Assembly: GCF_009914315.1 (NCBI RefSeq)
Contig: NZ_CP042596.1
Location: forward strand, 1,736,001 to 1,800,000
Reading direction: 5' to 3'
DNA from: Granulicella sp. WH15
Lineage (GTDB): Bacteria > Acidobacteriota > Terriglobia > Terriglobales > Acidobacteriaceae
DNA length: 64,000 bases
Below the pieces are notes generated by a model, which had not been told where the DNA came from, made no database searches, and was given only the letters and a program-made list of their open reading frames with translations. Made by a program: the position numbers and the translations under genes. This document shows, piece after piece, positions 1 through 64,000 of the stretch (its first letter is position 1; each line of letters opens with the position of its first letter).

Positions 1-475
1 AGAGATTGGTGCCGGTGCTCTTGGCGACGATTGCGAGCTGCTCGCGCGCGGCGGGACGGTAGACGTCGACCGAGACCAGCATGGGGCGGTGGCCGCCCTT
101 CTTGAGCCAGGCGGCGAGCTTGCCGCTGGTGGTCGTCTTACCCGATCCCTGGAGGCCCGCCATCAGGATGACCGAGGGGGGCTGCGAGGCGGTCTTGAAC
201 TTGGCGACGTCCTTGCCCAGCAGGGCTACCAGCTCGTCGTGGACGATCTTCACGATCTGCTCCGATGGGCTGAGGGCGGTGGTGACCTGGGTGCCCATGG
301 CCTTGGTGCGGATCTGCTCGACGAGGGTGTTGACGACGGTGAGATTGACGTCGGATTCGAGCAGCGCGACGCGGATCTCGCGCATCGCCTCGGCGATGTT
401 CTCGTCGGTGATGGTGCCCTGGCCGCGGAGGGTCTTGAAGGAACGCTGGAGTTTGTCGCTTAGATTCTCAAACAT
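1..475 (-). CDS. ffh: Signal recognition particle protein Ffh, N-terminal part (cut by window edge)
   Basis: This is the protein subunit of the signal recognition particle, the GTPase that carries ribosomes making membrane proteins to FtsY. The first 158 codons are present: the N-domain helical bundle (starts MFENLSDKLQRSF), then the start of the G domain with the P-loop GLQGSGKTTTSGKLAAWL and the DVYRPAAREQL motif. The ATG is at 473-475 on the complementary strand. The frame is open to base 1, so the rest of the G domain and the M domain lie outside the window. It is followed, in the opposite sense of numbering, by an RDD membrane protein on the same strand 90 nt upstream. Identification is firm from the motifs. 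Confidence 0.96.
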   Translation of the reverse strand, partial: MFENLSDKLQRSFKTLRGQGTITDENIAEAMREIRVALLESDVNLTVVNTLVEQIRTKAMGTQVTTALSPSEQIVKIVHDELVALLGKDVAKFKTASQPPSVILMAGLQGSGKTTTSGKLAAWLKKGGHRPMLVSVDVYRPAAREQLAIVAKSTGTNL

Positions 476-565
476 GTCAATTATGAGTTTACCAGCGGCG
501 GGGCTGTTGTTACGCGAAGCGTCGAGAACCGCACGAAGTGCCGCCCGTCCGGCGTGAGGACGCTT

Positions 566-1075
566 TTAATCTGTTGTCCTTTGGGCTTCTTTGGTCGTGT
601 CGACCACGATGGTCTCGGCGATGCGGTCGTGGACGCACATGCGGTTGCGGTTGATGAAGTATTGGACGAAGCCGAAGCCGCCTTCGAGCAGGGATGCTCC
701 ATAGCCAAGGCCGCGTTCGATGGACTGCCACCAGCCGATCTCGTCGTGCGAGAGCGAGAGGACGCGGATGCGCATGATCCATTTTCCCGGCGTGCGGCCC
801 TTGCCGAGCTTGAGGGCGATGGCGAAGTATAGGACGGATTCGAGAAGCTCTTTGGCCTTTTCGGCGGCCCCGTGGAGGATGGAGGGCCAACTGGTGGGAT
901 CGAGGACCTGGTTGGCGTGCGCGCCGAGATGGGAGAAGGGAAGTCGCAGCAGAAGCAGGATGCCGAGGTCGATCAGGATGGCGGCGGCTCGGCTCCAGAA
1001 GCTGGCGAGAGGCAGGCCGTCGAGCGCGTCGTAGCGGGCGGGTTCGTGGGCGCGGAAGTACCGTGTCCTGAGCAT
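566..1075 (-). CDS. RDD family membrane protein
   Basis: This 169-residue protein has the RDD layout: an N-terminal stretch with LASFWSRAAAILIDLGILLLL (the arginine and aspartate that name the family), a second hydrophobic segment near residues 80-90, the GKGRTPGKWIMRIRV motif typical of RDD proteins, and a third segment before the C-terminal DRIAETIVVD. Family members are small integral membrane proteins of poorly known function, some linked to ion transport. It is codirectional with ffh and may share a transcript with it. The exact substrate cannot be inferred. Confidence 0.8.
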   Translation of the reverse strand: MLRTRYFRAHEPARYDALDGLPLASFWSRAAAILIDLGILLLLRLPFSHLGAHANQVLDPTSWPSILHGAAEKAKELLESVLYFAIALKLGKGRTPGKWIMRIRVLSLSHDEIGWWQSIERGLGYGASLLEGGFGFVQYFINRNRMCVHDRIAETIVVDTTKEAQRTTD

Positions 1076-1208
1076 GGCGGGTCGCTGCCTTCACTGTAGC
1101 TCAGTGGACGGTCGGTGAGGAGATTTGTTGCGGAGATGGGTGGCTTCGGGGATGCGGGGCGCGTGTTGGGTGGTCGGGAAGGGGCGTTTGCGCGGGATAA
1201 TAGCCCTC

Positions 1209-2171
1209 ATGCGGGGAGTGGCTCCAGTGGTGGATGGTGTTGCGCGCGGTTCGGGGAACGTGGCGCTGGTGCGGGAGTATGGGGACTATCTGCGGGTGGA
1301 GAAGGGGCTGCGGCCAGCCTCGATTGAGGCTTATCTGCGGGATATCGAGCAGTTCGCCGAGTTTGTGGAGGGCAAGGACCGGCTGCTGATTACGGCTTCG
1401 CAGGCCGACGTGAGCGGGTTTCTGGAGGGGCTGCGGGGTCATGCGGTGGAGTCGCGGTCGATTGCGCGCAAGTTGAGCGGGCTGAGGGGACTGTATCGCT
1501 GGCTGCTGATGGATAAGCGTGTGGCGCACGATCCGACGGTGAATATTGAGTCGCCTTCGAGCTGGAAGGTGTTGCCGAAGTCTTTGGCCGAGAGCGAGAT
1601 GGCGTCGATATTGGAAGCGGCAGATGAATCTGCCAGGGCGGCCAATGCTCCGGTGGCACGGCTGCGGGACTCGGCGATTCTGGAGCTGCTGTACGGCGGC
1701 GGGCTGCGAGTGAGCGAGATCTGCTCGCTGCGGGAGGAGGATCTGCACCTCGATCAGCAGCGGGCGCAGGTGCGCGGTAAGGGAGATAAGGAGCGGATTG
1801 TCCCGCTGGGGCGGAAGGCCTGCGAGGTGCTGGAGGCTTATCTGCTGCGGGGGCGTCCGGCGCTGGTGCGGCGGGGCGCGGGGTTGCAGCGGGCGCTGTT
1901 TTTGAGTGTGCGGGGACATGCGCTGACGCGGCAGTGGATTTGGGAGATGGTGCGGAAGGCGTCGGCCGACGGGACAGCCAGCCCGCACAAGCTACGGCAT
2001 AGCTGCGCGACGCACATGGTGGAGCATGGGGCCGATCTGCGCAGCGTGCAGACCCTGCTGGGGCACGCCGATATCGCGACGACGCAGGTGTATACGCATG
2101 TTGCACTGGGGCACCTGAAAGAGGTTCATCGGAAGCATCATCCGAGGGGCCGGATAAGGGTTGCGGAATGA
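1209..2171 (+). CDS. xerD: Site-specific tyrosine recombinase, XerD type
   Basis: Tyrosine recombinase that with its neighbour should resolve chromosome dimers at dif. The N-terminal SAM-like DNA-binding domain ([19 protein letters not shown]) is followed by a catalytic domain with the first arginine in [15 protein letters not shown], the lysine-containing [13 protein letters not shown] hairpin, [11 protein letters not shown] (His-x-x-Arg), [16 protein letters not shown] (His and the nucleophile Tyr). All catalytic residues are present. The open frame reaches back to 1125, but the 28 residues before the ATG at 1209 do not look like Xer sequence, so I start there. Its stop overlaps the next gene by 4 nt, so the two are translationally coupled. 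Confidence 0.9.
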
Positions 2172-3136
2172 GTGAATTCGATGGATTAGCTGAAGGGTTT
2201 CTTGCGATGCTGCGCAATGAGCGCGGGGCGTCCGAGCATACGGTGCGGGCATATACGCGGGAGGTGCGCGACTTTGCCGCTTACCTGGGCAAGACGCTGG
2301 GGAAGGACGGCTCGATTGCGGCGGTGGAGCATCTGCATATACGGGCTTATCTGGCGGAACTTTATGGGCGCGGGTTGACCAAGGCCAGCGCGGCGCGGGC
2401 GCTGGCGTCGGTGCGGAGCTGGTTCAAGTGGCTGGCCAAGGAGGGTAAGGTGGCGCAGAATCCGGCGTTGCTGGTCAGTTCGCCCAAGCGGCCGCAACAT
2501 CTGCCTCGGGTGCCGAGTATGGAAGAGGTGAACCGGGTGTTGACCTCGCTGGAGCAGCCGGTGGGCCGGGCTCGAAACCGGGAGGAGCAGGAGGATGCCG
2601 GGGCGTGGCCGGAGCGGGATCGGTTGATCTTCGAGCTGCTCTACGGCTGCGGGATTCGGAACTCGGAGCTGGTGGGGCTGGATACGACCAGTATCCAGTG
2701 GCAGAACGATGCTGTGCTGGTTCGGGGTAAGGGGAAGAAGGAGCGGCTGGTGCCGCTGGGGGATGAGGCGGCTGCGGCGATCCGGGCCTATCTGCCGCTG
2801 CGGGAGAGCAGGCTGATGGCTGCGGGCAAGGGGGGGCTGGTGCACGGCGGCGCGCTGCTGATGAACCTGCGGATGCGCGGCGACTGCCGGTTGACAACGC
2901 GGAGCGTGGGCCGCATCGTGAAGGCGATCGCGCTCAGCCGGGGACTTCCGGCTGACGTGCACCCGCACACGCTGCGCCACGCCTTTGGCACGCACATGCT
3001 GGAAGAGGGCGCAGACCTGCGCGCGATCCAGGAGATGCTGGGGCATGAGCGGCTATCGACTACGCAGAGGTACACGCAGTTGACTGTGGCGCAGGTGCAG
3101 CGCGTCTACGACGAGACACATCCCAGAGCGAACTAG
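2168..3136 (+). CDS. xerC: Site-specific tyrosine recombinase, XerC type
   Basis: Second Xer recombinase, 322 residues, coupled to the preceding gene by an ATGA overlap. Catalytic residues are visible: Arg in [15 protein letters not shown], Lys in [44 protein letters not shown] with the nucleophile Tyr. The N-terminal core-binding domain is normal. An insertion of about 15 residues ([14 protein letters not shown]) precedes the first arginine. The XerC/XerD assignment of the two genes rests on general resemblance and could be swapped. The stop codon is immediately followed by the left attachment repeat of the accessory island, which therefore lies between this gene and the next conserved gene at 21.6 kb. 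Confidence 0.88.
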
Positions 3137-3154
3137 GGCTTAGAAGCCGTAGTT
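3137..3154. repeat. attL: left copy of 18-bp direct repeat
   Basis: GGCTTAGAAGCCGTAGTT, identical to 21624-21641. It starts one base after the xerC stop codon. The repeat contains the dyad GGCTT-AG-AAGCC, as expected for a crossover core recognised by a tyrosine recombinase. Confidence 0.85.
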
Positions 3155-3401
3155 ACCCAAGACGCTCTTGCTAACCAATTAATATCAATCGGTTACGCGC
3201 TAAAATCTAATAACGACGCGGGTGTTGGCCTCATCGCTAATTGTCGGAGGATGTCATGCTTAGTCCTCCGATTATCCGATGATACTTAGTTTAAGATGGC
3301 GACCAGGATTATGTCGAGTAGGGGACGAGGAAGAAGCGAGGACGACGCAGAGGAAGGAGTAAGGCCACGCCGTCCATGTGAGAGCATAATCCACCCGGGG
3401 A

Positions 3402-3735
3402 TTATGCTGCGGGATTGCTGCGCCGTGCACGGGTAATCTGTGCGAGGATCTGGTCAATCTCCTGGGTGGCGAGGGCGAGGGCATCGAGACCATAGGAGAG
3501 CAGGGTGGAGGGTGGGCGCGGTGGTGCGGCCATCATCCACGGTGACAGTTCTGATGCCGCCGCCATACCCAGAGGTCGTCAGCGTGGACATATCGCGGCT
3601 GAGGTGGCCCTCGAATCCATCACCGCTCACGATGTCCCTCACATCACACCAAACTCCCCTCATGTCCCACCCTGAGTCCTTGTGCTTGGCCCCGAGAATC
3701 AAGTAGCGGACCGAGCCATCATCGCTGAGGAGCAT
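3402..3735 (-). pseudogene. Frameshifted small gene, function unknown
   Basis: From the ATG at 3735 the frame gives about 80 protein-like residues (MLLSDDGSVRYLILGAKHKD at the start, then RTVTVDDGRTTAPTLHPALL). Near 3495 it runs into arginine- and proline-rich shadow sequence. A one-base shift there restores SYGLDALALATQEIDQILAQ and a natural stop at 3402-3404. The joined product would be about 110 residues, with an amphipathic C-terminal helix. I do not recognise the family. It lies in the decayed left part of the island, opposite in strand to the phage genes. Confidence 0.4.
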
Positions 3736-3822
3736 AGCCCAAGCGAGGAGGCCAACCCCTTAGTACATCTCCTCCCAGTCCGGGATGTATAGCATCTCAT
3801 CGAGTCCCCGGGGGTGTTGTAG

Positions 3823-4347
3823 TTGAGTGACACCTACACGGCCCCGAATTTCCCGTACTCGGTTGCGGGCAATCTGTACGATAGCCACGGCCAGGGGTGG
3901 CAGGCCAACATCCTTCCCGTATTACGCGCAGGATGTACTGCACGGCCTCCCCGCGAATCAGTTTCAAATAGACGACGGGGGCGCAGTCCTCCCGAAGGAC
4001 ATCTCGCTGCCAACCGTCATTTCGGTCACCCAAGCCCAGCGCATCGCCAAGATCAATCTGATGCGCAACCGGCAGCAGGGAACCGGAACTTTCCCATGTC
4101 GCTCGAGGCTTGGCAGATGCAGCCTTGCGATGTCATGCAGTTCACCTTTGCGGAGAACGGATGGATCGGCAAGAACCTCGAGGTGATCGGCGTCTCGTTC
4201 TCGGTCTCGGACACCGAGAACGACCAGTTCGGCGCTCAAAGCGTTCGCGCCCGGATGAACGCGCAGGAAGCCGATCCCTCTGTTTGCGAGTGGTCCACCT
4301 CGGAAGAACTCACCATCTACTGTAAGCCCGCCGCGCAGGCAGCTTGA
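3823..4347 (+). pseudogene. Phage tail protein remnant (tip-attachment/J-like), frameshifted
   Basis: Two frames must be joined. One gives KDISLPTVISVTQAQRIAKI followed by NLMRNRQQGTGTF, and near 4094 the reading moves to PMSLEAWQMQPCDVMQFTFA and GKNLEVIGVSFSVSDTENDQ, ending with SEELTIYCKPAAQAA at 4347. This pattern (QAxRIAKxxLMRxRQQGTGT, LEVxGVxF) is known to me from siphovirus-type tail proteins that cap the tail tip. The N-terminal several hundred residues are missing. It is good evidence that the island began as, or absorbed, a tailed prophage. Confidence 0.55.
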
Positions 4348-4516
4348 GTCATCCCTTTTCTCAGAGTGAGTTGCTGTTATTGGGGTAGTATGAGTTGCGA
4401 ACGGCCCCCGTGTAGCAGCATTTTTCGCGCAATCTTCATGCCCAGTTAGTGCCTGCCGGATATTGGCGGCGTAACGTTCACGCAAATAACACTCACAGAA
4501 GGCAGAGGACTCACTG

Positions 4517-6826
4517 ATGAAATGGAGCAACTTTCTTCTCGCCATAGCTGCATCTTTGCTTGTGACCGTGCCCGTTCGGGCTCAATCTACCCCTCCTGAT
4601 TGCGACCCAACTTCACCCACCTGTGCTGCTGTTGTTACCGCTCCTTCGACTGCTCAACATGTCGTCAACGGCAGCGCGCTCTTGACGGTTGATGCTCTGG
4701 CTACAACCACTCCAATTACCACTCCAGGCATTACGCAGAACGCAGTGAACGTCCCTCTAGCCAATGGATTTGGCTATGCGAATCAAATCAACTGGATTGT
4801 GGATAACATCCCCGGATACAACGGCGCTACTGCTGGGCAGCAACTATTCAGCGTCCAAGCGCTACTGAGTAACCCCGGATTCTCGAACGGCTATATCGCT
4901 CCGGGAGCCACGCGCGATTGGACCAGTTACTCGCAGTTTTCGAACAGTGTCCAATTCTTGACCGCCGGAATCACTCAGGTCCATGGCGAAGGTGTCTATA
5001 AGGGCGGAACGGGCGATTTTATGGACCATTACATCTACAACTTTGGTCGTGGGGGAGCCAACGCAGCATCTGATGAAGGCTGGAAGACAATTGCTACGTC
5101 GTCGACCGAGATAATGTCGCCCATCACTGGCCATGTGACTACCGGAGGAACCGGGGCCACGACAGTTCAGATCGCCTGCGGCACTAATTGCAGCGTTCCC
5201 GGGGTAGGACAGTTTCTCACCGAAGAAGCCAGCCCGGTCGCGACCAGCTACATCACGGGGATAGCGACCACGAGTTCGGGGGGTATCATCACCCCCACTT
5301 CGATCACGGTAAACGAGACGGTGCCCGTCTCAACCGCATGGGGTACTTTCGCGGCGACAGTAACACCACCTAACCCTCCGGATGTCGATCACCCTGCAAC
5401 CGATTCCAGTCATCCTGGTTGGCCATCGACCCCGTTTACAGTAAATCTCCTGTCTGGAAGCATTCCATATCCATTGGTTAATGGAGTATGGGCGTGTGCA
5501 GCTTCCGGAGCGTACGAGCGATTCCTTGCAATCCCGACGGGGCCAGCAAGCGGAGGCCAACAGTCGTTCACAGCTCAGATGATCCATCAGCACAACGCAC
5601 CATCGACTAAGCCTGAAGCGGGATGGATCATGTTCGGGGGGCTGTGTGCGACCACGAACGCGCTCGACATTACGGCGAACATCTCTGGCACGATGCACTA
5701 CCCGCAGCCCATCCTTGGAGCCAGTGACCCTCATACGATCCGAGCGACACAGGATTATCAGGGCTATGATCAAGCGTTTCCGTTTGGCCAGATGGCCATG
5801 TTTCAAACAGGCAACAACGCTTACAGTTCAACCGCTGGGGTTGGCAATATAACTCGCAATGCCAGCGGTGTGGTTAGTCTCGAGGTCGGCGCATCCTCCT
5901 ATATGGCAGGCACTGATCCCATACTCAACAACACAATCTACATCAGCAGTTCCAGCACGAGCGACTATAACGGCCCTTGCACCGGAGTCTATGTAAATCC
6001 AACCGCTCCGGGTTTTATCTTATGCAATCAGGCAGGAATGGCTGACTCCACTCCGGCAACCGCTGTAATCAACGTTGGGTCTACGATACAGGGCAATACG
6101 CAGTACGAACGCATCTCAACCGCTGAGATCGTAGACGTTCGCGACCTGACGCAGCCCGGCGGCATTGTCACCACCCCGCCGCAGAACCCTCCGCAGATCG
6201 ACGGAACCTTCCATCTAGTCCCGAATCCGGGCAATTGGAAGATCGGCGAGACGGCCACGATGTACAACCATCACCAGATGCGTTTCTGCTCCTTCTGTGC
6301 GACCGCCAATATCAACAACCCATTGACTAATGGTGTCAATGGGATGGCCGTCTTCGCGTATCAGGGTACGAATGTGCAAGCAGGATGGCCGGGTATGACA
6401 ATCAGCAACGACGGCCCTAACAACATGTATAGCGGGTATGGAGGTACGCTTACGGCCCCCATTGGATACAACATCGTCGGCGCACATCGCTACTTCCTCA
6501 ACTCTTCAACCTCGCCAGTCCCGTGGGGTGCTGTCATCAATGTGAGTTGCCCGCCGCTAGGATGCGCCGCCACCAACTACGGCAGTTACTATTTCGCGAA
6601 GCTGGCTGGAAGTGGCCAGGGGTACTCGCAGTTGTGGACTCCCCTCAGTCAGACCATGGTAACGACCATCGGCGGTACGAATGTACGGACTGAGACTCCG
6701 ACTGGTACTAGCTATAGCGATCCGGTGACGCTCCCCAGCGTCATCCTGATAGATACCATAAACCATAAGTCCTACTCATTGACGATGGTCAATGGAGTGC
6801 TGACAACTACTCAGGTAAGCCCATAA
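4517..6826 (+). CDS. Large secreted protein of unknown function
   Basis: An intact 769-residue ORF with a clear Sec signal peptide (KWSNFLLAIAASLLVTVPVRAQ, cleavage probably after VRA) and no later membrane segment. The mature protein is rich in Gly, Thr, Asn, Pro and Ser, has scattered cysteines, and reads like a beta-rich extracellular protein, but I recognise no domain. It lies between a phage tail remnant and an XhlA-like/lysozyme pair, so it may be a tail-fibre-like or lysogenic-conversion gene; a signal peptide would be unusual for a structural tail protein, which favours a secreted cargo protein. It is one of the few undamaged genes at this end of the island. Confidence 0.6.
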   Translation: MKWSNFLLAIAASLLVTVPVRAQSTPPDCDPTSPTCAAVVTAPSTAQHVVNGSALLTVDALATTTPITTPGITQNAVNVPLANGFGYANQINWIVDNIPGYNGATAGQQLFSVQALLSNPGFSNGYIAPGATRDWTSYSQFSNSVQFLTAGITQVHGEGVYKGGTGDFMDHYIYNFGRGGANAASDEGWKTIATSSTEIMSPITGHVTTGGTGATTVQIACGTNCSVPGVGQFLTEEASPVATSYITGIATTSSGGIITPTSITVNETVPVSTAWGTFAATVTPPNPPDVDHPATDSSHPGWPSTPFTVNLLSGSIPYPLVNGVWACAASGAYERFLAIPTGPASGGQQSFTAQMIHQHNAPSTKPEAGWIMFGGLCATTNALDITANISGTMHYPQPILGASDPHTIRATQDYQGYDQAFPFGQMAMFQTGNNAYSSTAGVGNITRNASGVVSLEVGASSYMAGTDPILNNTIYISSSSTSDYNGPCTGVYVNPTAPGFILCNQAGMADSTPATAVINVGSTIQGNTQYERISTAEIVDVRDLTQPGGIVTTPPQNPPQIDGTFHLVPNPGNWKIGETATMYNHHQMRFCSFCATANINNPLTNGVNGMAVFAYQGTNVQAGWPGMTISNDGPNNMYSGYGGTLTAPIGYNIVGAHRYFLNSSTSPVPWGAVINVSCPPLGCAATNYGSYYFAKLAGSGQGYSQLWTPLSQTMVTTIGGTNVRTETPTGTSYSDPVTLPSVILIDTINHKSYSLTMVNGVLTTTQVSP

Positions 6827-6852
6827 CGTCGTACCCCGAGGACATACTTCTT

Positions 6853-7131
6853 ATGCAGGACACGCAGGAGATCATCCTCTCTGAGATACGCAGTCTCAGA
6901 GAGGACTTCAATCAGTACGCACGAGACACAGGAGAGAGGATCACGGCTCTCGAGGTACAAGTCAAGCACGGCATCACCGGCAATGGCCAGCCATCGCGAT
7001 TGCAGGTAGTTGAGACGGAGGTAGGCAGGCTGCGAGGTTGGCAAAGATGGACACTCGGAACAGCGGCAGGGGTAAGTACGCTTATCTCGGAACTCACCTG
7101 GGTGTTCGTTGAAGTCGTCAAGGGCGGGTAG
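6853..7131 (+). CDS. Small coiled-coil/one-TM protein, XhlA-like holin accessory
   Basis: 92 residues: an N-terminal helical segment with heptad-like pattern (MQDTQEIILSEIRSLREDFN, ERITALEVQV), a short linker, then VVETEVGRLRGWQRWTLGTA and a hydrophobic C-terminal helix (AAGVSTLISELTWVFVEVV). This layout, with one terminal membrane helix, is that of XhlA-type haemolysin/holin-associated phage proteins, which sit next to lysozyme genes. The lysozyme remnant indeed begins 3 nt after its stop. Family assignment is by architecture only. Confidence 0.5.
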   Translation: MQDTQEIILSEIRSLREDFNQYARDTGERITALEVQVKHGITGNGQPSRLQVVETEVGRLRGWQRWTLGTAAGVSTLISELTWVFVEVVKGG

Positions 7132-7134
7132 CGG

Positions 7135-7563
7135 TTGACGACGAGCGAAGCCGGCATCAAACTGATAGAGCAGTTCGAGGGCTTGAGACTATTCGCTTAT
7201 TGAGATATAGCGGGGATAATCTCAACCGGCTATGGGCACACTGGTAAAGACGTTCATCCGGGGATGACCATTACCAAGGCGGAAGCTGAGCAATTGTTGT
7301 GGCAGGATCTCAGGGCGGCTGAAAATGCTGTCTCTCGGCTTGTTACGCGCCAACTAACTCAGGCGCAGTTCGATGCTCCGGTGGACTTCACTTTTAATCT
7401 GGGGCAGGGCAATCTGGAATCTTCAGCCCTACTGAGAGACATTAACGCTGGTCAGATTGCAGATGCAGATGAACAGTTCCTCCACTGGGACCACGCTGGC
7501 AGTAAAGAGGTCGAAGGGCTGCTGGAGAGACGGACTGCTGAGGCAAGGCTATTCAAAATGTGA
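7135..7563 (+). pseudogene. Phage lysozyme (GH24, T4-type endolysin) with in-frame stop
   Basis: Reading from TTG at 7135 gives TTSEAGIKLIEQFEGLRLFAY, then a TGA at 7201-7203, then in the same frame DIAGIISTGYGHTGKDVHPG and MTITKAEAEQLLWQDL to a stop at 7561-7563. The E(F)EGLRLxAYxDxxGxxTxGYGHT signature of GH24 lysozymes spans the stop exactly. The catalytic Glu, Asp and Thr positions are all present, so one base substitution inactivates an otherwise full-length 142-codon endolysin. An internal ATG at 7264 would give a product without the catalytic Glu. Confidence 0.75.
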
Positions 7564-7726
7564 AATAAGCCAGCTCCCGTTCTGGGGTGATGTGTTACCC
7601 CTAACCCGCTGCGTGGCAGCGTGCTTTTGCTTTCTACTCTCCAGCCGCTGCTCCAAGCCAGAACAGCAGGGTTCCGATAGCATCCGCAGGAGCGTATCAG
7701 CGAAGCACACCAAATGCCTAATGCAG

Positions 7727-8278
7727 TCATACTTGAAGAGCGTTCGTTAGCACTATGTAATCCTTCCCATTAAATCGAAGTTCTGCTGTCGAGACCCGTC
7801 CCGCAATCATCATTACCGCTTGGATATTTCGATACCCGTTAGTCCGAGTTGGCTTGATAGACAGGTCATGAGCGGGTAACGTGAGTACTAGCTTTAGCCC
7901 CTGAGGTCTCTGTGCGAAGACCCAGAAGGTTGTCACATTCGCTCCTTGAAGCATCCCTTTGCCGATAACTACATAATCGTGTTCGTTCGGGCCGTCAAGA
8001 TGAACCTCAGATGCCGCGAACCAAGAAGTTGGAAGCTGGTCTGCTTGGAGATTTTGGCTGGCTAAAACCTCCATCACATTGTTGTCCTTCTTAAGGATTG
8101 AGCAAGCATCTTGAGGGATGCTGACGGGTTGCGTCACGCTTTCGTCTTCGGCACTAAATTGCACCTGTTCCGAAGGAATGGTCTTCTCTTGGCCCATTGC
8201 TCCTAATCCACAGAAGAGGCAGACCGCAACCAAGAAATGGATTGAAATTTTGGACATCATATTCTCTTTGATCCTCAT
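7727..8278 (-). CDS. Secreted protein, candidate immunity partner of the muramidase tip
   Basis: A 183-residue protein with a Sec signal peptide (MSKISIHFLVAVCLFCGLGA, cleavage near MGQ). The mature part is about 155 residues, soluble and without a recognised fold. Its first ATG overlaps the stop of the upstream Rhs tip gene by 4 nt (ATGA); an alternative start, MMSKISI, lies at 8260. Because the tip carries a lysozyme-like domain that would act on peptidoglycan, a periplasmic inhibitor encoded directly behind it is what a cognate immunity gene should look like. That role is inferred from position and export only. Confidence 0.65.
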   Translation of the reverse strand: MRIKENMMSKISIHFLVAVCLFCGLGAMGQEKTIPSEQVQFSAEDESVTQPVSIPQDACSILKKDNNVMEVLASQNLQADQLPTSWFAASEVHLDGPNEHDYVVIGKGMLQGANVTTFWVFAQRPQGLKLVLTLPAHDLSIKPTRTNGYRNIQAVMMIAGRVSTAELRFNGKDYIVLTNALQV

Positions 8279-9294
8279 TGACAGCTCGAAGAAACGATCG
8301 TCGAACCATAGGTCTGGATGGCGCTATTCATCGACTGGGTGAGTTGACCATAAGGTGAACCCGGAAGACTGGCCCGTTCACGTCCTCCATTTTGGATAGC
8401 CTGCTGGATGTGTCCATTCATTGCTGCAGTGACCATTCCTCGCTTGTCCATAAGCGTGTTTGCGGCGGCATCCTGCCCCGCTGGGGGAAAGTCGTTGAAG
8501 CCATAGCTTCTCGCGGTTCCGCTAAGAATTTGATAGCGGCCAAATGCAGTGCTGCGAAGGCCAGGACCAACTTGCACCAAGATGTTTGGGTGACCCGTCA
8601 GTGAACTCGGATCAGCAATTTGCGCATTCTTGGTTCCCGGAGATATACCGGTCGAGGCTGGTGCAGATATGACCGTACCTTTAACTACAGTCCCGTACCC
8701 ATTGTTTGGCTCTCCAGGCGTTTCTCCTGCTGCGACGACAACTCTCAACGCTTGCTGTACGCACGGCTTCGTAGGGGGATTCCAGTCGAATGTGGCGGCA
8801 CAACCGTCAGCACCGTGACAAGGATTTGATTGATCGGTCCAGTGTCCGCCTTGAGCATCGCAGTCGCCATGACTTGCTCCGCCATTGCTTGGATCGTCAT
8901 CCGATGGGTTGTTCAGAACGAAAGAGTAGAGGTTGAAGCTTTGCGGATTCGTCAAGTCTGCATATTCTGGGCCCGTAGGATCAGGACTCATCCAGCGGCC
9001 CATGTTCGAACTGTAGTAGCGATGGCCGAAGTAGTCGTTGCCTGATTCCTGGTCTCTTTCTTTGCCGGGATAACGAGATATGTCTAAAGCGTACAACGGT
9101 ACAAGACGTGGAATGCAGTCGTAGATGAAGGAGGTTTGCATCGTACGAACTGTCACTTTACTTTCGATGCGAAGCAGCGTGCTTTCGGGATGGTCATAGA
9201 CCGCTAGTATCAGCCGCGTGGATATTTCTCTACTCTCTTCCACGTACGACGGGTTCTCTGGTCTGTATCGGATTCCAATTATGGTCTCTCTCAA
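8275..9294 (-). CDS. Orphan Rhs tip with lambda R-like muramidase domain (GH104-like)
   Basis: 339-codon ORF. Residues about 75-130 are the end of an Rhs core (SRYPGKERDQESGNDYFGHR, SSNMGRWMSPDPTG, NLYSFVLNNP). After a linker, residues about 180-330 follow lambda endolysin R closely: GETPGEPNNGYGTVV (R: SEGT..NHGYDVIV), GHPNILVQVGPGLRSTAFGR (R: DHPRKLV..LKSTGAGRYQ), DFPPAGQDAA (R: DFSPKSQDAV), ASLPGSPYGQ (R: ASLPGAGYGQ). Glu191 is the likely catalytic acid. The first 74 codons overlap the preceding gene and are probably not translated natively. There is no signal peptide, so it likely works only after recombination onto the full-length Rhs gene. Followed at once by a secreted immunity candidate. 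Confidence 0.78.
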   Translation of the reverse strand: MRETIIGIRYRPENPSYVEESREISTRLILAVYDHPESTLLRIESKVTVRTMQTSFIYDCIPRLVPLYALDISRYPGKERDQESGNDYFGHRYYSSNMGRWMSPDPTGPEYADLTNPQSFNLYSFVLNNPSDDDPSNGGASHGDCDAQGGHWTDQSNPCHGADGCAATFDWNPPTKPCVQQALRVVVAAGETPGEPNNGYGTVVKGTVISAPASTGISPGTKNAQIADPSSLTGHPNILVQVGPGLRSTAFGRYQILSGTARSYGFNDFPPAGQDAAANTLMDKRGMVTAAMNGHIQQAIQNGGRERASLPGSPYGQLTQSMNSAIQTYGSTIVSSSCQ

Positions 9295-9508
9295 TTAGGG
9301 AGATCCCTAGTAGGAAGATCACGATGCAAATTGCTATGAGCAGTCTCTTCGCTTTCAGGTTTACTTGAACTTCTGTTGTCCTATCCTCTTCCGTCACGAC
9401 ACCGTCCAGATTTGAGAAGTCCGAGCGGTAGAACTTTTTGCGAGTTGCGATTCCGCATGCCCCAAGAGCACCACCGATCATTAAGATCCATCCGGATGAA
9501 ATATTCAT
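9230..9508 (-). CDS. Small two-TM protein, candidate immunity for tip 5
   Basis: 92 residues with an N-terminal hydrophobic segment (ISSGWILMIGGALGACGIAT), a charged middle (KKFYRSDFSNLDGVVTEEDR) and a second hydrophobic helix (RLLIAICIVIFLLGISLI). It starts 9 nt after the stop of the frameshifted tip gene at 9518. Position, size and membrane nature match the other small proteins that follow each Rhs tip here. No homologue is recognised. Confidence 0.5.
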   Translation of the reverse strand: MNISSGWILMIGGALGACGIATRKKFYRSDFSNLDGVVTEEDRTTEVQVNLKAKRLLIAICIVIFLLGISLIERDHNWNPIQTREPVVRGRE

Positions 9509-9517
9509 ATACCTCCT

Positions 9518-10398
9518 TTAGCGGCATGTCGCATCGCCGAGATAACCCAAACTGGTAGACACGCCATCACTGAAAGGACCGTTCTTTCCATCACCCTTTT
9601 GGAAATTTGTTGAAACCCCAACTGTCGGATGAGAACTTCCAAGTCCATACGAAACTCTGAAAGGCGTGTCGGGTATTGGAACGCTCACTTGTGCTCCAGG
9701 CTTAGTTCCGCTTGTGGTCGCGTCAAAAGCGATGTTTCCCCCGTCGACACCGCGCGTGCTGGTCGAAATATGAAAGCCGTGACGGTCAAGACTCAGGCCG
9801 CCTCTATCTGGGTTGTAGGTATTTGGTATCTCGCGTTGATACTCACATTGCAGACCCAAGGTGTGCTATGCGTATTCTGAGCAACACCCTGAACGAGCGC
9901 ATTTACGTTCGCGTCGTCAAGTTGTTGGGCGGTCGGATCAAGATATCTGCCAGATATAAGCGTCCCTAAACCATCGTCCGTCGTCCCGCTATATCCTGTC
10001 ACTCGACCGCTGCTGTCCCCTGTTGTGGTGGATATGGTGTTGACGGTTCCATCCACATATTGCCCGCTGTTCGCTTTCTCCTCCGTCGAATTATCGCAGT
10101 CTCCCCTTTCAAAACCTTCGTACGCCCCCGTGTCAACGTTCGTGTGGATGCAATCCATTCCAGTAGGGTCGATGTTGATCAAGGGGTTGTTCCGCCCGTA
10201 GCTGTACAAATTGAAGCTCTGTGGATTCGTCGGATTAGCATAATAGAGCCCTGACGGATCGGGGCTGGAAAACCGGCCCATATTGGAGCCGTAGTACCTG
10301 GCCCCGAAGTAGTCCAGTCCTGATTCTGTGTCTCTTTCTTTGCCGGTGAAACGGGATTGCAGAGAACGCACTACAGTTGCACAAATGCCAGAGACCAT
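9518..10398 (-). pseudogene. Orphan Rhs tip 5, glycine-rich type, frameshifted
   Basis: From 10398 the frame gives an Rhs core end (SRFTGKERDTESGLDYFGAR, DPSGL, NLYSYGRNNPLINIDPTGM) and a linker to HSTPWVCNVSINAR, then a premature stop at 9793. A second frame, open from 9859 to 9518, carries protein-like sequence (DGGNIAFDATTSGTKPGAQV, TPFRVSYGLGSSHPTVGVST). The VC of the first frame aligns with the VCG.GA.AYGG element of two other tips, so a one-base indel near 9840 probably separates the halves. Start of the core fragment has no obvious RBS. Confidence 0.55.
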
Positions 10399-10490
10399 CG
10401 TAAATCTGGACCGCCGTCGTAGTTGTAGTTCTGAGTCTCACGGTCGGACCCACGGCCAGTCGACCGAGAGCCAGCCAGCATCTCAACTAG

Positions 10491-10718
10491 CTAATGAAAA
10501 AGTGCGGCGAGACCTGAGTAAATGAATACTGCACAAATCGCGCTGATAGCAACTGCAATCCAAATGCTCACGGGTTTCCCTGATTCGCGCCTAAAATAAC
10601 CGATCCACGTGAGCGCCAGCACGGCGAAGCCCACCAGTAAATCGAACGATGGGTCACTGTGCCCACCATGAGCCGCTTCCGCCACCGGTCCAAAAATAAT
10701 CATTTCTTCTCCATGCAA
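10491..10718 (-). CDS. Small two-TM protein, candidate immunity for tip 4
   Basis: 75 residues with two hydrophobic helices (FDLLVGFAVLALTWIGYF and VSIWIAVAISAICAVFIYSG) separated by RRESGKP. The gene overlaps the end of the upstream tip gene by 19 nt, so translation is probably coupled. It resembles the 73-residue protein behind the full-length Rhs gene in size and topology, and the two tips concerned are of the same type. Confidence 0.6.
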   Translation of the reverse strand: MHGEEMIIFGPVAEAAHGGHSDPSFDLLVGFAVLALTWIGYFRRESGKPVSIWIAVAISAICAVFIYSGLAALFH

Positions 10719-11599
10719 TTAGCATTGTTTGTGATGTTTACATAAAGACCTGCTCCCACTTCTCGTCCACCAGCGGAAACCTCGCCATAAACCCCGGCTC
10801 CGTTCGTGAATCCGACGAGCCCTGCTCCAACGTGAGCACCAGGAACTTCAACACCGGGACCACCATAGATAAAGTTTGAAGAACCCAACCCCTTCCCATC
10901 ACTTGATACGATCAAACCGCCCCCGCCAACAACCCCTTCGCCACTGCCGCCTTCGAATAAGGCTCCCTTACTCACCTCATCTCGTGTGTCTGCCTCGACG
11001 ATTCCTCCGGCAAATCCATTTGCGGGTCCGGCATCGACCGACCTGCCACCATATGCAAAAGCTCCTGCTCCGCAAACGGTTGGGGCGGCGAGTGCAATCG
11101 CCTTTATGTACTGATCGGGAGTCGGCGGCGTTAAGTTGGGATAGCGGGGCGCTTGGTTCTTGACGTACTGCACTAAAGCAGCGTTATCCGTTTCACCCTG
11201 AACTTCATTCGCCAGATTTCTTGAGCCGTCAGCGGTTACAACATTGATATTCTTGTTGTTTTGATATGCGGCATCAGCTTTATCAACAACATCACATCCC
11301 TTTCCATCGTTGTCGTCGTAGACCGTCCCATCTGATGAGTTTGTCTGGCATGTCTTACCAGTCGGGTCGGTGTAGATTAGCGGGTTGTTCAAGACGTAGC
11401 TGTACAGATTGAGACTCTGAGGATTGCGCATATCGGCGTACAGCAATCCCGACGGATCGGGCGACATGAACCTTCCCATCGAACTCGCCATATAGCGAGC
11501 GCCGAAGTTATCTAAGCCGCTCTCGGCGTCCCGTTCTTTGCCGGTAAAACGTGATTGCGAAAAACACACTGTGGCGGCACAAACGATGGAGCGCGTCAT
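10700..11599 (-). CDS. Orphan Rhs tip 4, glycine-rich toxin type
   Basis: 299 codons: short leader, Rhs core end (SRFTGKERDAESGLDNFGAR, SSMGRFMSPDPSGL, NLYSYVLNNPLIYTDPTG), then a linker TCQTNSSDGTVYDDNDGKGC that is almost identical to that of the full-length Rhs protein. The C-terminal 150 residues contain PTVCGAGAFAYGG and a long glycine-rich stretch with alternating hydrophobic residues (GVYGEVSAGGREVGAGLYVN), suggesting beta hairpins. I recognise no catalytic motif. It lacks a signal peptide and is followed by a two-TM immunity candidate. Together with the full-length protein's tip and tip 5 it forms one unrecognised tip family. Confidence 0.6.
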   Translation of the reverse strand: MTRSIVCAATVCFSQSRFTGKERDAESGLDNFGARYMASSMGRFMSPDPSGLLYADMRNPQSLNLYSYVLNNPLIYTDPTGKTCQTNSSDGTVYDDNDGKGCDVVDKADAAYQNNKNINVVTADGSRNLANEVQGETDNAALVQYVKNQAPRYPNLTPPTPDQYIKAIALAAPTVCGAGAFAYGGRSVDAGPANGFAGGIVEADTRDEVSKGALFEGGSGEGVVGGGGLIVSSDGKGLGSSNFIYGGPGVEVPGAHVGAGLVGFTNGAGVYGEVSAGGREVGAGLYVNITNNANCMEKK

Positions 11600-11669
11600 A
11601 AGTGTGTGGACCTCTATCGTAGGTGGAGCCCGAGTCTCAGAATCGAGATTTGGGCTCTCGGTGGGTTGC

Positions 11670-12119
11670 TCAGTTGCTCTGCTTCGTTAAGTTGTAGTGC
11701 ATTCCTCCGGAAGGTGCGGCAGCGTCTTCGATTCCGCTTTGTAGCTCGACTTCAATCTGCTGGCGACCCACGTTGACCGTCTTGGAGACGTTCTGAACTG
11801 CTTTTGCCCGGAAATACTGAACTCGAAGAACATGGTCATCCGCCCAACTCAGGTTTACCCCATAGGCTTGTTCGTTTCTTAATGCCCCGTACAGATTGGC
11901 TACCGGATTTAGCGTCTTAGCCCCATCGATTTCGATGCTCACCACATATCCGAACGACGTAGTTGCTCCGCCATTCGTCTCGGTCAGTACCGCGTCTAAG
12001 CTGCCGTTTGGCGACTTGACGCGTGCTACTTCATAGCTTGACGGTTGCTTTTTGCAGCCGATCACCAGCGCCATTAGCACGAGAATTCCGGCTGCCAAAC
12101 TTCTCGAGATCTGCTTCAT
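11670..12119 (-). CDS. Lipoprotein, candidate immunity for tip 3
   Basis: 149 residues beginning MKQISRSLAAGILVLMALVI-GC, a classical lipobox with Cys22, so the protein should be lipid-anchored in the envelope. The mature part (VKSPNGSLDAVLTETNGGAT, ADDHVLRVQYFRAKAVQNV) looks like a small beta-sandwich; no family is recognised. It starts 44 nt after the stop of the Bacterial toxin 44-like tip. Its role as immunity protein is inferred from position. Confidence 0.55.
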   Translation of the reverse strand: MKQISRSLAAGILVLMALVIGCKKQPSSYEVARVKSPNGSLDAVLTETNGGATTSFGYVVSIEIDGAKTLNPVANLYGALRNEQAYGVNLSWADDHVLRVQYFRAKAVQNVSKTVNVGRQQIEVELQSGIEDAAAPSGGMHYNLTKQSN

Positions 12120-12163
12120 GAATCACCCCTTCCTTTTCAACCGCACTTGTTCGGGACTGGGCA

Positions 12164-13067
12164 TCATCCTGTGCAGCCCATCTGTGCGTACTTAATTCCC
12201 AAATTTATGAAATTCTGATCGTTCGGATCGTCCCCGTAAGGCGCAGTTCCACCGCCAGGGTTCAGGAAGATGCCGGGCAAGCTGCCAGGATCACCGCCGA
12301 ATTGTGGTGATCCTGCGTGCCCTCTTTGTGCCCGACCCGCCGCTCTACGGAGTGTGAAGGGGGGGAGCACCGGCCGCTGTGCCTGTAGCACCGTAGTTGA
12401 AGTTACCGAAGTTCTCGTACTGTGCTCCTCCGGTTTTGTAGTCCCACACACCGCCGTAGTTCACCATATCCCTAAACCACAGCTGATTGAACGGAGGCGG
12501 CTGGAGAAGATACGAAAGCCTTGCAATCTGCATATTCTCATTCACACTGACTCCTGAAGGCGCTGTAGGAACAGATGGGCAGCCGGTTGTATGAGAGCTC
12601 TGGGTACTTTGATTTTGGACGTTTCCCGTGTTGCCGGTGAACACCGAGGTCGTGTCGGTGTCGCCGGTCTCTGCGTTGACATTCACGGTGGTACTTGCGT
12701 CGGGTACCCACTCGCCTTTATTTCCGTTCTCGTCCGCTGCAGTACACTCACCTGAACTCGAATGAAAGTCGTACTGCGATGCGTCGTTGGAGTCTGCGTC
12801 AGTGCTTCCGTAGTAGCAATACAATCCCGTTGGGTCGGTATTCTTGAGCGGGTTGTTTAGAGCGTAGGAGTATAGATTCAGGCTCTGCGGATTGCTCTGA
12901 TCAGCGTAAGCAAGCCCTGATGGATCAGGCGAGGAGAACCTACCCATGTTGGAGCTGTAATACCTGGCCCCGAAGTAATCGAGTCCTGATTCTGCGTCTC
13001 TTTCTTTGCCGGTATAACGTGATGACGAAAAACTCGGTTTGGACGCACAGGTGGAGTCGGGCGTCAT
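12164..13067 (-). pseudogene. Orphan Rhs tip 3, Bacterial toxin 44-like, broken at a C7 run
   Basis: From 13067: Rhs core end (SRYTGKERDAESGLDYFGAR, SSNMGRFSSPDPSGL, NLYSYALNNPLKNTDPTGL), a linker, then ENMQIARLSYLL and YENFGNFNYGATGTAAGAPP, then a stop at 12345 just after a run of seven C (minus strand; G7 at 12359-12365). With six C the frame continues as FTLRRAAGRAQRGHAGSPQF and ends APYGDDPNDQNFINLGIKYA. The joined sequence (GNFNYGATG...AAGRAQ...YGDDPxDQxxIxxGIxYA) is the pattern I know from Bacterial toxin 44. The break is either a real mutation, a phase-variable tract or a sequencing error. Confidence 0.62.
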
Positions 13068-13095
13068 AGAGGCATCCCCCGTCGTCGTAGGTTTA

Positions 13096-13806
13096 CTACG
13101 GCGCTGCTGGACCCGCGTGACCCGAACGGTAAGCCTCGGGAAGATCGTCCCAGAAAAACGCTACATAGCTGTAAGGTTGCCGCAAGGCAACGTGGGGGTC
13201 TATTGCAAATCTAAATGGAACCTCCATATGCCACGATTTCCCCACATGATTTGCAGGCACACTGAAAAGCACTTCTGCGCCAGGAGGAACTATTTTGAGA
13301 ACAGGAGAAGACGGAGCATTCAGGTCTATGTAGCCGCGTGGTAATATAAAATCTCGCCCGTGGTCTGTGGTCTTTGAAAGAGCCTCTCCGCCTTTGATCT
13401 CGGCTTCATGATTATTTGGCATCAGGAATATATCTGTGAAGTTCTCCTCTCCATGCTGATAACCAATCATCGAGCCTACTGACTCAGCCCCAATCGGTAG
13501 AGCGTTTGGAACGACCTCATCGCCAACCCAAGATGCTTGGTCTGTCTTCTGCGTGTCCAGCGCTGACCCGATCACAACGATTGGAATCTTGCAGTTGTTT
13601 CTCAACCTAAACCAGATGCCAGATTCAACTTCTCCATCGCGAAGAGGCTTTCGTGGCCCGACATGGTCAATTGCAAGATAAACGTACGGCTTTGAATTAT
13701 CTATGGTGAATGTGCTGCTCCCGCTTGGGGACGACTGCTGACAAATGGCCGATGCCACATAGAAAGCGACTAGAAAAAGACAGAGGCTGAAACGGCTCTT
13801 CTTCAT
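13096..13806 (-). CDS. Secreted protein, candidate immunity for the metallopeptidase tip
   Basis: 236 residues with a Sec signal peptide (MKKSRFSLCLFLVAFYVASA, then ICQQ). The mature protein is beta-rich, with no recognised domain (VYLAIDHVGPRKPLRDGEVE, SGIWFRLRNNCKIPIVVIGS). The ATG overlaps the stop of the upstream HExxH tip gene by 4 nt, the same coupling seen at two other tip/immunity junctions here. Export fits inhibition of an enzyme acting in the periplasm. Function is inferred from context. Confidence 0.6.
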   Translation of the reverse strand: MKKSRFSLCLFLVAFYVASAICQQSSPSGSSTFTIDNSKPYVYLAIDHVGPRKPLRDGEVESGIWFRLRNNCKIPIVVIGSALDTQKTDQASWVGDEVVPNALPIGAESVGSMIGYQHGEENFTDIFLMPNNHEAEIKGGEALSKTTDHGRDFILPRGYIDLNAPSSPVLKIVPPGAEVLFSVPANHVGKSWHMEVPFRFAIDPHVALRQPYSYVAFFWDDLPEAYRSGHAGPAAP

Positions 13807-14660
13807 GGCTGTATAGCTGCTCCTTTTCCTGCTGTGAACGCCGGTTTGGAGTCTCTATTGCCGTTCTCAGTCTTGATAAGAATTTGAAATTCAGGCAGCT
13901 TGAAAGAGTCGCCCTTTTTCCAATCGACCCGAACGTTCCCGTACTGCATATTTGCACTGAAGGTTCCGTTCGGTCCGTAGAGGTTGTTTCCAATCCCATT
14001 CATTACGTTGAACTGGACCTGGTACGCACGAAGCTCCGTAGCGTTGCTGGTAGGATTCATGCTCGCTGAAAATCCGGAGCTAACCCAAGCAGAAGCATCC
14101 CCGACATGCGACCCTTCGTGTGCTGCAAGTCCACCACTCCAATCGGTGTTTATCGCATCTGGTTTGAACGTGACATTTATGTTCTGACCAGTTGGATTGT
14201 CAGCACTCTTATTTCCGTTCGCAGTTCCGCTAACCTCGGTCACGCCACCTGGCTCTGAAATATTGGCATCGAAGCGAACATTTACGCCATTGTCAACGCC
14301 CTGTGCGCCGTATGCATCAATTGCCCGTTGAGCGGAATCTCTATCCGCTCCTGCCGCCATACCATTCACTGCGTTTTGCGCAGCGCCCAGAGCCTTGGCA
14401 AAGTTTTGATCATTTTGAGAACTGCACTCTGTGCTGTCCTCGCAAACATACATTCCGGTGGGATCAGTGAGTCGCAATGGGTTGTTTAATCCGTAGCTGT
14501 ACATATTCCACGTTTGTGGATTAGTACGATCAACACCAATGTTGCCCGGATCCGGTGACAGCATTCTGCCCATTGACGATGCGTAGTACCTAGCCCCGAA
14601 GTAGTCGTTTCCTGATTCTGTATCTCTTTCTTTGCCGGTATAACGGGATAGATAGAGACG
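13803..14660 (-). CDS. Orphan Rhs tip 2 with HExxH metallopeptidase-like domain
   Basis: The frame is open from 14660, just after a TAG at 14661-14663, to the stop at 13803. It begins in Rhs core sequence (RYTGKERDTESGNDYFGARY) and has no ATG, GTG or TTG before the ATG at 14573, so it is a 5'-truncated tip rather than an independent gene. After NMYSYGLNNPLRLTDPTGM comes a helical linker and then GGLAAHEGSHVGDASAWV with the zinc motif HEGSH (H152, E153, H156 counted from 14573), followed by NATELRAYQVQF, whose Glu180 could be the third zinc ligand. This is the usual HExxH...ExxAY plan of toxin-type zincins. A secreted immunity candidate overlaps its stop. Confidence 0.65.
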   Translation of the reverse strand, partial: RLYLSRYTGKERDTESGNDYFGARYYASSMGRMLSPDPGNIGVDRTNPQTWNMYSYGLNNPLRLTDPTGMYVCEDSTECSSQNDQNFAKALGAAQNAVNGMAAGADRDSAQRAIDAYGAQGVDNGVNVRFDANISEPGGVTEVSGTANGNKSADNPTGQNINVTFKPDAINTDWSGGLAAHEGSHVGDASAWVSSGFSASMNPTSNATELRAYQVQFNVMNGIGNNLYGPNGTFSANMQYGNVRVDWKKGDSFKLPEFQILIKTENGNRDSKPAFTAGKGAAIQP

Positions 14661-14667
14661 CTATGGA

Positions 14668-14889
14668 TTAGGATCGCCATAACTTCCATAAAGCGAAAAG
14701 CAACATTCCGGCTCCGACGCATATGAAAAAGATACGTTGGAACCATGCGGGCCAAGCAATCAAAGGATTCTCACTCCGATCATCGTCTTTTAATGATCGG
14801 TTCCGAGATGTGAGGGCCCCCTGCACAAGCACCACAACACCCACCGCCGCTATGACGTAGTACCGAACGTGATTCAATTCAATCGTCAT
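14668..14889 (-). CDS. Small two-TM protein, candidate immunity of the full-length Rhs protein
   Basis: 73 residues with two hydrophobic helices (YYVIAAVGVVVLVQGAL and WFQRIFFICVGAGMLLFALW) around a charged loop (TSRNRSLKDDDRSENP). It starts 4 nt before the end of the full-length Rhs gene (ATGA overlap). Size and topology match the 75-residue protein behind tip 4, whose toxin domain is of the same type. No database family is recognised. Confidence 0.6.
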   Translation of the reverse strand: MTIELNHVRYYVIAAVGVVVLVQGALTSRNRSLKDDDRSENPLIAWPAWFQRIFFICVGAGMLLFALWKLWRS

Positions 14890-17800
14890 TTGCCAGGCCC
14901 ACAGGTTGAATCTCCCAGGGAACCGATGTTTGCGTAGACGGCCAAGTTGTGCGGTGCAGAACTTCCAGGCACACTCCCGACCAAGCTCACTGATTGTATA
15001 GCGTTTGGATCTCCATTTTGGGTGCCAACCTCGACTCCCAGCGCGCCGCCAAGAGCATAGGCTTGATAAGACACATTGCCGGCAGCTCCTCCTGATATGG
15101 TGTAGTTTGCTTTTACACCGAAGCCACCTGGGCCCGGAATATTTGCTATATTTGCTCCGCTGGCGAACTGCACACCGCCTTGAGTATCTGCCGACAGTCC
15201 GGCGGCGACACGATCACCGCCATAAGCAGCAGCACCAACGCCACAAACATTTGGCAAGGAACTCGTATTTTTAGCGACATTTCGAATGAGTTGCATCGAC
15301 TGTGACGAGATTGGTGGTCCCTTGTAATAACGAGGAGCTTGGAGTTGTAAGTAGCGGACAAGACTCTGATTAATTCCCGCATTCGTCGTATCCGTAGCGA
15401 GATCGCGCTGGCCGTTGGCATTTACCGTGGCACTTGGTGCCGCAGCCGCATCTGCCTTATCGACAACGTCGCATCCATTCCCATCCAGGTCATCATAGAC
15501 AGTTCCGTCAGACGAATTGGTCTGGCAAGTAAGTCCCGTGGGATCCGTATTGCTTAGGGGATTATTCAAGACATACGTATATAGGTTCAGACTTTGCGGA
15601 TTTGAAATATCGGCGTACAGAAGTCCCGACGGATCAGGGCTGGAAAACCTGCCCATGTTGGAGCTGTAGTACCTAGCCCCGAAGTAGTCCAGCCCGGATT
15701 CTGCATCCCTTTCTTTGCCGGTGAACTTGTAATGGTTTGTGCTTGTTCCTGCGGGAATCTCTTGCCCGAAGGGCATGTATTGGCTCGACATGAGAAGAGC
15801 GCCATTGCCATCGGTCAGAGCCTCGGTCGAGCCGAGCCGCCCAAAATGATAGAAGGTTGTGCTGCTCTGAGGATTTGTGGGTGCCATCGCCGTATCGGAT
15901 CGGGCGATTCGTTGCCCATTGGCAAAGATGTAATCACTCCAACTCCCATCTCCATTCCTCTCCGCCAACTCCAGACCGTTGAAGTTGATGTATTCCGTCG
16001 AACTCCCGTTAGATCCCCGCTTGCTGATTCGGTTGCCGCCAGCATCGTAGAGGTAGGTTTCAAATGCTGTGGCAGTGCTGGATACGGCGATTTGTAAAAT
16101 CCTTCCCTCCGCATCCCATGTATATTTTCGGAAACCTCCGGTTGGGTTGGTGTCGCAGAGTTGGTTGCCAGAGGCGTCGTACGGAGTAAAGGCGCTTGCG
16201 CATGGGAGGTTCGCGATACGATTGGTCGCTGCATCGAATGTGGAGAGCGGCGAGTTCCCGCTCATCATGCTCATGTTGCCAAACGAATCGGTTTGATATT
16301 GCTGCGACCATCCGAGTCCCGAGGCACTGGTAATGCGATTGACTGTGTCGTAGCTGAACGTCTGTAGGTTGGCACTGTTCACGATGTCTTTGATCTGTAG
16401 TACGTTTCCATTGTTACCGCTTGTGATCTGATCGCAAGGAGGGGAGATGGAGTCGATCGGAGAGGTCGCCATGCCAAAACAATAAAGCTTTTCATCGTAG
16501 CGAGCATTGTTAGAAAGTTGCAGATGGCTCGTCTCGTCAATCTGCAAACGATCATTGATATGATATCCGCTTGCCATTTGGTTCCCATAGAATAACGCCC
16601 GAAGGCTTCCATTCGGCCAATAAGCAGTCGAGGATATGTACGGGTATCCTATGGACTGTCCATTCCAACTGGCATAAGTAACCGACTGAAGCTGATTCGC
16701 GCCGTTCCAGCCCTGCGTGACGACACGTCCATCTGGGTATGTCAGGGACGTCATATTTCCGGCAAGATCGTAGGCCGCAGAAACCTCATAGACAGCTCCC
16801 GTCGTCGGATTGCTCGGCGTACTGGTCAAGGTCTCAATCGTCCGTCCCATCGAATCATAGCTATAGACCGTCATACTCTGGCAGGCTCCAGGAATGTTCA
16901 CGCAGATTACACTCAGCCTTCCTTTGACGTTGCTAGTTGTAAACTTCTGTGTCGGACTAAAACTGATGTTGTTGGTGTCGTACACGTACAAGGCTGTCGG
17001 GGTTACGCCGTCAGAGTAGGTTCTGCTGGTGAGACGATTCAGAGTATCGTAACCGTAGCTGGTCGTGATGCCGCGAGCGTCGGTCCTGCTCATTACATTG
17101 CCGTTGGCATCGTATGTATAGCCGATCTTACCTGTCTCAGGATTGGTCGCCGAAGTCAGCCGCGAAAGTGAATCGTAGATAAATGTGCGGGAACGTCTCG
17201 TCTCACTCCCAATACCAATTTGAGTGGCGGTCGTAAGGTTTCCCAAAGCATCGAAGACATAGCCGGTAGAAGCGCCGTTAGGCTCCGTGACATTGCCGAT
17301 ACGCCCTAACGCGTCATATGCCCGCGACCAAGTGTGCCCCGCTTCATCCGTAGATAAAACGTTGTTGCCGCTATAAAACCATTTGAATGTTGTCCCGTCC
17401 GGCTGCGACCGAAGGGTGGTCCGGCCCAAGGCATCGTAGGTGTAGGTTGCGGTCCCATCTGATGGGGACGACGAGGTGAAATGTGGGTTAGAAACGGTGG
17501 AGACATGACCAAGGCCATCATAGGTCGTATCGAGAGTAGCTCCGCTTGGATCCGTCTGATGGATCGTTCGGCCCAGGCCGTCATACACCGTACTGCTATG
17601 AAGAATGCCATCCCCTTTTGTATTTTTGTCCTGAGTGACGGTAACCTGTGTCGGGCTTGGGTATTGATAGCTGGTCCAACTTTCCTGAGCTGTGTTCACA
17701 GCACTCCGGACCTGAGTGACTCGACCCAGTGGGTCATTATGCGCGTAGCTGGTCACGACGCCATTTTCATCGGTCTGGGACGTTATTGCTCCGGTATTCG

Positions 17801-19667
17801 CATCGAACGTATAGCCCACGGCATGCTGGACACCACTGGTTGTGGGATATTGAATCCCGCTCAAAAATGCTCCAGGGCCATCGTAAGAGTAAGCTGTAGT
17901 ATTTCCCTTGGGATCGATAGCCTGGATTGGCATCCCTTGACTGTTGTATCGAGCATGGGATGTTGTCTGCGTCGGGCTGAGTCCATTGTTAACAGTAGTC
18001 GCATGTCCATATACCCCAGGAGTTGAGAGGTATTGAGATTCGTCGTAGGTGTAATCCGTCTCTGCCACCTGAGCTCCTGTTCCGTTCAGAGTCTTAACGG
18101 TCGCGGGAATCGTAAGGAGATTGGCGGCAAAGTAGCTCGGATTGCTTGCCCACTGAAATGTCGTATTGGTCGTGCGCAATACTGGCCCAGGCGCTCCCGA
18201 ACCATAGTCCGTCTCCGTTACAGCCCAGGGCTTTGATGTATAGCCAGATGGTTGCGTTCCGAGGTCGACCTGACCATTGGAAAACGCAGCGACGCCGAAA
18301 CTGAAACTCTTGCCCATGTCCCGATCATAGGTATAAGACACTTTGGACTGCTGTCCATTCGGCCAGATGGTTGTAATACTGGTTGGGAGGACATCATAGG
18401 GAGCAAGAATGGTCGAAGGCGTTCCATTCGCATTTGGCCATGTGACATACGAATAGGTGTTGGACACTGTTTTAATGAGATTTCCGCCGTTGTCGAACTG
18501 CTGGGTCTCGGTCTCATACGGAAAACATGGTCCTCCGCTGAACGTATGAATTGTTTTATTACCCAGTGGGTCTATGACAGTTCCAGAACTGATATCGTAT
18601 TGCCACGTTTGTGGTCCTTTGCCGTCGTTTGCATCGACTGCTCGAGCAGTGACGATGGGATGAGCGAGGCCCGAATCCGAACAGCCAGCTCCGCCGACGG
18701 AATAGGTATAGGAGATACTCCCTCCAGAGGGTAGTATCACTTTGCTTAGCGCGGATAGGGTGCTCGCCTGGGTCTGCCCCACAAGAAGCGGGAGAGATAG
18801 AGTTTGGTACTGGAATGTGAAACTTGTCTGATCCGGGAGGGTGATGGACGTGATTTGCACCGTATTGGTGCCGATCGTATATGTCGCGCTTGCGCCGTTT
18901 GGCCCTGGGACCGTCCATGTACTCGAAACAGGGACAGTAGCGAATGAACTGGGGTTAGGAGGAGCTGGAATCTGTCTCCCCAGGGTGTCTGTCACGCCGT
19001 TTGTGCCTATGTTGATTTGATTTCCGTTCGGATCAGTTGCCGTACATGGAAGTGCCCCGTTACCCTGGTAAGGACAGTAGTAGGTGACTCCTGCGCTGTC
19101 TACTACAGTCGTGCTACTGTCCGATCCGAAAATTCCTGAGTACCCGGAGCCGTCCAGGGCACGGAGGGACGTAGCGTTGATGTATCCCATCTGATGTGAA
19201 GAACCATCTCCTTCATAGACGGCCCCATTGGAGTAGCAGGCACCTGGTGTGGCACAGTTCCCGTTGTTCGTCAGGCTAAACACCAGTCGAGCAATGGTGT
19301 TAGAGACAATCGTCGGTCCGGATGCTAAGAGGCCCTCCCAGAGATTGGTGCAAGGGCCATGAGGGCCACAATTCAACGACACCTCATTGGCTACCGGCGT
19401 ATTATATACAACCGAATAATCCGCATGAAGTCTTCCGCCTCTTTGAGGAAAGGAAACCAGCGGGATATGCAGGGTCAGCTCACCCGTCGCCAGATTCACC
19501 GAATCGATATCGCCCCCGTGGTATGACTCGAAGGGCACAGTTCCAGACTGTAGCGCAGGCTCATAAGCGGGGGATTGCGCGTTCGCGCAAAGACTGAGAA
19601 CGATAAAGGATATTGAGGCGCTCGAACGCAGGAAACCAAAGCAAAACAAGCCAATGCGTGAAATCAT
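14886..19667 (-). CDS. Full-length secreted Rhs/YD-repeat protein with variable toxin tip
   Basis: A polymorphic-toxin-type Rhs protein of about 1590 residues. The frame is open to 19772, but the ATG at 19667 gives a plausible signal peptide (ISRIGLFCFGF...ASISFIVLSLCANAQ), so I prefer it; neither start has a good RBS. The N-terminal part (GDIDSVNLATGELTLHIPLV) resembles secreted Rhs proteins. Many YD repeats follow (YTYDALGRTTLRSQPDGTTF, FDALGNLTTAT, YDANGNVMSRTDARG), then the core end FTGKERDAESGLDYFGARYY, SPDPSGLLYADISNPQSLNL and NPLSNTDPTGL, which contains the conserved aspartates of the self-cleavage site. The last 210 residues are a glycine-rich tip with PNVCGVGAAAYGG. The shell would encapsulate and release the tip. 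Confidence 0.85.
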   Translation of the reverse strand: MISRIGLFCFGFLRSSASISFIVLSLCANAQSPAYEPALQSGTVPFESYHGGDIDSVNLATGELTLHIPLVSFPQRGGRLHADYSVVYNTPVANEVSLNCGPHGPCTNLWEGLLASGPTIVSNTIARLVFSLTNNGNCATPGACYSNGAVYEGDGSSHQMGYINATSLRALDGSGYSGIFGSDSSTTVVDSAGVTYYCPYQGNGALPCTATDPNGNQINIGTNGVTDTLGRQIPAPPNPSSFATVPVSSTWTVPGPNGASATYTIGTNTVQITSITLPDQTSFTFQYQTLSLPLLVGQTQASTLSALSKVILPSGGSISYTYSVGGAGCSDSGLAHPIVTARAVDANDGKGPQTWQYDISSGTVIDPLGNKTIHTFSGGPCFPYETETQQFDNGGNLIKTVSNTYSYVTWPNANGTPSTILAPYDVLPTSITTIWPNGQQSKVSYTYDRDMGKSFSFGVAAFSNGQVDLGTQPSGYTSKPWAVTETDYGSGAPGPVLRTTNTTFQWASNPSYFAANLLTIPATVKTLNGTGAQVAETDYTYDESQYLSTPGVYGHATTVNNGLSPTQTTSHARYNSQGMPIQAIDPKGNTTAYSYDGPGAFLSGIQYPTTSGVQHAVGYTFDANTGAITSQTDENGVVTSYAHNDPLGRVTQVRSAVNTAQESWTSYQYPSPTQVTVTQDKNTKGDGILHSSTVYDGLGRTIHQTDPSGATLDTTYDGLGHVSTVSNPHFTSSSPSDGTATYTYDALGRTTLRSQPDGTTFKWFYSGNNVLSTDEAGHTWSRAYDALGRIGNVTEPNGASTGYVFDALGNLTTATQIGIGSETRRSRTFIYDSLSRLTSATNPETGKIGYTYDANGNVMSRTDARGITTSYGYDTLNRLTSRTYSDGVTPTALYVYDTNNISFSPTQKFTTSNVKGRLSVICVNIPGACQSMTVYSYDSMGRTIETLTSTPSNPTTGAVYEVSAAYDLAGNMTSLTYPDGRVVTQGWNGANQLQSVTYASWNGQSIGYPYISSTAYWPNGSLRALFYGNQMASGYHINDRLQIDETSHLQLSNNARYDEKLYCFGMATSPIDSISPPCDQITSGNNGNVLQIKDIVNSANLQTFSYDTVNRITSASGLGWSQQYQTDSFGNMSMMSGNSPLSTFDAATNRIANLPCASAFTPYDASGNQLCDTNPTGGFRKYTWDAEGRILQIAVSSTATAFETYLYDAGGNRISKRGSNGSSTEYINFNGLELAERNGDGSWSDYIFANGQRIARSDTAMAPTNPQSSTTFYHFGRLGSTEALTDGNGALLMSSQYMPFGQEIPAGTSTNHYKFTGKERDAESGLDYFGARYYSSNMGRFSSPDPSGLLYADISNPQSLNLYTYVLNNPLSNTDPTGLTCQTNSSDGTVYDDLDGNGCDVVDKADAAAAPSATVNANGQRDLATDTTNAGINQSLVRYLQLQAPRYYKGPPISSQSMQLIRNVAKNTSSLPNVCGVGAAAYGGDRVAAGLSADTQGGVQFASGANIANIPGPGGFGVKANYTISGGAAGNVSYQAYALGGALGVEVGTQNGDPNAIQSVSLVGSVPGSSAPHNLAVYANIGSLGDSTCGPGK

Positions 19668-19772
19668 ACGAGAAGCTATCCAGCCTTCCAAGTGAAAATG
19701 AGGAGCGGTCTCAGCTTTGACTAAAAGGGACAAAGAAGGCATAAGGCTGCACAAAATTCTCCGCCTGTTCAT

Positions 19773-20179
19773 TTTTCAATGGAAACGAGTCTAAAAGGGT
19801 CGGTTTGCGAGAAGCATACGACCGGACTGAATGAGAATTGCCGCGTACCGAGTCCATGCATGGTGGGAACAATGGGGGCTTCCCATCCCGATGGGAAGAA
19901 CGACCGTCCTGTAGGCGATCGACAATCCAGAGAGAAGGGCCACCGCTAAGGTGGCCCTCTTTGACGTTTCGGAGTTATTCATCACCGCGATCAGCCTATA
20001 CGCCTAAAGGGCAGCTCAACGGGACACCCCGATCTTCTCCAATTTAGATGGAGCAACAACCCGGAAGTAGTGGATAAAACGGGCGTCATATCGTACCGAC
20101 CAGTTCGTCAGCGACAAAGTAACAAAGCCGAAGAATCGCTCGGCACGATATCCTCGGGAGCTATGATAGTCAAGGCAGA
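19773..20179. other. Intergenic region between Rhs gene and integrase remnant
   Basis: No convincing gene is seen. It should hold the promoter of the minus-strand Rhs gene and contains one terminator-like hairpin (19936-19958). Short ORFs here have no RBS and no protein-like composition. Confidence 0.5.
19936..19958 (+). terminator. Hairpin, possible rho-independent terminator
   Basis: AGGGCCACC-GCTAA-GGTGGCCCT forms a perfect 9-bp stem with a 5-nt loop, followed on the plus strand by CTTTGACG. The T tract is short. On the minus strand no T run follows. No plus-strand gene immediately upstream is recognised. Confidence 0.4.
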
Positions 20180-21486
20180 TCATGCGGCAGCCCCCACAGA
20201 AGGAACGAAACCCTGAAACGTGCTGTTTATGGTCGTCCGGATCGTCGCGTCGTCGGCGTCTGCGATGTACTTGATCGTGGTCTCAAGGCCGCTGTGCCTG
20301 AGGTATCGCTGCAAGGTCTGGGCGGGGAGCCCATTATGATGAAGCATCGTAGCAAAGGTCTTCCGCAGTTTATGCAGGACGAACTGTTTACAGACCGGAT
20401 GGAACGCGCATGACCTGCCCTTCTTGTTTATGCAATGCCCATAGTTTGCCCCGGCATGAAGAGCGAGTCTCTTAAGGGTGATGAGCAGACGCCCATTCGG
20501 CTTGCCATGTTTACCGGGGAAGATTAGGCGAGTCCGTGGATAGCGGGCACGACGGGCTTTGAGCACCTCAACCAGGAGATCAGAGATGGGGAGTGATCCC
20601 TCCTCCTTATCTTTGGGGCGGTAACCAAGGTCGAGGTGCTCAGTAATCGTGTAGGTTTTGCGTCGAGATCGACATCCGGCCAGCAAGCATACTTGCCCTC
20701 CTGTTCCCGCGTACCGGTGCAAAGAAAGAAGTGCAACAGGTCGGACTTGTCCTGTGTCGCGTGTGCAAACAGCTTGCCAACTGGTCGCCACTATAGGCCC
20801 GGACTTTTTCTCCGTATAGCGGGGGAGGTCCTTCCCCACGAGGATGGGCTTGAGACCCTGGTGCTGGAAGAAGATTTGAAGGTGGTCAACCCGGTTACGG
20901 ATAGTCCTGGGAGCATTTCCGATGGACCTAAGGAACGCAACGAACTCAAGGAGGTCTTGACGCGTGATCCTGTCGAGTGGTCGATTCTCATAGATCCGTT
21001 TGAGTTTTTCCCCCTTGCCTGTCTCATCCGCAAGGGGAAAAAACAGATGAACTGCTCGACGGTACGCCACAAAGGTGCCCTTGGAACGATGCTCCTCCAT
21101 CTCTGCCAGATATTCTTTGACGGCGTCCGAGAGGAGCTTGCTCGATGGGTGGTTGGGGTCTCCTTTGGTGTTGGATCAGGAGAGGGATCTTTCCCTTGGG
21201 GAGGAGTCTCGGGGGCGAGGTCCAAGCTTCCCTGAAGTTCGAGGATTTTATTGCGGAGCTTGGCCAGGGCGAGGGAGGCATCTGGGCCGACGGGATGCCA
21301 GATCCGCCTACCGTCCTCCTCTCGGTACCGGAGACAGTAGGTAGCCCCGGCGAACTCCATCGCCCGGCCCTTGTAAATGGCATGATTCTGCTTTAGCCGC
21401 CCGTTCGCGGAGAACGCGGCTTTGAGATATGGATGTGATCCATCGGCGAGACGGACCCTAAGATAGAGCTGAACCGGTGTTCTCAA
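20180..21486 (-). pseudogene. Tyrosine integrase of the island, multiply frameshifted
   Basis: Three frames carry pieces of one phage-type integrase. From 21486: RTPVQLYLRVRLADGSHPYL, an Arm-type N-terminal domain, to about 21110. Then a second frame from 21100 with GTFVAYRRAVHLFF, LEFVAFLRSIGNAPRTIRNR, interrupted near 20800-20675 where another frame supplies LHFFLCTGTREQEGKYACWP (first catalytic Arg). The final part has HKLRKTFATMLHHNG, RYLRHSGLETTIKYI with His, Arg, His and the nucleophile Tyr. At least two indels are needed to restore a protein of about 430 residues. It lies 137 bp inside the right attachment repeat, the normal place for the island's own integrase. Confidence 0.72.
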
Positions 21487-21623
21487 GTGTAACCCCTTTA
21501 GGGGCTAATACCTGCGTATCACCGGGTTCGCGCTTTATCCCTACAAAACTGGTAGCAGAATCGGGTAGCAGACGGCTATTCTGTTTTGTAAGTGATTGAT
21601 TTTAAAGTGTGTTACGCGATAAT

Positions 21624-21641
21624 GGCTTAGAAGCCGTAGTT
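21624..21641. repeat. attR: right copy of 18-bp direct repeat
   Basis: GGCTTAGAAGCCGTAGTT, identical to 3137-3154. On the minus strand it encodes the last four residues and stop (Asn-Tyr-Gly-Phe-stop) of the gene starting at 21854, so integration at this site leaves that gene intact. Confidence 0.85.
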
Positions 21642-21854
21642 CTTCTTGCGCAGGGCGTTCTTGTAGAGGTCGCGGGCTTTTTTGGCGGCCAGCTCGGTAT
21701 CGTGGACTACGAGACCGGCGGTGTCCCAGTTCTCCATGGCGACCATAGAGTGATCGTCGTTGGCGAGCGCTTCTTCAGCGCGGATGGCGTCGACCCAGGC
21801 ATCAATGGCTTGCTTGTAGTCCTTCAGGAGTTGGTTGAAGTCAATGTTTTCCAT
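21627..21854 (-). CDS. Small conserved-looking helical protein; island target gene
   Basis: 75 residues from the ATG at 21854 (a longer frame to 21890 exists but its first 12 residues look non-coding): MENIDFNQLLKDYKQAIDAW, then VDAIRAEEALANDDHSMVAM and AAKKARDLYKNALRKKNYGF. It is acidic and helical, with no membrane segment; function is unknown. The last codons lie inside the 18-bp attachment repeat. The left end of the island carries a second copy of just these last codons, which is what insertion at the 3' end of this gene would produce. Confidence 0.7.
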   Translation of the reverse strand: MENIDFNQLLKDYKQAIDAWVDAIRAEEALANDDHSMVAMENWDTAGLVVHDTELAAKKARDLYKNALRKKNYGF

Positions 21855-21950
21855 GTGAGTGACGTTAGGGTGGCGGAACGGGCAAGTCAATTGGGGCGGG
21901 AATGGATTGACAGAAAATTGATTGAGGCTATCCCGCCTGAGTGTGGCGAG

Positions 21951-22916
21951 TTACGGGCAGGAGCGGGCTAGCCGGACCAGGCGGTCGCGGGTCTCTTCCG
22001 AGGGGGCGGATTGGCAGAGGGCTGCATGGGCGTCGGAGGCGTGGAGATCGTCGCGGGCGATCAGGTCGAGGAGCCAGTCGGTCGCCTCCGGCTGGCGGGT
22101 GAGGGCGATGGCTTGCAGGACGGCAGTGCGGAACCACGGGTCGCGGATTTTGGCGTAGATGGCGTGCAGGGCCTTGAAGGCTTCGAGGGTGTGGGTCTGG
22201 GCGATGGCCATGGCGGCCTCGGCGGCGGCATCGTCCTCAAGCGCCAGGAACTGCGAGGCCCAGCCGATGGCGGACTCGCCTTCGAGCGAGAGGACGCCGG
22301 AGTAGCAGGCTCCCAGCAGCTCGGGTTGGTCGTCGGGCACCAGCGCGGCGCGTATCCGAGGATCGGAGGCCAGCTCGGCATGCAGGCGCAGCAGGAGGGC
22401 CGCGGAGTCGGTGCCCACCTGCTCGACGGCGCGGATGGCGTTGAGGCGGACGGCAGGCTCCCGGTCGGCTAAGAGTGGGGTGAGGTGGAGGAGGACACGG
22501 TGGCTGGAGAGCTCGCGACACTGCACCAGGGCGAGGGCGCAGATGCCGCGCAGGGTTCCGGCGGTGTCGGAGGAGCCGCCCCAGACGGGCTCGAGCTGAT
22601 GGTGCCTCATGCCGGAGAGGAAGAGGGCGGACTCCTGGCACTCGAAGGCCGCCAGAGCCTTGGCCAGGGCGTTCTTGGCCCAGCACTGCGGGTCGGTCTT
22701 GACCGGGTTTTCGAGGAAGCGGGGGAAGGCCTCGGCCAGCAGAGGGGCGAGCGACGCGAGGCCGTGATGGACGGCGAGGTTCGCGGCCTTGGCTACGAGG
22801 AAGTTGTTGCGGAGTGCGAGGGCTTTGGCGAGCTGGGGCGCGGCAAGGCCCGGCTCGACGCCGCGGAGGGATTCGAGTGCGGCCAGTTCGTCGTCGAAGC
22901 TGCGCTTGGGGGCCAT
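21951..22916 (-). CDS. HEAT-repeat-like helical protein
   Basis: From the ATG at 22916 the product is 321 residues, almost entirely helical, with repeated two-helix units such as RGICALALVQCRELSSHRVL, REPAVRLNAIRAVEQVGTDS, and DPWFRTAVLQAIALTRQPEA, the pattern of HEAT/PBS-lyase-type scaffolds. The 34 codons further upstream are arginine/proline-rich shadow sequence and overlap the neighbour, so the shorter start is right. It begins 5 nt after the rhodanese stop and is surely in one operon with it. Likely a protein-interaction scaffold; partner unknown. Confidence 0.72.
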   Translation of the reverse strand: MAPKRSFDDELAALESLRGVEPGLAAPQLAKALALRNNFLVAKAANLAVHHGLASLAPLLAEAFPRFLENPVKTDPQCWAKNALAKALAAFECQESALFLSGMRHHQLEPVWGGSSDTAGTLRGICALALVQCRELSSHRVLLHLTPLLADREPAVRLNAIRAVEQVGTDSAALLLRLHAELASDPRIRAALVPDDQPELLGACYSGVLSLEGESAIGWASQFLALEDDAAAEAAMAIAQTHTLEAFKALHAIYAKIRDPWFRTAVLQAIALTRQPEATDWLLDLIARDDLHASDAHAALCQSAPSEETRDRLVRLARSCP

Positions 22917-22921
22917 TGCCT

Positions 22922-23248
22922 CTAGTAGAGGGGGACGCTGGGGTCGATGACGCGGGACCAGTGATCGATGCCTCCGGCGAGCGACTGGGCGTGGTCGAAG
23001 CCCTGGTTGCGAAGCCACATCGTCACCGAGAGCGAGCGCGCGCCGTGGTGGCAGAGAACCACGATGGGTTGATCGGGGTCCAGCTCGGTGTGGGCACGGC
23101 TGGTGATCTCGCCCATGGGGATGTTGACTGCGCCGGGGATTGAGGCTGTGGCTACCTCCCAGGGCTCGCGGACGTCCAAGAGGAGCGGTGCGGAGGGCTG
23201 TTGGCGTAACTGGTTGTAGGCTTCGACGGTGATCTCTGGATCAAGCAT
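22922..23248 (-). CDS. Single-domain rhodanese-like sulfurtransferase
   Basis: 108 residues from the ATG at 23248. The domain runs LDPEITVEAYNQLRQQ, LLLDVREPWEVATASIPGAV, NIPMGEI, IVVLCHHGARSLSVTMWLRN, LAGGIDHWSRVID. The active-site loop CHHGARS has the catalytic Cys. The GlpE/PspE-like size suggests a cytoplasmic sulfane-sulfur carrier. An upstream extension of the frame to 23329 has no RBS and is ignored. Operonic with the HEAT-repeat protein downstream. Confidence 0.88.
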   Translation of the reverse strand: MLDPEITVEAYNQLRQQPSAPLLLDVREPWEVATASIPGAVNIPMGEITSRAHTELDPDQPIVVLCHHGARSLSVTMWLRNQGFDHAQSLAGGIDHWSRVIDPSVPLY

Positions 23249-23383
23249 GGAATAAGGATATATCGTGGTCTGATGCCTGGACCCGGAAAGAACTTCCTGG
23301 GATGGGAACTTATTACGTACAATCAGCATCCTACGGACATCGGAGATTCTGTCTTTTGTTTGGGGTACGGCGGAGGGTAGTAA

Positions 23384-24811
23384 GTGCAGGAAAAAGTTTT
23401 AATTGTCGAAGACGAACTCCATGCACGAACGGGACTGGCGGAGCTGGTCGAGTCCTGGGGGTATCGGGCGGAATCCGCCGCTGATGGCGTTGAAGGGCTG
23501 GAGAAGGTGCAGCAGTGGAACCCGGCCATTGTGGTGACGGATCTTAAGATGCCGCGCATGGATGGGATGCAGCTACTGGGCCGGATCAGCGAGATGCAGG
23601 AGCGCGTGGCCGTGGTGATGCTGACGGCGCAGGGGTCGATTGAATCGGCGGTCGAGGCGATGCAGATGGGTGCTTACGACTATCTGCCGAAGCCGGTGGA
23701 CCCGATTAGGCTGAAGGTGATCTTGCAGAATGCCAGCCGCCAGCGCGAGGCCGACGTGGAGCTGGAGGCTACGCGGCGGCAGCTTCGAGATACCGGCGTG
23801 TTGGGGCCGCTGGTGGGCTCGTCGCCGGAGATGCGGGCGATCTTTTCGCTGATCGAGCGTGTGGCTCCGTCGAATGTGAGCGTGCTGGTGACGGGCGAGA
23901 GCGGCACGGGCAAGGAACTGGTGGCGCGGTCGCTGCACGATCTTTCTTCGCGGCGGGGCAAGCCCTTTGTGGCGGTGAACTGCGCGGCGATACCGGAGAC
24001 GCTGATCGAGAGCGAGATCTTTGGACATGAGAAGGGCGCGTTTACCGGGGCGCTCGAGCGACGGGCCGGGTGTTTTGAGCTTGCGGAGGAAGGGACGCTG
24101 CTGCTCGATGAGATCGGCGAGATGCCTGCCGCGACTCAGGCCAAGCTGCTGCGCGTGCTCGAAGACCGCAAGCTGCGGCGGCTGGGATCGAAGGTGGAGA
24201 CGCCGGTGGATGTGCGGGTGGTGGCGGCTACCAATAAAGACCCGGAGAAGGCTGTCGCGAGTGGTGAGCTGCGAGGGGATCTTTACTATCGCCTGAACGT
24301 TTTTAATATCCAGATGCCGCCGCTCCGCGCGCACAAGGGAGATATCGAGCCGATCGCCGAGAAGATGATCGACGATATGAACGAGCGGCACCACTGCAAG
24401 GTGACGGGGATGACCGACGCTCTGCTGGAGCGGCTCAAGGCGTATAACTGGCCGGGTAATGTGCGTGAGTTGCGCAACACGATCGAGCGGGCGACGATTC
24501 TGGCTGGCACCGGCATGATCGGCGTGGAGCATCTGCCGCCGCACTTCGGCGAGGCGGGATTTGCGCCTCCGGCGCATCCGGAGCGGCAGGCGGTTGAGCC
24601 GCAGCTTGCTTTGGTGGACGACCGTAGCACTACGGTTCATGTCGAGGTGGGTACTACCGTGGATGAGGCGGAGAAGCAGCTTATTCTGAAGACTCTTCTC
24701 TCCACGCATAACAATAAAACCAGGGCTGCGGAGATTCTGGGCATCAGCTCGAAGACGCTTCAGAATAAGCTAAAGGAGTACTCCTCTGCCGCGGCGAACA
24801 GCGAGTCGTAA
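23384..24811 (+). CDS. Sigma-54-dependent response regulator (NtrC/AtoC family)
   Basis: 475 residues, GTG start with GGAGGG about 10 nt before it. Receiver domain (1-120): acidic pair in IVEDE, phospho-acceptor Asp in IVVTDLKMPRMDG, Lys in LPKPVD. AAA+ domain: Walker A GESGTGKE, the sigma-54 contact loop GAFTGA, Walker B LLLDEIGEM, sensor regions and WPGNVRELRN. C-terminal Fis-type helix-turn-helix NKTRAAEILGISSKTLQNKL. It activates sigma-54 promoters on phosphorylation by a partner kinase, almost certainly the kinase encoded 122 nt downstream on the same strand. Confidence 0.95.
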   Translation: MQEKVLIVEDELHARTGLAELVESWGYRAESAADGVEGLEKVQQWNPAIVVTDLKMPRMDGMQLLGRISEMQERVAVVMLTAQGSIESAVEAMQMGAYDYLPKPVDPIRLKVILQNASRQREADVELEATRRQLRDTGVLGPLVGSSPEMRAIFSLIERVAPSNVSVLVTGESGTGKELVARSLHDLSSRRGKPFVAVNCAAIPETLIESEIFGHEKGAFTGALERRAGCFELAEEGTLLLDEIGEMPAATQAKLLRVLEDRKLRRLGSKVETPVDVRVVAATNKDPEKAVASGELRGDLYYRLNVFNIQMPPLRAHKGDIEPIAEKMIDDMNERHHCKVTGMTDALLERLKAYNWPGNVRELRNTIERATILAGTGMIGVEHLPPHFGEAGFAPPAHPERQAVEPQLALVDDRSTTVHVEVGTTVDEAEKQLILKTLLSTHNNKTRAAEILGISSKTLQNKLKEYSSAAANSES

Positions 24812-24933
24812 GGGCCCGGGCTCCTCTGTATGGATTGGCTGATCCATCTTCCCCTGCTGGGGGAAGTGTGAGGTCTGGCCGGCTTTGAAGGACTGTACCC
24901 TGATGGACTGGGCTCTGAACGCGAAACCTGTAG

Positions 24934-26898
24934 ATGCGGCTTAAGACCAAACTCGTGCTGGCAGCTACGGCGATGACCTTTGCCATCGTGATGGTATTGT
25001 CGCTGCTGTTTCTGGGCGAGCTGCTGCGGCAGAGGATCGCGCAGACCTCGTCGAGCGACGATGTGCTGGTGCGTGAGGTGCTGATGATGACGCGGCAGGC
25101 GATCGAGGTCGAACTGCCCGAGCATCCGCCGGTGGATCGCACCGATGCGGCGCTGTATGCGGCGGTGACGGACGCGCTGCGGAGCCACCAGCCGCTGAGC
25201 GATGTGATGAACTCCATCGTGCGCTATAGCCCGGCGGTGCAGGATGTGAGCGTGACCGATGCGCATGGATATACGCTCATCTCGACCGATGCCGACGCGC
25301 TGGGACAGATGGCTGCGCCGAGGATGAGCTTCGTCCGGCTGCGGGACGGCAGCGTTACGAACCAGATGCGGGAGATGTTCGGGCGGGCGCGGGTGCTGGA
25401 TGTGACGGCTCCTCTGGACCGGAACGGAAGGCCGTTTCTGGTGGTGCATATGGGGATTCGGTCCAGTTTTCTGAAGAACTATTACGCTCCCTTTCTGAGG
25501 GCAGCGGTGGTTTTCGTTGTACTGGCGGGGATCGGCTCGATTGCGGCGGCAGGGCTGCTGGCCAGCGTGGCGCTGCGGCCGATTGAGGAGATCAGCAGGC
25601 GGCTGGATGTTTTGGCTGTGACGACGCGGGAAGAGAAGCCAGCCGGTGGCGGCGTGCCGAGGATCAGTGGGGCGAAGCGGTTCAGCGGCACATGGCCGGG
25701 GGCTACGGACGATGCGGTGGTAAGGGTGACCCATACCATCGACCAACTGGGGCAGCAGATGAGGACTGCCGAAGAGGGCTACACTGCGCTGCAGGCCAAC
25801 CTGAACCAGATGCTCGATACGCTGCGGGATGGGGTCCTGCTGTTTACTCCGGAGAGGCGCGCGGTGATGGTGTCGGATGCGGTGGCGCACTTTGTCGGGG
25901 AGTACCCGGAGCCGCTGGTGGGCAGGCGACTGGAGGAGATCTTCTCGGCGGAGACGGCGCTGGGCGCGGCGGTGCTGACGGCGTTCGACGCGGGGGCGGC
26001 CTCGAGCCGGGTGACGCTTGAAGATGGGCGCGAGGTGGAGATTGCGATCGACCGGCTGGATCGAGGGCACGGAGCGGGCGGGATGGGAACGATGGTGACG
26101 CTGCACGACATCGAGACGGCGGCGTGGCTGGAGCAGGAGCTGGAGGTGTCGCGCAGGCTGGCCGCGATCGGCAGGCTGACGGCGGGCGTGGGGCATGAGG
26201 TGAAGAACCCCATCAACGCGATGGTGGTGCATCTGGAGCTGCTGCGCGGGAAGCTGGAGGAGCATCAGTCGCAGAATGGTCCGCTGAAGGGGGCGCAGCG
26301 GCATGTGGATATTCTCGAAGGCGAGATGCACCGGCTGGACCGGGTGGTGCAGACGCTGGCGGACTTCTCGCGGCCGCTGGAGGTGAACCTGCGGGAGCAG
26401 GATCTGCGAGGGCTGGTGAATGTGGTGGTGGAGCTGACGGGCGGCGAGATGGAGGAGAACCGCGTGGTAGTGCGGGTCGCGGAGCCGTCCGAGCCGGTGA
26501 TGGTGAGGGCCGATGGAGAGCTGATCCGGCAGGCGCTGCTGAACCTGACGCTGAACGGGATGCAGGCGATGCCGGAGGGTGGGACGCTGTGGATCAGGCT
26601 GCGGCGGGAGCGGCAGTTTGCGGTGCTGGAGGTGGTGGATGAGGGCGGCGGGATTCCGCCGGAGGTGATGCCGAAGATCTTCGACCTGTACTTTACGACC
26701 AAGGAGAAGGGAAGCGGGATCGGGCTGGCGATGACGTACCGGATCCTGCAGATGCACGGCGGGGCCATGGAGGTGCGGACGGCTGTTGCTCAACCCGATA
26801 CTGCGGGCGAGCATGGCACGACCTTCACGCTGAGGCTGCCGCTTGCTTCGGCCATGATGGAAGAACGGCGCGGAGAGCTGGCGGGAGGAATCGTTTGA
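24934..26898 (+). CDS. Membrane sensor histidine kinase with HAMP and PAS domains
   Basis: 654 residues. TM1 at about 5-27 (LVLAATAMTFAIVMVLSLLF), a periplasmic sensor domain of about 155 residues, TM2 (AAVVFVVLAGIGSIAAAGLL), a HAMP-like segment, a PAS domain (LDTLRDGVLLFTPERRAVMV), then the HisKA box AAIGRLTAGVGHEVKNPINA with the phosphorylated His, and the ATPase domain: N box LLNLTLNGMQAMPEGG, G1 EVVDEGGGIP, G2 KEKGSGIGLAM. NtrB-like catalytic half. Signal unknown. It pairs with the NtrC-type regulator upstream. Confidence 0.93.
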   Translation: MRLKTKLVLAATAMTFAIVMVLSLLFLGELLRQRIAQTSSSDDVLVREVLMMTRQAIEVELPEHPPVDRTDAALYAAVTDALRSHQPLSDVMNSIVRYSPAVQDVSVTDAHGYTLISTDADALGQMAAPRMSFVRLRDGSVTNQMREMFGRARVLDVTAPLDRNGRPFLVVHMGIRSSFLKNYYAPFLRAAVVFVVLAGIGSIAAAGLLASVALRPIEEISRRLDVLAVTTREEKPAGGGVPRISGAKRFSGTWPGATDDAVVRVTHTIDQLGQQMRTAEEGYTALQANLNQMLDTLRDGVLLFTPERRAVMVSDAVAHFVGEYPEPLVGRRLEEIFSAETALGAAVLTAFDAGAASSRVTLEDGREVEIAIDRLDRGHGAGGMGTMVTLHDIETAAWLEQELEVSRRLAAIGRLTAGVGHEVKNPINAMVVHLELLRGKLEEHQSQNGPLKGAQRHVDILEGEMHRLDRVVQTLADFSRPLEVNLREQDLRGLVNVVVELTGGEMEENRVVVRVAEPSEPVMVRADGELIRQALLNLTLNGMQAMPEGGTLWIRLRRERQFAVLEVVDEGGGIPPEVMPKIFDLYFTTKEKGSGIGLAMTYRILQMHGGAMEVRTAVAQPDTAGEHGTTFTLRLPLASAMMEERRGELAGGIV

Positions 26899-27491
26899 GA
26901 CCGGCCTGGGTTGGGATGGGAGGTAGCGCGGCAAGGCTGGCTCTGCTGGGTGCGGTGTGCCTGGGTGCGATAGGGTGTCTGCACCGGGTGCGGGCGACGG
27001 TGCCCAGGGTCCCGAATGCTCCGATGGAGATGCTGCCGCTTCCGGCGTTGGAGCGGGTGGAGGCGGCGGAGATTGCCAAGGTGCCGCCGCCGTCGCAGGA
27101 GTCGGTGCCGTCGGCTGCCGCAGTGCAGCGGGAGCTGAGAAGGCTGCGGCGACGGCCAGCGGTGAGGGCTGCGGCTCCGCCGGTTCAGGTGGCTACGGCT
27201 ACGGCTGCTCCAGATGCAGAGGTGATGCCGGATGCGGTGGTGATTGGGGAACTGACGACGGGTGGGGACTCGACGGAGCGGCGGCAGGCGGCGGTTGGCT
27301 TGATTGCGGATAATGACAGGCGGCTGGCCAGGATCGCGGCTGGGCTGGCCAGGGATCGGCGAGCGCAGATCGCTCAGGTGAAGGATTTCCAGAAGAAGGC
27401 GAGGGCGGCGTTGGACTCGGGGGATGCGGATGGGGCGGTTACGCTGGCGACCAAGGCCCGGCTTTTGTTGGATGATCTGTTGAAGTCTTAG
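26895..27491 (+). CDS. Putative lipoprotein in the two-component operon
   Basis: 198 residues starting with TTG that overlaps the kinase stop by 4 nt. The N-terminus is a signal peptide with lipobox LGAIG-C (Cys28). A low-complexity Ala/Pro/Arg linker follows, then a helical C-terminal half (NDRRLARIAAGLARDRRAQI, VTLATKARLLLDDLLKS). No family recognised. Coupled translation with the kinase suggests a role in the same signalling or envelope process, perhaps as an accessory sensor or as a target of the pathway. Confidence 0.6.
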   Translation: MRPAWVGMGGSAARLALLGAVCLGAIGCLHRVRATVPRVPNAPMEMLPLPALERVEAAEIAKVPPPSQESVPSAAAVQRELRRLRRRPAVRAAAPPVQVATATAAPDAEVMPDAVVIGELTTGGDSTERRQAAVGLIADNDRRLARIAAGLARDRRAQIAQVKDFQKKARAALDSGDADGAVTLATKARLLLDDLLKS

Positions 27492-27634
27492 GGGCTTCGT
27501 GCAGTTCTCGGAGCGGTATAGGGTGGCGTAGCGGCGAGATTTTTTGTTTCCGACCTGCGGGCGAAGCGGTGTGAACGCCCGTCTGAAGCCGTGCCCTTAA
27601 TGTTTTGGGTTAGGCGGAAGAAAGCGTACCTCGG

Positions 27635-27687
27635 GGGCTAAAGCCCGCTTCTGGGGTGAGTTTTAATGTCCGGGCTAAAGCCCGGAC
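27635..27687. repeat. REP-like GGGCTAAAGCCC palindromes
   Basis: Two palindromes close together: GGGCTAAAGCCC at 27635-27646 and GTCCGGGCT-AA-AGCCCGGAC at 27668-27687. They lie in the 430-nt gap between convergent genes, which otherwise holds A/G-rich simple sequence (27700-27760, AAAAGCA-type) and no gene. Palindromes of this type recur between genes in many acidobacterial genomes as far as I know. Confidence 0.6.
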
Positions 27688-27886
27688 CTACCTCAGAAGC
27701 AAAAGCAAAAGCAGCAGCAACGGCAAAAACAAAAGCAGATTCCTCCGCTTCGCTCCTGAATGACAACAAAGAAAACAGGCAATGGCAAGAGCAACAGCGG
27801 GCCTTCGGCTTCGCTCGCTCGGGATGATAGGTTTTGGGTGGGTTAGGTAAGGCTTGGGGGTATTTTAGAGGCAATGGCAGAAGTGA

Positions 27887-27918
27887 AAAGGCGTCAGGCT
27901 TGGGAGCCTGACGCCTTT
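27887..27918 (-). terminator. secA terminator
   Basis: AAAGGCGTCAGGCT-TGGG-AGCCTGACGCCTTT forms a perfect 14-bp stem with a 4-nt loop, 3 nt after the secA stop codon. The A/T base of the stem supplies the T tract in both directions. Confidence 0.85.
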
Positions 27919-27921
27919 GGT

Positions 27922-30897
<2,976 letters not shown>

Positions 30898-30992
30898 GGA
30901 TGGATTCCTTTAAGAGAGCGCGAGAGCGGCGCTGGAGGACGCTAAGGTGTTCGGATTATTTCGTCAGGTTGCCGGTCAGGAGCGAGGTCTGA

Positions 30993-31304
30993 CTAGGCGC
31001 GCAGCAGGCCGGTGTGGACGCCGACCATGGTCGCTGCCAGCGCCGGACGAGCCATGGGCCAGGGGGCCCGGTGGGCTGCCGCCGAGGCTGAGTCCAGGCA
31101 CATTGCTTCGAGAACGATGCCGTGGTTCGACTCACGCCGAATGGGGTTCTTCGCGGAGGCGCGGGAGACGACGTGATGCTGGCTGGTGGCTGTGCTCCAG
31201 TGGGAGATCGTTCCGGCCAGCAGGTGGAAGGTGCACTCCTGCTGGAACTGCACCGAACATAGGAGCAGGAGGCCAAAGACGAAATGGGACGAGCGCAGGC
31301 GCAT
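30993..31304 (-). CDS. Small signal-sequence-bearing protein upstream of secA (SecM-like candidate)
   Basis: 103 codons, same strand as secA, ending 95 nt before its start. Third codon positions are about 80% G or C in this frame, as in neighbouring genes, which supports real translation although no clear RBS precedes the ATG. The N-terminus RSSHFVFGLLLLCSVQFQQE is a short signal-like hydrophobic segment, the rest is soluble, and the C-terminus contains HRAPWPMARPALAATMVG and ends GLLRA. A non-homologous exported ORF right before secA is the arrangement of SecM and other secretion-monitoring arrest peptides. RAPW recalls the RAPP/RAGP stall motifs reported for some of these. I see no homology to SecM itself, so the role is a hypothesis. 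Confidence 0.5.
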   Translation of the reverse strand: MRLRSSHFVFGLLLLCSVQFQQECTFHLLAGTISHWSTATSQHHVVSRASAKNPIRRESNHGIVLEAMCLDSASAAAHRAPWPMARPALAATMVGVHTGLLRA

Positions 31305-31362
31305 GAGTGTCTGGGGCGACGTTAGAAACCGACCCTTACTCTATATTACGCGAAGCGCGGGT

Positions 31363-32157
31363 TTAGCTTCTGATGGCGTGGAAGCGGAGGCGGACGTAGT
31401 CGGCGGTCCAGTCGCCGGTGAGTGGGTCTTGTAGGACTGGCTTCAGGAGGGCGATGGTCTGAGAGAGGGCTTCGGCGCGGTGGGCGTCGGGGACGCGGTC
31501 GAGGACGCCGTTGCGGAAGGTTTCGAGCCAGAGGGACATGCCGTCGGAGCCGCCGGGGAGCGGGGTGGGGCGGGGGATGAGGTTGATGGAGTGGACGGTG
31601 AAGCCGGTGGTCTCGAGCAGGGAGCGGTAGTGGGCGGGGGAGGGGAAGAAGCTGGCGGCGAGGGCCTCGGAGTCGAGGCCGTGGGGAGCGAGGACGGCCG
31701 AGAGGGCGGTGCGGATGGCGGCGATGTTGCCCTGGCCTCCCATCTCGGCAACGAAGCGGCCGCCGGGGCGGAGGGCGCGGTGGATGGAGGCCAGGGCGGA
31801 GGGCTGCGCGGCGAGGGGTATCCAGTGGAGGGCGGCGTTCGAGAAGACGGCGTCGAACTGCTGGTAGTAGGGGAGGTCGGAGATGCTGGCTTGGTCGACC
31901 TGGAGGCTGCGGGCTCGGGCGGCGGAGACCATAGCGGGGGAGACGTCGACGCCGCGAAGGATGGCTCCGGAGGCGGCGAGCTGGGCGGTTAGGGCTCCGT
32001 CGCCGCAGCCGAGGTCGAGGATCTGCTCGCCGGGTTGGGGGTTGAGGAGGTCGGTGACGGCGGTGGCCAGGGTGGCGACGAAGCGGCCGTTGGCGGCGTA
32101 GGCTGTGGTGTTCCAAAGCTGCGCGGAGTGGGAGGCGGCGGGCGTCGAGTCAGGCAT
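31363..32157 (-). CDS. SAM-dependent methyltransferase (class I, Tam-like)
   Basis: 264 residues. The SAM-binding motif I is ILDLGCGDGALTAQLAASGA, motif II/III follow in GVDVSPAMVSAARA and FDAVFSNAALHWI, and LRPGGRFVAEMGGQGNIAAI is the motif typical of trans-aconitate-methyltransferase-like enzymes. The C-terminal part (MSLWLETFRNGVLDRVPDAH) also matches that group. A small-molecule O-methyltransferase is likely; the substrate cannot be read from sequence. Codirectional with secA. Confidence 0.85.
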   Translation of the reverse strand: MPDSTPAASHSAQLWNTTAYAANGRFVATLATAVTDLLNPQPGEQILDLGCGDGALTAQLAASGAILRGVDVSPAMVSAARARSLQVDQASISDLPYYQQFDAVFSNAALHWIPLAAQPSALASIHRALRPGGRFVAEMGGQGNIAAIRTALSAVLAPHGLDSEALAASFFPSPAHYRSLLETTGFTVHSINLIPRPTPLPGGSDGMSLWLETFRNGVLDRVPDAHRAEALSQTIALLKPVLQDPLTGDWTADYVRLRFHAIRS

Positions 32158-32312
32158 GGCTCTAATTTAGAGCGATAGAGAGGCGGCGGGCTCGCAGTAT
32201 TACTCGAATCGATGTGGGGATAATCCGAGGGAGAGCGTTTGAGTTCGATGATTTTCGATCTCGACTGGGGCGGGGCAAAGATTCTCCTACACTACTAGCA
32301 GGATTTCGTAGG

Positions 32313-33017
32313 ATGGAATCTTGTCGCGGAGAGTCCCCCTTGCTACTTTGGAATTCGTTTCTGATCGCCTTTAGTGCTCTGTTGCCGTTGATTAATCCTC
32401 TGGGTTCAGCCCTGGTCTTTCTGGGGCTTGTCGGGGAGGCTCCTCCAGCGGTGTATCGCTCGCTGGCGCGGAAGATTGCCATCAACAACATCATCTTCCT
32501 GGCAGTATTCGAGCTGCTCGGCTCGGCCATCCTGAACTTCTTTGGGATATCGCTGCCGATTGTGCAGGTTTCAGGCGGCATCGTCATTGCTGCGATCGGC
32601 TGGTCGGTGCTGAACGAAAAAAGTGCCGCGGCCAGTATGAACAGTAAGCAGGACGAGATTCAGATCGGCGCGGATCGAAGCATGAGGGATCTGGAGCAGA
32701 AGGCCTTCTACCCATTTACGTTTCCTGTGACCTCGGGGCCGGGGACGCTGGTGGTGATGCTGACCCTGAGTGCGCGTTTTTCGAGTGGGGTGTTTGCGCA
32801 GAGTCTGCTGGGACATGCGGGGCTGTTCTGCGCTGTCCTTGTTCTTAGCGCGCTGGTGTATTTCTGCTATAGCTATGCACGAAAGATAACGACCGCGATC
32901 TCGCCTTCAACGGCGCACGGGATTCTACGAGTGGTCGCCTTTATCCTGCTCTGCATCGGGGTTCAGATTGCCTGGAATGGTTTTTCGGTACTGCTGGCTT
33001 CGGTGCTCAAGCGTTGA
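32313..33017 (+). CDS. MarC family integral membrane protein
   Basis: 234 residues from the ATG at 32313; an in-frame extension to 32214 has no membrane-protein character. Six hydrophobic helices are seen, with the family's signature near the first helix (NSFLIAFSALLPLINPLGSA) and QVSGGIVIAAIGWSVL, FPVTSGPGTLVVMLTLSARF. MarC/UPF0056 proteins are inner-membrane proteins of unknown transport role; the early link to multiple antibiotic resistance was not upheld. It faces the TetR gene tail to tail, with 7 nt between the stops. Confidence 0.88.
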   Translation: MESCRGESPLLLWNSFLIAFSALLPLINPLGSALVFLGLVGEAPPAVYRSLARKIAINNIIFLAVFELLGSAILNFFGISLPIVQVSGGIVIAAIGWSVLNEKSAAASMNSKQDEIQIGADRSMRDLEQKAFYPFTFPVTSGPGTLVVMLTLSARFSSGVFAQSLLGHAGLFCAVLVLSALVYFCYSYARKITTAISPSTAHGILRVVAFILLCIGVQIAWNGFSVLLASVLKR

Positions 33018-33024
33018 TGAAGAA

Positions 33025-33627
33025 TCAATAGCCGAGCAGACCGCGAAAGGTAGCTTCCACGTCATCAAGAGCCTTCTGTCTGGTCAAGCCGTAGGCCTTG
33101 GGATGGGCGATCAACAGGGCTGCTGTTCCATGCAGGCAGGTCAGCAACTGGCGTAGCTTGGTCTGCACCACGGAGTCCGGTGTGTCCGCATCGAGGAGGC
33201 TGCGGACGATGCCGTGTATCTTCTGGATGAACTCCTTGCCCAGTTGCTCGCGCTCGGAGTTTTCCTCGGGGTTGGTGTGGCGCTCGAGGAAGATCAGCGA
33301 GTAGTGGTCGGGGTAGGAGGTGGCGAAGCGAATGAGCGCAGCGATAAACCGGTGTAACTGCTCCCGTGGATCGGAGGCCGCCTCTATCTCGCGGTTCATC
33401 TTTGTGGCGAAGCGGGAGTAGAGCTCGCTGCAGAGATGCTGGGTCAGCGCCTCCTTGTTCGCAAAATGACGGTACATGGCCATCTGCGAACATCCGACCT
33501 CCTGCGCGACGCGACGCATCGAGAAGCTTTCGTAGCCCTCTTCAATAAACACCTTGCTCGCCGCGTCGATGATTCGATCGCGGAGGGCGGTGCCTTCTGC
33601 AGGTGTTGCTGAAACTCGAACAGCCAT
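33025..33627 (-). CDS. TetR family repressor of the efflux operon
   Basis: 200 residues from the ATG at 33627 (further upstream codons lie in the operator region). N-terminal HTH: RDRIIDAASKVFIEEGYESF, SMRRVAQEVGCSQMAMYRHF, NKEALTQHL, the classical TetR_N pattern. The helical ligand-binding domain ends in a WHG-like tail. It is divergent from the four-gene efflux operon, with 89 nt between the start codons and an inverted repeat between them, so it most likely represses the operon and itself until an efflux substrate binds. Confidence 0.9.
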   Translation of the reverse strand: MAVRVSATPAEGTALRDRIIDAASKVFIEEGYESFSMRRVAQEVGCSQMAMYRHFANKEALTQHLCSELYSRFATKMNREIEAASDPREQLHRFIAALIRFATSYPDHYSLIFLERHTNPEENSEREQLGKEFIQKIHGIVRSLLDADTPDSVVQTKLRQLLTCLHGTAALLIAHPKAYGLTRQKALDDVEATFRGLLGY

Positions 33628-33645
33628 ACTTCCTACTATACATCT

Positions 33646-33689
33646 TTTGTTTACGGTGTATACTTGCATCTGTGTACGGTGTAAACAAA
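33646..33689. promoter_or_regulatory. Probable TetR operator region
   Basis: Inverted repeat TTTGTTTAC (33646-33654) / GTAAACAAA (33681-33689). Inside it the 9-mer TACGGTGTA occurs twice in direct orientation (33652-33660 and 33675-33683), 23 bp apart. It sits in the divergent gap between the repressor and the efflux operon. Confidence 0.65.
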
Positions 33690-33716
33690 AATCGAAGATA
33701 TGCAGAGGGGGCACAA

Positions 33717-35234
33717 TTGTCTGAGACCGTTGTGAGGCGTGGCCGACTTCTGCCTTGGATTCTCTGCGCTGCCTGGGGAGCTACCTATGCGGTGGCGCAA
33801 GGCACGGATCGCAATGGTCCTGCCGCTGCCTCGGTTTCGACTGCGCGACCGGCGCTTGAGGATGCATCCTGCAGGATGATCGTGACGGCCAGAGATGCGA
33901 GCCGGTGTATCGGCTCCTTTCGGTCGAACCGGCCCATCCCGACTCTGGATCGAAAGCGTGTCTATACGCTGCCTGAGTTAGTTGATATTGCCGAGATGGC
34001 AAATCCCGAAGGACGCATCGCGTGGGAGGCAGCGAAGAGGTCGCTGGAGCTGGCTGGAGTGGATCGTGCGCTCTATCTTCCGCTGATTACGCTGGCGGGA
34101 CAGGGAAGCGATGTTCGCGCTATTGTTCCTTTTCCTAAACCGATTGCGCCACGAGGCTATGTGACTGTGGAGCAGCCGATTGTCGCGGCTCAGTTGCAGT
34201 TGGAGTATAGTCTGCTGGACTTTGGCCGTGGAGCGAAGGTGGACGGCAGCAAGGCGCTTGAGATTGCCTCGACGCTGCGCCTTAGCCGTGTCCATCAGAA
34301 GATTGCTTACAGTACCTCGGCGGGGTTCTACCAGACACAGCAGGCGTCGGGCCATCTTGAGGCTGCTCAGATGATTTTGCAGACTGCCGAGACGCTGCTG
34401 CAGAACGCGCAGTCCCAGTTCGATAACGGCCGGGCGACTTTGCCCGATGTGCAGAATGCGCAGGCCGGTGTGGCTGAGGCCAGGTTCGATCTGGCCGCGG
34501 CTGTGGGTGAGGTGAAAAAGACGAAGCTGGCTCTCACCGAATCTATTGGCGTTGAGCCGACGACTGAGATTGAGATTCAGCCACAGCAGAACGATTCGCC
34601 AGACCCGATGGATCGCAACGTTGAAGAGCTTATACAGACGGCGTGGAAGTCGCGGCCTGATCTGCTCGCCAGGGCGCAGGAGGTGCGCCGCGCAAAGGAT
34701 GCGTATCGCGCGGCGCATGCGGCGTACCTTCCGGTTGTGGGTTTTGATGCTACGGGTGGACAGACCTCGACCTGGCCCACGGCAGACTGGGGTGAGCTTG
34801 GTCCTGCCAGCGTCACGACGTGGTCGGCTGAGGTGAAGCTGCGTTGGGAGCTGTTCAATGGCGCGCGCCGCCATGAGGTTGCTGCGGCGCTTGCTGAGCA
34901 GAGGTCGGCCGTAGAAGAGCAGCGCGCTGCGCAGGACTCGGTGACGCGCGAGGTGTGGGCTGCGTATGTCGATTACCAGACCGCTCTTGAGCAGCAGAGG
35001 TCTTCGCAGAGCTTCCTCCAAGCGGCGCAGACCTCTTACGACTCCTCGCTCGACGCATATAAGTATGGTGTTCGTTCGCTTGTCGATGTCGTGCAGTCGG
35101 AGCGCGAACTGGCGCAGGCTCGACTGGCTGTTGTTCGGTCTCAGGCGCAGTTTATGCAGAGTGCCGTGGCGCTCGGTTATGCGACAGGTGACTTGCTCAA
35201 GAACACTACATCTCCTACAGGAGTTCATCCGTGA
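33717..35234 (+). CDS. TolC-family outer-membrane efflux channel (MdtP-like)
   Basis: About 505 residues from a TTG at 33717, preceded by AGAGGGGG; the frame is open further upstream through the operator region, which is unlikely to be coding. Signal peptide RRGRLLPWILCAAWGATYAV-AQ. Two outer-membrane-efflux repeats follow, with the helical barrel pattern (AAQMILQTAETLLQNAQSQF, NGRATLPDVQNAQAGVAEAR; then QSFLQAAQTSYDSSLDAYKY, GVRSLVDVVQSERELAQARL). It provides the outer-membrane exit duct for the pump encoded by the next three genes, whose first start overlaps its stop by 4 nt. Confidence 0.85.
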   Translation: MSETVVRRGRLLPWILCAAWGATYAVAQGTDRNGPAAASVSTARPALEDASCRMIVTARDASRCIGSFRSNRPIPTLDRKRVYTLPELVDIAEMANPEGRIAWEAAKRSLELAGVDRALYLPLITLAGQGSDVRAIVPFPKPIAPRGYVTVEQPIVAAQLQLEYSLLDFGRGAKVDGSKALEIASTLRLSRVHQKIAYSTSAGFYQTQQASGHLEAAQMILQTAETLLQNAQSQFDNGRATLPDVQNAQAGVAEARFDLAAAVGEVKKTKLALTESIGVEPTTEIEIQPQQNDSPDPMDRNVEELIQTAWKSRPDLLARAQEVRRAKDAYRAAHAAYLPVVGFDATGGQTSTWPTADWGELGPASVTTWSAEVKLRWELFNGARRHEVAAALAEQRSAVEEQRAAQDSVTREVWAAYVDYQTALEQQRSSQSFLQAAQTSYDSSLDAYKYGVRSLVDVVQSERELAQARLAVVRSQAQFMQSAVALGYATGDLLKNTTSPTGVHP

Positions 35235-35494
35235 GAACGCTGCTGCGCCTCTTTGCCATACTGCCGCTCGCCTTGTTTGTCGCGGGTTGTAATCGCAATC
35301 CCAACGTGGAGATTGTCGGCTCTTATTTTCCTGGCTGGATGATCTCGCTTGTCTGCGGGGTAGGACTCAGCTTCGCGGCTCACTCTCTGTTGCGCAGGCA
35401 GGGACTCAGCTACATGATCGGCCATCCTGCCATCATCTATCCCGGCATGGTGGTGCTGTTTACCTGCCTGCTCTGGCTTTGCTTCTTCGCCTGA
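35231..35494 (+). CDS. YtcA-like small lipoprotein of the efflux operon
   Basis: 87 residues, GTG start overlapping the preceding stop. Lipobox LFVAG-C, then NPNVEIVGSYFPGWMISLVC and a second hydrophobic helix near the end (IIYPGMVVLFTCLLWLCFF). This is the YtcA pattern; in E. coli ytcA is linked to mdtNOP. The role of YtcA in the pump is not established. Confidence 0.82.
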   Translation: MRTLLRLFAILPLALFVAGCNRNPNVEIVGSYFPGWMISLVCGVGLSFAAHSLLRRQGLSYMIGHPAIIYPGMVVLFTCLLWLCFFA

Positions 35495-35508
35495 AGGTGA
35501 CTCATAGA

Positions 35509-36693
35509 ATGTTCAACGATAAGCGCATACTCGGTCGTCTCATTGGAATCAGCGTCGTCGTGCTTGCACTTGTGCTGCTGACGCTGTCGATCTTTCAGGT
35601 CGATAGCCATCCGCGCACGGACGATGCCACGGTTAGGGCTAACTCGATTGCCTTCGCTTCTGAGGTTGAGGGGAGGCTGGTAAGTCTTCCCGTGAAGGAT
35701 AACCAGGTCGTTCATAAGGGCGATGTGCTCTTTGAGATCGATCCGCGGCCCTTTGAATATGCGCTGGCGCAGACTAAGGCCGATCAGGCTACGCTCGAAG
35801 GTCAGATCAATGATGAGCGCCGCCGCATTGCAGCGCAGCAGAGTGCGGTAGGTGCGGCCAGTGCTGGGGTAGCGGGCTCGCAGAGCAGCATCAGCGCGGC
35901 GCAGGGAAGCTATCTTGCCGCCAAGGCTGCTGTAGAACGTGCGCAGGCCGCTGAGTCTTCGGCTAATGCGCGGCTTGCTTTTGAGCAGAACGATTACAAG
36001 CGCATCGAGCCTCTGCTTGCGAAGCACTATGTGACGACGCAACAGGTGGATCAGGCGCAGACGGCTGTGCGCGTTGCTGAAGATGCCTATCGTGAGGCTA
36101 GCTCACAGGTGCTTCAGTCGCAGGCGCAGGAGTCGATGGCGCTGGCGGCGAAGCAGGCTGCAAGCGCGAACTTTCAGGCTTCGCAATCGAAGCTGGGAGA
36201 GGCGCAGCATACAGTCGATACGCTTGAGACGCTGATGGCGGAGCGTCCCAGCCGTGCTGCCAGGGTGCAGCAGGCGGAGTTGAATCTGGAGTGGTGCAGG
36301 GTGCGCGCGCCCTTTGATGGCTATGTCACTAACATGAACATCTCGCAGGGTGCCTACGCGCATGTGGGCACGGCGATGTTTACGCTGATCGATACCAGCA
36401 CGTGGTGGGTGCTGGCGAACTATCGCGAGTCGAAACTCAAGCGGATACAGCCGGGGATGCATGCTCAGGTTTACTTGATGGAGCATCCTGGACGGCGCTT
36501 CAACGGAGTCGTCGACAGTGTTGGACGCGGCGTCTTTCCTGAGGATGGTGGCGTTGCGGGAGGATTTCCCGATATTGAGCGTACTCTCAACTGGGTTCAT
36601 CTCTCGGCGCGCTTTCCTGTTCGCATCCGCGTAGTCGATCCCGATCCTACTTTCTTCCGCGTCGGCGCCACTGCAATTACGGTAGTTCGTTAA
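35509..36693 (+). CDS. HlyD-family periplasmic adaptor (MdtN/EmrA-like)
   Basis: 394 residues from the ATG at 35509. One N-terminal TM helix (LIGISVVVLALVLLTLSIFQ), then the biotinyl-lipoyl half-motif SEVEGRLVSLPVKDNQVVHK and GDVLFEIDPRPFEYAL, a long coiled-coil hairpin rich in Ala/Gln (about residues 95-245), the second lipoyl half WCRVRAPFDGYVTNMNISQG and a beta-barrel end. It bridges the inner-membrane FUSC protein and the TolC-type channel. Confidence 0.9.
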   Translation: MFNDKRILGRLIGISVVVLALVLLTLSIFQVDSHPRTDDATVRANSIAFASEVEGRLVSLPVKDNQVVHKGDVLFEIDPRPFEYALAQTKADQATLEGQINDERRRIAAQQSAVGAASAGVAGSQSSISAAQGSYLAAKAAVERAQAAESSANARLAFEQNDYKRIEPLLAKHYVTTQQVDQAQTAVRVAEDAYREASSQVLQSQAQESMALAAKQAASANFQASQSKLGEAQHTVDTLETLMAERPSRAARVQQAELNLEWCRVRAPFDGYVTNMNISQGAYAHVGTAMFTLIDTSTWWVLANYRESKLKRIQPGMHAQVYLMEHPGRRFNGVVDSVGRGVFPEDGGVAGGFPDIERTLNWVHLSARFPVRIRVVDPDPTFFRVGATAITVVR

Positions 36694-36702
36694 AGCCTCT
36701 CT

Positions 36703-38556
36703 ATGCCGAAGACCAACGTTACTCTCAAGATCGCGCGTACTTTGCAGGCGGAGCTTGCTCCCTTTCCGGGACGGCTCTCCGGAAGCGCGCGCGATGCTCT
36801 GGGTGTCACGATTGCGCTAGTGCTGGCTATGACGCTTCGTGTTCCGGGCATCTCGCTGGCGCTGGCTTTGCTCTTTTTGTTACAGCGTGAGAGGCCGGGC
36901 GTGAGTCTGCGGAGCGGCCTCAATATCTTTGGCGGAGCAGTACTGGCGTGTGCTGCTTCTCTTGTGTGGGTGCAGGTGATGGATGGCACCGAGGTTGCCC
37001 GTTTTTTTGGATTGCTGCTGGGTGTTCTTGTGGCAGGCTTCTGCATGGCTGCGACTACGTATCCCTTGCTCTTTACCATCTTCGGCTTCTATGGCTTCGT
37101 AGATCTCTCTTCGTGGGACGCGCACCGTGGCGCCAGCGCGATTGTGACGTCGAGCCTGTATAACCTGGCCTCACTCGGGATTGTGCTGCTCAGCGCCATC
37201 GCTGTCGAATATTTGTTTGGAACGAGTCATCCGGCAGGTGAGTTGCAGCTCGAGTTGAAGAGGCGGCTCACTGTGCTTTCACGCTTCTTCCATCTTCTGG
37301 CGATGGAAGAAGAGATGGAGGAGATTGATCGCGATCCTGCTCTTCAGTCAATCCAACTGCGCCCGCTGCAGAACGCTATTCTGCAATATGCTCATGCGGG
37401 GGATCGCCATCTGAATAAGCTCTATAACCGGCTTCGTGATGGCAGCTTCGATATTGCGGAGATCCCGGTGGGTATTCACTATCGCATTGGGCTGCTTACT
37501 CGCGTGCTGGAAAAGAGTGCGCTCATCAGCTTGACGAGCCAGCGCACGGTAAGAGATCGAATGTACTTCGCCGTGGTGGCAGCGCAGTGTGATCGTCTGC
37601 TGAACGAGGAGAGTTTTATCGGTGAACCGCTTTCGCACGATGCTCCTGCGTATCTGCGGGAGCTGTATTCGGAGCTGTTGCAATACTCTGTATTCGACAA
37701 GACAACTTCGGAAGAGCCGGCTATTGAAGTGTATGAATCGGGTATGTCGTCTTCGCCCTTTGCGGGGTTCTTTCTTCCGAACGCCTTTCAGACTGCGGAC
37801 GCCGCGTTCTATGCACTTAAGCTGACCCTGGCAGCTATGGTTTGCTACGTGTTTTATAACGCTATCGCATGGCCTGGGATTCTTACCTGCGTCGTTACGG
37901 TTCTCTTTACCGGACTTAGCTCTACCGGTGCGATGAAGCAGAAGCAGATCTATCGCTTCTCGGGTGCGGCGCTTGGTGGTGCGCTTGGCATCACTACTGT
38001 CTCTTTTCTCTTTCCGAATATGGACTCGATCACCTCGCTGGTGCTGGTGGTTGGGACTATCTCGCTGCTCTCGGGATGGGTGCTTCGCAGCCCAAGGATG
38101 GGCTATGTCGGAGTGCAGATCGGCTTTGCCTTTTTTCTTACGACGCTGCCTGGATTCAGTGCTGCTACTCTGATTGCTCCGGCGCGGGATCGTGTCATCG
38201 GTATCGGGATCGGCATCCTGGTGATGTGGTTTATCTTCGATCAACTGTGGCCGGTGCGGACCAGTACGGCGCTTGGTGAGGTGCTGAGCCGCATTGAGTC
38301 GGCAGCTCAGAAGCTCCACTTGGCTGCGGCTCAACAGGATGCTAAGAAGACAGCACGGGCGCTATCGACGCTACGCGCCTCGGTCTCTCTGGAGCTTGCT
38401 AATATGCAGCAGTTGGAGGCTGCGGTACACTTCGATTTTGGGCCGGGGCATGCGCGGGAGTTCGCAGCCAGCCGAAGGACCATTCGGAAGATTGAAGCAG
38501 CGGCGGCAGATTTTTATGCCACTGCGCTTCACCTGACCAACGTGGCGAGGGAGTAG
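36703..38556 (+). CDS. FUSC-family inner-membrane efflux protein (MdtO-like)
   Basis: 617 residues in two halves, each with a cluster of hydrophobic helices (first: ALGVTIALVLAMTLRVPGIS, LALALLFLLQ; second: FYALKLTLAAMVCYVFYNAI, WPGILTCVVTVLFTGLSSTG) and a cytoplasmic helical domain. The motif after the second helix cluster (GAALGGALG) is typical of FUSC/aromatic-acid-exporter proteins such as MdtO and AaeB. Nine nt separate it from the adaptor gene. By analogy the operon exports small aromatic or hydrophobic compounds; the substrate is unknown. Confidence 0.88.
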   Translation: MPKTNVTLKIARTLQAELAPFPGRLSGSARDALGVTIALVLAMTLRVPGISLALALLFLLQRERPGVSLRSGLNIFGGAVLACAASLVWVQVMDGTEVARFFGLLLGVLVAGFCMAATTYPLLFTIFGFYGFVDLSSWDAHRGASAIVTSSLYNLASLGIVLLSAIAVEYLFGTSHPAGELQLELKRRLTVLSRFFHLLAMEEEMEEIDRDPALQSIQLRPLQNAILQYAHAGDRHLNKLYNRLRDGSFDIAEIPVGIHYRIGLLTRVLEKSALISLTSQRTVRDRMYFAVVAAQCDRLLNEESFIGEPLSHDAPAYLRELYSELLQYSVFDKTTSEEPAIEVYESGMSSSPFAGFFLPNAFQTADAAFYALKLTLAAMVCYVFYNAIAWPGILTCVVTVLFTGLSSTGAMKQKQIYRFSGAALGGALGITTVSFLFPNMDSITSLVLVVGTISLLSGWVLRSPRMGYVGVQIGFAFFLTTLPGFSAATLIAPARDRVIGIGIGILVMWFIFDQLWPVRTSTALGEVLSRIESAAQKLHLAAAQQDAKKTARALSTLRASVSLELANMQQLEAAVHFDFGPGHAREFAASRRTIRKIEAAAADFYATALHLTNVARE

Positions 38557-38640
38557 TCCGGGCTGACGGGAACGTGTCGTTGCTGGTTTCCGTGACTGAT
38601 CCGAAGCGTCTATGATGAGAGATAGTCGTCAGCCTTCGGG

Positions 38641-38684
38641 TTGTCGATCTCCAGGCCCTCGTGGCGCTTCGCCAAAAAGACTGC
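38641..38684 (-). repeat. Hairpin repeat, copy 1
   Basis: On the minus strand AGTCTTTTTGGCGAAGCGCC is followed by ACGAGGGCCTGGAGATCGA. Same 19-20-nt core and same GGAGATCGA tail as the copies at 43.75 and 44.0 kb. GGCG-AAG-CGCC forms a small inner stem. Confidence 0.6.
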
Positions 38685-39143
38685 TGCGGGGGCCTCTCTT
38701 TGAGGGGGTTGAGTAAGTCAGCAAGAACACCCTCACGGCGGCATCGACACGCTGCAAGGCATTCTTTGTAATGAGATTGCGTTGCAGGCGCAGGATAACC
38801 AGGACAACCCAATGCACGGAGTCGCTCGTGAGCAGGCTGCTGAGGCGCTCCACAAGCGGAAGCAGAAGGTTTGCTTGGAGGCTTTGGCGCGGCGGCGATG
38901 TACAGCAGCTCGCCGATACGGTCTAGCGGTTGCCGGTGAGAGGCCGGTTCAAGCGAGTGTGGATTCTCGATACAGGAAGAAGATGAAATGGCCGTTGGTT
39001 GAAGGAGTCGTTCAATCGGCGGCCGTTTCTTGTCGCTGTTCGACAAGTCGGTTGAACATGGATTGCCATTCGCTGCGTGCTTTGTTCCGTTCAATGCATG
39101 GATGGAATGATTCGTTGTGGTGGGCTTTCTTTTAATATCAGAC

Positions 39144-39161
39144 CGATATAGTCTCATATCG
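39144..39161. promoter_or_regulatory. Dyad CGATAT-N6-ATATCG, candidate operator
   Basis: Perfect inverted repeat with 6-bp arms and a 6-bp spacer (AGTCTC), 142 nt upstream of the S4-like gene. It is A/T-rich against a G/C-rich background, as operators of metal regulators often are. The regulator is unknown. Confidence 0.4.
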
Positions 39162-39303
39162 TCGAGGCGAGTAGCTTCGGTAAGTCCATACAAGTTCCGC
39201 AAGAGTCTTTTGGCGAAGCCTTGCGAGATTTGGGAGATCGAAACCTGCAGGCTGACGAGGCACGATGTCGTCGCCTGCAACTTCGTAGTTCAGGAGAAGT
39301 TGC

Positions 39304-40095
39304 ATGGGTATGCTCGGCTTGCTCCATGTAGATCGTGTGCTCGATAGTGTCTGGCGATGGGGCTTAACGTATCGACGACAGCGTGAACCCACAGTGCTTA
39401 CTTACTATGGGTTGCAGGAGAAGGATCTTCCCGGGCTGCTGCGGGATGCCTGGTCGCTTGATCCTGCGCATCCGCTTGAAGGCTTTGTAAGTCTGCTCGA
39501 GCGACGGCTCGATAACGTTGCGTTTCGCATGGGCTTTGCCGGAAGCTTTGCTGAGGCAAGAGCATTGATCGGACGAGGGCAGATTCTTGTCAACCGCCAT
39601 CCGCCGCAGAGTGGCAGCTTGATGCTCTGGCCGGGCGATGTGATTCACTTCACCTCCAAGCCTTATGACGCAAGTGGGGTATCGAGGCATCTTCAGCAGA
39701 GACCGCTGCCCTCGTATCTTCAGTACCTGAACTCATGTATGGCAGACCGAGGAGTGATGCTCTCGCTTCCGAATCTCGGCCACTCTCCTTTTCCACTGTC
39801 GCAGTCCAACTCCCGTTGCAGTCGAACTTCTGCTCGCAGATTCCAGGAGGAATCCATGGCCGATTCACGTATTCTTCTCGCTCATACTCCACAGGGGGCG
39901 ATCTTCGCCTGTCAGTGTGGTGCTATCCACATCACCGCCGGAGAGCTTGCCTTCTCGGTTACGCTTGAGGAGTTTGTCGTCATGTTGGAATTGCATCACC
40001 AGGCGATCAGTACGCTTGAAGCGAAGATTGTCGCGGTGCGTGAGCTGTGCCAGCGTCGTGAGACATTTACAAATACGAATCAGACGGTTCACTAG
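39304..40095 (+). CDS. Ribosomal protein S4 paralogue fused in frame to a CxC domain
   Basis: ATG at 39304 with AGGAGA before it. Residues 35-150 match S4: YYGLQEKDLPGLLRDAW, PLEGFVSLLERRLDNVAFRM, GFAGSFAEARALIGRGQILV, WPGDVIHFTSKP, LPSYLQYL. The N-terminal zinc-ribbon part of normal S4 (about 45 residues) is absent, so this is a C-minus type or non-ribosomal paralogue. The same frame runs on through a poorly ordered linker into MADSRILLAHTPQGAIFACQ and CGAIHITAGELAFSVTL, which resembles the small protein at 41132. A strong internal RBS at 39845 suggests this last part is also, or only, made separately as a 79-residue protein. Confidence 0.68.
   Translation: MGMLGLLHVDRVLDSVWRWGLTYRRQREPTVLTYYGLQEKDLPGLLRDAWSLDPAHPLEGFVSLLERRLDNVAFRMGFAGSFAEARALIGRGQILVNRHPPQSGSLMLWPGDVIHFTSKPYDASGVSRHLQQRPLPSYLQYLNSCMADRGVMLSLPNLGHSPFPLSQSNSRCSRTSARRFQEESMADSRILLAHTPQGAIFACQCGAIHITAGELAFSVTLEEFVVMLELHHQAISTLEAKIVAVRELCQRRETFTNTNQTVH
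39845..39850 (+). promoter_or_regulatory. Internal ribosome binding site for a 79-residue CxC protein
   Basis: A perfect AGGAGG, 5 nt before the ATG at 39856, inside the long S4-like frame. It supports an independent start for MADSRILLAHTPQG... ending at 40095. Confidence 0.65.
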
Positions 40096-40101
40096 TTATA
40101 G

Positions 40102-40143
40102 ACTCAAGTGCCCATCTCTCAGAAGAGAGATGGGCACTTGAGT
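40102..40143. terminator. Bidirectional terminator
   Basis: ACTCAAGTGCCCATCTCT pairs perfectly with AGAGATGGGCACTTGAGT (18 bp, 19 with the closing C-G around an AGAA tetraloop). It lies between the convergent genes ending at 40095 and 40157. Confidence 0.85.
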
Positions 40144-40156
40144 AAGAACCATTTGC

Positions 40157-41116
40157 TTAGTGTTGTGTCTGGGCTAAGTCCGCGCCATTGATGCGTGCTG
40201 TCTCTTTGACCCAGTTCACGATCCTTGTGTCTGGGAGTAGAGCCTGTGTGGGCATCTTATAGGTCAGGCCGGAGAGACGTTTGCGAAGACCCTCTTCGAT
40301 GCCGCCGTAGGAGAGTAGCAGGGGGACAATCAGTGCTGTGTTGCCAGATTTGTTGGCTTGTTCGACCTTCTCGCGCAGTTGCTGTGTGGCGGCATCTCTT
40401 ACCGGCTTGTCGGCGTCATCGCGCAGAGTGAGAGACTGGATTGCGGCGTAGTGTGTTTGCTCGCCTAGCTCTTTGGCCAGAACGCCCATGTCGCTAAGCC
40501 AGAGCTTGTTCTCGTCGTCCGGCACGGGACCGTGGGCGACCAGGATGACTACCTCGTGCGCGGGATTGCTGCTGATGGACGCGGCGCGGTCGCGAAGGAT
40601 CTCGGCGACGATGGGATGATGGTCGAGTGCGGATGCCATGTGAATGGGCACGGGGGAGACGATTGGTTTTTCGGCTTCGGATGATACAGCCGTGTCGTGC
40701 TGCATCGCTTCGTGATCCATCACCATGCCGTTGCCGTGATCCATGGAGGCAAACATCTTCAGGTCTTCCGGCTCTTGCTTGCGAAGGCCAAGAAGATAGG
40801 CTGTGCTGTCGATGACGGAGCTGTGCGAGCTTACAAAGAGCGGCACGGCTACTATGTCGGTAACGCCGCGCGCCACAAGTCGGTTGATGGCTGACTGCAT
40901 GGTGGAGCGGGTGGCCATGCCGAAGGCGATCTCTGTGGGTGTTGTGAGATCGACCTGGTCGGCTACGTGGCGAACCTCTTCGTTCCACTCTTGCGCGCTG
41001 CCGCCGTGTGCGAGCAGAAGCACGCCTTCGCGCGTGGGCTTGTGCGGAGCCTGCGCGAAGGCGATAGCTGGAAGACAGGCGAGCAGAATTGCAGGATGTA
41101 TCAAGGTTTTCTTCAT
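40157..41116 (-). CDS. Exported CbiX/CbiK-like sirohydrochlorin chelatase
   Basis: 319 residues with a Sec signal peptide (KKTLIHPAILLACLPAIAFA-QA). Two chelatase half-domains: the first begins GVLLLAHGGSAQEWNEEV with the metal-binding His, the second VVILVAHGPVPDDENKLWL. CbiX-type enzymes insert Co(II) into sirohydrochlorin for B12, and a periplasmic version (CbiKp) is known in Desulfovibrio. Between the halves is an extra His/Met-rich loop (FASMDHGNGMVMDHEAMQHD) that could hold a metal ion. Last gene of an operon with a TonB receptor and a small CxC protein, so a role in periplasmic metal or metallo-tetrapyrrole handling is likely. Confidence 0.82.
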   Translation of the reverse strand: MKKTLIHPAILLACLPAIAFAQAPHKPTREGVLLLAHGGSAQEWNEEVRHVADQVDLTTPTEIAFGMATRSTMQSAINRLVARGVTDIVAVPLFVSSHSSVIDSTAYLLGLRKQEPEDLKMFASMDHGNGMVMDHEAMQHDTAVSSEAEKPIVSPVPIHMASALDHHPIVAEILRDRAASISSNPAHEVVILVAHGPVPDDENKLWLSDMGVLAKELGEQTHYAAIQSLTLRDDADKPVRDAATQQLREKVEQANKSGNTALIVPLLLSYGGIEEGLRKRLSGLTYKMPTQALLPDTRIVNWVKETARINGADLAQTQH

Positions 41117-41131
41117 CGTTACTCCAGGATG

Positions 41132-41377
41132 TCAGTGAGTGAATCGGCTGGGATTGGGTTTGAGATGTTGTAACGGTTCCTGGTCTAATTCCCCTGCGGC
41201 TACGATGACGGCAAGCGATTCCATCGCATGGCGGATGAGTCCGGCTGCCTGGGCGAAGGCGTCCGGGGCAAGCGTCACGGTCACGGGACCGAGACTGAGG
41301 TGGATCGAACTGCATTCGCAAAGACGAACTTTGCCCAATCCGGGGTACTCTGCCAACGTCACATTATTGCGATCCAT
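41132..41377 (-). CDS. Small CxCxxIH protein between TonB receptor and chelatase
   Basis: 81 residues from the ATG at 41377: MDRNNVTLAEYPGLGKVRLC, then ECSSIHLSLGPVTVTLAPDA, then a helical C-terminal half. No signal peptide. C-E-C-S-S-I-H-L aligns with C-Q-C-G-A-I-H-I of the protein starting at 39856, and the residues after it follow the same hydrophobic pattern (G..T.TLAPDAF against G.LAFSVTLEEF). A cytoplasmic metal-binding or regulatory protein is plausible. I do not recognise the family. It sits 32 nt after the receptor gene and 15 nt before the chelatase gene. Confidence 0.6.
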   Translation of the reverse strand: MDRNNVTLAEYPGLGKVRLCECSSIHLSLGPVTVTLAPDAFAQAAGLIRHAMESLAVIVAAGELDQEPLQHLKPNPSRFTH

Positions 41378-41409
41378 TTTGTGTACCTCGAGCGATCTCG
41401 GAGACCTGT

Positions 41410-43680
41410 TTATTCGTGCGGGAAGGTGTAACGCAGGCCGATGCGGAAGGTTCTTCCGTAGTCGGTGCGATCGTAGGTGGGAGGGGTTTGCGTGAGCAGG
41501 CTGTCGCGGCTGTTGGCCAGGTTGTTGATGGCTCCGTAGGCCTGCAGGCCGCGATGAATATCCTTGGACGCGTAAAGGTTCCAGAGGGCGTAGGCCTGCT
41601 CGTGGGTACCATTGCTTAGTAGCCACTTGCCGAAGAAGTTGCCGCGGATGTTGGCGATGAGACCGAGGCGGTGCGAGACGTATTCGGTGCGGAAGTAGCC
41701 GGAGTTGCGGCTGCGTTCGGTGAGTGTTTGCTTGTCGGTGACGTCGTAGGGATCGAGATAGGCGTAGAAGCCATCGACCTTCAGGTTGCGGTTGAGGAGC
41801 AGGCTGCCGCGCAGGTTGATGCCTTGGGTATAGGCCTGATCGACGTTGGTGTAGACGAAGGTTTCGATGCCGGGTATGGCTCCGAAGGAGGGAGGGATGC
41901 CGTACTGGGCGAGCAGGGCATCGAGTGCGGCTTCGGTGGGCGGGAAGCCTGCGTCGATGTAGTTGATGAGGTGATTCAGGTTGTTGCGATAGAGGGTGAT
42001 GCCGAGGCTGTAACGGTTGACCTGATAGTCGGCTCCGACGGAGTAGCTCTCGCTGTGTTCGGGCTTCAGGGTTGGGTTGCCGATGACCTGGTAGAAGTAC
42101 TCGGGGTGGAGCAGGAGGTAGTACAGCTCGCCGAGGGAGGGGGAGCGGAAGCCTTTGCCGTAGGCGCTGCGAAGCGTCCAGTGATCGTTGACCTTGTAGA
42201 CGAGGCCGATCTTGGGGACGACGTGGCTGCCGTAGAGGGAGTGGTGGTTGTAGCGGCCGCCGAGGTTGACGATCAGTCTCTTCCATGGCTGGATGCGGTC
42301 TTGCAGCCAGACGTCGTTCGTGGTGACCTGTTGGCCGTTGTCGTCGCCGACGATGCGGTTCAAGCCGCGATACGAGTCTTGCGACCACTCATCGCCGCCC
42401 TGGAGGAACTGCCATGAGCCGATCTGCTGCGATATGGTTGCGTCGGCGCGGTGATAGCACTCGTAGAGGTTGCCGTAATCGAACTGTGCGCCCTGGCTAT
42501 TGTCCGTGCTGATGGGGGCGGAGTAAGAGTTGGAGTCGAAGCGGGCTTCATAGAGGCGAGTCTGCACGGCTGTGGTCGAGGTGGGGAGGAAGTCGCCGAC
42601 GAGCGCATGGGTCTGGGTGCTGTCGTTGCTGGCGGCGTAGTCGTAGCCGGAGGAGGCTGTGCCGGTCATGTCGTCGCTCTTGCCGTTGGAGGAGTTGCGG
42701 TAGGCGTTGCCGGTGTATCCGATAGAAGCTCGCGGATTGACGCTGTAGCGCAGCTTGACGAGGCCGTCGTAACGCTGGTTGTTGGCTCCGATGGTGCTCT
42801 CGTCGCCGGGAAACAATGTGTAGGAGTTGATGTGGTGAAGCTCGAGGTCGGTGAACGCGGTCCATTGCTTCCACTGCGTGCCGAGGTCTAGATCGCCGTC
42901 GATGGCTCCCAGGGTTCCACCTGAGAGGCGGAGGCCACCCTCGATGGGATGGATAGGCTCATGCGTGATCATGTTGATGACGCCGCCGATGGCGTCGGTG
43001 CCATAGAGGGAGGAGGCTGCGCCGCGCACTACCTCTACGCGGTCCAGTCGGCCTATATTTTGTTGATCGAGGTCAATGATGCCGCTGTTGATGCCGCGTG
43101 CTCCTACGATGGGCAGGCCGTCTTGCAGGACCAGGATGTCCTGCGAGGCGACGCCGTCGATCTGCTCCTGCGATGAGCCTGAGTAGGAGGAGTTGTTGCG
43201 AGTGACGACGCCGGGCAACTCACTGAGTATGTCGGCCACGCTCTCGAATCCAGTACGCTCGATTCGTTGTTTGGTGACTACATCGATGGGCAGGGGAGAG
43301 TCCTGCTGTAGCTCTTTCACGCGCGATGCGGAGACCACGACGACGCTCTGTTCCACGGTGGCGACGGAGAGTGCGATGTCCGCGGGTGTGGACATGCTGC
43401 TGGACTTTACCTGGACTGAGCGGGTGTTCGGCGCGAGCCCCGATGCTGTGGCGGTGAGGATGTACTCGCCTGGGGAGACCTCTGCAAAGGTGTAGCTGCC
43501 GCTGTTGTTGGACTGCGTCTTTTGCGCCGTACCGCTCAGGGCGCTGCGCAGGGTTAGCTCTGCGTGCGCCACTGCGTTGCCCTGGGGATCGAGTACGCGT
43601 CCCGCGACATGCCTGCCGCTGCTTTGTGACCAGAGAGAGGTACAGCTCAACAAAACAAGTGCCAGTACTGTTTTTCGCAT
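41410..43680 (-). CDS. TonB-dependent outer-membrane receptor
   Basis: 756 residues. Signal peptide MRKTVLALVLLSCTSLWSQ, then a carboxypeptidase-regulatory-like beta-sandwich (HVAGRVLDPQGNAVAHAELT, about 22-105), the plug (QDSPLPIDVVTKQRIERTGF, DVLVLQDGLPI-type strands, LDRVEVVRGAASSLYGTDAI, GGVINMIT) and a 22-strand barrel ending GRTFRIGLRYTFPHE. The plug resembles BtuB/vitamin-B12 and metal-chelate receptors. Downstream it is coupled with a small CxC protein and a CbiX-like chelatase, so the cargo is likely a metal complex or corrinoid. Its start codon is preceded by a small hairpin. Confidence 0.88.
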   Translation of the reverse strand: MRKTVLALVLLSCTSLWSQSSGRHVAGRVLDPQGNAVAHAELTLRSALSGTAQKTQSNNSGSYTFAEVSPGEYILTATASGLAPNTRSVQVKSSSMSTPADIALSVATVEQSVVVVSASRVKELQQDSPLPIDVVTKQRIERTGFESVADILSELPGVVTRNNSSYSGSSQEQIDGVASQDILVLQDGLPIVGARGINSGIIDLDQQNIGRLDRVEVVRGAASSLYGTDAIGGVINMITHEPIHPIEGGLRLSGGTLGAIDGDLDLGTQWKQWTAFTDLELHHINSYTLFPGDESTIGANNQRYDGLVKLRYSVNPRASIGYTGNAYRNSSNGKSDDMTGTASSGYDYAASNDSTQTHALVGDFLPTSTTAVQTRLYEARFDSNSYSAPISTDNSQGAQFDYGNLYECYHRADATISQQIGSWQFLQGGDEWSQDSYRGLNRIVGDDNGQQVTTNDVWLQDRIQPWKRLIVNLGGRYNHHSLYGSHVVPKIGLVYKVNDHWTLRSAYGKGFRSPSLGELYYLLLHPEYFYQVIGNPTLKPEHSESYSVGADYQVNRYSLGITLYRNNLNHLINYIDAGFPPTEAALDALLAQYGIPPSFGAIPGIETFVYTNVDQAYTQGINLRGSLLLNRNLKVDGFYAYLDPYDVTDKQTLTERSRNSGYFRTEYVSHRLGLIANIRGNFFGKWLLSNGTHEQAYALWNLYASKDIHRGLQAYGAINNLANSRDSLLTQTPPTYDRTDYGRTFRIGLRYTFPHE

Positions 43681-43682
43681 CG

Positions 43683-43697
43683 CCTCGCCTTTCGAGG
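43683..43697 (-). promoter_or_regulatory. Hairpin over the RBS of the TonB receptor gene
   Basis: Minus strand CCTCG-AAAGG-CGAGG, ending 2 nt before the ATG at 43680. The purine-rich AAAGG and CGAGG that could serve as Shine-Dalgarno are in the loop and 3' arm, so folding would limit translation. Confidence 0.4.
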
Positions 43698-43736
43698 TTG
43701 CGGAGGAGGCCCTTTAAGAACGAGCCTTCCACCTTG

Positions 43737-43781
43737 GTTGATCGATCTCCAGCTCTTCCAGGCGCTTCGCCAAAAGACTGC
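43737..43781 (-). repeat. Hairpin repeat, copy 2
   Basis: Minus strand CAGGC-AGTCTTTTGGCGAAGC-GCCTG: the conserved core is enclosed by a 5-bp stem, and GCTGGAGATCGAT follows. It lies in the leader of the TonB receptor gene, 57-101 nt before its start. Confidence 0.6.
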
Positions 43782-43820
43782 CTGAAAGAACGTCCGTTGT
43801 GATGTTTTCAAACGTCTTGT

Positions 43821-43842
43821 GCGGCAGGGATATGCCTGCCGC
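43821..43842. other. Strong hairpin in the receptor leader
   Basis: GCGGCAGG-GATATG-CCTGCCGC, perfect 8-bp stem. No T run follows on either strand, so it looks more like a REP-type or processing hairpin than a terminator. The surrounding 43681-44150 gap has no convincing gene. Confidence 0.45.
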
Positions 43843-43987
43843 GCAACATTAAAACTGCGCAGGAGAGACGCCGCTGAGTGTGGAATGGAGTTTTCTTTTG
43901 TTGGGGTTGCCTTCTACTGCCCATGCAGCCATCTCCTTGTGGGTGAAGGCTGTCGAGCGACCCGGCAGGGCAGCGCGGCAACCTTCC

Positions 43988-44035
43988 TCGTCGACCTCCG
44001 AAACTGCCGTGGCGCTTCGCCAAAAGACTCCACGG
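43988..44035 (-). repeat. Hairpin repeat, copy 3
   Basis: Minus strand CCGTGG-AGTCTTTTGGCGAAGCG-CCACGG: same core as the other two copies but a different 6-bp enclosing stem, followed by CGGAGGTCGA. About 310 nt upstream of the TonB receptor start. Confidence 0.6.
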
Positions 44036-44150
44036 AAGCTTCAATCTGAAATGCAGACTAATTTGGTCCTCTATTAAAAGCAACCATAGATCAGCAAACG
44101 GTACTATGCAAGCTCCGAAAGAATATTTGTAGCGTTGTGGTGCGGACTTC

Positions 44151-44437
44151 TTACTTCGAGTCGGTTAGGGGAAGCATGTAAATGGTGCGCAGCCAGTTCT
44201 CGGCATAAGACGGCCAATAGGAGATGGGGAGGAGGAGAGGCGAGGGCCGCAGTCGTGGCCGCCTTCGGCGAAGATGTGCAGCTCGGTGGGCACGTCGGCA
44301 CGCTTTGGCATGGATGCAGGTGTGGTGAAGGAAGCTGGCTGGGCTAGAGCAAGATTCGGCAGCATATGGCTAACAAGAGCCCCTGTGTCGGCTGCTGCGA
44401 TGGATTGAAGAAACTCACGTCTGCTCAGGGGATTCAT
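44151..44437 (-). pseudogene. Remnant of a Tat-exported alpha/beta hydrolase
   Basis: ATG at 44437, Tat-type leader NPLSRREFLQSIAAADTGAL and LPNLALAQPASFTTPAS, joined almost directly to the C-terminal end of an esterase-like hydrolase (VPTELHIFAEGGHDCG). The frame then breaks; in the next frame PISYWPSYAENWLRTIYMLP follows to a TAA at 44151-44153. So both an internal deletion of most of the gene and a frameshift have occurred. The EGGHxxG...W...W(L) ending is typical of BD-FAE/acetyl-xylan-esterase-like enzymes. Confidence 0.6.
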
Positions 44438-44454
44438 GTTTGCCTTGGTTCCTC

Positions 44455-46218
44455 TTAGGTGTGAGCGATGAGCCGCAGACCTTCGCCTTCGGCGTCGATG
44501 CGCACTTCGCATGGGGTATTGAAGTACATGGTCGCAGGATTCTCGGCGGTGTATTCGGGCCAATGGGGGATGCTGTTGTGGTTTGGGTTGCCGGTGCGCG
44601 CGAAGTTTACCCAGGCTGTACTCATCTGTCTGGAAAGCGCAGATGCCTCGGGAGAGCCGGCGCTGTAATGGTCGCAGATATCGGCGTTATCGAAGACGAA
44701 GGCAAGCTCGGCGGCGTGGAAGGGGCCGGGTCGATCATCGAGTACGGGAGTGCGCCAAGAGTAGATGTAGCTGTAGACCGGGGCTGAGTGAAGAGCGGCT
44801 TTTCTGCGAGCCTGTTCGAAGGATCCATGACGGACAGAGGAGGCCGCAATCGTTGCATAAAGACTGAATGGATTGGCTTTGGGGTAGTCTCGCCGATAGG
44901 CTTCGATGATGGCTTGGCTCTTGTCGCCGAGGCCCTGCTGTATTAGACGATGTAGCTCTGCAAGGCTCATGCTATTTGCGTTGGGACGGTCCACTCCATT
45001 GATGAACTCGTTCAGATTGGTCCCGGTGATCATGGGCACTGAGGCAGAGATTGCGGGGGCCGCGGGATCGAAGGGATGTTGCGGCAGTACAAGGCCATCG
45101 GCTGTTGGACCCCAGCCGCTTAATCCGAAGGAGCGACGCAGGGGCGATCCTTCGATGTCAGGCATCTTCTTGATTGCCTCTACTCCTGCGCCCTCTAGAC
45201 GATCGACTGAGACCTGCTGTAACTGGTCCACCTGAGATGGGGAAAGGCCAAGCTCCTTTAGAACGAGTTCAGCGACACGAGCGGAATACTCGGGGGGGAG
45301 GACCTTCAGGTATGGTCCGCTTTGCACGATTGCGCGGTGAAAGAGGCCCTTTGCCGCAGGCATGGCCATGAGAGCCAAGACCTTTCCGCCGCCACCGGAT
45401 TGTCCGAAGATGGTGACGTTGTTCGGGTCGCCGCCGAAGTTGACGATGTTGTCGCGCACCCACTCCAGTACGGCAACAAGATCGAGCAAGCCGACATTGG
45501 CGGACTCGGCAAACTCTTTGCCTCCGAGCGAGGCAAGGTTGAGATAGCCGAAGACGTTCAGGCGATGGTTGTTTGTGACTGTAACGATATCGTGATTGCG
45601 AGCGAGGTTTTCGCCATCGTAGGAGAGTAGCTCATGGGCATTACCGCTCGTATAACCGCCTCCGTGCATGAAGACCATGACGGGGCGCTTATGGGTGCCG
45701 TTAATCTCGGGAGTCCAGACGTTGACGCGCAGGCAATCCTCGCCCATGACGGGTGCTGCTGCTCCTCGATGCAGAACGAAGGAGTCTTCGTCGGAGCTGG
45801 CGGAGTTGTGTCCGTCGGTGATGAAGTGCGCGGAGTCGCGATTCAGACAGACCCGCCCATACTGGAGAGCATTGCGAACTCCTGCCCAGGGCTCGGGCTT
45901 GGCTGGCGGCATAAAGCGCCGAGTGCCGCTGGTAGAGGCTCCGTAGGGTACGCCTTTGAAGGTGTAGATGCCATTGCGACGGTATCCGCGGAGTTTGCCG
46001 GTGGTGGTTTCGGTTATGGTTGTGGCATCCGATGCTGAGAGCTGTGCTGAGACTCTGGATCTGCTGACCGATGTGGCATTTTGTGAATGAGCGATTGGAG
46101 TGGCAAACAAGCTGGCCGCACTGAGGCTGGCTATGCCGCCGACGAAGGTTCTCCGCCCAGGTGAGGCTGGTGCTTCATCAATAGGACGGTTTGTCTGTTT
46201 CTCTGTTTTCTTCTTCAC
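44455..46218 (-). CDS. Exported type-B carboxylesterase
   Basis: About 587 residues from a GTG at 46218 (GGAG 8 nt before it); the frame is open to an ATG at 46254, but that ATG lies in an operator-like palindrome. Tat-like leader GRRTFVGGIASLSAASLFA. Carboxylesterase/PnbA fold: TTGKLRGYRRNGIYTFKGVP, the oxyanion loop VMVFMHGGGYTSG, the nucleophile elbow NVTIFGQSGGGGKV, EDCLRVNVWTP, the acid in the GTNLNEF region and a His near PGPFHAAELAFVF. Hydrolyses carboxylic esters, perhaps acyl groups on plant saccharides given the neighbours. Divergent from the VOC gene. Confidence 0.85.
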   Translation of the reverse strand: MKKKTEKQTNRPIDEAPASPGRRTFVGGIASLSAASLFATPIAHSQNATSVSRSRVSAQLSASDATTITETTTGKLRGYRRNGIYTFKGVPYGASTSGTRRFMPPAKPEPWAGVRNALQYGRVCLNRDSAHFITDGHNSASSDEDSFVLHRGAAAPVMGEDCLRVNVWTPEINGTHKRPVMVFMHGGGYTSGNAHELLSYDGENLARNHDIVTVTNNHRLNVFGYLNLASLGGKEFAESANVGLLDLVAVLEWVRDNIVNFGGDPNNVTIFGQSGGGGKVLALMAMPAAKGLFHRAIVQSGPYLKVLPPEYSARVAELVLKELGLSPSQVDQLQQVSVDRLEGAGVEAIKKMPDIEGSPLRRSFGLSGWGPTADGLVLPQHPFDPAAPAISASVPMITGTNLNEFINGVDRPNANSMSLAELHRLIQQGLGDKSQAIIEAYRRDYPKANPFSLYATIAASSVRHGSFEQARRKAALHSAPVYSYIYSWRTPVLDDRPGPFHAAELAFVFDNADICDHYSAGSPEASALSRQMSTAWVNFARTGNPNHNSIPHWPEYTAENPATMYFNTPCEVRIDAEGEGLRLIAHT

Positions 46219-46241
46219 AGGATGCTCCAGGCTTTTCAGAA

Positions 46242-46253
46242 TGAGACGATTCA
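46242..46253. promoter_or_regulatory. Candidate LacI operator 1 (TGAGACGATTCA)
   Basis: Matches TGAGACGTCTCA, the perfect palindrome at 48541 and 55466, at 10 of 12 positions. It lies 24 nt before the preferred start of the esterase gene, in the divergent gap towards the VOC gene. Confidence 0.5.
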
Positions 46254-46272
46254 TTTTGTGGACGCTATGCGG

Positions 46273-46301
46273 TTGACAACCGGAGATTATCTAAATACAG
46301 T
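46273..46301 (+). promoter_or_regulatory. Possible sigma-70-type promoter of the VOC gene
   Basis: TTGACA (46273-46278), 17 nt, TACAGT (46296-46301). The -35 box overlaps one arm of an inverted repeat GACAACCG (46275-46282) / CGGTTGTC (46303-46310). Confidence 0.4.
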
Positions 46302-46410
46302 TCGGTTGTCGAATCTGCGCCAGATTGCTCAATATTCGATCACTCCACGAGTTGGCATCTCTGCAAATTGGACAGCTAGGTGCAGGCGTTTCTTCGAGCA
46401 AGGAATTCAC

Positions 46411-47352
46411 ATGAAGATATCGAAGTTTGTTGGTTTCGGTTTTGTTTGCATCTCGAGCCTGTTGGCCTATGCGCAGGCTGGACCGGCGCGCCCTGCGATT
46501 ACTGGAATTTCGCACCTGAGCGTGTACAGCGCCGATGAAGCCAAGACTGAGTACTTCTATGTGCATGATCTTGGCGCGGTGAAGATGACCGATCCGGAGA
46601 ATCCGCAAGGGGTTCGCTATTACTTCGGCCCCACGCAGTTTATTGAGGTGCTTCCGCTTCCGGCTGGTGAGACCTCGATCAATCGTCTCGATCACATGGC
46701 GTATCGGACTGCAGACGTAGAGGCGCTGCGCCGGTATCTTGAGGCCCACAGTGTTACTGTGCCGGGCAAGGCCGAACGTGGCAGTGATGGAAGCAGCTGG
46801 TTCGATGTGATGGATCCTGAAGGGAATAAGGTTGAGTTTGTTCAGGCCCCAACTAAGCCTGTCTCCATACCGATCAATCCGTTGAGCAGCCATATCATCC
46901 ATATTGGATTCATGGCGCACCGGCAGGAGGTGGAGGATGCCTTCTATCGGACGATCCTGGGATTTCGCCCGTACTGGTTTGGCGGTGGCAAAGAGGGTGT
47001 CAAGAGCTGGATCTCGCAACAGGTTCCGGATGGAACCGATTGGGTGGAGTACATGATGGCGAGTGGTCCGGAGACCAGGGGGATTCCTGCCACGATGTCT
47101 CGTGCCGGACTGGGGAGCATGGATCACTTCTCGCTTGGGGTGGACAACATTGAGAAGACAACAGAACTGCTCTACGCTGGAGATCGACTGACGGGGAGAA
47201 ACCTCAATGCTGGACCTAAGATTGGGCGCGATGGTAAGTGGCAGCTCAACCTCTTCGATCCAGATGAGACTCGTGCGGAGATCATGGAGTTTCAGCCGAA
47301 GGTAAAACCGTGCTGCTCACCGTTCACGGCGGAGAGTCCTATTAAAAAATAA
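46411..47352 (+). CDS. Exported two-domain VOC (glyoxalase-fold) protein
   Basis: 313 residues from the ATG at 46411, with a signal peptide (KISKFVGFGFVCISSLLAYA-QA). Two vicinal-oxygen-chelate modules: GISHLSVYSADEAKTEYFYV...INRLDHMAYRTADVEALRRY...FDVMDPEGNKVEFVQ and HIIHIGFMAHRQEVEDAFYR...SMDHFSLGVDNIEKTTELL...LNLFDPDETRAEIMEF. The His and Glu positions that bind a divalent metal in VOC enzymes are present in both halves. A periplasmic dioxygenase, isomerase or lyase on a sugar- or aromatic-derived compound is possible; the reaction cannot be inferred. Confidence 0.78.
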   Translation: MKISKFVGFGFVCISSLLAYAQAGPARPAITGISHLSVYSADEAKTEYFYVHDLGAVKMTDPENPQGVRYYFGPTQFIEVLPLPAGETSINRLDHMAYRTADVEALRRYLEAHSVTVPGKAERGSDGSSWFDVMDPEGNKVEFVQAPTKPVSIPINPLSSHIIHIGFMAHRQEVEDAFYRTILGFRPYWFGGGKEGVKSWISQQVPDGTDWVEYMMASGPETRGIPATMSRAGLGSMDHFSLGVDNIEKTTELLYAGDRLTGRNLNAGPKIGRDGKWQLNLFDPDETRAEIMEFQPKVKPCCSPFTAESPIKK

Positions 47353-47376
47353 GTCAGTTAGTTGAGGAGAGAAAGA

Positions 47377-48399
47377 CTATAGGGTTTTTCTTTTCTGAAG
47401 CATCACTCCAGAGGATTCGCGTACGGCGAGCATGGCTGGAAGGCGGATTTTTTTACGCGGGCCGGTGACAGAACCGGTATTGATGCGGTCGATCAGGATT
47501 TCCATGCCGCGAGAGCCGATCTCCGACGCGGGTTGAACGATGGAGGTAATCGCGGGCCGGAAGATATCTTCCGAGGTTAGTTCGTCGAAGGTGACGAAGG
47601 CAATATCTCTGGGGGTGCTCAGGCCGGAGGCGATGATGCTGCGTAGCGCACCCATGCCGGAGAGGCCGTTCGTCGTGAAAAGAGCGGTAGGACGATTTCT
47701 GGGCTTGAGCAGACCTTTCTGGCAGACGCTCATCACCTCTTCCAGGTTGAAGGAACTGGACCATATCAGCGACTCCTGTACGGGTACTCCGCTTTTCTTG
47801 AAGGCCTGACGGTAGCCGCGAAGACGCTCCTGCTCGTTCTTGAGGGTGAGGGGACCGGTGAGAATTGCGATGCGGCGATGCCCCATAGAGAGCAGGTGAA
47901 CGATACCCATCTCTGCTGCGGCGCGGTCGTCCACGCATACGGAGTCGACTTCGAACCCATCGGGGAGACGGTCCAGGTATACGACGGGCAGGTCGGATGA
48001 TGAGAGCGGAGGTCGCTTGGCTCCAGCTGCGACGATGAGCAGAATGCCGTCGACCCGTTGCGAGCGCAGCAGGGCGATAAGCTCTGCTTCACGCTCGGAG
48101 CTTCCCTCGGATTCGGCGACAACGACAAAGTAACCGCGCTCACGGGCGGCCGACTCTGCGCCACGGATGACCTTGGGGAAGAAGGGAATCGTGATATCAG
48201 GCACGATGATTCCGACTGTGTGGGTCCGATTCGTTCTCAGGCTTCGGGCAATCAGGTTGGGCTGATAGTTCAGCTCTCGGATTGCTTTGAGCACTTTTTC
48301 CCGGGAGCGTTCTCCGACCGGGACTGACCCACTGATGACATTGGATACAGTTCCAGAAGAGACTCCAGCAAGTTTGGCCAATTCTTTTTGCGTCGGCAT
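47377..48399 (-). CDS. LacI-family transcriptional regulator
   Basis: 340 residues. N-terminal HTH and hinge TQKELAKLAGVSSGTVSNVI, SGSVPVGERSREKVLKAIRE, LNYQPNLIARSLRTNRTHTV, then a periplasmic-binding-protein-like sensor domain (GIIVPDITIPFFPKVIRGAE, VDGILLIVAAG, HRRIAILTGPLTLKNEQERL, IAFVTFDELTSEDIFRPAIT). Expected to bind symmetric operators until a sugar-type ligand is present. Divergent from the cupin gene; a perfect 12-bp palindrome lies between them, and similar ones precede the esterase and a DUF1080 gene. Confidence 0.93.
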   Translation of the reverse strand: MPTQKELAKLAGVSSGTVSNVISGSVPVGERSREKVLKAIRELNYQPNLIARSLRTNRTHTVGIIVPDITIPFFPKVIRGAESAARERGYFVVVAESEGSSEREAELIALLRSQRVDGILLIVAAGAKRPPLSSSDLPVVYLDRLPDGFEVDSVCVDDRAAAEMGIVHLLSMGHRRIAILTGPLTLKNEQERLRGYRQAFKKSGVPVQESLIWSSSFNLEEVMSVCQKGLLKPRNRPTALFTTNGLSGMGALRSIIASGLSTPRDIAFVTFDELTSEDIFRPAITSIVQPASEIGSRGMEILIDRINTGSVTGPRKKIRLPAMLAVRESSGVMLQKRKTL

Positions 48400-48540
48400 A
48401 CCATCACACTTTACAGTACGGAAGATCGGCTAGGTATAGGCTGCAACTAGCTATTCCTTTCTGCGGAACGTGTCCCGCTTCTTTGGATACGTTGTGAAGT
48501 TGACATGTGTCTTCTCGTTTCCGTAGATTGAATGTCTTAT

Positions 48541-48552
48541 TGAGACGTCTCA
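48541..48552. promoter_or_regulatory. Candidate LacI operator 2 (TGAGACGTCTCA)
   Basis: Perfect 12-bp palindrome with partly symmetric flanks (TTAT before, TAAG after), 41 nt upstream of the cupin start and 141 nt upstream of the lacI-type gene start. Identical to 55466-55477. Confidence 0.75.
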
Positions 48553-48592
48553 TAAGTTTGAACTGGGTTCTGCATAAAGGAGTTTGTCATCT

Positions 48593-49813
48593 ATGCCGAA
48601 GCGCGAACAATATCTGGAAGCTCTGCGAGTAGGAGATGGCATCCTGCGGCTTGCCCCGTGTTGGGTGCCTCGATCTTTTATGGTGCCGGGAGGTAGACTC
48701 CGGCTTCACCCGGATGATTTATATGCGCTGGGCGCACATCGAGGCGGCATCAATGAGCGCTGGTTCTCTTCCACGACTCACGCTTCGAATGGTCCTGGAA
48801 CACCGGAAGATGAAGGTCTCAGCTATGTGATCTTCGGAGATCAACGTTTCTTGCTGAAGGAAGCGGTGGAGGTTATCGGCGATGATCTGCTGAGCGCGGA
48901 TGTCATGCAGCGCGAAGGCGGTTGGAATATTTTGTGTAAGTTTTTCGACAACCTGGGCGCGATTCCTCATCACTTGCATCAGACGAACGAGTTCGCCAGC
49001 CTGGTTGGAAGCAAAGGAAAGCCCGAAGCCTATTACTTCCCCCCGCAATACAACGTGAAGGAAAATGACTTTCCTTTTACGTTTATGGGACTTGAGCCGG
49101 GGACAACGCGTGACGATGTGCGTCAGTGCCTTGCGGATTGGTCGCGTGGAGATAACGGCATTCTTGCTCACTCCAAGGCATACCGGCTGGAGCGCGGGAC
49201 GGGATGGCAGGTGGACCCGGGTATTCTCCATGCACCAGGCTCACTTGTAACCTATGAACCGCAGGTCAATAGCGATGTCTTTGCGATGTTCCAGTCCATT
49301 GTGGATGGAAGAATTGTCGACCGTAGTCTGTTGGTGAAAGATGTTCTGCCAGAGTATTGGGATGATCTGGATTATCTGGTCAGCATGTTGAATTGGGAGC
49401 AGAATGTAAATCCTGAGTTTGCAAAGACGAATCGCGTGCTGCCCTTACCGATCAAGCCACCTGCAGAGACGGAGGTGAATGGCTATAGCGAACGGTGGGT
49501 CGTCTATGGAACCGGGTTTTATTCGGCTAAGGAGCTTACTGTTTTGCCTGGCAGAAGCGCGCTGATTCGGGATGGTGCTGCCTATGGTTTAATTCTCACG
49601 GAGGGGCACGGTACTTTAGGGAATTATTCGGTGGAGACGCCTGCCTTGATTCGTTTCGGTCAGCCGACGCAGGATGAGTTCTTTGTAAGTGCGGCTAAGG
49701 CCGCAGAGGGGGTGCTTATCAAGAACCTGAGTGAGACCGCTCCTCTGGTCATGTTGAAGCACTTTGGTCCAGGCAATCCTGATGCAGCATCTTTGCTAAA
49801 GCTGAAAGGATAA
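48593..49813 (+). CDS. Cupin-type protein, mannose-6-phosphate isomerase-like
   Basis: 406 residues from the ATG at 48593, with AAAGGAG at 48576-48582. Cytosolic. The middle part has a cupin/PMI-like metal site (NILCKFFDNLGAIPHHLHQT and NEFASLVGSKGKPEAYYF: His-x-His and Glu), a second pattern GTGWQVDPGILHAPGSLVTY with another His, and a C-terminal second barrel (FYSAKELTVLPGRSALIRDG). The combination recalls type I phosphomannose-isomerase-like proteins. It begins the four-gene run cupin - isomerase - dehydrogenase - glycoside hydrolase under the LacI operator; isomerisation of a keto-sugar is a reasonable role. Confidence 0.65.
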   Translation: MPKREQYLEALRVGDGILRLAPCWVPRSFMVPGGRLRLHPDDLYALGAHRGGINERWFSSTTHASNGPGTPEDEGLSYVIFGDQRFLLKEAVEVIGDDLLSADVMQREGGWNILCKFFDNLGAIPHHLHQTNEFASLVGSKGKPEAYYFPPQYNVKENDFPFTFMGLEPGTTRDDVRQCLADWSRGDNGILAHSKAYRLERGTGWQVDPGILHAPGSLVTYEPQVNSDVFAMFQSIVDGRIVDRSLLVKDVLPEYWDDLDYLVSMLNWEQNVNPEFAKTNRVLPLPIKPPAETEVNGYSERWVVYGTGFYSAKELTVLPGRSALIRDGAAYGLILTEGHGTLGNYSVETPALIRFGQPTQDEFFVSAAKAAEGVLIKNLSETAPLVMLKHFGPGNPDAASLLKLKG

Positions 49814-49817
49814 GCCG

Positions 49818-50870
49818 GTGTCTCAGAGGAGCCAGCATCGATTTCCGTTATTGCATAATGCGATGTGGCCTGGCCTGGTAGGCAAAGGGACGGGCTCGGA
49901 GCCACCGCTGTCGTTCGACACGATGCTGGAGCTTACGGCTGCGGCTGAAGTCGATGGTGTTCGCTTCGATGGCATTGACCTGATTCTTACGGCTCCCCAT
50001 GTTGATATTGATTCAACTGAGGATGACCTGAAGAGGTTGTCGGACAAGATTGTTGCAAAGGAATTATCGGTAGGCTCGCTTGTCGCTCCGGTGTGGCCTG
50101 ATCTTGGTGGCGGATCGGCTATGGGTAATGCTGAAGAGAACGCACGCTTTCTTACACAGGTAGAGAAGTCGTGCAGGATTGGGCATAGCTTGCGCAAGCT
50201 GGGGATTCGTTCTCCGGGTGTGATTCGGATCGACTCTGCTACGCCTCCTTCGGAGTGGGTGCGCAATCCGGAGGAGAATACGAAGCAAATTGCCCATACC
50301 TTTCGTGAGGCTTGTTTAATCGCGGAAGGCTATGGCGAGAGGCTAGCCGCTGAAGGTGAGATCTGCTGGGCCGGGATGCATACCTGGCGACGAATGGTAG
50401 AGCTGCTGGAGCTTGTGGGAAGGCCTGAGATTCTGGGGTTCCAGGCGGATATGGCGCATACGATGCTTTTTACTTTGGGTTATAACGCTCCTGAAGATCG
50501 CTTGTTGCCTGAAGATTTTGTCTGGAGCGAGCAAGAGTTATTTGCGAAGGCAATTGCGAAGATGGCGGATGCGCTGCGGCCGTGGACGATCGACTTCCAT
50601 GTTGCGCAGAATGATGGAACGGTAAAGGGTTCGGGAGCCCACGATCGTACAGGACGTCACTGCCTGCCGAATGATCCCGAAGGCCGCATGAATATTGTGC
50701 GGGATGCCGGAGCATGGATGCGCGATGGCTCGGGGCATTTGACGAAGACCTTTCACCACATCTGCTGGGATGGCTGCATGTTCTCCAACGACGTGATGCT
50801 CGATAGCCGAACATGGAATGATGTTTTGGGGGCCATGATGAAGGTGCGCGCCGCGCACGGTTGGGATTGA
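49818..50870 (+). CDS. Xylose-isomerase-like TIM-barrel sugar isomerase/epimerase
   Basis: 350 residues, GTG start 4 nt after the cupin stop. The TIM-barrel pattern of the IolE/Xyl-isomerase-like group is visible: LHNAMWPGLVGKG, AAEVDGVRFDGIDLILTAPH, RLAAEGEICWAGMHTWRRMV with the metal-ligand Glu, LGFQADMAHTMLFTLGYNAP with Asp and His, PWTIDFHVAQNDGTVKGSG and GRHCLPNDPEGRMNI. Related enzymes act on 3-keto sugars or inosose. Its tight link to a Gfo/Idh/MocA dehydrogenase supports a joint oxidation-isomerisation route. Confidence 0.85.
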   Translation: MSQRSQHRFPLLHNAMWPGLVGKGTGSEPPLSFDTMLELTAAAEVDGVRFDGIDLILTAPHVDIDSTEDDLKRLSDKIVAKELSVGSLVAPVWPDLGGGSAMGNAEENARFLTQVEKSCRIGHSLRKLGIRSPGVIRIDSATPPSEWVRNPEENTKQIAHTFREACLIAEGYGERLAAEGEICWAGMHTWRRMVELLELVGRPEILGFQADMAHTMLFTLGYNAPEDRLLPEDFVWSEQELFAKAIAKMADALRPWTIDFHVAQNDGTVKGSGAHDRTGRHCLPNDPEGRMNIVRDAGAWMRDGSGHLTKTFHHICWDGCMFSNDVMLDSRTWNDVLGAMMKVRAAHGWD

Positions 50871-50873
50871 AGG

Positions 50874-52016
50874 ATGAGATCAGCGAACCAGGTGTTGAAT
50901 GTTGGGTTAGTCGGTGGCGGCTTTATGGGGCGCACACACTCGAATGCTTATCGCCAGGCAGGAAAGTTCTTCGATATGCCGAGGCAGATGGTTCTGAAGG
51001 CGGTGTGCTCGCGCAATGCAGGCCGTGCGCAGGAGTTTGCCGATAACTGGGGGTATGAATCAATCGAGACCGATTGGCGCGCTTTGGTGGAGCGTGCCGA
51101 TATCGACCTGATCGATATCGCAAGTCCGAATGATACTCATGCCGAGATTGCGATTGCGGCCGCACAGGCGGGCAAGATGGTGTTCTGCGAAAAGCCATTG
51201 GGCCGCAATGCCGCAGAGGCGTTGGCAATGGTGTGCGCTGTGGAAGAGGCTGCTGTGCCCAACATGGTTTGGTACAACTACAGGCGTGTACCGGCCGTCA
51301 TGCTGTTGAAGCAGCTTATTGAAGAAGGTCGATTTGGCCGCATCTTTCACTATCGCGCGCAGTTTTTGCAAGATTGGACTATCTCCCCTGATCTTCCTCA
51401 GGGAGGCGGCGCCTTGTGGCGTTTGGATGGCAGTGTCGCGGGAAGCGGTGTAACCGGTGACCTGCTTGCTCACAATATCGATGCTGCACTTTGGCTCAAT
51501 GGCGCTATCTCAGAGGTGACGGCTATGACCGAGACCTTCATCAAAGAGCGCAAGCATAATCTTACGGACCGAGTGGAACCGATTACCATCGACGATGCCA
51601 GCAGCGCGCTTGCTCGGTTTCAGAATGGTTCTCTTGGCCTCTTCGAGGCGACGCGATATGCGCGCGGACACAAGGCGCTCAATACCTTGGAGATCAATGG
51701 AGAGCATGCCTCGGCTATCTGGAATTTGGAAGATCTGCATCGCCTGAAGTACTTCGACTATCGCGATGATAAGCGCCTACAGGGATGGCGAGAGATCCAT
51801 GTAAGCAGTACGGAACACCCTTATATGAAGCATTGGTGGGTTCCGGGATTGCAGATTGGGTTCGAGCATACATTCATTCATCAAGTAGCAGACTTTGTAA
51901 GTGCGCTAGAGGAGGGCAAGGCGGCACAGCCCACCTTCAGAGATGCACTTGAAACTGATCGTGTAACCGATGCCATCTTGCGTTCGGCCGTAAGCAGAAC
52001 ATGGCAAACCTTATAA
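50874..52016 (+). CDS. Gfo/Idh/MocA-family NAD(P)-dependent dehydrogenase
   Basis: 380 residues, 3 nt after the isomerase stop. Rossmann motif [20 protein letters not shown], then [38 protein letters not shown] with the catalytic EKP lysine, [20 protein letters not shown], and the C-terminal sheet domain with [15 protein letters not shown] (the His of the active site). No signal peptide. Such enzymes oxidise sugars or glycosides at C3 or similar positions. Here it most likely supplies the keto-glycoside for the DUF1080 proteins encoded nearby. Confidence 0.9.
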
Positions 52017-52042
52017 CCAGCTCGATGAAAGGGTAAGGCTCT

Positions 52043-54273
52043 ATGCCACCTGTAACACGACGCGAGTTTATTACCGCGTCCGCGGCTTCTTTGGCGATTC
52101 TATCCTCCGGTGATTTACTCGGACTGTCGTCGGTTTCGTCCAGCACCGATGCGGGCAAGCCGTGGTACTCCACGGTGCGTCGTTGCGGGCAGCTCAACTT
52201 CAATGAGTCCGATCCGCTCACGGTGGATATCGATGCCTGGATGGACTACTGGGTCTCGTTGAAGGTGAATGCCGTGATGATCGGCGGAGGTGGCATCGTC
52301 GCTTCATATCCGACGAATGTTCCCTATCATCATCGCAGCCAGTATCTTGGATCACGCGATCTTACTGGCGAGGCAATTGCGGCCGCACGTAAACGTAATC
52401 TACGCGTGATAGTCCGTATGGATTGCAACTATGCCTATCAGGATGCTCTGAAAGCACATCCTGAGTGGTTTCATCGGATGCCTGATGGCTCGCCGCGGTT
52501 GGAACTGGAAGCCTCGTATCTGTATAAGACCTGCCTGTTCAGCAGTTATTTTACGGAGCAGATGCCGGCTATCTATCGAGAACTGCAGCAGCGTTACTCT
52601 CCTGACGCAATCTTCACCAATGGATGGCCCGGAACCGCGGCGCTTGAGGTCTGTCACTGCGTCAACTGCAAGAAGATCTATCAGGAGCAGACGGGAGGCG
52701 TTCCCCCCGCGACTACTAATGCGAAGAGCCCGGTCTATCGCAAGTACTACAAGGTTTATATGGATCGGATCATCGAGATCTGGAAGCTGTGGGACAGCAC
52801 CGCGAAGGAGAAGAATCCGGAGGCCATCTACTTCGGTGATCTGGGCGGCGCGGGCCTGCAGATGATGAAAGATCTAAAGCCGATTGGCGATATTGCATCG
52901 TGGTACGCCGGTGACCATCAGGGGCGCGGAGGAGCCAACGTTCCGATCTGGGAGTGCGCTGCGCAGGGACGAATTGCGCAGTCCGTTATGGGGGGCAAGA
53001 CCGTTACGAACATCGATGGCGCCTACAGTGATAGCCAGCCGAAGTGGCGCCATGTTAGCGCGCCCGCGGCTGAGATCAATCTTTGGATGGCCCAGGTGGC
53101 GGCATGCGGCATGGTGCCGTGGCATCACTGGCTGGGGGCTCGCCCGAAGATAACCGCTGGCGCGAGCCTGCAAAAAACTTTTATGGGTGGCTTGCGAAGA
53201 ATGAGGAGCATTTCCGCAATCGTAAGTCGATGTCTGAGATTGCTGTACTTTATCCCCAGAGCACCATCGCTTTTTATCGTTCGGAAGGGGCAAGCGAAAG
53301 AAAGTTGAATGGAAGCAATATTGATCCGGAGGATCACCTTCAGGGGCTCTACTATTCCCTGTTGGAAGGGCGCTTCATCTTCGACTTTGTTCATCAGGAG
53401 AATCTTTCGGCGGCAACGCTGAAGCCCTATCGGGCTCTGTTGATTCCAAACGCTGCCTATCTGCGCGACAGCGAATGTGAGGCGATCCGACAGTATGTAG
53501 CATCCGGTGGATCCATCCTGGCTACCTTCGAAACCTCACGTTACAACGAATGGGGAGATCCACGGAGTGACTTCGCTCTGCAGGATCTCTTTGGCGTAAA
53601 CTGCTCAGGCGACTTCGATAGCCATCCAATCGGGCCCGCGCTCAATAGTTATATGCACATTCGTCAGGAGCATCCAGTCTTAAATGGCTTTGCGGGTACT
53701 ACGCTGCTTCCTGGTCCGGAGTTTAGAGTGCCAGTGGCTCTTAGAAAAAATGAGTCCTTGCAGCTTAGTGTGGTGCCGCAGTATCCTTCCGCCCTGCCTG
53801 AGCTTGCCTATCCTCGTGAACGCGAGACAAATGAGCCCGCAGCTGTATTTCGCCAAGTAGGTGCATCGCGAGTCGTTTATTTTCCGGGTGATGTAGATCG
53901 CACTGCGTGGCGTTCCGGTAATCCTGACTTCACTCATCTCATCGGCAACGCCGTTAGATGGCTGCTTGCCGGTAAAGAAGCCTCCGTCTCAGTTGAAGGG
54001 AAGGGCATGACAGAGATCTTCGCGTGGCGGACTGAGCCTGGGATTGCCATTCATATTCTGAACTACACCAATCCGAATATGACGCGCTCTCTTGTACGCG
54101 AGCTTTATCCCATTGGGCCACTGCATGTGAAGGTCGATATCCCTGAAGGGCAAAAGATTGCCAGCGTGCGAGCTTTGCGTTTCGGGCAGTCTCTGGTCTT
54201 TAAGAGAGCAGGCAGTCAGATACAGTTCGACATTCCAACGATTGAGGACTATGAGGTGATTGCGCTGACCTAG
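52043..54273 (+). pseudogene. Tat-exported glycoside-hydrolase-like protein, one frameshift
   Basis: From 52043: Tat leader VTRREFITASAASLAILSSG, then a TIM-barrel-like catalytic part (VNAVMIGGGGIVASYPTNVP, RNLRVIVRMDCNYAYQDALK, DAIFTNGWPGTAALEVCHCV). At 53134-53138 a run of five G breaks the frame; with six G the sequence reads HHWLGGSPEDNRWREPAKNF and continues to 54273 with a flavodoxin-like beta-galactosidase-trimerisation-type domain (LLIPNAAYLRDSECEAIRQY, VASGGSILATFETSRYNEWG). The whole protein would be about 740 residues, close to GHL6-type hypothetical glycosidases. It is a genuine mutation or a sequencing error; the 5' ORF alone ends at 53308. Confidence 0.7.
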
Positions 54274-54310
54274 CTGGAACGTGGGGCGGCTGACTTTGTA
54301 TTTTCAGTTG

Positions 54311-54356
54311 ATAGCGCTCGACTAAGAACTTCTGAAAGTCTTTAGTCGAGCGCTAT
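54311..54356. terminator. Bidirectional terminator
   Basis: ATAGCGCTCGACTAA (54311-54325) pairs perfectly with TTAGTCGAGCGCTAT (54342-54356) around a 16-nt loop, between the convergent genes ending at 54273 and 54362. Confidence 0.8.
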
Positions 54357-54361
54357 ATTCA

Positions 54362-55243
54362 TCAGTTGATCTTTCTCAACCAGATATTCCGAACCGATAC
54401 CTTGCATGGAGCGCCTTCAAGCTCAATGCCGATTAAGCCTGAGATATTATTGGAAGAGTTGGCATCATCGTCGATATAGACGGCCATCAGTTGTCCGTTG
54501 ATGATATGCATCAGCACGCCACCGCGAGCAATAATCTCGTACTGATTCCAGTCGTTGATCTTGATATATCCACCAAGGGCATCCCGGCTACCGATATCTC
54601 CAAGCAATCTCTGAGCTTTTCCAGGCTCCGACTCTGTGACCTGGCCGCGCCATGCAAGGATTCCAAGCGGTGTGTTTTCCGAATAAAACTGTCCGCTGTA
54701 GGAAAAGCTGTGCGGGTTCACCGGATACCAGAAGTCAGCCTGGGGGCCGGTCATCATCCACGTAAGCTTTGGCGGCACAACGCCGGGCTTGAACCCACGG
54801 ATCCAGGGCTTGCCTACCGAACTTCGATACTGAATGCCGCTGCCGCCGCCGTTCTCCACCTTGATCTCAAGCTTTAAATCAAAGTCTTTTGCTTCCGTTC
54901 CGTGGTATGAGATATAGCTGTTTGGGCGTGGCTTATCCTTGGTCGATTCGCCTACGATAGCACCATCTTCCACTCGCCAGGTTTGGGGATCCCCATCCCA
55001 GTCCTTCAATGTTTTCCCATCGAACAAAGAAGTAAAGCCACTATGCTCATTGAATTCAATTGGATCGGGTTCGCGAAAATGCAATGTCTGGCTGCCCGGA
55101 TTTGCTACCTGAGAAGCACTGGCTTCTGGTGCTGGAATCTGCTGTGCAAGCAGCGGAACTGATAACACTCCAAATAAAAGACAAGATAACAAACCCGGCA
55201 ATATTGTGGCCTTGTACTTTCTAATGATCTTCATCTTTAGCAT
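54362..55243 (-). CDS. Exported DUF1080 protein (3-keto-disaccharide hydrolase-like) A
   Basis: 293 residues from the ATG at 55243, with GGGGGAG before it. Signal peptide with n-region KMKIIRKYKATILPG and hydrophobic LLSCLLFGVLSVPLLAQQ. The DUF1080 (PF06439) concanavalin-like fold: FTSLFDGKTLKDWDGDPQTW, RVEDGAIVGESTKDK, DFDLKLEIKVENGGGSGIQY, the GIQYRS strand, INDWNQYEIIARGGVLMHII, NGQLMAVYIDDDANSSNNIS. This family is now linked to cleavage of 3-keto-glycosides. Divergent from a second DUF1080 gene. Confidence 0.88.
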   Translation of the reverse strand: MLKMKIIRKYKATILPGLLSCLLFGVLSVPLLAQQIPAPEASASQVANPGSQTLHFREPDPIEFNEHSGFTSLFDGKTLKDWDGDPQTWRVEDGAIVGESTKDKPRPNSYISYHGTEAKDFDLKLEIKVENGGGSGIQYRSSVGKPWIRGFKPGVVPPKLTWMMTGPQADFWYPVNPHSFSYSGQFYSENTPLGILAWRGQVTESEPGKAQRLLGDIGSRDALGGYIKINDWNQYEIIARGGVLMHIINGQLMAVYIDDDANSSNNISGLIGIELEGAPCKVSVRNIWLRKIN

Positions 55244-55372
55244 TAGCTCTCCCCCTTGAATGAACATAAGCTTTAACTCGTACAGCCCTTATTGTTTTGC
55301 CCAGTAGATAAAACTACCTGAGAAGTGCACGGTACGCGATGTAAGACTACTTGCAAATTTGTAATTCTTTTG

Positions 55373-55385
55373 AACGAGTCTCGTT
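55373..55385. promoter_or_regulatory. Dyad AACGAG-T-CTCGTT
   Basis: Perfect inverted repeat with 6-bp arms in the gap between the two divergent DUF1080 genes. It shares CGAGTCTCG symmetry with LacI-type sites but differs from the TGAGACGTCTCA sites, so it may bind the same regulator weakly or another one. Confidence 0.35.
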
Positions 55386-55465
55386 GGATTCCGCATTGCA
55401 GAGCATCTTGTCGGATCTGGTGGTGCATGATTGCTGAAGTTCCCAGTATGCGCGTATTGTAACAA

Positions 55466-55477
55466 TGAGACGTCTCA
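55466..55477. promoter_or_regulatory. Candidate LacI operator 3 (TGAGACGTCTCA)
   Basis: Identical to 48541-48552 and here part of the longer palindrome ATGAGACGTCTCAT (55465-55478). It overlaps an ATG that gene finders may pick as start; the true start of the DUF1080 gene is more likely the GTG at 55504. Confidence 0.72.
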
Positions 55478-55503
55478 TATTCCTTATACGCAGGAAGTCT
55501 TCA

Positions 55504-56274
55504 GTGAAGCTCCAATTAACTGCTGCCTGTGCGCTCGTTTGCGGGATTGCCCTAAGGGCTCAGACAACTGTGCCAGTATCACAGCAGGTTGATCTCTCTG
55601 ATCGTTCTGCGTGGTCCGAGCTTTTTGATGGCAAGACGCTCGCCGGGTGGGACGGTGATCCCAAGGTGTGGAGCGTGCAGGATGGAAGCATTGTGGGCAG
55701 TTACAACACGCCTTCTGGTACACGCAATGGTGGAACCTACTTGGTTCTCAAGAATCTTACTCCTGCTAGTTTTGAATTGAAGCTCGAGATCAAACTGGAG
55801 GGAGAGAAGCCTGACAGCGGAATTCAGTACCGCAGCTATCTAACTCCACCGCGCCCCGACCCCAACCCTCCGCCACAGGATCCCCGTTGGAATATGGGAG
55901 GCTACCAGTTTGATGTTCATTATCTCGACTCCTGGACCGGTCAGATCGGCGAGAACGGCCCGCGGGCACGGGGCATCCTCGCCAAACGTGGCCAAATGGT
56001 AAAGGCCGAGGCCGGCAAGCCCCCACAGTTGATCGGTGATCTTGGGTCCCTCGAAAGCTTGGGCAAGTTCTACAAACTCGGGGAGTGGAATCAGGTCTAT
56101 CTGATCGTACGCGGACATGAGTTCATCCAGATAATCAATGGACATGTGATGGCCATTCTGATTGATGATGATGCTACTCAATCAAGACCGAGTGGGCTCA
56201 TTGGTTTGCAATGTTCTGGTCCAGGAACGCTTAAGGTATCCTTCCGTAACCTCTGGCTCAAAGAAATTGAGTGA
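55504..56274 (+). CDS. Exported DUF1080 protein (3-keto-disaccharide hydrolase-like) B
   Basis: 256 residues from the GTG at 55504: AGGAAG lies at 55492-55497 and the product then begins with a proper signal peptide (KLQLTAACALVCGIALRA-QT). The ATG at 55465 is inside an operator palindrome. Domain: WSELFDGKTLAGWDGDPKVW, SVQDGSIVGSYNTPSG, SFELKLEIKLEGEKPDSGIQ, YRSYL, GGYQFDVHYLDSWTGQIGEN, LGEWNQVYLIVRGHEFIQII, NGHVMAILIDDDATQSRPSG, LKVSFRNLWLKEIE. Clearly paralogous to protein A. Probably hydrolyses keto-glycosides in the periplasm. Confidence 0.87.
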   Translation: MKLQLTAACALVCGIALRAQTTVPVSQQVDLSDRSAWSELFDGKTLAGWDGDPKVWSVQDGSIVGSYNTPSGTRNGGTYLVLKNLTPASFELKLEIKLEGEKPDSGIQYRSYLTPPRPDPNPPPQDPRWNMGGYQFDVHYLDSWTGQIGENGPRARGILAKRGQMVKAEAGKPPQLIGDLGSLESLGKFYKLGEWNQVYLIVRGHEFIQIINGHVMAILIDDDATQSRPSGLIGLQCSGPGTLKVSFRNLWLKEIE

Positions 56275-56387
56275 TAGCTCTTTGGGGATAAGTCAAAGCG
56301 TAGTCATCACTATGTGAGCACTCCGCTCCTGAATATAGTTGCCGGAGATGGTGGCTCACAGAATGCAGAGATGGGGGGGAGCTTGAA

Positions 56388-56600
56388 GTGATGAAGCAAT
56401 CTGCCTTTCGGGCGGCACTTGCGGCTAACCGCGTCAATGTCAGCGCCGCGGCCCGACATCTGGGACTGAACCGCAGCATGCTTTATCGCAGTATGCGTGG
56501 TTTGCGAGTCGGACTGGCTCTCTCCGACGGCTCCAGGCTATTTTTGCCGGTTACGGATTGTGCGATGGCTAAGTCCCTGCATATACGTCATTTGGTCTAG
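56388..56600 (+). CDS. Small Fis-type helix-turn-helix protein or remnant
   Basis: 70 residues: KQSAFRAALAANRVNVSAAA, RHLGLNRSMLYRSMRGLRV is a Fis-type HTH like that ending NtrC-family activators, followed by a short hydrophobic tail. It may be a stand-alone regulator or the end of a lost activator gene. GGGGGGAG about 8 nt before the ATG supports translation. Confidence 0.45.
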   Translation: MMKQSAFRAALAANRVNVSAAARHLGLNRSMLYRSMRGLRVGLALSDGSRLFLPVTDCAMAKSLHIRHLV

Positions 56601-56807
56601 ATCAGCCTCAGTCTGGCGGCCCATGACATCTGTCCTCTTTGGCAAGACAATCGCATGAATCTCCCACGATGCCAAGTCTCGCGGATGTACTCTCCGTGAA
56701 TTGTCCATAAACCTCTGGTCTGATGGCATCGACGGGGGAGCAAAGTTAGAATGCAAGAAGTCGCCCAGGATATTGCATGGGGACTGCCATCAGAGAGGAA
56801 GCTACGA

Positions 56808-58196
56808 ATGAATTTTAAGTTTGGTTGGAGTCGCCGTTCCTTTTTATCCATGCTTGCAGCCGCCAGCGGAAGCCTGTTTGCCACGCATGAGGCGGGGGCA
56901 ACGGGACTTGCCAAGAAGTCAACGGCGTCCAAGCCCTTGGTCGATGGCAACCCGATCGTGCCGATCACGTCCGGGCTCGGTTCTACGGGGGATATCTATG
57001 CAGAGCTGGGCGTTACTCCGCTGATTAATATCAATGGCACGGTGACTGTCATCGGTGGGTCGGTGATGAAGCCGGAGGTCATGGAGCTCATTCGCCGGGG
57101 CAACGAGCACTTCGTTCTGATCGATGAGCTCGAGGTCGCAGCGGGTAAGTTCATTGCAAAGCTGTGCAAGTCTCCTGCAGGCTACACGGGACTGGTGACC
57201 GGCGGCGCTGCTGCGGCGATGGTCGTGGCGTATGCAGGCATGATGACGGAAGATCTTGAGCCGCGTATCAAGGCCTGTCCTGACGTGACCGGTTTCCCCA
57301 GGACGGAAGTCATCATCCAGAAGAGCCACCGCTATGCATTCGACCATCAGATTCGGCAGACGGGCGCGAAGCTGATCGAGGTGGAGACGCGCGAGGAGAT
57401 GATTGCCGCGATCAACCCGCGTACGTTGGCAATTCACTTCGTCAACATTCAGTCTGATAGGGGACAGGTAAGTGGTCCTGAGGTGGTTGCTATCGCCAAG
57501 GCGCACAACATCTATAGCTTCAACGACGCCTCGGCCGATGTGCCGCCGGTATCGCGGCTCTGGGAGTATCCGGCAATCGGCTTTGACATGGTTACCTTCA
57601 GCGGCGGCAAGGACATCTGCGGACCGCAGGCATCGGGCATCCTGATCGGCAAGGAAGAGCTGATTCACTGGTCTCTGCTGAACATGAGCCCGCAGGAAGA
57701 TCGAATCGGACGTTGCTGCAAGGTCGGCAAGGAGACCATCTTCGGTCTTCTGAAGGCGCTTGAGATCTTCGTCAACCAGGACTACGACGCAACCCTGCGG
57801 ATGTACGACGCGCGGGCAAAGGTGATCTCCGATGCTGTAGCAAAGTTTGGCGTGACGGCTCTGCCGCGTGAGTTCAATCCCAATGCGCTCGGCAACGTTA
57901 CGCCGCGTTATAGCTGGCATATCGATCCCAAGCTCAAGATCACCGGGCCGGAGGTGATGCAGAAGCTTGCTGATACCAGGCCGATCGGAATCGGCAGCAT
58001 GGGCGCGGGCGCGAGCGGTATGCGCGGACGCAACCCGGATGAGCCGAAGGGGGCTGCGCCAAAGCCTTCGCGTCATAACGGCCATGGCGAAGATCCGACC
58101 AGCTTCGGTTTTGCTGTCTGGCAGATCAAGGACGGGGAAGACAAGGTCATTGCCGACCGGCTCGTCGAGATCTTCAGCGAGGCTGCGAAGGCTTAG
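56808..58196 (+). CDS. Tat-exported SelA-fold PLP-dependent enzyme
   Basis: 462 residues from the ATG at 56808 (the frame extends to 56751 without protein-like sequence). Tat leader KFGWSRRSFLSMLAAASGSL. Then the SelA/D-glucosaminate-6-phosphate ammonia-lyase pattern: LGVTPLININGTVTVIGGSV, GYTGLVTGGAAAAMVVAYAG, the aspartate in SFNDASADVPPV and the Schiff-base lysine in VTFSGGKDICGPQASGILIG, LNMSPQEDRIGRCCKVGKET. All PLP contacts appear present. In known cases these enzymes deaminate amino sugar acids; an exported PLP enzyme must receive its cofactor before Tat transport. Substrate unknown. Confidence 0.82.
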   Translation: MNFKFGWSRRSFLSMLAAASGSLFATHEAGATGLAKKSTASKPLVDGNPIVPITSGLGSTGDIYAELGVTPLININGTVTVIGGSVMKPEVMELIRRGNEHFVLIDELEVAAGKFIAKLCKSPAGYTGLVTGGAAAAMVVAYAGMMTEDLEPRIKACPDVTGFPRTEVIIQKSHRYAFDHQIRQTGAKLIEVETREEMIAAINPRTLAIHFVNIQSDRGQVSGPEVVAIAKAHNIYSFNDASADVPPVSRLWEYPAIGFDMVTFSGGKDICGPQASGILIGKEELIHWSLLNMSPQEDRIGRCCKVGKETIFGLLKALEIFVNQDYDATLRMYDARAKVISDAVAKFGVTALPREFNPNALGNVTPRYSWHIDPKLKITGPEVMQKLADTRPIGIGSMGAGASGMRGRNPDEPKGAAPKPSRHNGHGEDPTSFGFAVWQIKDGEDKVIADRLVEIFSEAAKA

Positions 58197-58274
58197 CCTT
58201 CATCCTGCATCTGTTTACACGGTGATCCTGCTTCTGTGGTCGTCTACCGTTTGCATTGAGACGTTGTTGCTGCG

Positions 58275-58307
58275 TGTGCCTGCTGATTACTGGAATCAGC
58301 AGGCACA
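58275..58307. terminator. Hairpin terminator after the PLP enzyme gene
   Basis: TGTGCCTGCTGATT-ACTGG-AATCAGCAGGCACA, perfect 14-bp stem with 5-nt loop, 79 nt after the stop at 58196. No T run follows, so termination strength is uncertain. Confidence 0.6.
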
Positions 58308-58343
58308 TGCAACAGGACACGAAGCATGGATCGAGGATGCAGC

Positions 58344-59519
58344 ATGATGTTCTGTCGTTCGTTGTCTACTGCCTGCGCGCTGCTTGCGCTTGCTCCACTT
58401 GCGGGATTCGCGCAGAGCCAGGCGAAGCAGGATAAGCTCGTCCATCTGAATCAGATCCAAGTGATCGGCACGCACAACAGCTACAACACCGGCTTCGCGC
58501 CAAGCGAGGCGAAGTTCTTCTCTGCACAGTACCCCAAGGCATATCACGGTCTTGAGTATCATCACCAGACCCTTGCCGAGCAGCTTTCAGGCGGTGTGCG
58601 GCAGTTGGAGCTGGACATTGTTCAGGACCCCAAGGGGGGCAGGTTCGCGCATCCCAAGATTGTGGGGATTACGAAGGAGCAGGGGCTGCCCGCCGACCCG
58701 GACTTCGATCCCCAGCACGAGATGGAGAGGCCTGGATTCAAGGTTGTGCATCTAGGCGATCTGAACGAGCGTAGCAGCTGCCAGAGCTTCGTTCATTGCC
58801 TGCAGGATATTCGCGGGTGGTCCAAAGCGCATCCCGACCACATGCCCATCTTCGTGCTTGTCGAGGATAAGCAGGGGCGTATCAGCCAGCTTCCGGGTGC
58901 AGTCGAGGCTGAACCGTGGACGGCGGAGACCTGGGACGCGCTCGATCGCGAGATTCATTCCGTCTTTCCGGAAAAAGAGATCATCACTCCCGACATGGTG
59001 CGCGGTCGCTATGCCACGCTTGAGGAGGCTGTGCTGGCTGGACAATGGCCTACGCTGGCGAAGTCCCGTGGCAAGGTCGTCTTCCTTCTCTACATCAAAA
59101 AATCCGCTCCAGCCTACATGAACGGTCATCCTTCGTTGCGGGGGCGTGTCCTGTTCACGAACTCTGATCCAGGACAGCCGGAGGCGGCCTTTGTCGAACG
59201 GGATAGTGGCACGCCGGAGATCATCGACCCTTTTATCAAGAGTGGTTATCTCGTCCGAACACGGGCAGATTTCAATACCGATGCCGGACGTAACAACGAT
59301 ACGGCCCGTCGCGACAGCCTGCTTTTGAGTGGTGCGCAGATGATAAGCACGGATTTTCCGCTCACGGAGCCTGCGCCATGGAGTGGCTATACCGTCGGCC
59401 TTCCGCACGGTCTTCCGGCGCGCTGCAATCCTGTCAACGCACCTTCTGGTTGCAAGGATGAGCTTCTGGAGCCACATACGAAGAGCGGTGGGGAACCATC
59501 GCCTTCGAACCATCCTTAG
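58344..59519 (+). CDS. Secreted Ca2+-dependent PI-PLC-like protein
   Basis: 391 residues from the ATG at 58344 (GAGG 7 nt before). Signal peptide MFCRSLSTACALLALAPLAG-FAQ. The PLC-like TIM barrel has LNQIQVIGTHNSYNTGFAPS with the first catalytic His, LSGGVRQLELDIVQDPKG with metal-ligand acids, KVVHLGDLNERSSCQSFVHC, HPDHMPIFVLVEDKQGR, and late GSLVRTRADFNT-type and STDFPLTEPAPWSGYTVGLP strands. Members of this family (PF16670) are exported phosphodiesterases; the substrate, perhaps an inositol- or glycerol-phosphate compound, is not known. Confidence 0.85.
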   Translation: MMFCRSLSTACALLALAPLAGFAQSQAKQDKLVHLNQIQVIGTHNSYNTGFAPSEAKFFSAQYPKAYHGLEYHHQTLAEQLSGGVRQLELDIVQDPKGGRFAHPKIVGITKEQGLPADPDFDPQHEMERPGFKVVHLGDLNERSSCQSFVHCLQDIRGWSKAHPDHMPIFVLVEDKQGRISQLPGAVEAEPWTAETWDALDREIHSVFPEKEIITPDMVRGRYATLEEAVLAGQWPTLAKSRGKVVFLLYIKKSAPAYMNGHPSLRGRVLFTNSDPGQPEAAFVERDSGTPEIIDPFIKSGYLVRTRADFNTDAGRNNDTARRDSLLLSGAQMISTDFPLTEPAPWSGYTVGLPHGLPARCNPVNAPSGCKDELLEPHTKSGGEPSPSNHP

Positions 59520-59521
59520 TG

Positions 59522-59559
59522 CTTAGCGGTTCATCCGAGGGATCGCATGAACCGCTAAG
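59522..59559. terminator. Bidirectional terminator
   Basis: CTTAGCGGTTCAT (59522-59534) pairs with ATGAACCGCTAAG (59547-59559), 13 bp, 12-nt loop, between convergent genes ending at 59519 and 59576. Confidence 0.75.
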
Positions 59560-59575
59560 TAAAGGGCATGGCTCG

Positions 59576-61036
59576 TTAGCGTAATAGCTCAGGCTTCGTC
59601 GATGCCAGGGTGGCGATCAGCTCACCGAAGAGCGTGTTCGCCCAGGCAAACCATGGGCGCGTGAATCGGGCGGCATCATCCTTGAAGTAGCTTTCGTGCA
59701 TGAAGCCGGTTCCTGCAGCAGACCGCTTCAGCATGGTCAGGGCACGACGAATCTCCTGGTTGGAGGTGCTCGTCAGGGCATAGACCATCTGTGACATGGG
59801 CCAGATCATGTCTTTCCCGATATGCGGACCTCCGATGCCCTCACCGGCTGAGCCCTGAAAGAACCACGGATTGCGGGTGCTCCAGACAAATTGACGAGTG
59901 CGGGCGTAGAGAGCCGGGTCCGGCGAACTCTTGAGGTACGGCAGGCCCAGCAGGCTGGGCACGTTGGCATCGTCCATCAGCAGATGGCTTCCGAATCCAT
60001 CGACTTCGTAGGCCCAGATGGTTCCCGAGGTGGTAGGAACGATGGCGTGCTGCTGGAGAGCGCGCTCGACCTCGGTCGCGAGTGACTGTGCTTCCATGGC
60101 GAGTCCATCGTCGTGCAGGACGGCGTGAGCCATCTCGGCAAGCTGGCGTAGAGAGGTAACCGCGAAGAGGTTTGAGGGCACGAGAAATGGAAAGACGCAG
60201 GCATCGTCGGAGGGACGAAAGCCCGAGGCGATCAGGCCGACCGGGTTGACGGGATTGCCATAGCCATCGGCAGGTAGAGTCTCGGTCGAGACCTCGGAGA
60301 AGCGTTGGAAGTGGTATGGGCCGGCTCCGTTTTTGCGCTGCTGCGTCCGCATGACTCCCACCACGGTCTTCATCGCCTGCTGCCACATTGCGTCGAAGGG
60401 GGCGGTGCTACCGGTCTGTCGCCAGTATCCGTGGGCCAGGCGGATGGGATAGCAGAGAGAGTCCAGTTCATACTTGCGTTCGCCGACGCCCTGTTTGAGA
60501 TCGGTCTTGTCTTTCAGGCTCCAGGGAAGAGGAGGTGCATTGAGGTCGGCCATGAAGGCATTGGCGTATGGGTCGATCAGAAGGCATCGCGTCTGACGCC
60601 GGATAACCCCTTCGAGCAGGTGAGCGAGTGCAGGATCTTTCGCGGCAAGCGGAAGATACGGCCAGACTTGTGCGGACGAGTCGCGCAACCACATGGCGGC
60701 AATATCGCCGGTGATGACGGTAGTGTCGGGCTTGCCTTCAAAAGATCCTGTTTCTACGGTCGTATCCAGTGTATTTGGGAAGCAGGCAACGAATAAGGCC
60801 GCAAGAGCTGGATCGCCGATCTGTCGGCTGGTAGACGTAATAAATTGTTCGACGGTGGCGTTCTGGAACCTGCGATCAGATGGCTTCGGTCTCGGGGATA
60901 GCGGTGTTTCCGGGACCGTGCTTGCAAGAGCGAGACCGGGCCAGCACGAAAATAAGCTGAGATCAGCGGCTATTGCTGTGATGGACTGTAGCGCCATGCG
61001 TCGCGTAAGTGGCTTTTTCATAAATCCCGAATTCAT
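59576..61036 (-). CDS. GH125 family exo-alpha-1,6-mannosidase-like protein
   Basis: 486 residues; AAAGAGAG precedes the ATG at 61036. Tat-like leader [20 protein letters not shown]. The GH125/DUF1237 fold (alpha/alpha toroid): [132 protein letters not shown]. The conserved Asp and Glu residues around [11 protein letters not shown] and MDDAN are present. Removes terminal alpha-1,6-mannose, consistent with use of fungal or plant mannans. Confidence 0.9.
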
Positions 61037-61420
61037 TTGCTCTCTTTGTGTGATGACTTCTTCACGAGGTCGGTCATAGGTCCTATACCTATCTCAAATT
61101 TAAGTGCGATCCTTTGAAATAGGGCGTCGATGAGGTGTCTGATGCAGGTTGTCGGCGCGAAATAAGCAGTGCTTTCCATGTATTTGCATTGATCGATGGA
61201 CTCCGCACCCGTCCACCTATTCGCACTACTTCATGCTACTTCGCACTATTTCAGAAAGAAGAAGAACTTGAATGACCTCATAGTTATCTCATCTTTCTAA
61301 GAGAAGTCCGCTTTCGCTTGAGACAAATGCCCTAGTGGGGACGAGCTAAGTCCCTCGACGTTGAATTAGAGTTCAAGAAGCACTATTGCCAGTTGATAGA
61401 CTGCGCATCAGGAGAGAACG
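61037..61420. other. Divergent intergenic region
   Basis: 384 nt between GH125 and MFS genes, A/T-rich, no gene seen. It contains a direct repeat of TTCGCACTA(C/T)TTC at about 61218-61255. Promoters for both genes should be here. Confidence 0.4.
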
Positions 61421-62740
61421 ATGGTCGCCGGACGCCGTACACGAGTCAGACTTTTTCTAGCCTTCTGGCTCTTTATCCTAAGCGGCATCGCCTTTCTCGA
61501 CCGCACCAACATCTCTATCGCTGGACTTCAGATCAGCCAGGAGTTTGGTCTAGGCAATCAACGGCTTGGTTGGATATTCTCAGCCTTCCTCATTGGGTAT
61601 GCTGGTTTTCAGCTTCCCGCAGGCGTTCTTGCGGCGCGTTTTGGTCCTCGGCGTGTACTTACGCTTGGAGTCTTGTGGTGGGGAATCGCTACTGCGTTGA
61701 CCGCGCTGCTACCTTCGAACATTCCGCACGCGCTAGTTCTTCTCATCGCCATTCGATTCGTTCTCGGGGCGGGAGAGGCGGTGATTTATCCTGCGGCGAA
61801 CCAGTTTGTTGCGCGCTGGGTGCCTCAGCAGGAACGTGGTTTCGTCAACGGCCTCATCTTCGCTGGAGTGGGGGCTGGCAGCGGGCTAACCCCGCCGCTC
61901 CTCACCTGGATCATCGTAGAGCATGGATGGCGTGCAGCGTTCTGGTTCAGCGCAGTCGTGGGCTTCATTGGAGGCGCCATCTGGTGGTTCTTGGCGCGCG
62001 ATACCCCGGAAGAGCACCCAGGAGTCTCGCGTGCGGAGTTGCAGGAGATTCGCGAGGGGCTTTTGGTGAGTTCGCCGGATCGTGACTTTACGCAATCCGG
62101 CGCCAGCACCAGCATCTCCTGGAAAGCGATCTTCACCCGTAAGGATCTGGCCGCCCTGATGGCCGGCTACTTTAGCTTTGGCTATATTGCGTGGGTCTTT
62201 TTTAGCTGGTTCTTTCTTTATCTGGCCCAGGTTCGTGGATTCGATCTCCGGTACAGCGCACGTTATGCCATGCTGCCGTTTCTCTGCATGACGATCTTCA
62301 GCCTGGTCGGTGGAAGCTTGTCCGATCGGCTCACCCGCATGTATGGCTTGCGTGTCGGTCGCTGCTACCTTGCTTCTGTCTCGCTATTTATTACCGCGAT
62401 CTTTCTCGTGATCGGATCGCAGGTTCGCAGTCCTCAGCTTGCAGGCATCATTCTGGCTGGCGGAGCTGGCGCTCTCTACCTCTCGCAGAGCACGTTCTGG
62501 TCAGTGTCAGTCGATATTGCAGGCCGCAGCTCCGGCGTCTTTTCGTCGATGGTCAACATGGGCGGGCAGCTCGGCGGGGCGCTCACCGCTTCGTTGACGC
62601 CCTGGATCGCACAGCGCTTCGGCTGGACGACATCCTTCGCCGTTGCCGCCGGAATGGCAGTCGTTGGGGCATTATGCTGGCTTGTCGTTCACCCCGAACG
62701 CGCTCTTGAATCCTCGGAGTCGCATTTGATGAAAGTTTAA
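61421..62740 (+). CDS. MFS transporter, anion:cation symporter (ACS) type
   Basis: 439 residues, 12 hydrophobic helices. ACS-family signatures: FLDRTNISIAGLQISQEFGL after the first helix, GWIFSAFLIGYAGFQLPAGV, LAARFGPRRVLTLGVLWWGI, RFVLGAGEAVIYPAANQFVA and RWVPQQERGFVNGLIFAGVG. Related carriers take up sugar acids (hexuronate, glucarate, gluconate). It may import oxidised sugars produced by the exported enzymes encoded nearby. Confidence 0.9.
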   Translation: MVAGRRTRVRLFLAFWLFILSGIAFLDRTNISIAGLQISQEFGLGNQRLGWIFSAFLIGYAGFQLPAGVLAARFGPRRVLTLGVLWWGIATALTALLPSNIPHALVLLIAIRFVLGAGEAVIYPAANQFVARWVPQQERGFVNGLIFAGVGAGSGLTPPLLTWIIVEHGWRAAFWFSAVVGFIGGAIWWFLARDTPEEHPGVSRAELQEIREGLLVSSPDRDFTQSGASTSISWKAIFTRKDLAALMAGYFSFGYIAWVFFSWFFLYLAQVRGFDLRYSARYAMLPFLCMTIFSLVGGSLSDRLTRMYGLRVGRCYLASVSLFITAIFLVIGSQVRSPQLAGIILAGGAGALYLSQSTFWSVSVDIAGRSSGVFSSMVNMGGQLGGALTASLTPWIAQRFGWTTSFAVAAGMAVVGALCWLVVHPERALESSESHLMKV

Positions 62741-62800
62741 CGCTTGCATTACATATGCAAAATGTGATGCCTTAGATGTGTGCTTGAAAATTTAAAGCGG

Positions 62801-64000
62801 ATGCGGCTGTGGCTGCTGCTCTTCTGGTGTGTCATTCTGCCACGGCTTGAGGGGCAGGTTGTACCGATGCCGTACACCCCTGTGCCTCCGGTTGTGCAGG
62901 ATCTTCCATCGCCACCTGCCTCCTCCAGCGTGCCGCTGAACGAGCCTAAGACTGTCATCCGTGGCTGGTCGTCCGGTAGCGAGCTTGACTCGGCGTTGCG
63001 GCATGAGGACGAAATCTCACTCGATCCAAGCCACTCTGAGATCGTTTTCTTCTTTGCCACCGCATCTCACGCTGACTCCCCGGTCGAATTTCGCTATCGG
63101 CTCTACGGCTCCGATTCGGATTGGACAGTCACAGACGGTCGCGTTGCGCACTACCGGCGTCTCGCTCCTGGCCGCTACCGCTTTGAAGTACAGGCAAGGA
63201 CGAAGGGCGAGCCCTGGGGCGGCGCAGTGGCGGTACTCGATGTCCAGCAACGGCCATTTTTCTACCAGACTTGGTATTTCTATACTCTTCTCTGCCTCTG
63301 CCTCGTAGCCCTGGCAGGACAGTTGCTGAGCCAGCGGGATCAGCTCCTCAAAGGGCAGATTGCTATGGTACTTGAGGAGCGTAACCGCATCGCGAGCGAC
63401 TGCCATGACACGTTGATGGCTGGCTTCGCTGCTATCTCCTGGCAGCTTGAGGCCACGGCCAAGCTCTTCCGTGATGCGGGTGCCGCGGAAAACCCCGCGG
63501 CTCAGTCCTGTGAACTGGCCCGCAGCATGGTCGCGCACTGCCAGGCAGAGGCACGCCGCATCATCTGGGATCTGCGTGATTCGCAGGAGGTTACGAATAT
63601 TCTTTCCCAGGCGCTGTTACGGGCCATGAGCACTCATCGCCTTCACGAGAGGGTCGGGACGAATCTAGACGTGCAGGGCGATGAGATTCCTCTTCCTCCG
63701 GGAGCCGTTCACCACCTGGTTTGTATTGGCCAGGAGGCGGTAACTAACGCCATTCGCCATGCAGAATCCTCTAATATTCACGTCAGCCTGCGTTATGATA
63801 ACGAATCATTAAAATTACTTGTTCGAGATGATGGTCGTGGCTTCGATTTGACCGATCAAGCCACACGCAACGGCCACTTTGGCATCCTGGTTATGGATGA
63901 GCGAGCGCGCAAACTTGGAGGCGTATTGCACATTACTACCTCGGCAGGCTCCGGTACGGAGGTTGCCGTCACCGTTAGCTTCAAGGCGATTCATCAGCCC
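62801..64000 (+). CDS. Membrane sensor histidine kinase (NarL-type), 3' end outside window
   Basis: 400 codons without a stop before the window end. Signal/anchor sequence RLWLLLFWCVILPRLEG, a periplasmic Y_Y_Y-type beta domain (SLDPSHSEIVFFFATASHAD, FRYRLYGSDSDWTVTDG, RRLAPGRYRFEVQARTKG), one TM helix (TWYFYTLLCLCLVALAGQLL), the HisKA_3 box EERNRIASDCHDTLMAGFAA with the phospho-His, and the HATPase domain (ICIGQEAVTNAIRHAESSNI, LLVRDDGRGFD, GHFGILVMDERARKLGG). An in-frame GTG at 62780 is an alternative start. The partner regulator is presumably just beyond 64000. Confidence 0.88.
   Translation, partial: MRLWLLLFWCVILPRLEGQVVPMPYTPVPPVVQDLPSPPASSSVPLNEPKTVIRGWSSGSELDSALRHEDEISLDPSHSEIVFFFATASHADSPVEFRYRLYGSDSDWTVTDGRVAHYRRLAPGRYRFEVQARTKGEPWGGAVAVLDVQQRPFFYQTWYFYTLLCLCLVALAGQLLSQRDQLLKGQIAMVLEERNRIASDCHDTLMAGFAAISWQLEATAKLFRDAGAAENPAAQSCELARSMVAHCQAEARRIIWDLRDSQEVTNILSQALLRAMSTHRLHERVGTNLDVQGDEIPLPPGAVHHLVCIGQEAVTNAIRHAESSNIHVSLRYDNESLKLLVRDDGRGFDLTDQATRNGHFGILVMDERARKLGGVLHITTSAGSGTEVAVTVSFKAIHQP

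Follow-up and report, generated by a model that had tools for sequence, protein, structure and literature searches.

A full-length Rhs gene and five orphan tip/immunity cassettes on a degenerate integrative element of Granulicella sp. WH15

Rows of displaced Rhs tips behind a full-length Rhs gene may be silent stores, expressed antidote banks or debris, and it is this question that is raised by an array in a 64,000-nucleotide stretch of Granulicella sp. WH15 (hereafter, the window). All Rhs core ends found in this complete genome sit together on one delimited integrative element, and the same genome has no detected T6SS sheath gene. From the sequence, we consider it probable that this is an Rhs polymorphic-toxin locus on a degenerate integrative (prophage-remnant) element, with cassettes that have been gathered slowly and now mainly make immunity proteins.

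Organization of the array and its island

Six Rhs core ends (TGKERD...DPTG) lie in tandem on the minus strand (starts at 15725, 14642, 13016, 11548, 10350 and 9072). At E <= 0.001, the 4.67-Mb genome contains no matches other than these six (E 2.9e-41 to 1.6e-36), and a family search placed the RHS repeat family in a single gene. The array, described in an earlier note on this DNA as one full-length Rhs gene followed by five core-end fragments on the minus strand, is thereby confirmed, and consists of that gene and five orphan tip/immunity cassettes, O1 to O5 (Table 1). Variable C-terminal tips with adjoining small genes are present, and the fragments, located downstream of the main gene, have no N-terminal delivery part, as is characteristic of orphan rhs-CT. 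The tips had been described as all different, which does not hold for T0 and T3, as these share 50% identity over a 127-column alignment covering their first part.

Table 1. Features of the Rhs array and the surrounding element (positions in the window).
Feature	Position	Strand	Remarks
Left 18-bp direct repeat (attL-like)	3137..3154		directly after xerC stop codon
Phage endolysin remnant	7132..7563	+	in-frame stop
Weak leader-like remnant, array end	7704..7743	-	E 0.17; E 0.0095 in smaller search space
Immunity candidate I5	7727..8278	-	signal-peptide-like N-terminus; ATGA overlap with T5
Orphan tip T5	8275..8886	-	lambda-lysozyme-like fold
O5 core end	8887..9072	-	DPxGL region missing
Conserved orphan leader of O5	9073..9150	-	start ATG 9141
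Immunity candidate I4	9230..9508	-	two hydrophobic segments
Orphan tip T4	9518..10158	-	two frames (frameshift)
O4 start ATG (10398) and core end (10350-10159)	10159..10398	-	weak leader match, E 0.04-0.75
Immunity candidate I3	10491..10703	-	two hydrophobic segments; ATGA overlap with T3
Orphan tip T3	10700..11356	-	C-terminal part predicted beta-barrel-like, moderate confidence
O3 start ATG (11599) and core end (11548-11357)	11357..11599	-	upstream part leader-like by eye only
Immunity candidate I2	11670..12119	-	lipoprotein-like N-terminus
Orphan tip T2	12164..12824	-	two frames; Ntox44-like, below cut-off
O2 start ATG (13067) and core end (13016-12825)	12825..13067	-	upstream part leader-like by eye only
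Immunity candidate I1	13096..13806	-	signal-peptide-like N-terminus; ATGA overlap with T1
Orphan tip T1	13803..14453	-	from sequence; presumably HExxH-type peptidase-like, by motif
O1 core end	14454..14642	-	lacks an upstream start codon; stop 6 codons ahead of core end
Immunity candidate I0	14668..14889	-	two hydrophobic segments; ATGA overlap with T0
Tip T0 of full-length gene	14886..15533	-	from sequence
Full-length gene core end	15534..15725	-	core-end search
Full-length Rhs protein	14886..19667	-	1593 aa from M36; alternative start 19772; RHS repeats and Rhs_assc_core; probable Sec signal
Tyrosine integrase, split in two frames	20180..21486	-	20180-21100 integrase domain (PF00589, phrog_1); 20791-21486 overlapping upstream frame, no family match
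Right 18-bp direct repeat (attR-like)	21624..21641		3' end of small gene 21627-21890

Tip and immunity genes overlap at four of the six junctions (full-length, O1, O3 and O5); at the other two, 44 nt (O2) and 9 nt (O4) lie between them. These overlaps had been put at 4–19 nt; the 19-nt figure came from an upstream TTG start of I3 and is not retained given the internal ATG at 10703, so that all four are 4-nt ATGA overlaps. The immunity frames are open in all six cases, and a crude rule assigns a signal or membrane-type segment to each of the six candidates. Genus-wide, such a segment is present in the immunity candidates after 50 of 76 full-length-type tips and only 18 of 37 orphan tips, as counted with automatic picks, of which those for O2 and O4 were wrong and were scored as lacking the segment; therefore, envelope targeting is no rule for orphans.

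The array is located on an 18.5-kb element with a perfect 18-bp direct repeat at both ends (two exact copies in the genome) and a GC content of 0.53 vs 0.65 and 0.58 in the flanks. Together with the split integrase and the endolysin with its internal stop, the repeat agrees with the decayed prophage island that had been proposed. The distance between xerC and ntrC, 20.3 kb here, is 0.5–9.1 kb in 36 of the 48 other genus genomes with both genes. A single-copy repeat at an empty site was not found in 12 xerC loci of relatives, with up to 4 mismatches allowed, and all 19 other genomes that have the right-end small gene carry it elsewhere.

For the full-length gene, the start at 19667 (M36) is likelier than that at 19772 because the hydrophobic signal, by a crude hydropathy rule, is then near the N-terminus. 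The protein has RHS cage relatives among solved structures, and Rhs_assc_core was matched in this gene and in all four orphan ORFs examined (O1 below the cut-off; O4 left out). The junction before its tip, NPLSNTDPTGL, conforms to PxxxxDPxGL, as does that of O2; in O1, O3 and O4, DPTG is followed by M or K, and O5 is missing 17 residues compared with its nearest relative, P0001, the DPxGL site among them. The proposal of a Sec signal rather than a T6SS-type N-terminus is upheld: the Sec signal is probable, no PAAR or T6SS-type N-terminus was recognised, Pfam at E <= 0.1 matched only RHS families, and VipB (PF05943), the one sheath family tested, had no match in the genome, whereas the control was detected in E. 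coli.

Tip exchange and decay

Core-bearing Rhs proteins elsewhere carry relatives of T1, T3 and T5 and, separately, the halves of T2, which bears out, for these tips, the expectation that they occur in both contexts, and points to exchange over evolutionary time. Specifically, long Rhs frames in two other genomes (G294 and G110) end in T1, one in a third (G092) ends in T5, accompanied by a relative of I5, and two T5 relatives (P0005 and P0020) carry RHS repeats. In the genus set, with one genome per species, 117 tips fall into 87 clusters, and 5 of the 16 multi-member clusters include both orphan and full-length-type forms. In 15 of 44 array members, the closest core end is one from their own array, as against a mean of 1.1 and a maximum of 7 in shuffles, and array labels change 44 times on the core-end tree, against a mean of 57.2 and at least 53 in 100 shuffles.

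The array had also been placed among reservoirs for tip switching, but that it is a ready store of this kind is not supported in that form. The orphan core ends are 46–72% identical to that of the full-length gene (ungapped, 208 nt), the longest exact matches with O1 to O5 are 24, 17, 14, 17 and 13 nt, respectively, and the longest ungapped stretch at >= 90% is 76 nt; thus, no long near-identical repeat for recombination with the main gene is present. For comparison, in Salmonella, for which tip switching has been published, the main/orphan repeat spans 522 bp at 95%, according to the relevant part of PMC3967940. Given that identical runs extend to no more than 24 bases, that two tips are frameshifted (in T2, at a run of 7 C) and that one cassette is startless, ready switching inside this array is doubtful. 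The breaks in T2 and T4 and the missing O1 start look like decay.

The orphan leader and the present role of the cassettes

Among 40 orphan core ends examined across the genus, 13 (in the window, clearly only that of O5) are preceded by a leader of ~90 nt, which none of the 63 full-length-type genes examined has; this leader occurs in eight or more genera of the family and seems to be new. The leader often provides a start codon in the reading frame of the core, contains two similar CTACGA-type boxes, and in several genera stops precisely where the core end begins; a conserved fold was not predicted. Its distribution over the core-end tree is random (16 changes vs 16.3 in shuffles). G046 has a truncated leader-core remnant and G057 a leader remnant, located past the end of an array or gene.

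Of the 40 genus orphan core ends, 26 have an in-frame ATG within 120 nt from which the reading frame stays open into the core, compared with 4 and 11 for the two remaining frames and with a mean of 9.2, and at most 17, in 500 single-base shuffles, although these counts are not independent because leader-bearing orphans are related by descent. The remaining 14 orphans have no such ATG; in the window, four of the five do, O1 being the exception. Shine-Dalgarno-like sites before the orphan ATGs are mostly weak, and nothing clearly exceeded shuffles in scans for promoters (8 promoter-like vs 11.0) and terminators (16 terminator-like vs 12.3, sd 4.6).

We propose that the full-length protein is exported through Sec with its tip inside the Rhs cage and would target the envelope of neighbouring cells, whereas the cassettes would have been added singly, over long times, via recombination at core ends and tip linkers. 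Cassettes with an in-frame start would be translated from a point ahead of the core end, with translation of the immunity gene coupled to that of the cassette through the ATGA overlaps, so that the present job of a cassette would mainly be to make the immunity protein; only rarely would a cassette become fused to the full-length gene. Simple coupling is impossible at two cassettes given that two of the five tips are frameshifted. The startless O1 counts against cassette translation. More tentatively, the leader might be a dedicated exchangeable cassette element that gives a captured core end and tip their own translation start, with the leader/core junction as a recombination seam and a second leader ATG taking over after a frame-shifting indel; orphan arrays in the family might then be expressed immunity banks, with harmless toxin fragments in the case of envelope-acting tips. 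The leader makes the choice between silent stores, expressed antidote banks and debris testable with simple reporters.

That the orphans are instead untranslated donors, kept so that homologous recombination can switch the tip of the full-length gene, as in Salmonella, appears unlikely. The architecture resembles that described in the pertinent part of PMC3967940, tips occur in both contexts across genomes, core ends are more alike within arrays than expected (15/44; 44 changes vs 57.2), and O1 retains its core end without a start codon; however, exact core-end matches of only 13–24 nt, with a >= 90% stretch of at most 76 nt, are hard to reconcile with such donors, two tips are broken, and four of the five cassettes have an in-frame start that a silent donor does not need. 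We give rather little credence to accumulated debris, i.e., displaced 3' ends and failed insertions that are mostly functionless and are retained owing to the young age of the array or the cost of losing immunity: the six immunity frames are all open, and in-frame starts are over-represented across the genus, notwithstanding the frameshifts in T2 and T4, the startless O1, O5 without DPxGL, the broken integrase and endolysin, the remnants in G046 and G057, and the 14 of 40 orphans without an in-frame ATG. Most improbable is an integron-like system in which the leader serves as a site-specific recombination site for inserting cassettes. The exact leader boundary at the core end in several genera, the two CTACGA-type boxes and the random scatter on the core-end tree, as if leader and core end recombine, would fit such a site, but no conserved fold is predicted, the sole recognised integrase of the element is broken and located at the island edge, and relatives of the window's recombinases, the families searched, occur in only 7 other loci among those compared.

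Relationship to known systems

Polymorphic-toxin loci with orphan arrays are already known. Two neighbouring classes were considered and set aside: a polyimmunity locus, in which, as defined in part of PMC3482391, tandem immunity genes are never interrupted by toxin cassettes, differs in that each immunity candidate here follows a tip; for a T6SS-delivered Rhs effector, neither VipB (the one sheath family tested) nor a PAAR-type N-terminus was found.

The closest architectural parallel is the rhs locus of Salmonella Typhimurium, where, in the parts of PMC3967940 and PMC7043789 that deal with it, a full-length rhs is followed by an orphan core fragment and tip with its own immunity gene, and which has the PxxxxDPxGL junction in common with this array. 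The LT2 locus, as described there, is T6SS-linked and has a single orphan, 95% identical over 522 bp, that is read from internal promoters and starts at a CTG, whereas here there are five orphans of low identity, ATG precedes four of the five core ends, and VipB was not found. More generally, Salmonella-type orphan rhs-CT usually have no translation initiation signals, unlike the orphans here (4/5) and in the genus set (26/40), although their in-frame ATGs are candidate starts with weak Shine-Dalgarno-like sites. The Rhs C-terminal displacement arrays of bee-gut bacteria likewise include many tips known only as orphans, but belong to T6SS effectors, and a shared leader is not described in the part of PMC8125069 concerned with them; the array studied here is carried by an integrative element.

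RHS toxins exported through Sec, and arrays of cassettes, are already recognised as a class in the corresponding part of PMC3482391, where Ntox44 is also listed. The present locus resembles these signal-peptide (T2SS class) toxins in its Sec-type N-terminus, RHS repeats and array of toxin cassettes with adjacent immunity genes, and the starts before its orphan core ends suggest a difference from the class as presented in that part of the source.

The Rhs array and the integrative element that carries it

The core end (TGKERD...DPTG), the stretch that precedes each tip, is present in the full-length Rhs gene and in the five orphan cassettes downstream of it (O1–O5), the O5 copy being devoid of its last part. 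When the genome (one contig, 4.67 Mb) was searched with the alignment of the six core ends, these six and no others were recovered at E ≤ 0.001; the full-length gene is the only one in which the RHS repeat family was detected. Aligned with a reference copy, five copies match over 208 nt (63–77% identity) and six over 102 nt (68–84% identity).

Coordinates of features in the window
Feature	Position	Strand	Remark
Direct repeat, left copy (perfect, 18 bp)	3137–3154		directly behind xerC
769-aa protein	4517–6826	+	inside the element
92-aa protein	6853–7131	+	
Orphan cassette O5	8275–9294	-	
Full-length Rhs gene	14886–19667	-	carries tip T0
Direct repeat, right copy (perfect, 18 bp)	21624–21641		end of small gene 21627–21890

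The two direct repeats are the only copies in the genome when two mismatches are allowed, and both are exact; as a control, the reversed pattern matched once at the same tolerance. The 18.5 kb between them have a GC content of 0.53, compared with 0.65 in the left flank and 0.58 in the right flank. Next to the right repeat is an integrase gene broken in two by a frameshift, and the endolysin at the left of the element contains an in-frame stop. The description of the region as a decayed prophage island is thus right as far as it goes; none of the few other element proteins scanned matched capsid or tail families. Of 62 genomes of the genus, 57 have a detected xerC and 52 a detected ntrC; in 36 of the 48 other genomes with both genes, these lie 0.5–9.1 kb apart on one contig, compared with 20.3 kb in the window, and in the remaining 12 they are either far apart on one contig (8) or on different contigs (4). 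No empty site with a single copy of this repeat was found in 12 xerC loci searched with up to 4 mismatches allowed. The 769-aa protein has a signal-like N-terminus and matches nothing in Pfam, NCBIfam, PHROG or PADLOC; the 92-aa protein, which has no family match either, presumably resembles small phage lysis-module proteins.

Tips, immunity candidates and their relatives

The earlier note reported that four of the six tip/immunity junctions overlap, by 4–19 nt. The count stands and the variation does not, given that all four show the same ATGA overlap once I3, the immunity candidate of O3, is read from its ATG; at the other two junctions, tip and immunity gene lie 44 and 9 nt apart. Nor are the tips all different: T0 and T3 (the tip of O3) are 50% identical in 127 columns spanning the first part of the tips, although their immunity proteins show no similarity when compared. 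All six immunity frames are open and, by a crude hydropathy rule, each contains a signal-like, lipoprotein-like or membrane-like segment. The cassettes themselves are less well preserved: O2 and O4 contain frameshifts, O1 has a stop six codons upstream of its core end and no start codon before it, and O5 lacks 17 residues, retained in its near relative P0001, that include DPxGL, which we take to be the expected self-cleavage site. The decay of T2, T4 and O1 shows that some cassettes are no longer kept up as usable tips.

T5 is a lambda-lysozyme-like domain, as indicated by similarity to the phrog_90 endolysin (E 6.3e-19) and by a structure model (pLDDT 83) that matches PDB 3d3d (E 1.1e-7). T2 resembles Ntox44 at E 0.0021, which falls short of the curated cut-off, T1 contains an HEGSH motif, which we assume to be peptidase-like, and the T3 model has a beta-barrel-rich domain of moderate confidence, with no clear match.

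Tips were compared across 81 loci (80 fetched and the window; nine further matched regions were left out), and genes with in-frame upstream RHS-like repeats, or with the usual core sequence directly upstream, were classified as full-length-type, including those broken or cut by contig ends. The 117 tips of at least 60 residues form 87 clusters, 16 with more than one member; five of the 16 mix full-length-type and orphan forms, with clusters joined at 50% coverage and some links running through the linker part only. The expectation that window tips occur on full-length proteins elsewhere is borne out at a distance, for relatives of T1, T5 and T3, and for T2 as separate halves. T1 is an orphan in G226 as well (63%, with I1 at 47%), and in four genomes (G028, G058, G294 and G110) it forms the tip of a core-bearing frame; in G263, a T1-like stretch downstream of a full-length gene contains a stop, which weakens the case for exchange. 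This case is strengthened by a long Rhs frame in G092 that is tipped by T5 and accompanied by an I5 relative (43% and 34%, respectively). RHS repeats are found in the T5 relatives P0005 (65%) and P0020. Two T3 relatives, P0028 (58% along the full query) and P0039, are credited with the core-associated domain PF25023 by the precomputed list; rescanning both against Pfam returned nothing at E ≤ 0.1, and a core end or a variant thereof is visible in both sequences. In P0024 and P0025, the T5 linker is joined to a different lysozyme domain, showing that tips are themselves modular, with exchange inside the tip. Halves of T2 turned up in two of the 299 other genomes searched, the linker half in G246, where it belongs to a long Rhs frame, and the toxin half in G167; no T4 homologue was found in the loci compared. 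Locus L180 (G226, contig C332) has an array larger than that of the window, with seven orphan-type core ends, all on the same strand, and a T1/I1 pair among them.

Judging from its N-terminus, the full-length protein with T0 would be exported by Sec; VipB had no match in the genome. We propose that cassettes are translated from upstream starts, where present, with the ATGA overlaps coupling immunity synthesis to cassette translation. Tips made in this way would stay in the cytoplasm and, if envelope-acting, would be harmless there, and rare core-end recombination may join a cassette tip to the full-length gene.

A leader upstream of orphan core ends

Many orphan cassettes elsewhere share with O5 a leader of ~90 nt directly upstream of the core end. 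In the genus set, it was detected (E ≤ 1e-3) in 13 of the 40 orphans whose core start is intact and in none of 63 full-length-type genes (Fisher p 1.1e-6, with related rows). Adding twelve family loci gives 17/49 and 0/72, again with related rows; these loci were partly picked by their leaders, so that the comparison within the genus is fairer. Only O5 passes the threshold in the window; the upstream parts of O2 and O3 are leader-like by eye in the alignment, and O4 matched at E 0.75 in one search and 0.04 in another. Under stricter filters, a model made from 17 leaders had matches at E ≤ 0.001 in 16 of the 250 family genomes, spread over 8 of the 79 genera, some matches being sequences used in building it. 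Most leaders in the loci read lead directly into the core end, the exceptions being a lone leader (G081) and degenerate core ends (G040, G200); further exceptions, in the genus set, are leaders joined to a tip without a gap or surviving as remnants. On the minus strand of L050 (5764–5702), a leader is fused to a tip-like reading frame with no core end, and L082 has a weak match of the same kind (minus strand, 4157–4102; E 0.043).

The leader shows little codon periodicity, and no fold was predicted for it. It contains two boxes: some cassettes have an ATG inside box 1, 69 or 57 nt upstream of the core; in others, box 1 has none and the sequence of box 2 is TATGA, usually 51 nt upstream of the core. 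An in-frame ATG open into the core lies within 120 nt in 26 of 40 orphans, compared with 4 and 11 in the other two frames. This rule is not general because 14 of the 40 lack such an ATG, including O1 and two high-scoring G032 leaders, one with ATA replacing ATG and one out of frame. Leader presence is scattered at random on the core-end tree. A second, different leader (HQGFGFVIS-like) precedes orphan core ends in three species (L040, L051, L099), in two of which it lies near a relative of the Xer-type recombinases of the window.

Possible recombination between core ends

Core ends within an array are more similar than expected: of the 44 array members, 15 have their nearest relative among the 92 core ends in the same array, compared with 1.1 in shuffles and no more than 7 in any of 1000. 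Array labels also cluster on the core-end tree (44 changes compared with 57.2, and at least 53 in 100 shuffles). Together, these observations show that core ends have undergone local copying or exchange. In L044 (G041, contig C46), core ends of one array are 92% and 97% identical to one another in nucleotides, which makes this locus a better place than the window for seeking recent recombination.

No title or abstract opening listed in searches of an open-licence library describes a shared leader. The array is a known kind of locus and the leader is its one unusual trait. Between the core end of the full-length gene and those of O1–O5, the longest exact matches are 24, 17, 14, 17 and 13 nt, and the longest ungapped stretches of at least 90% identity are 26, 45, 32, 76 and 21 nt. 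By contrast, the repeat in the documented switching case in Salmonella is 522 bp long at 95% (PMC3967940), compared with at most 24 nt of exact match between the core ends of the window.
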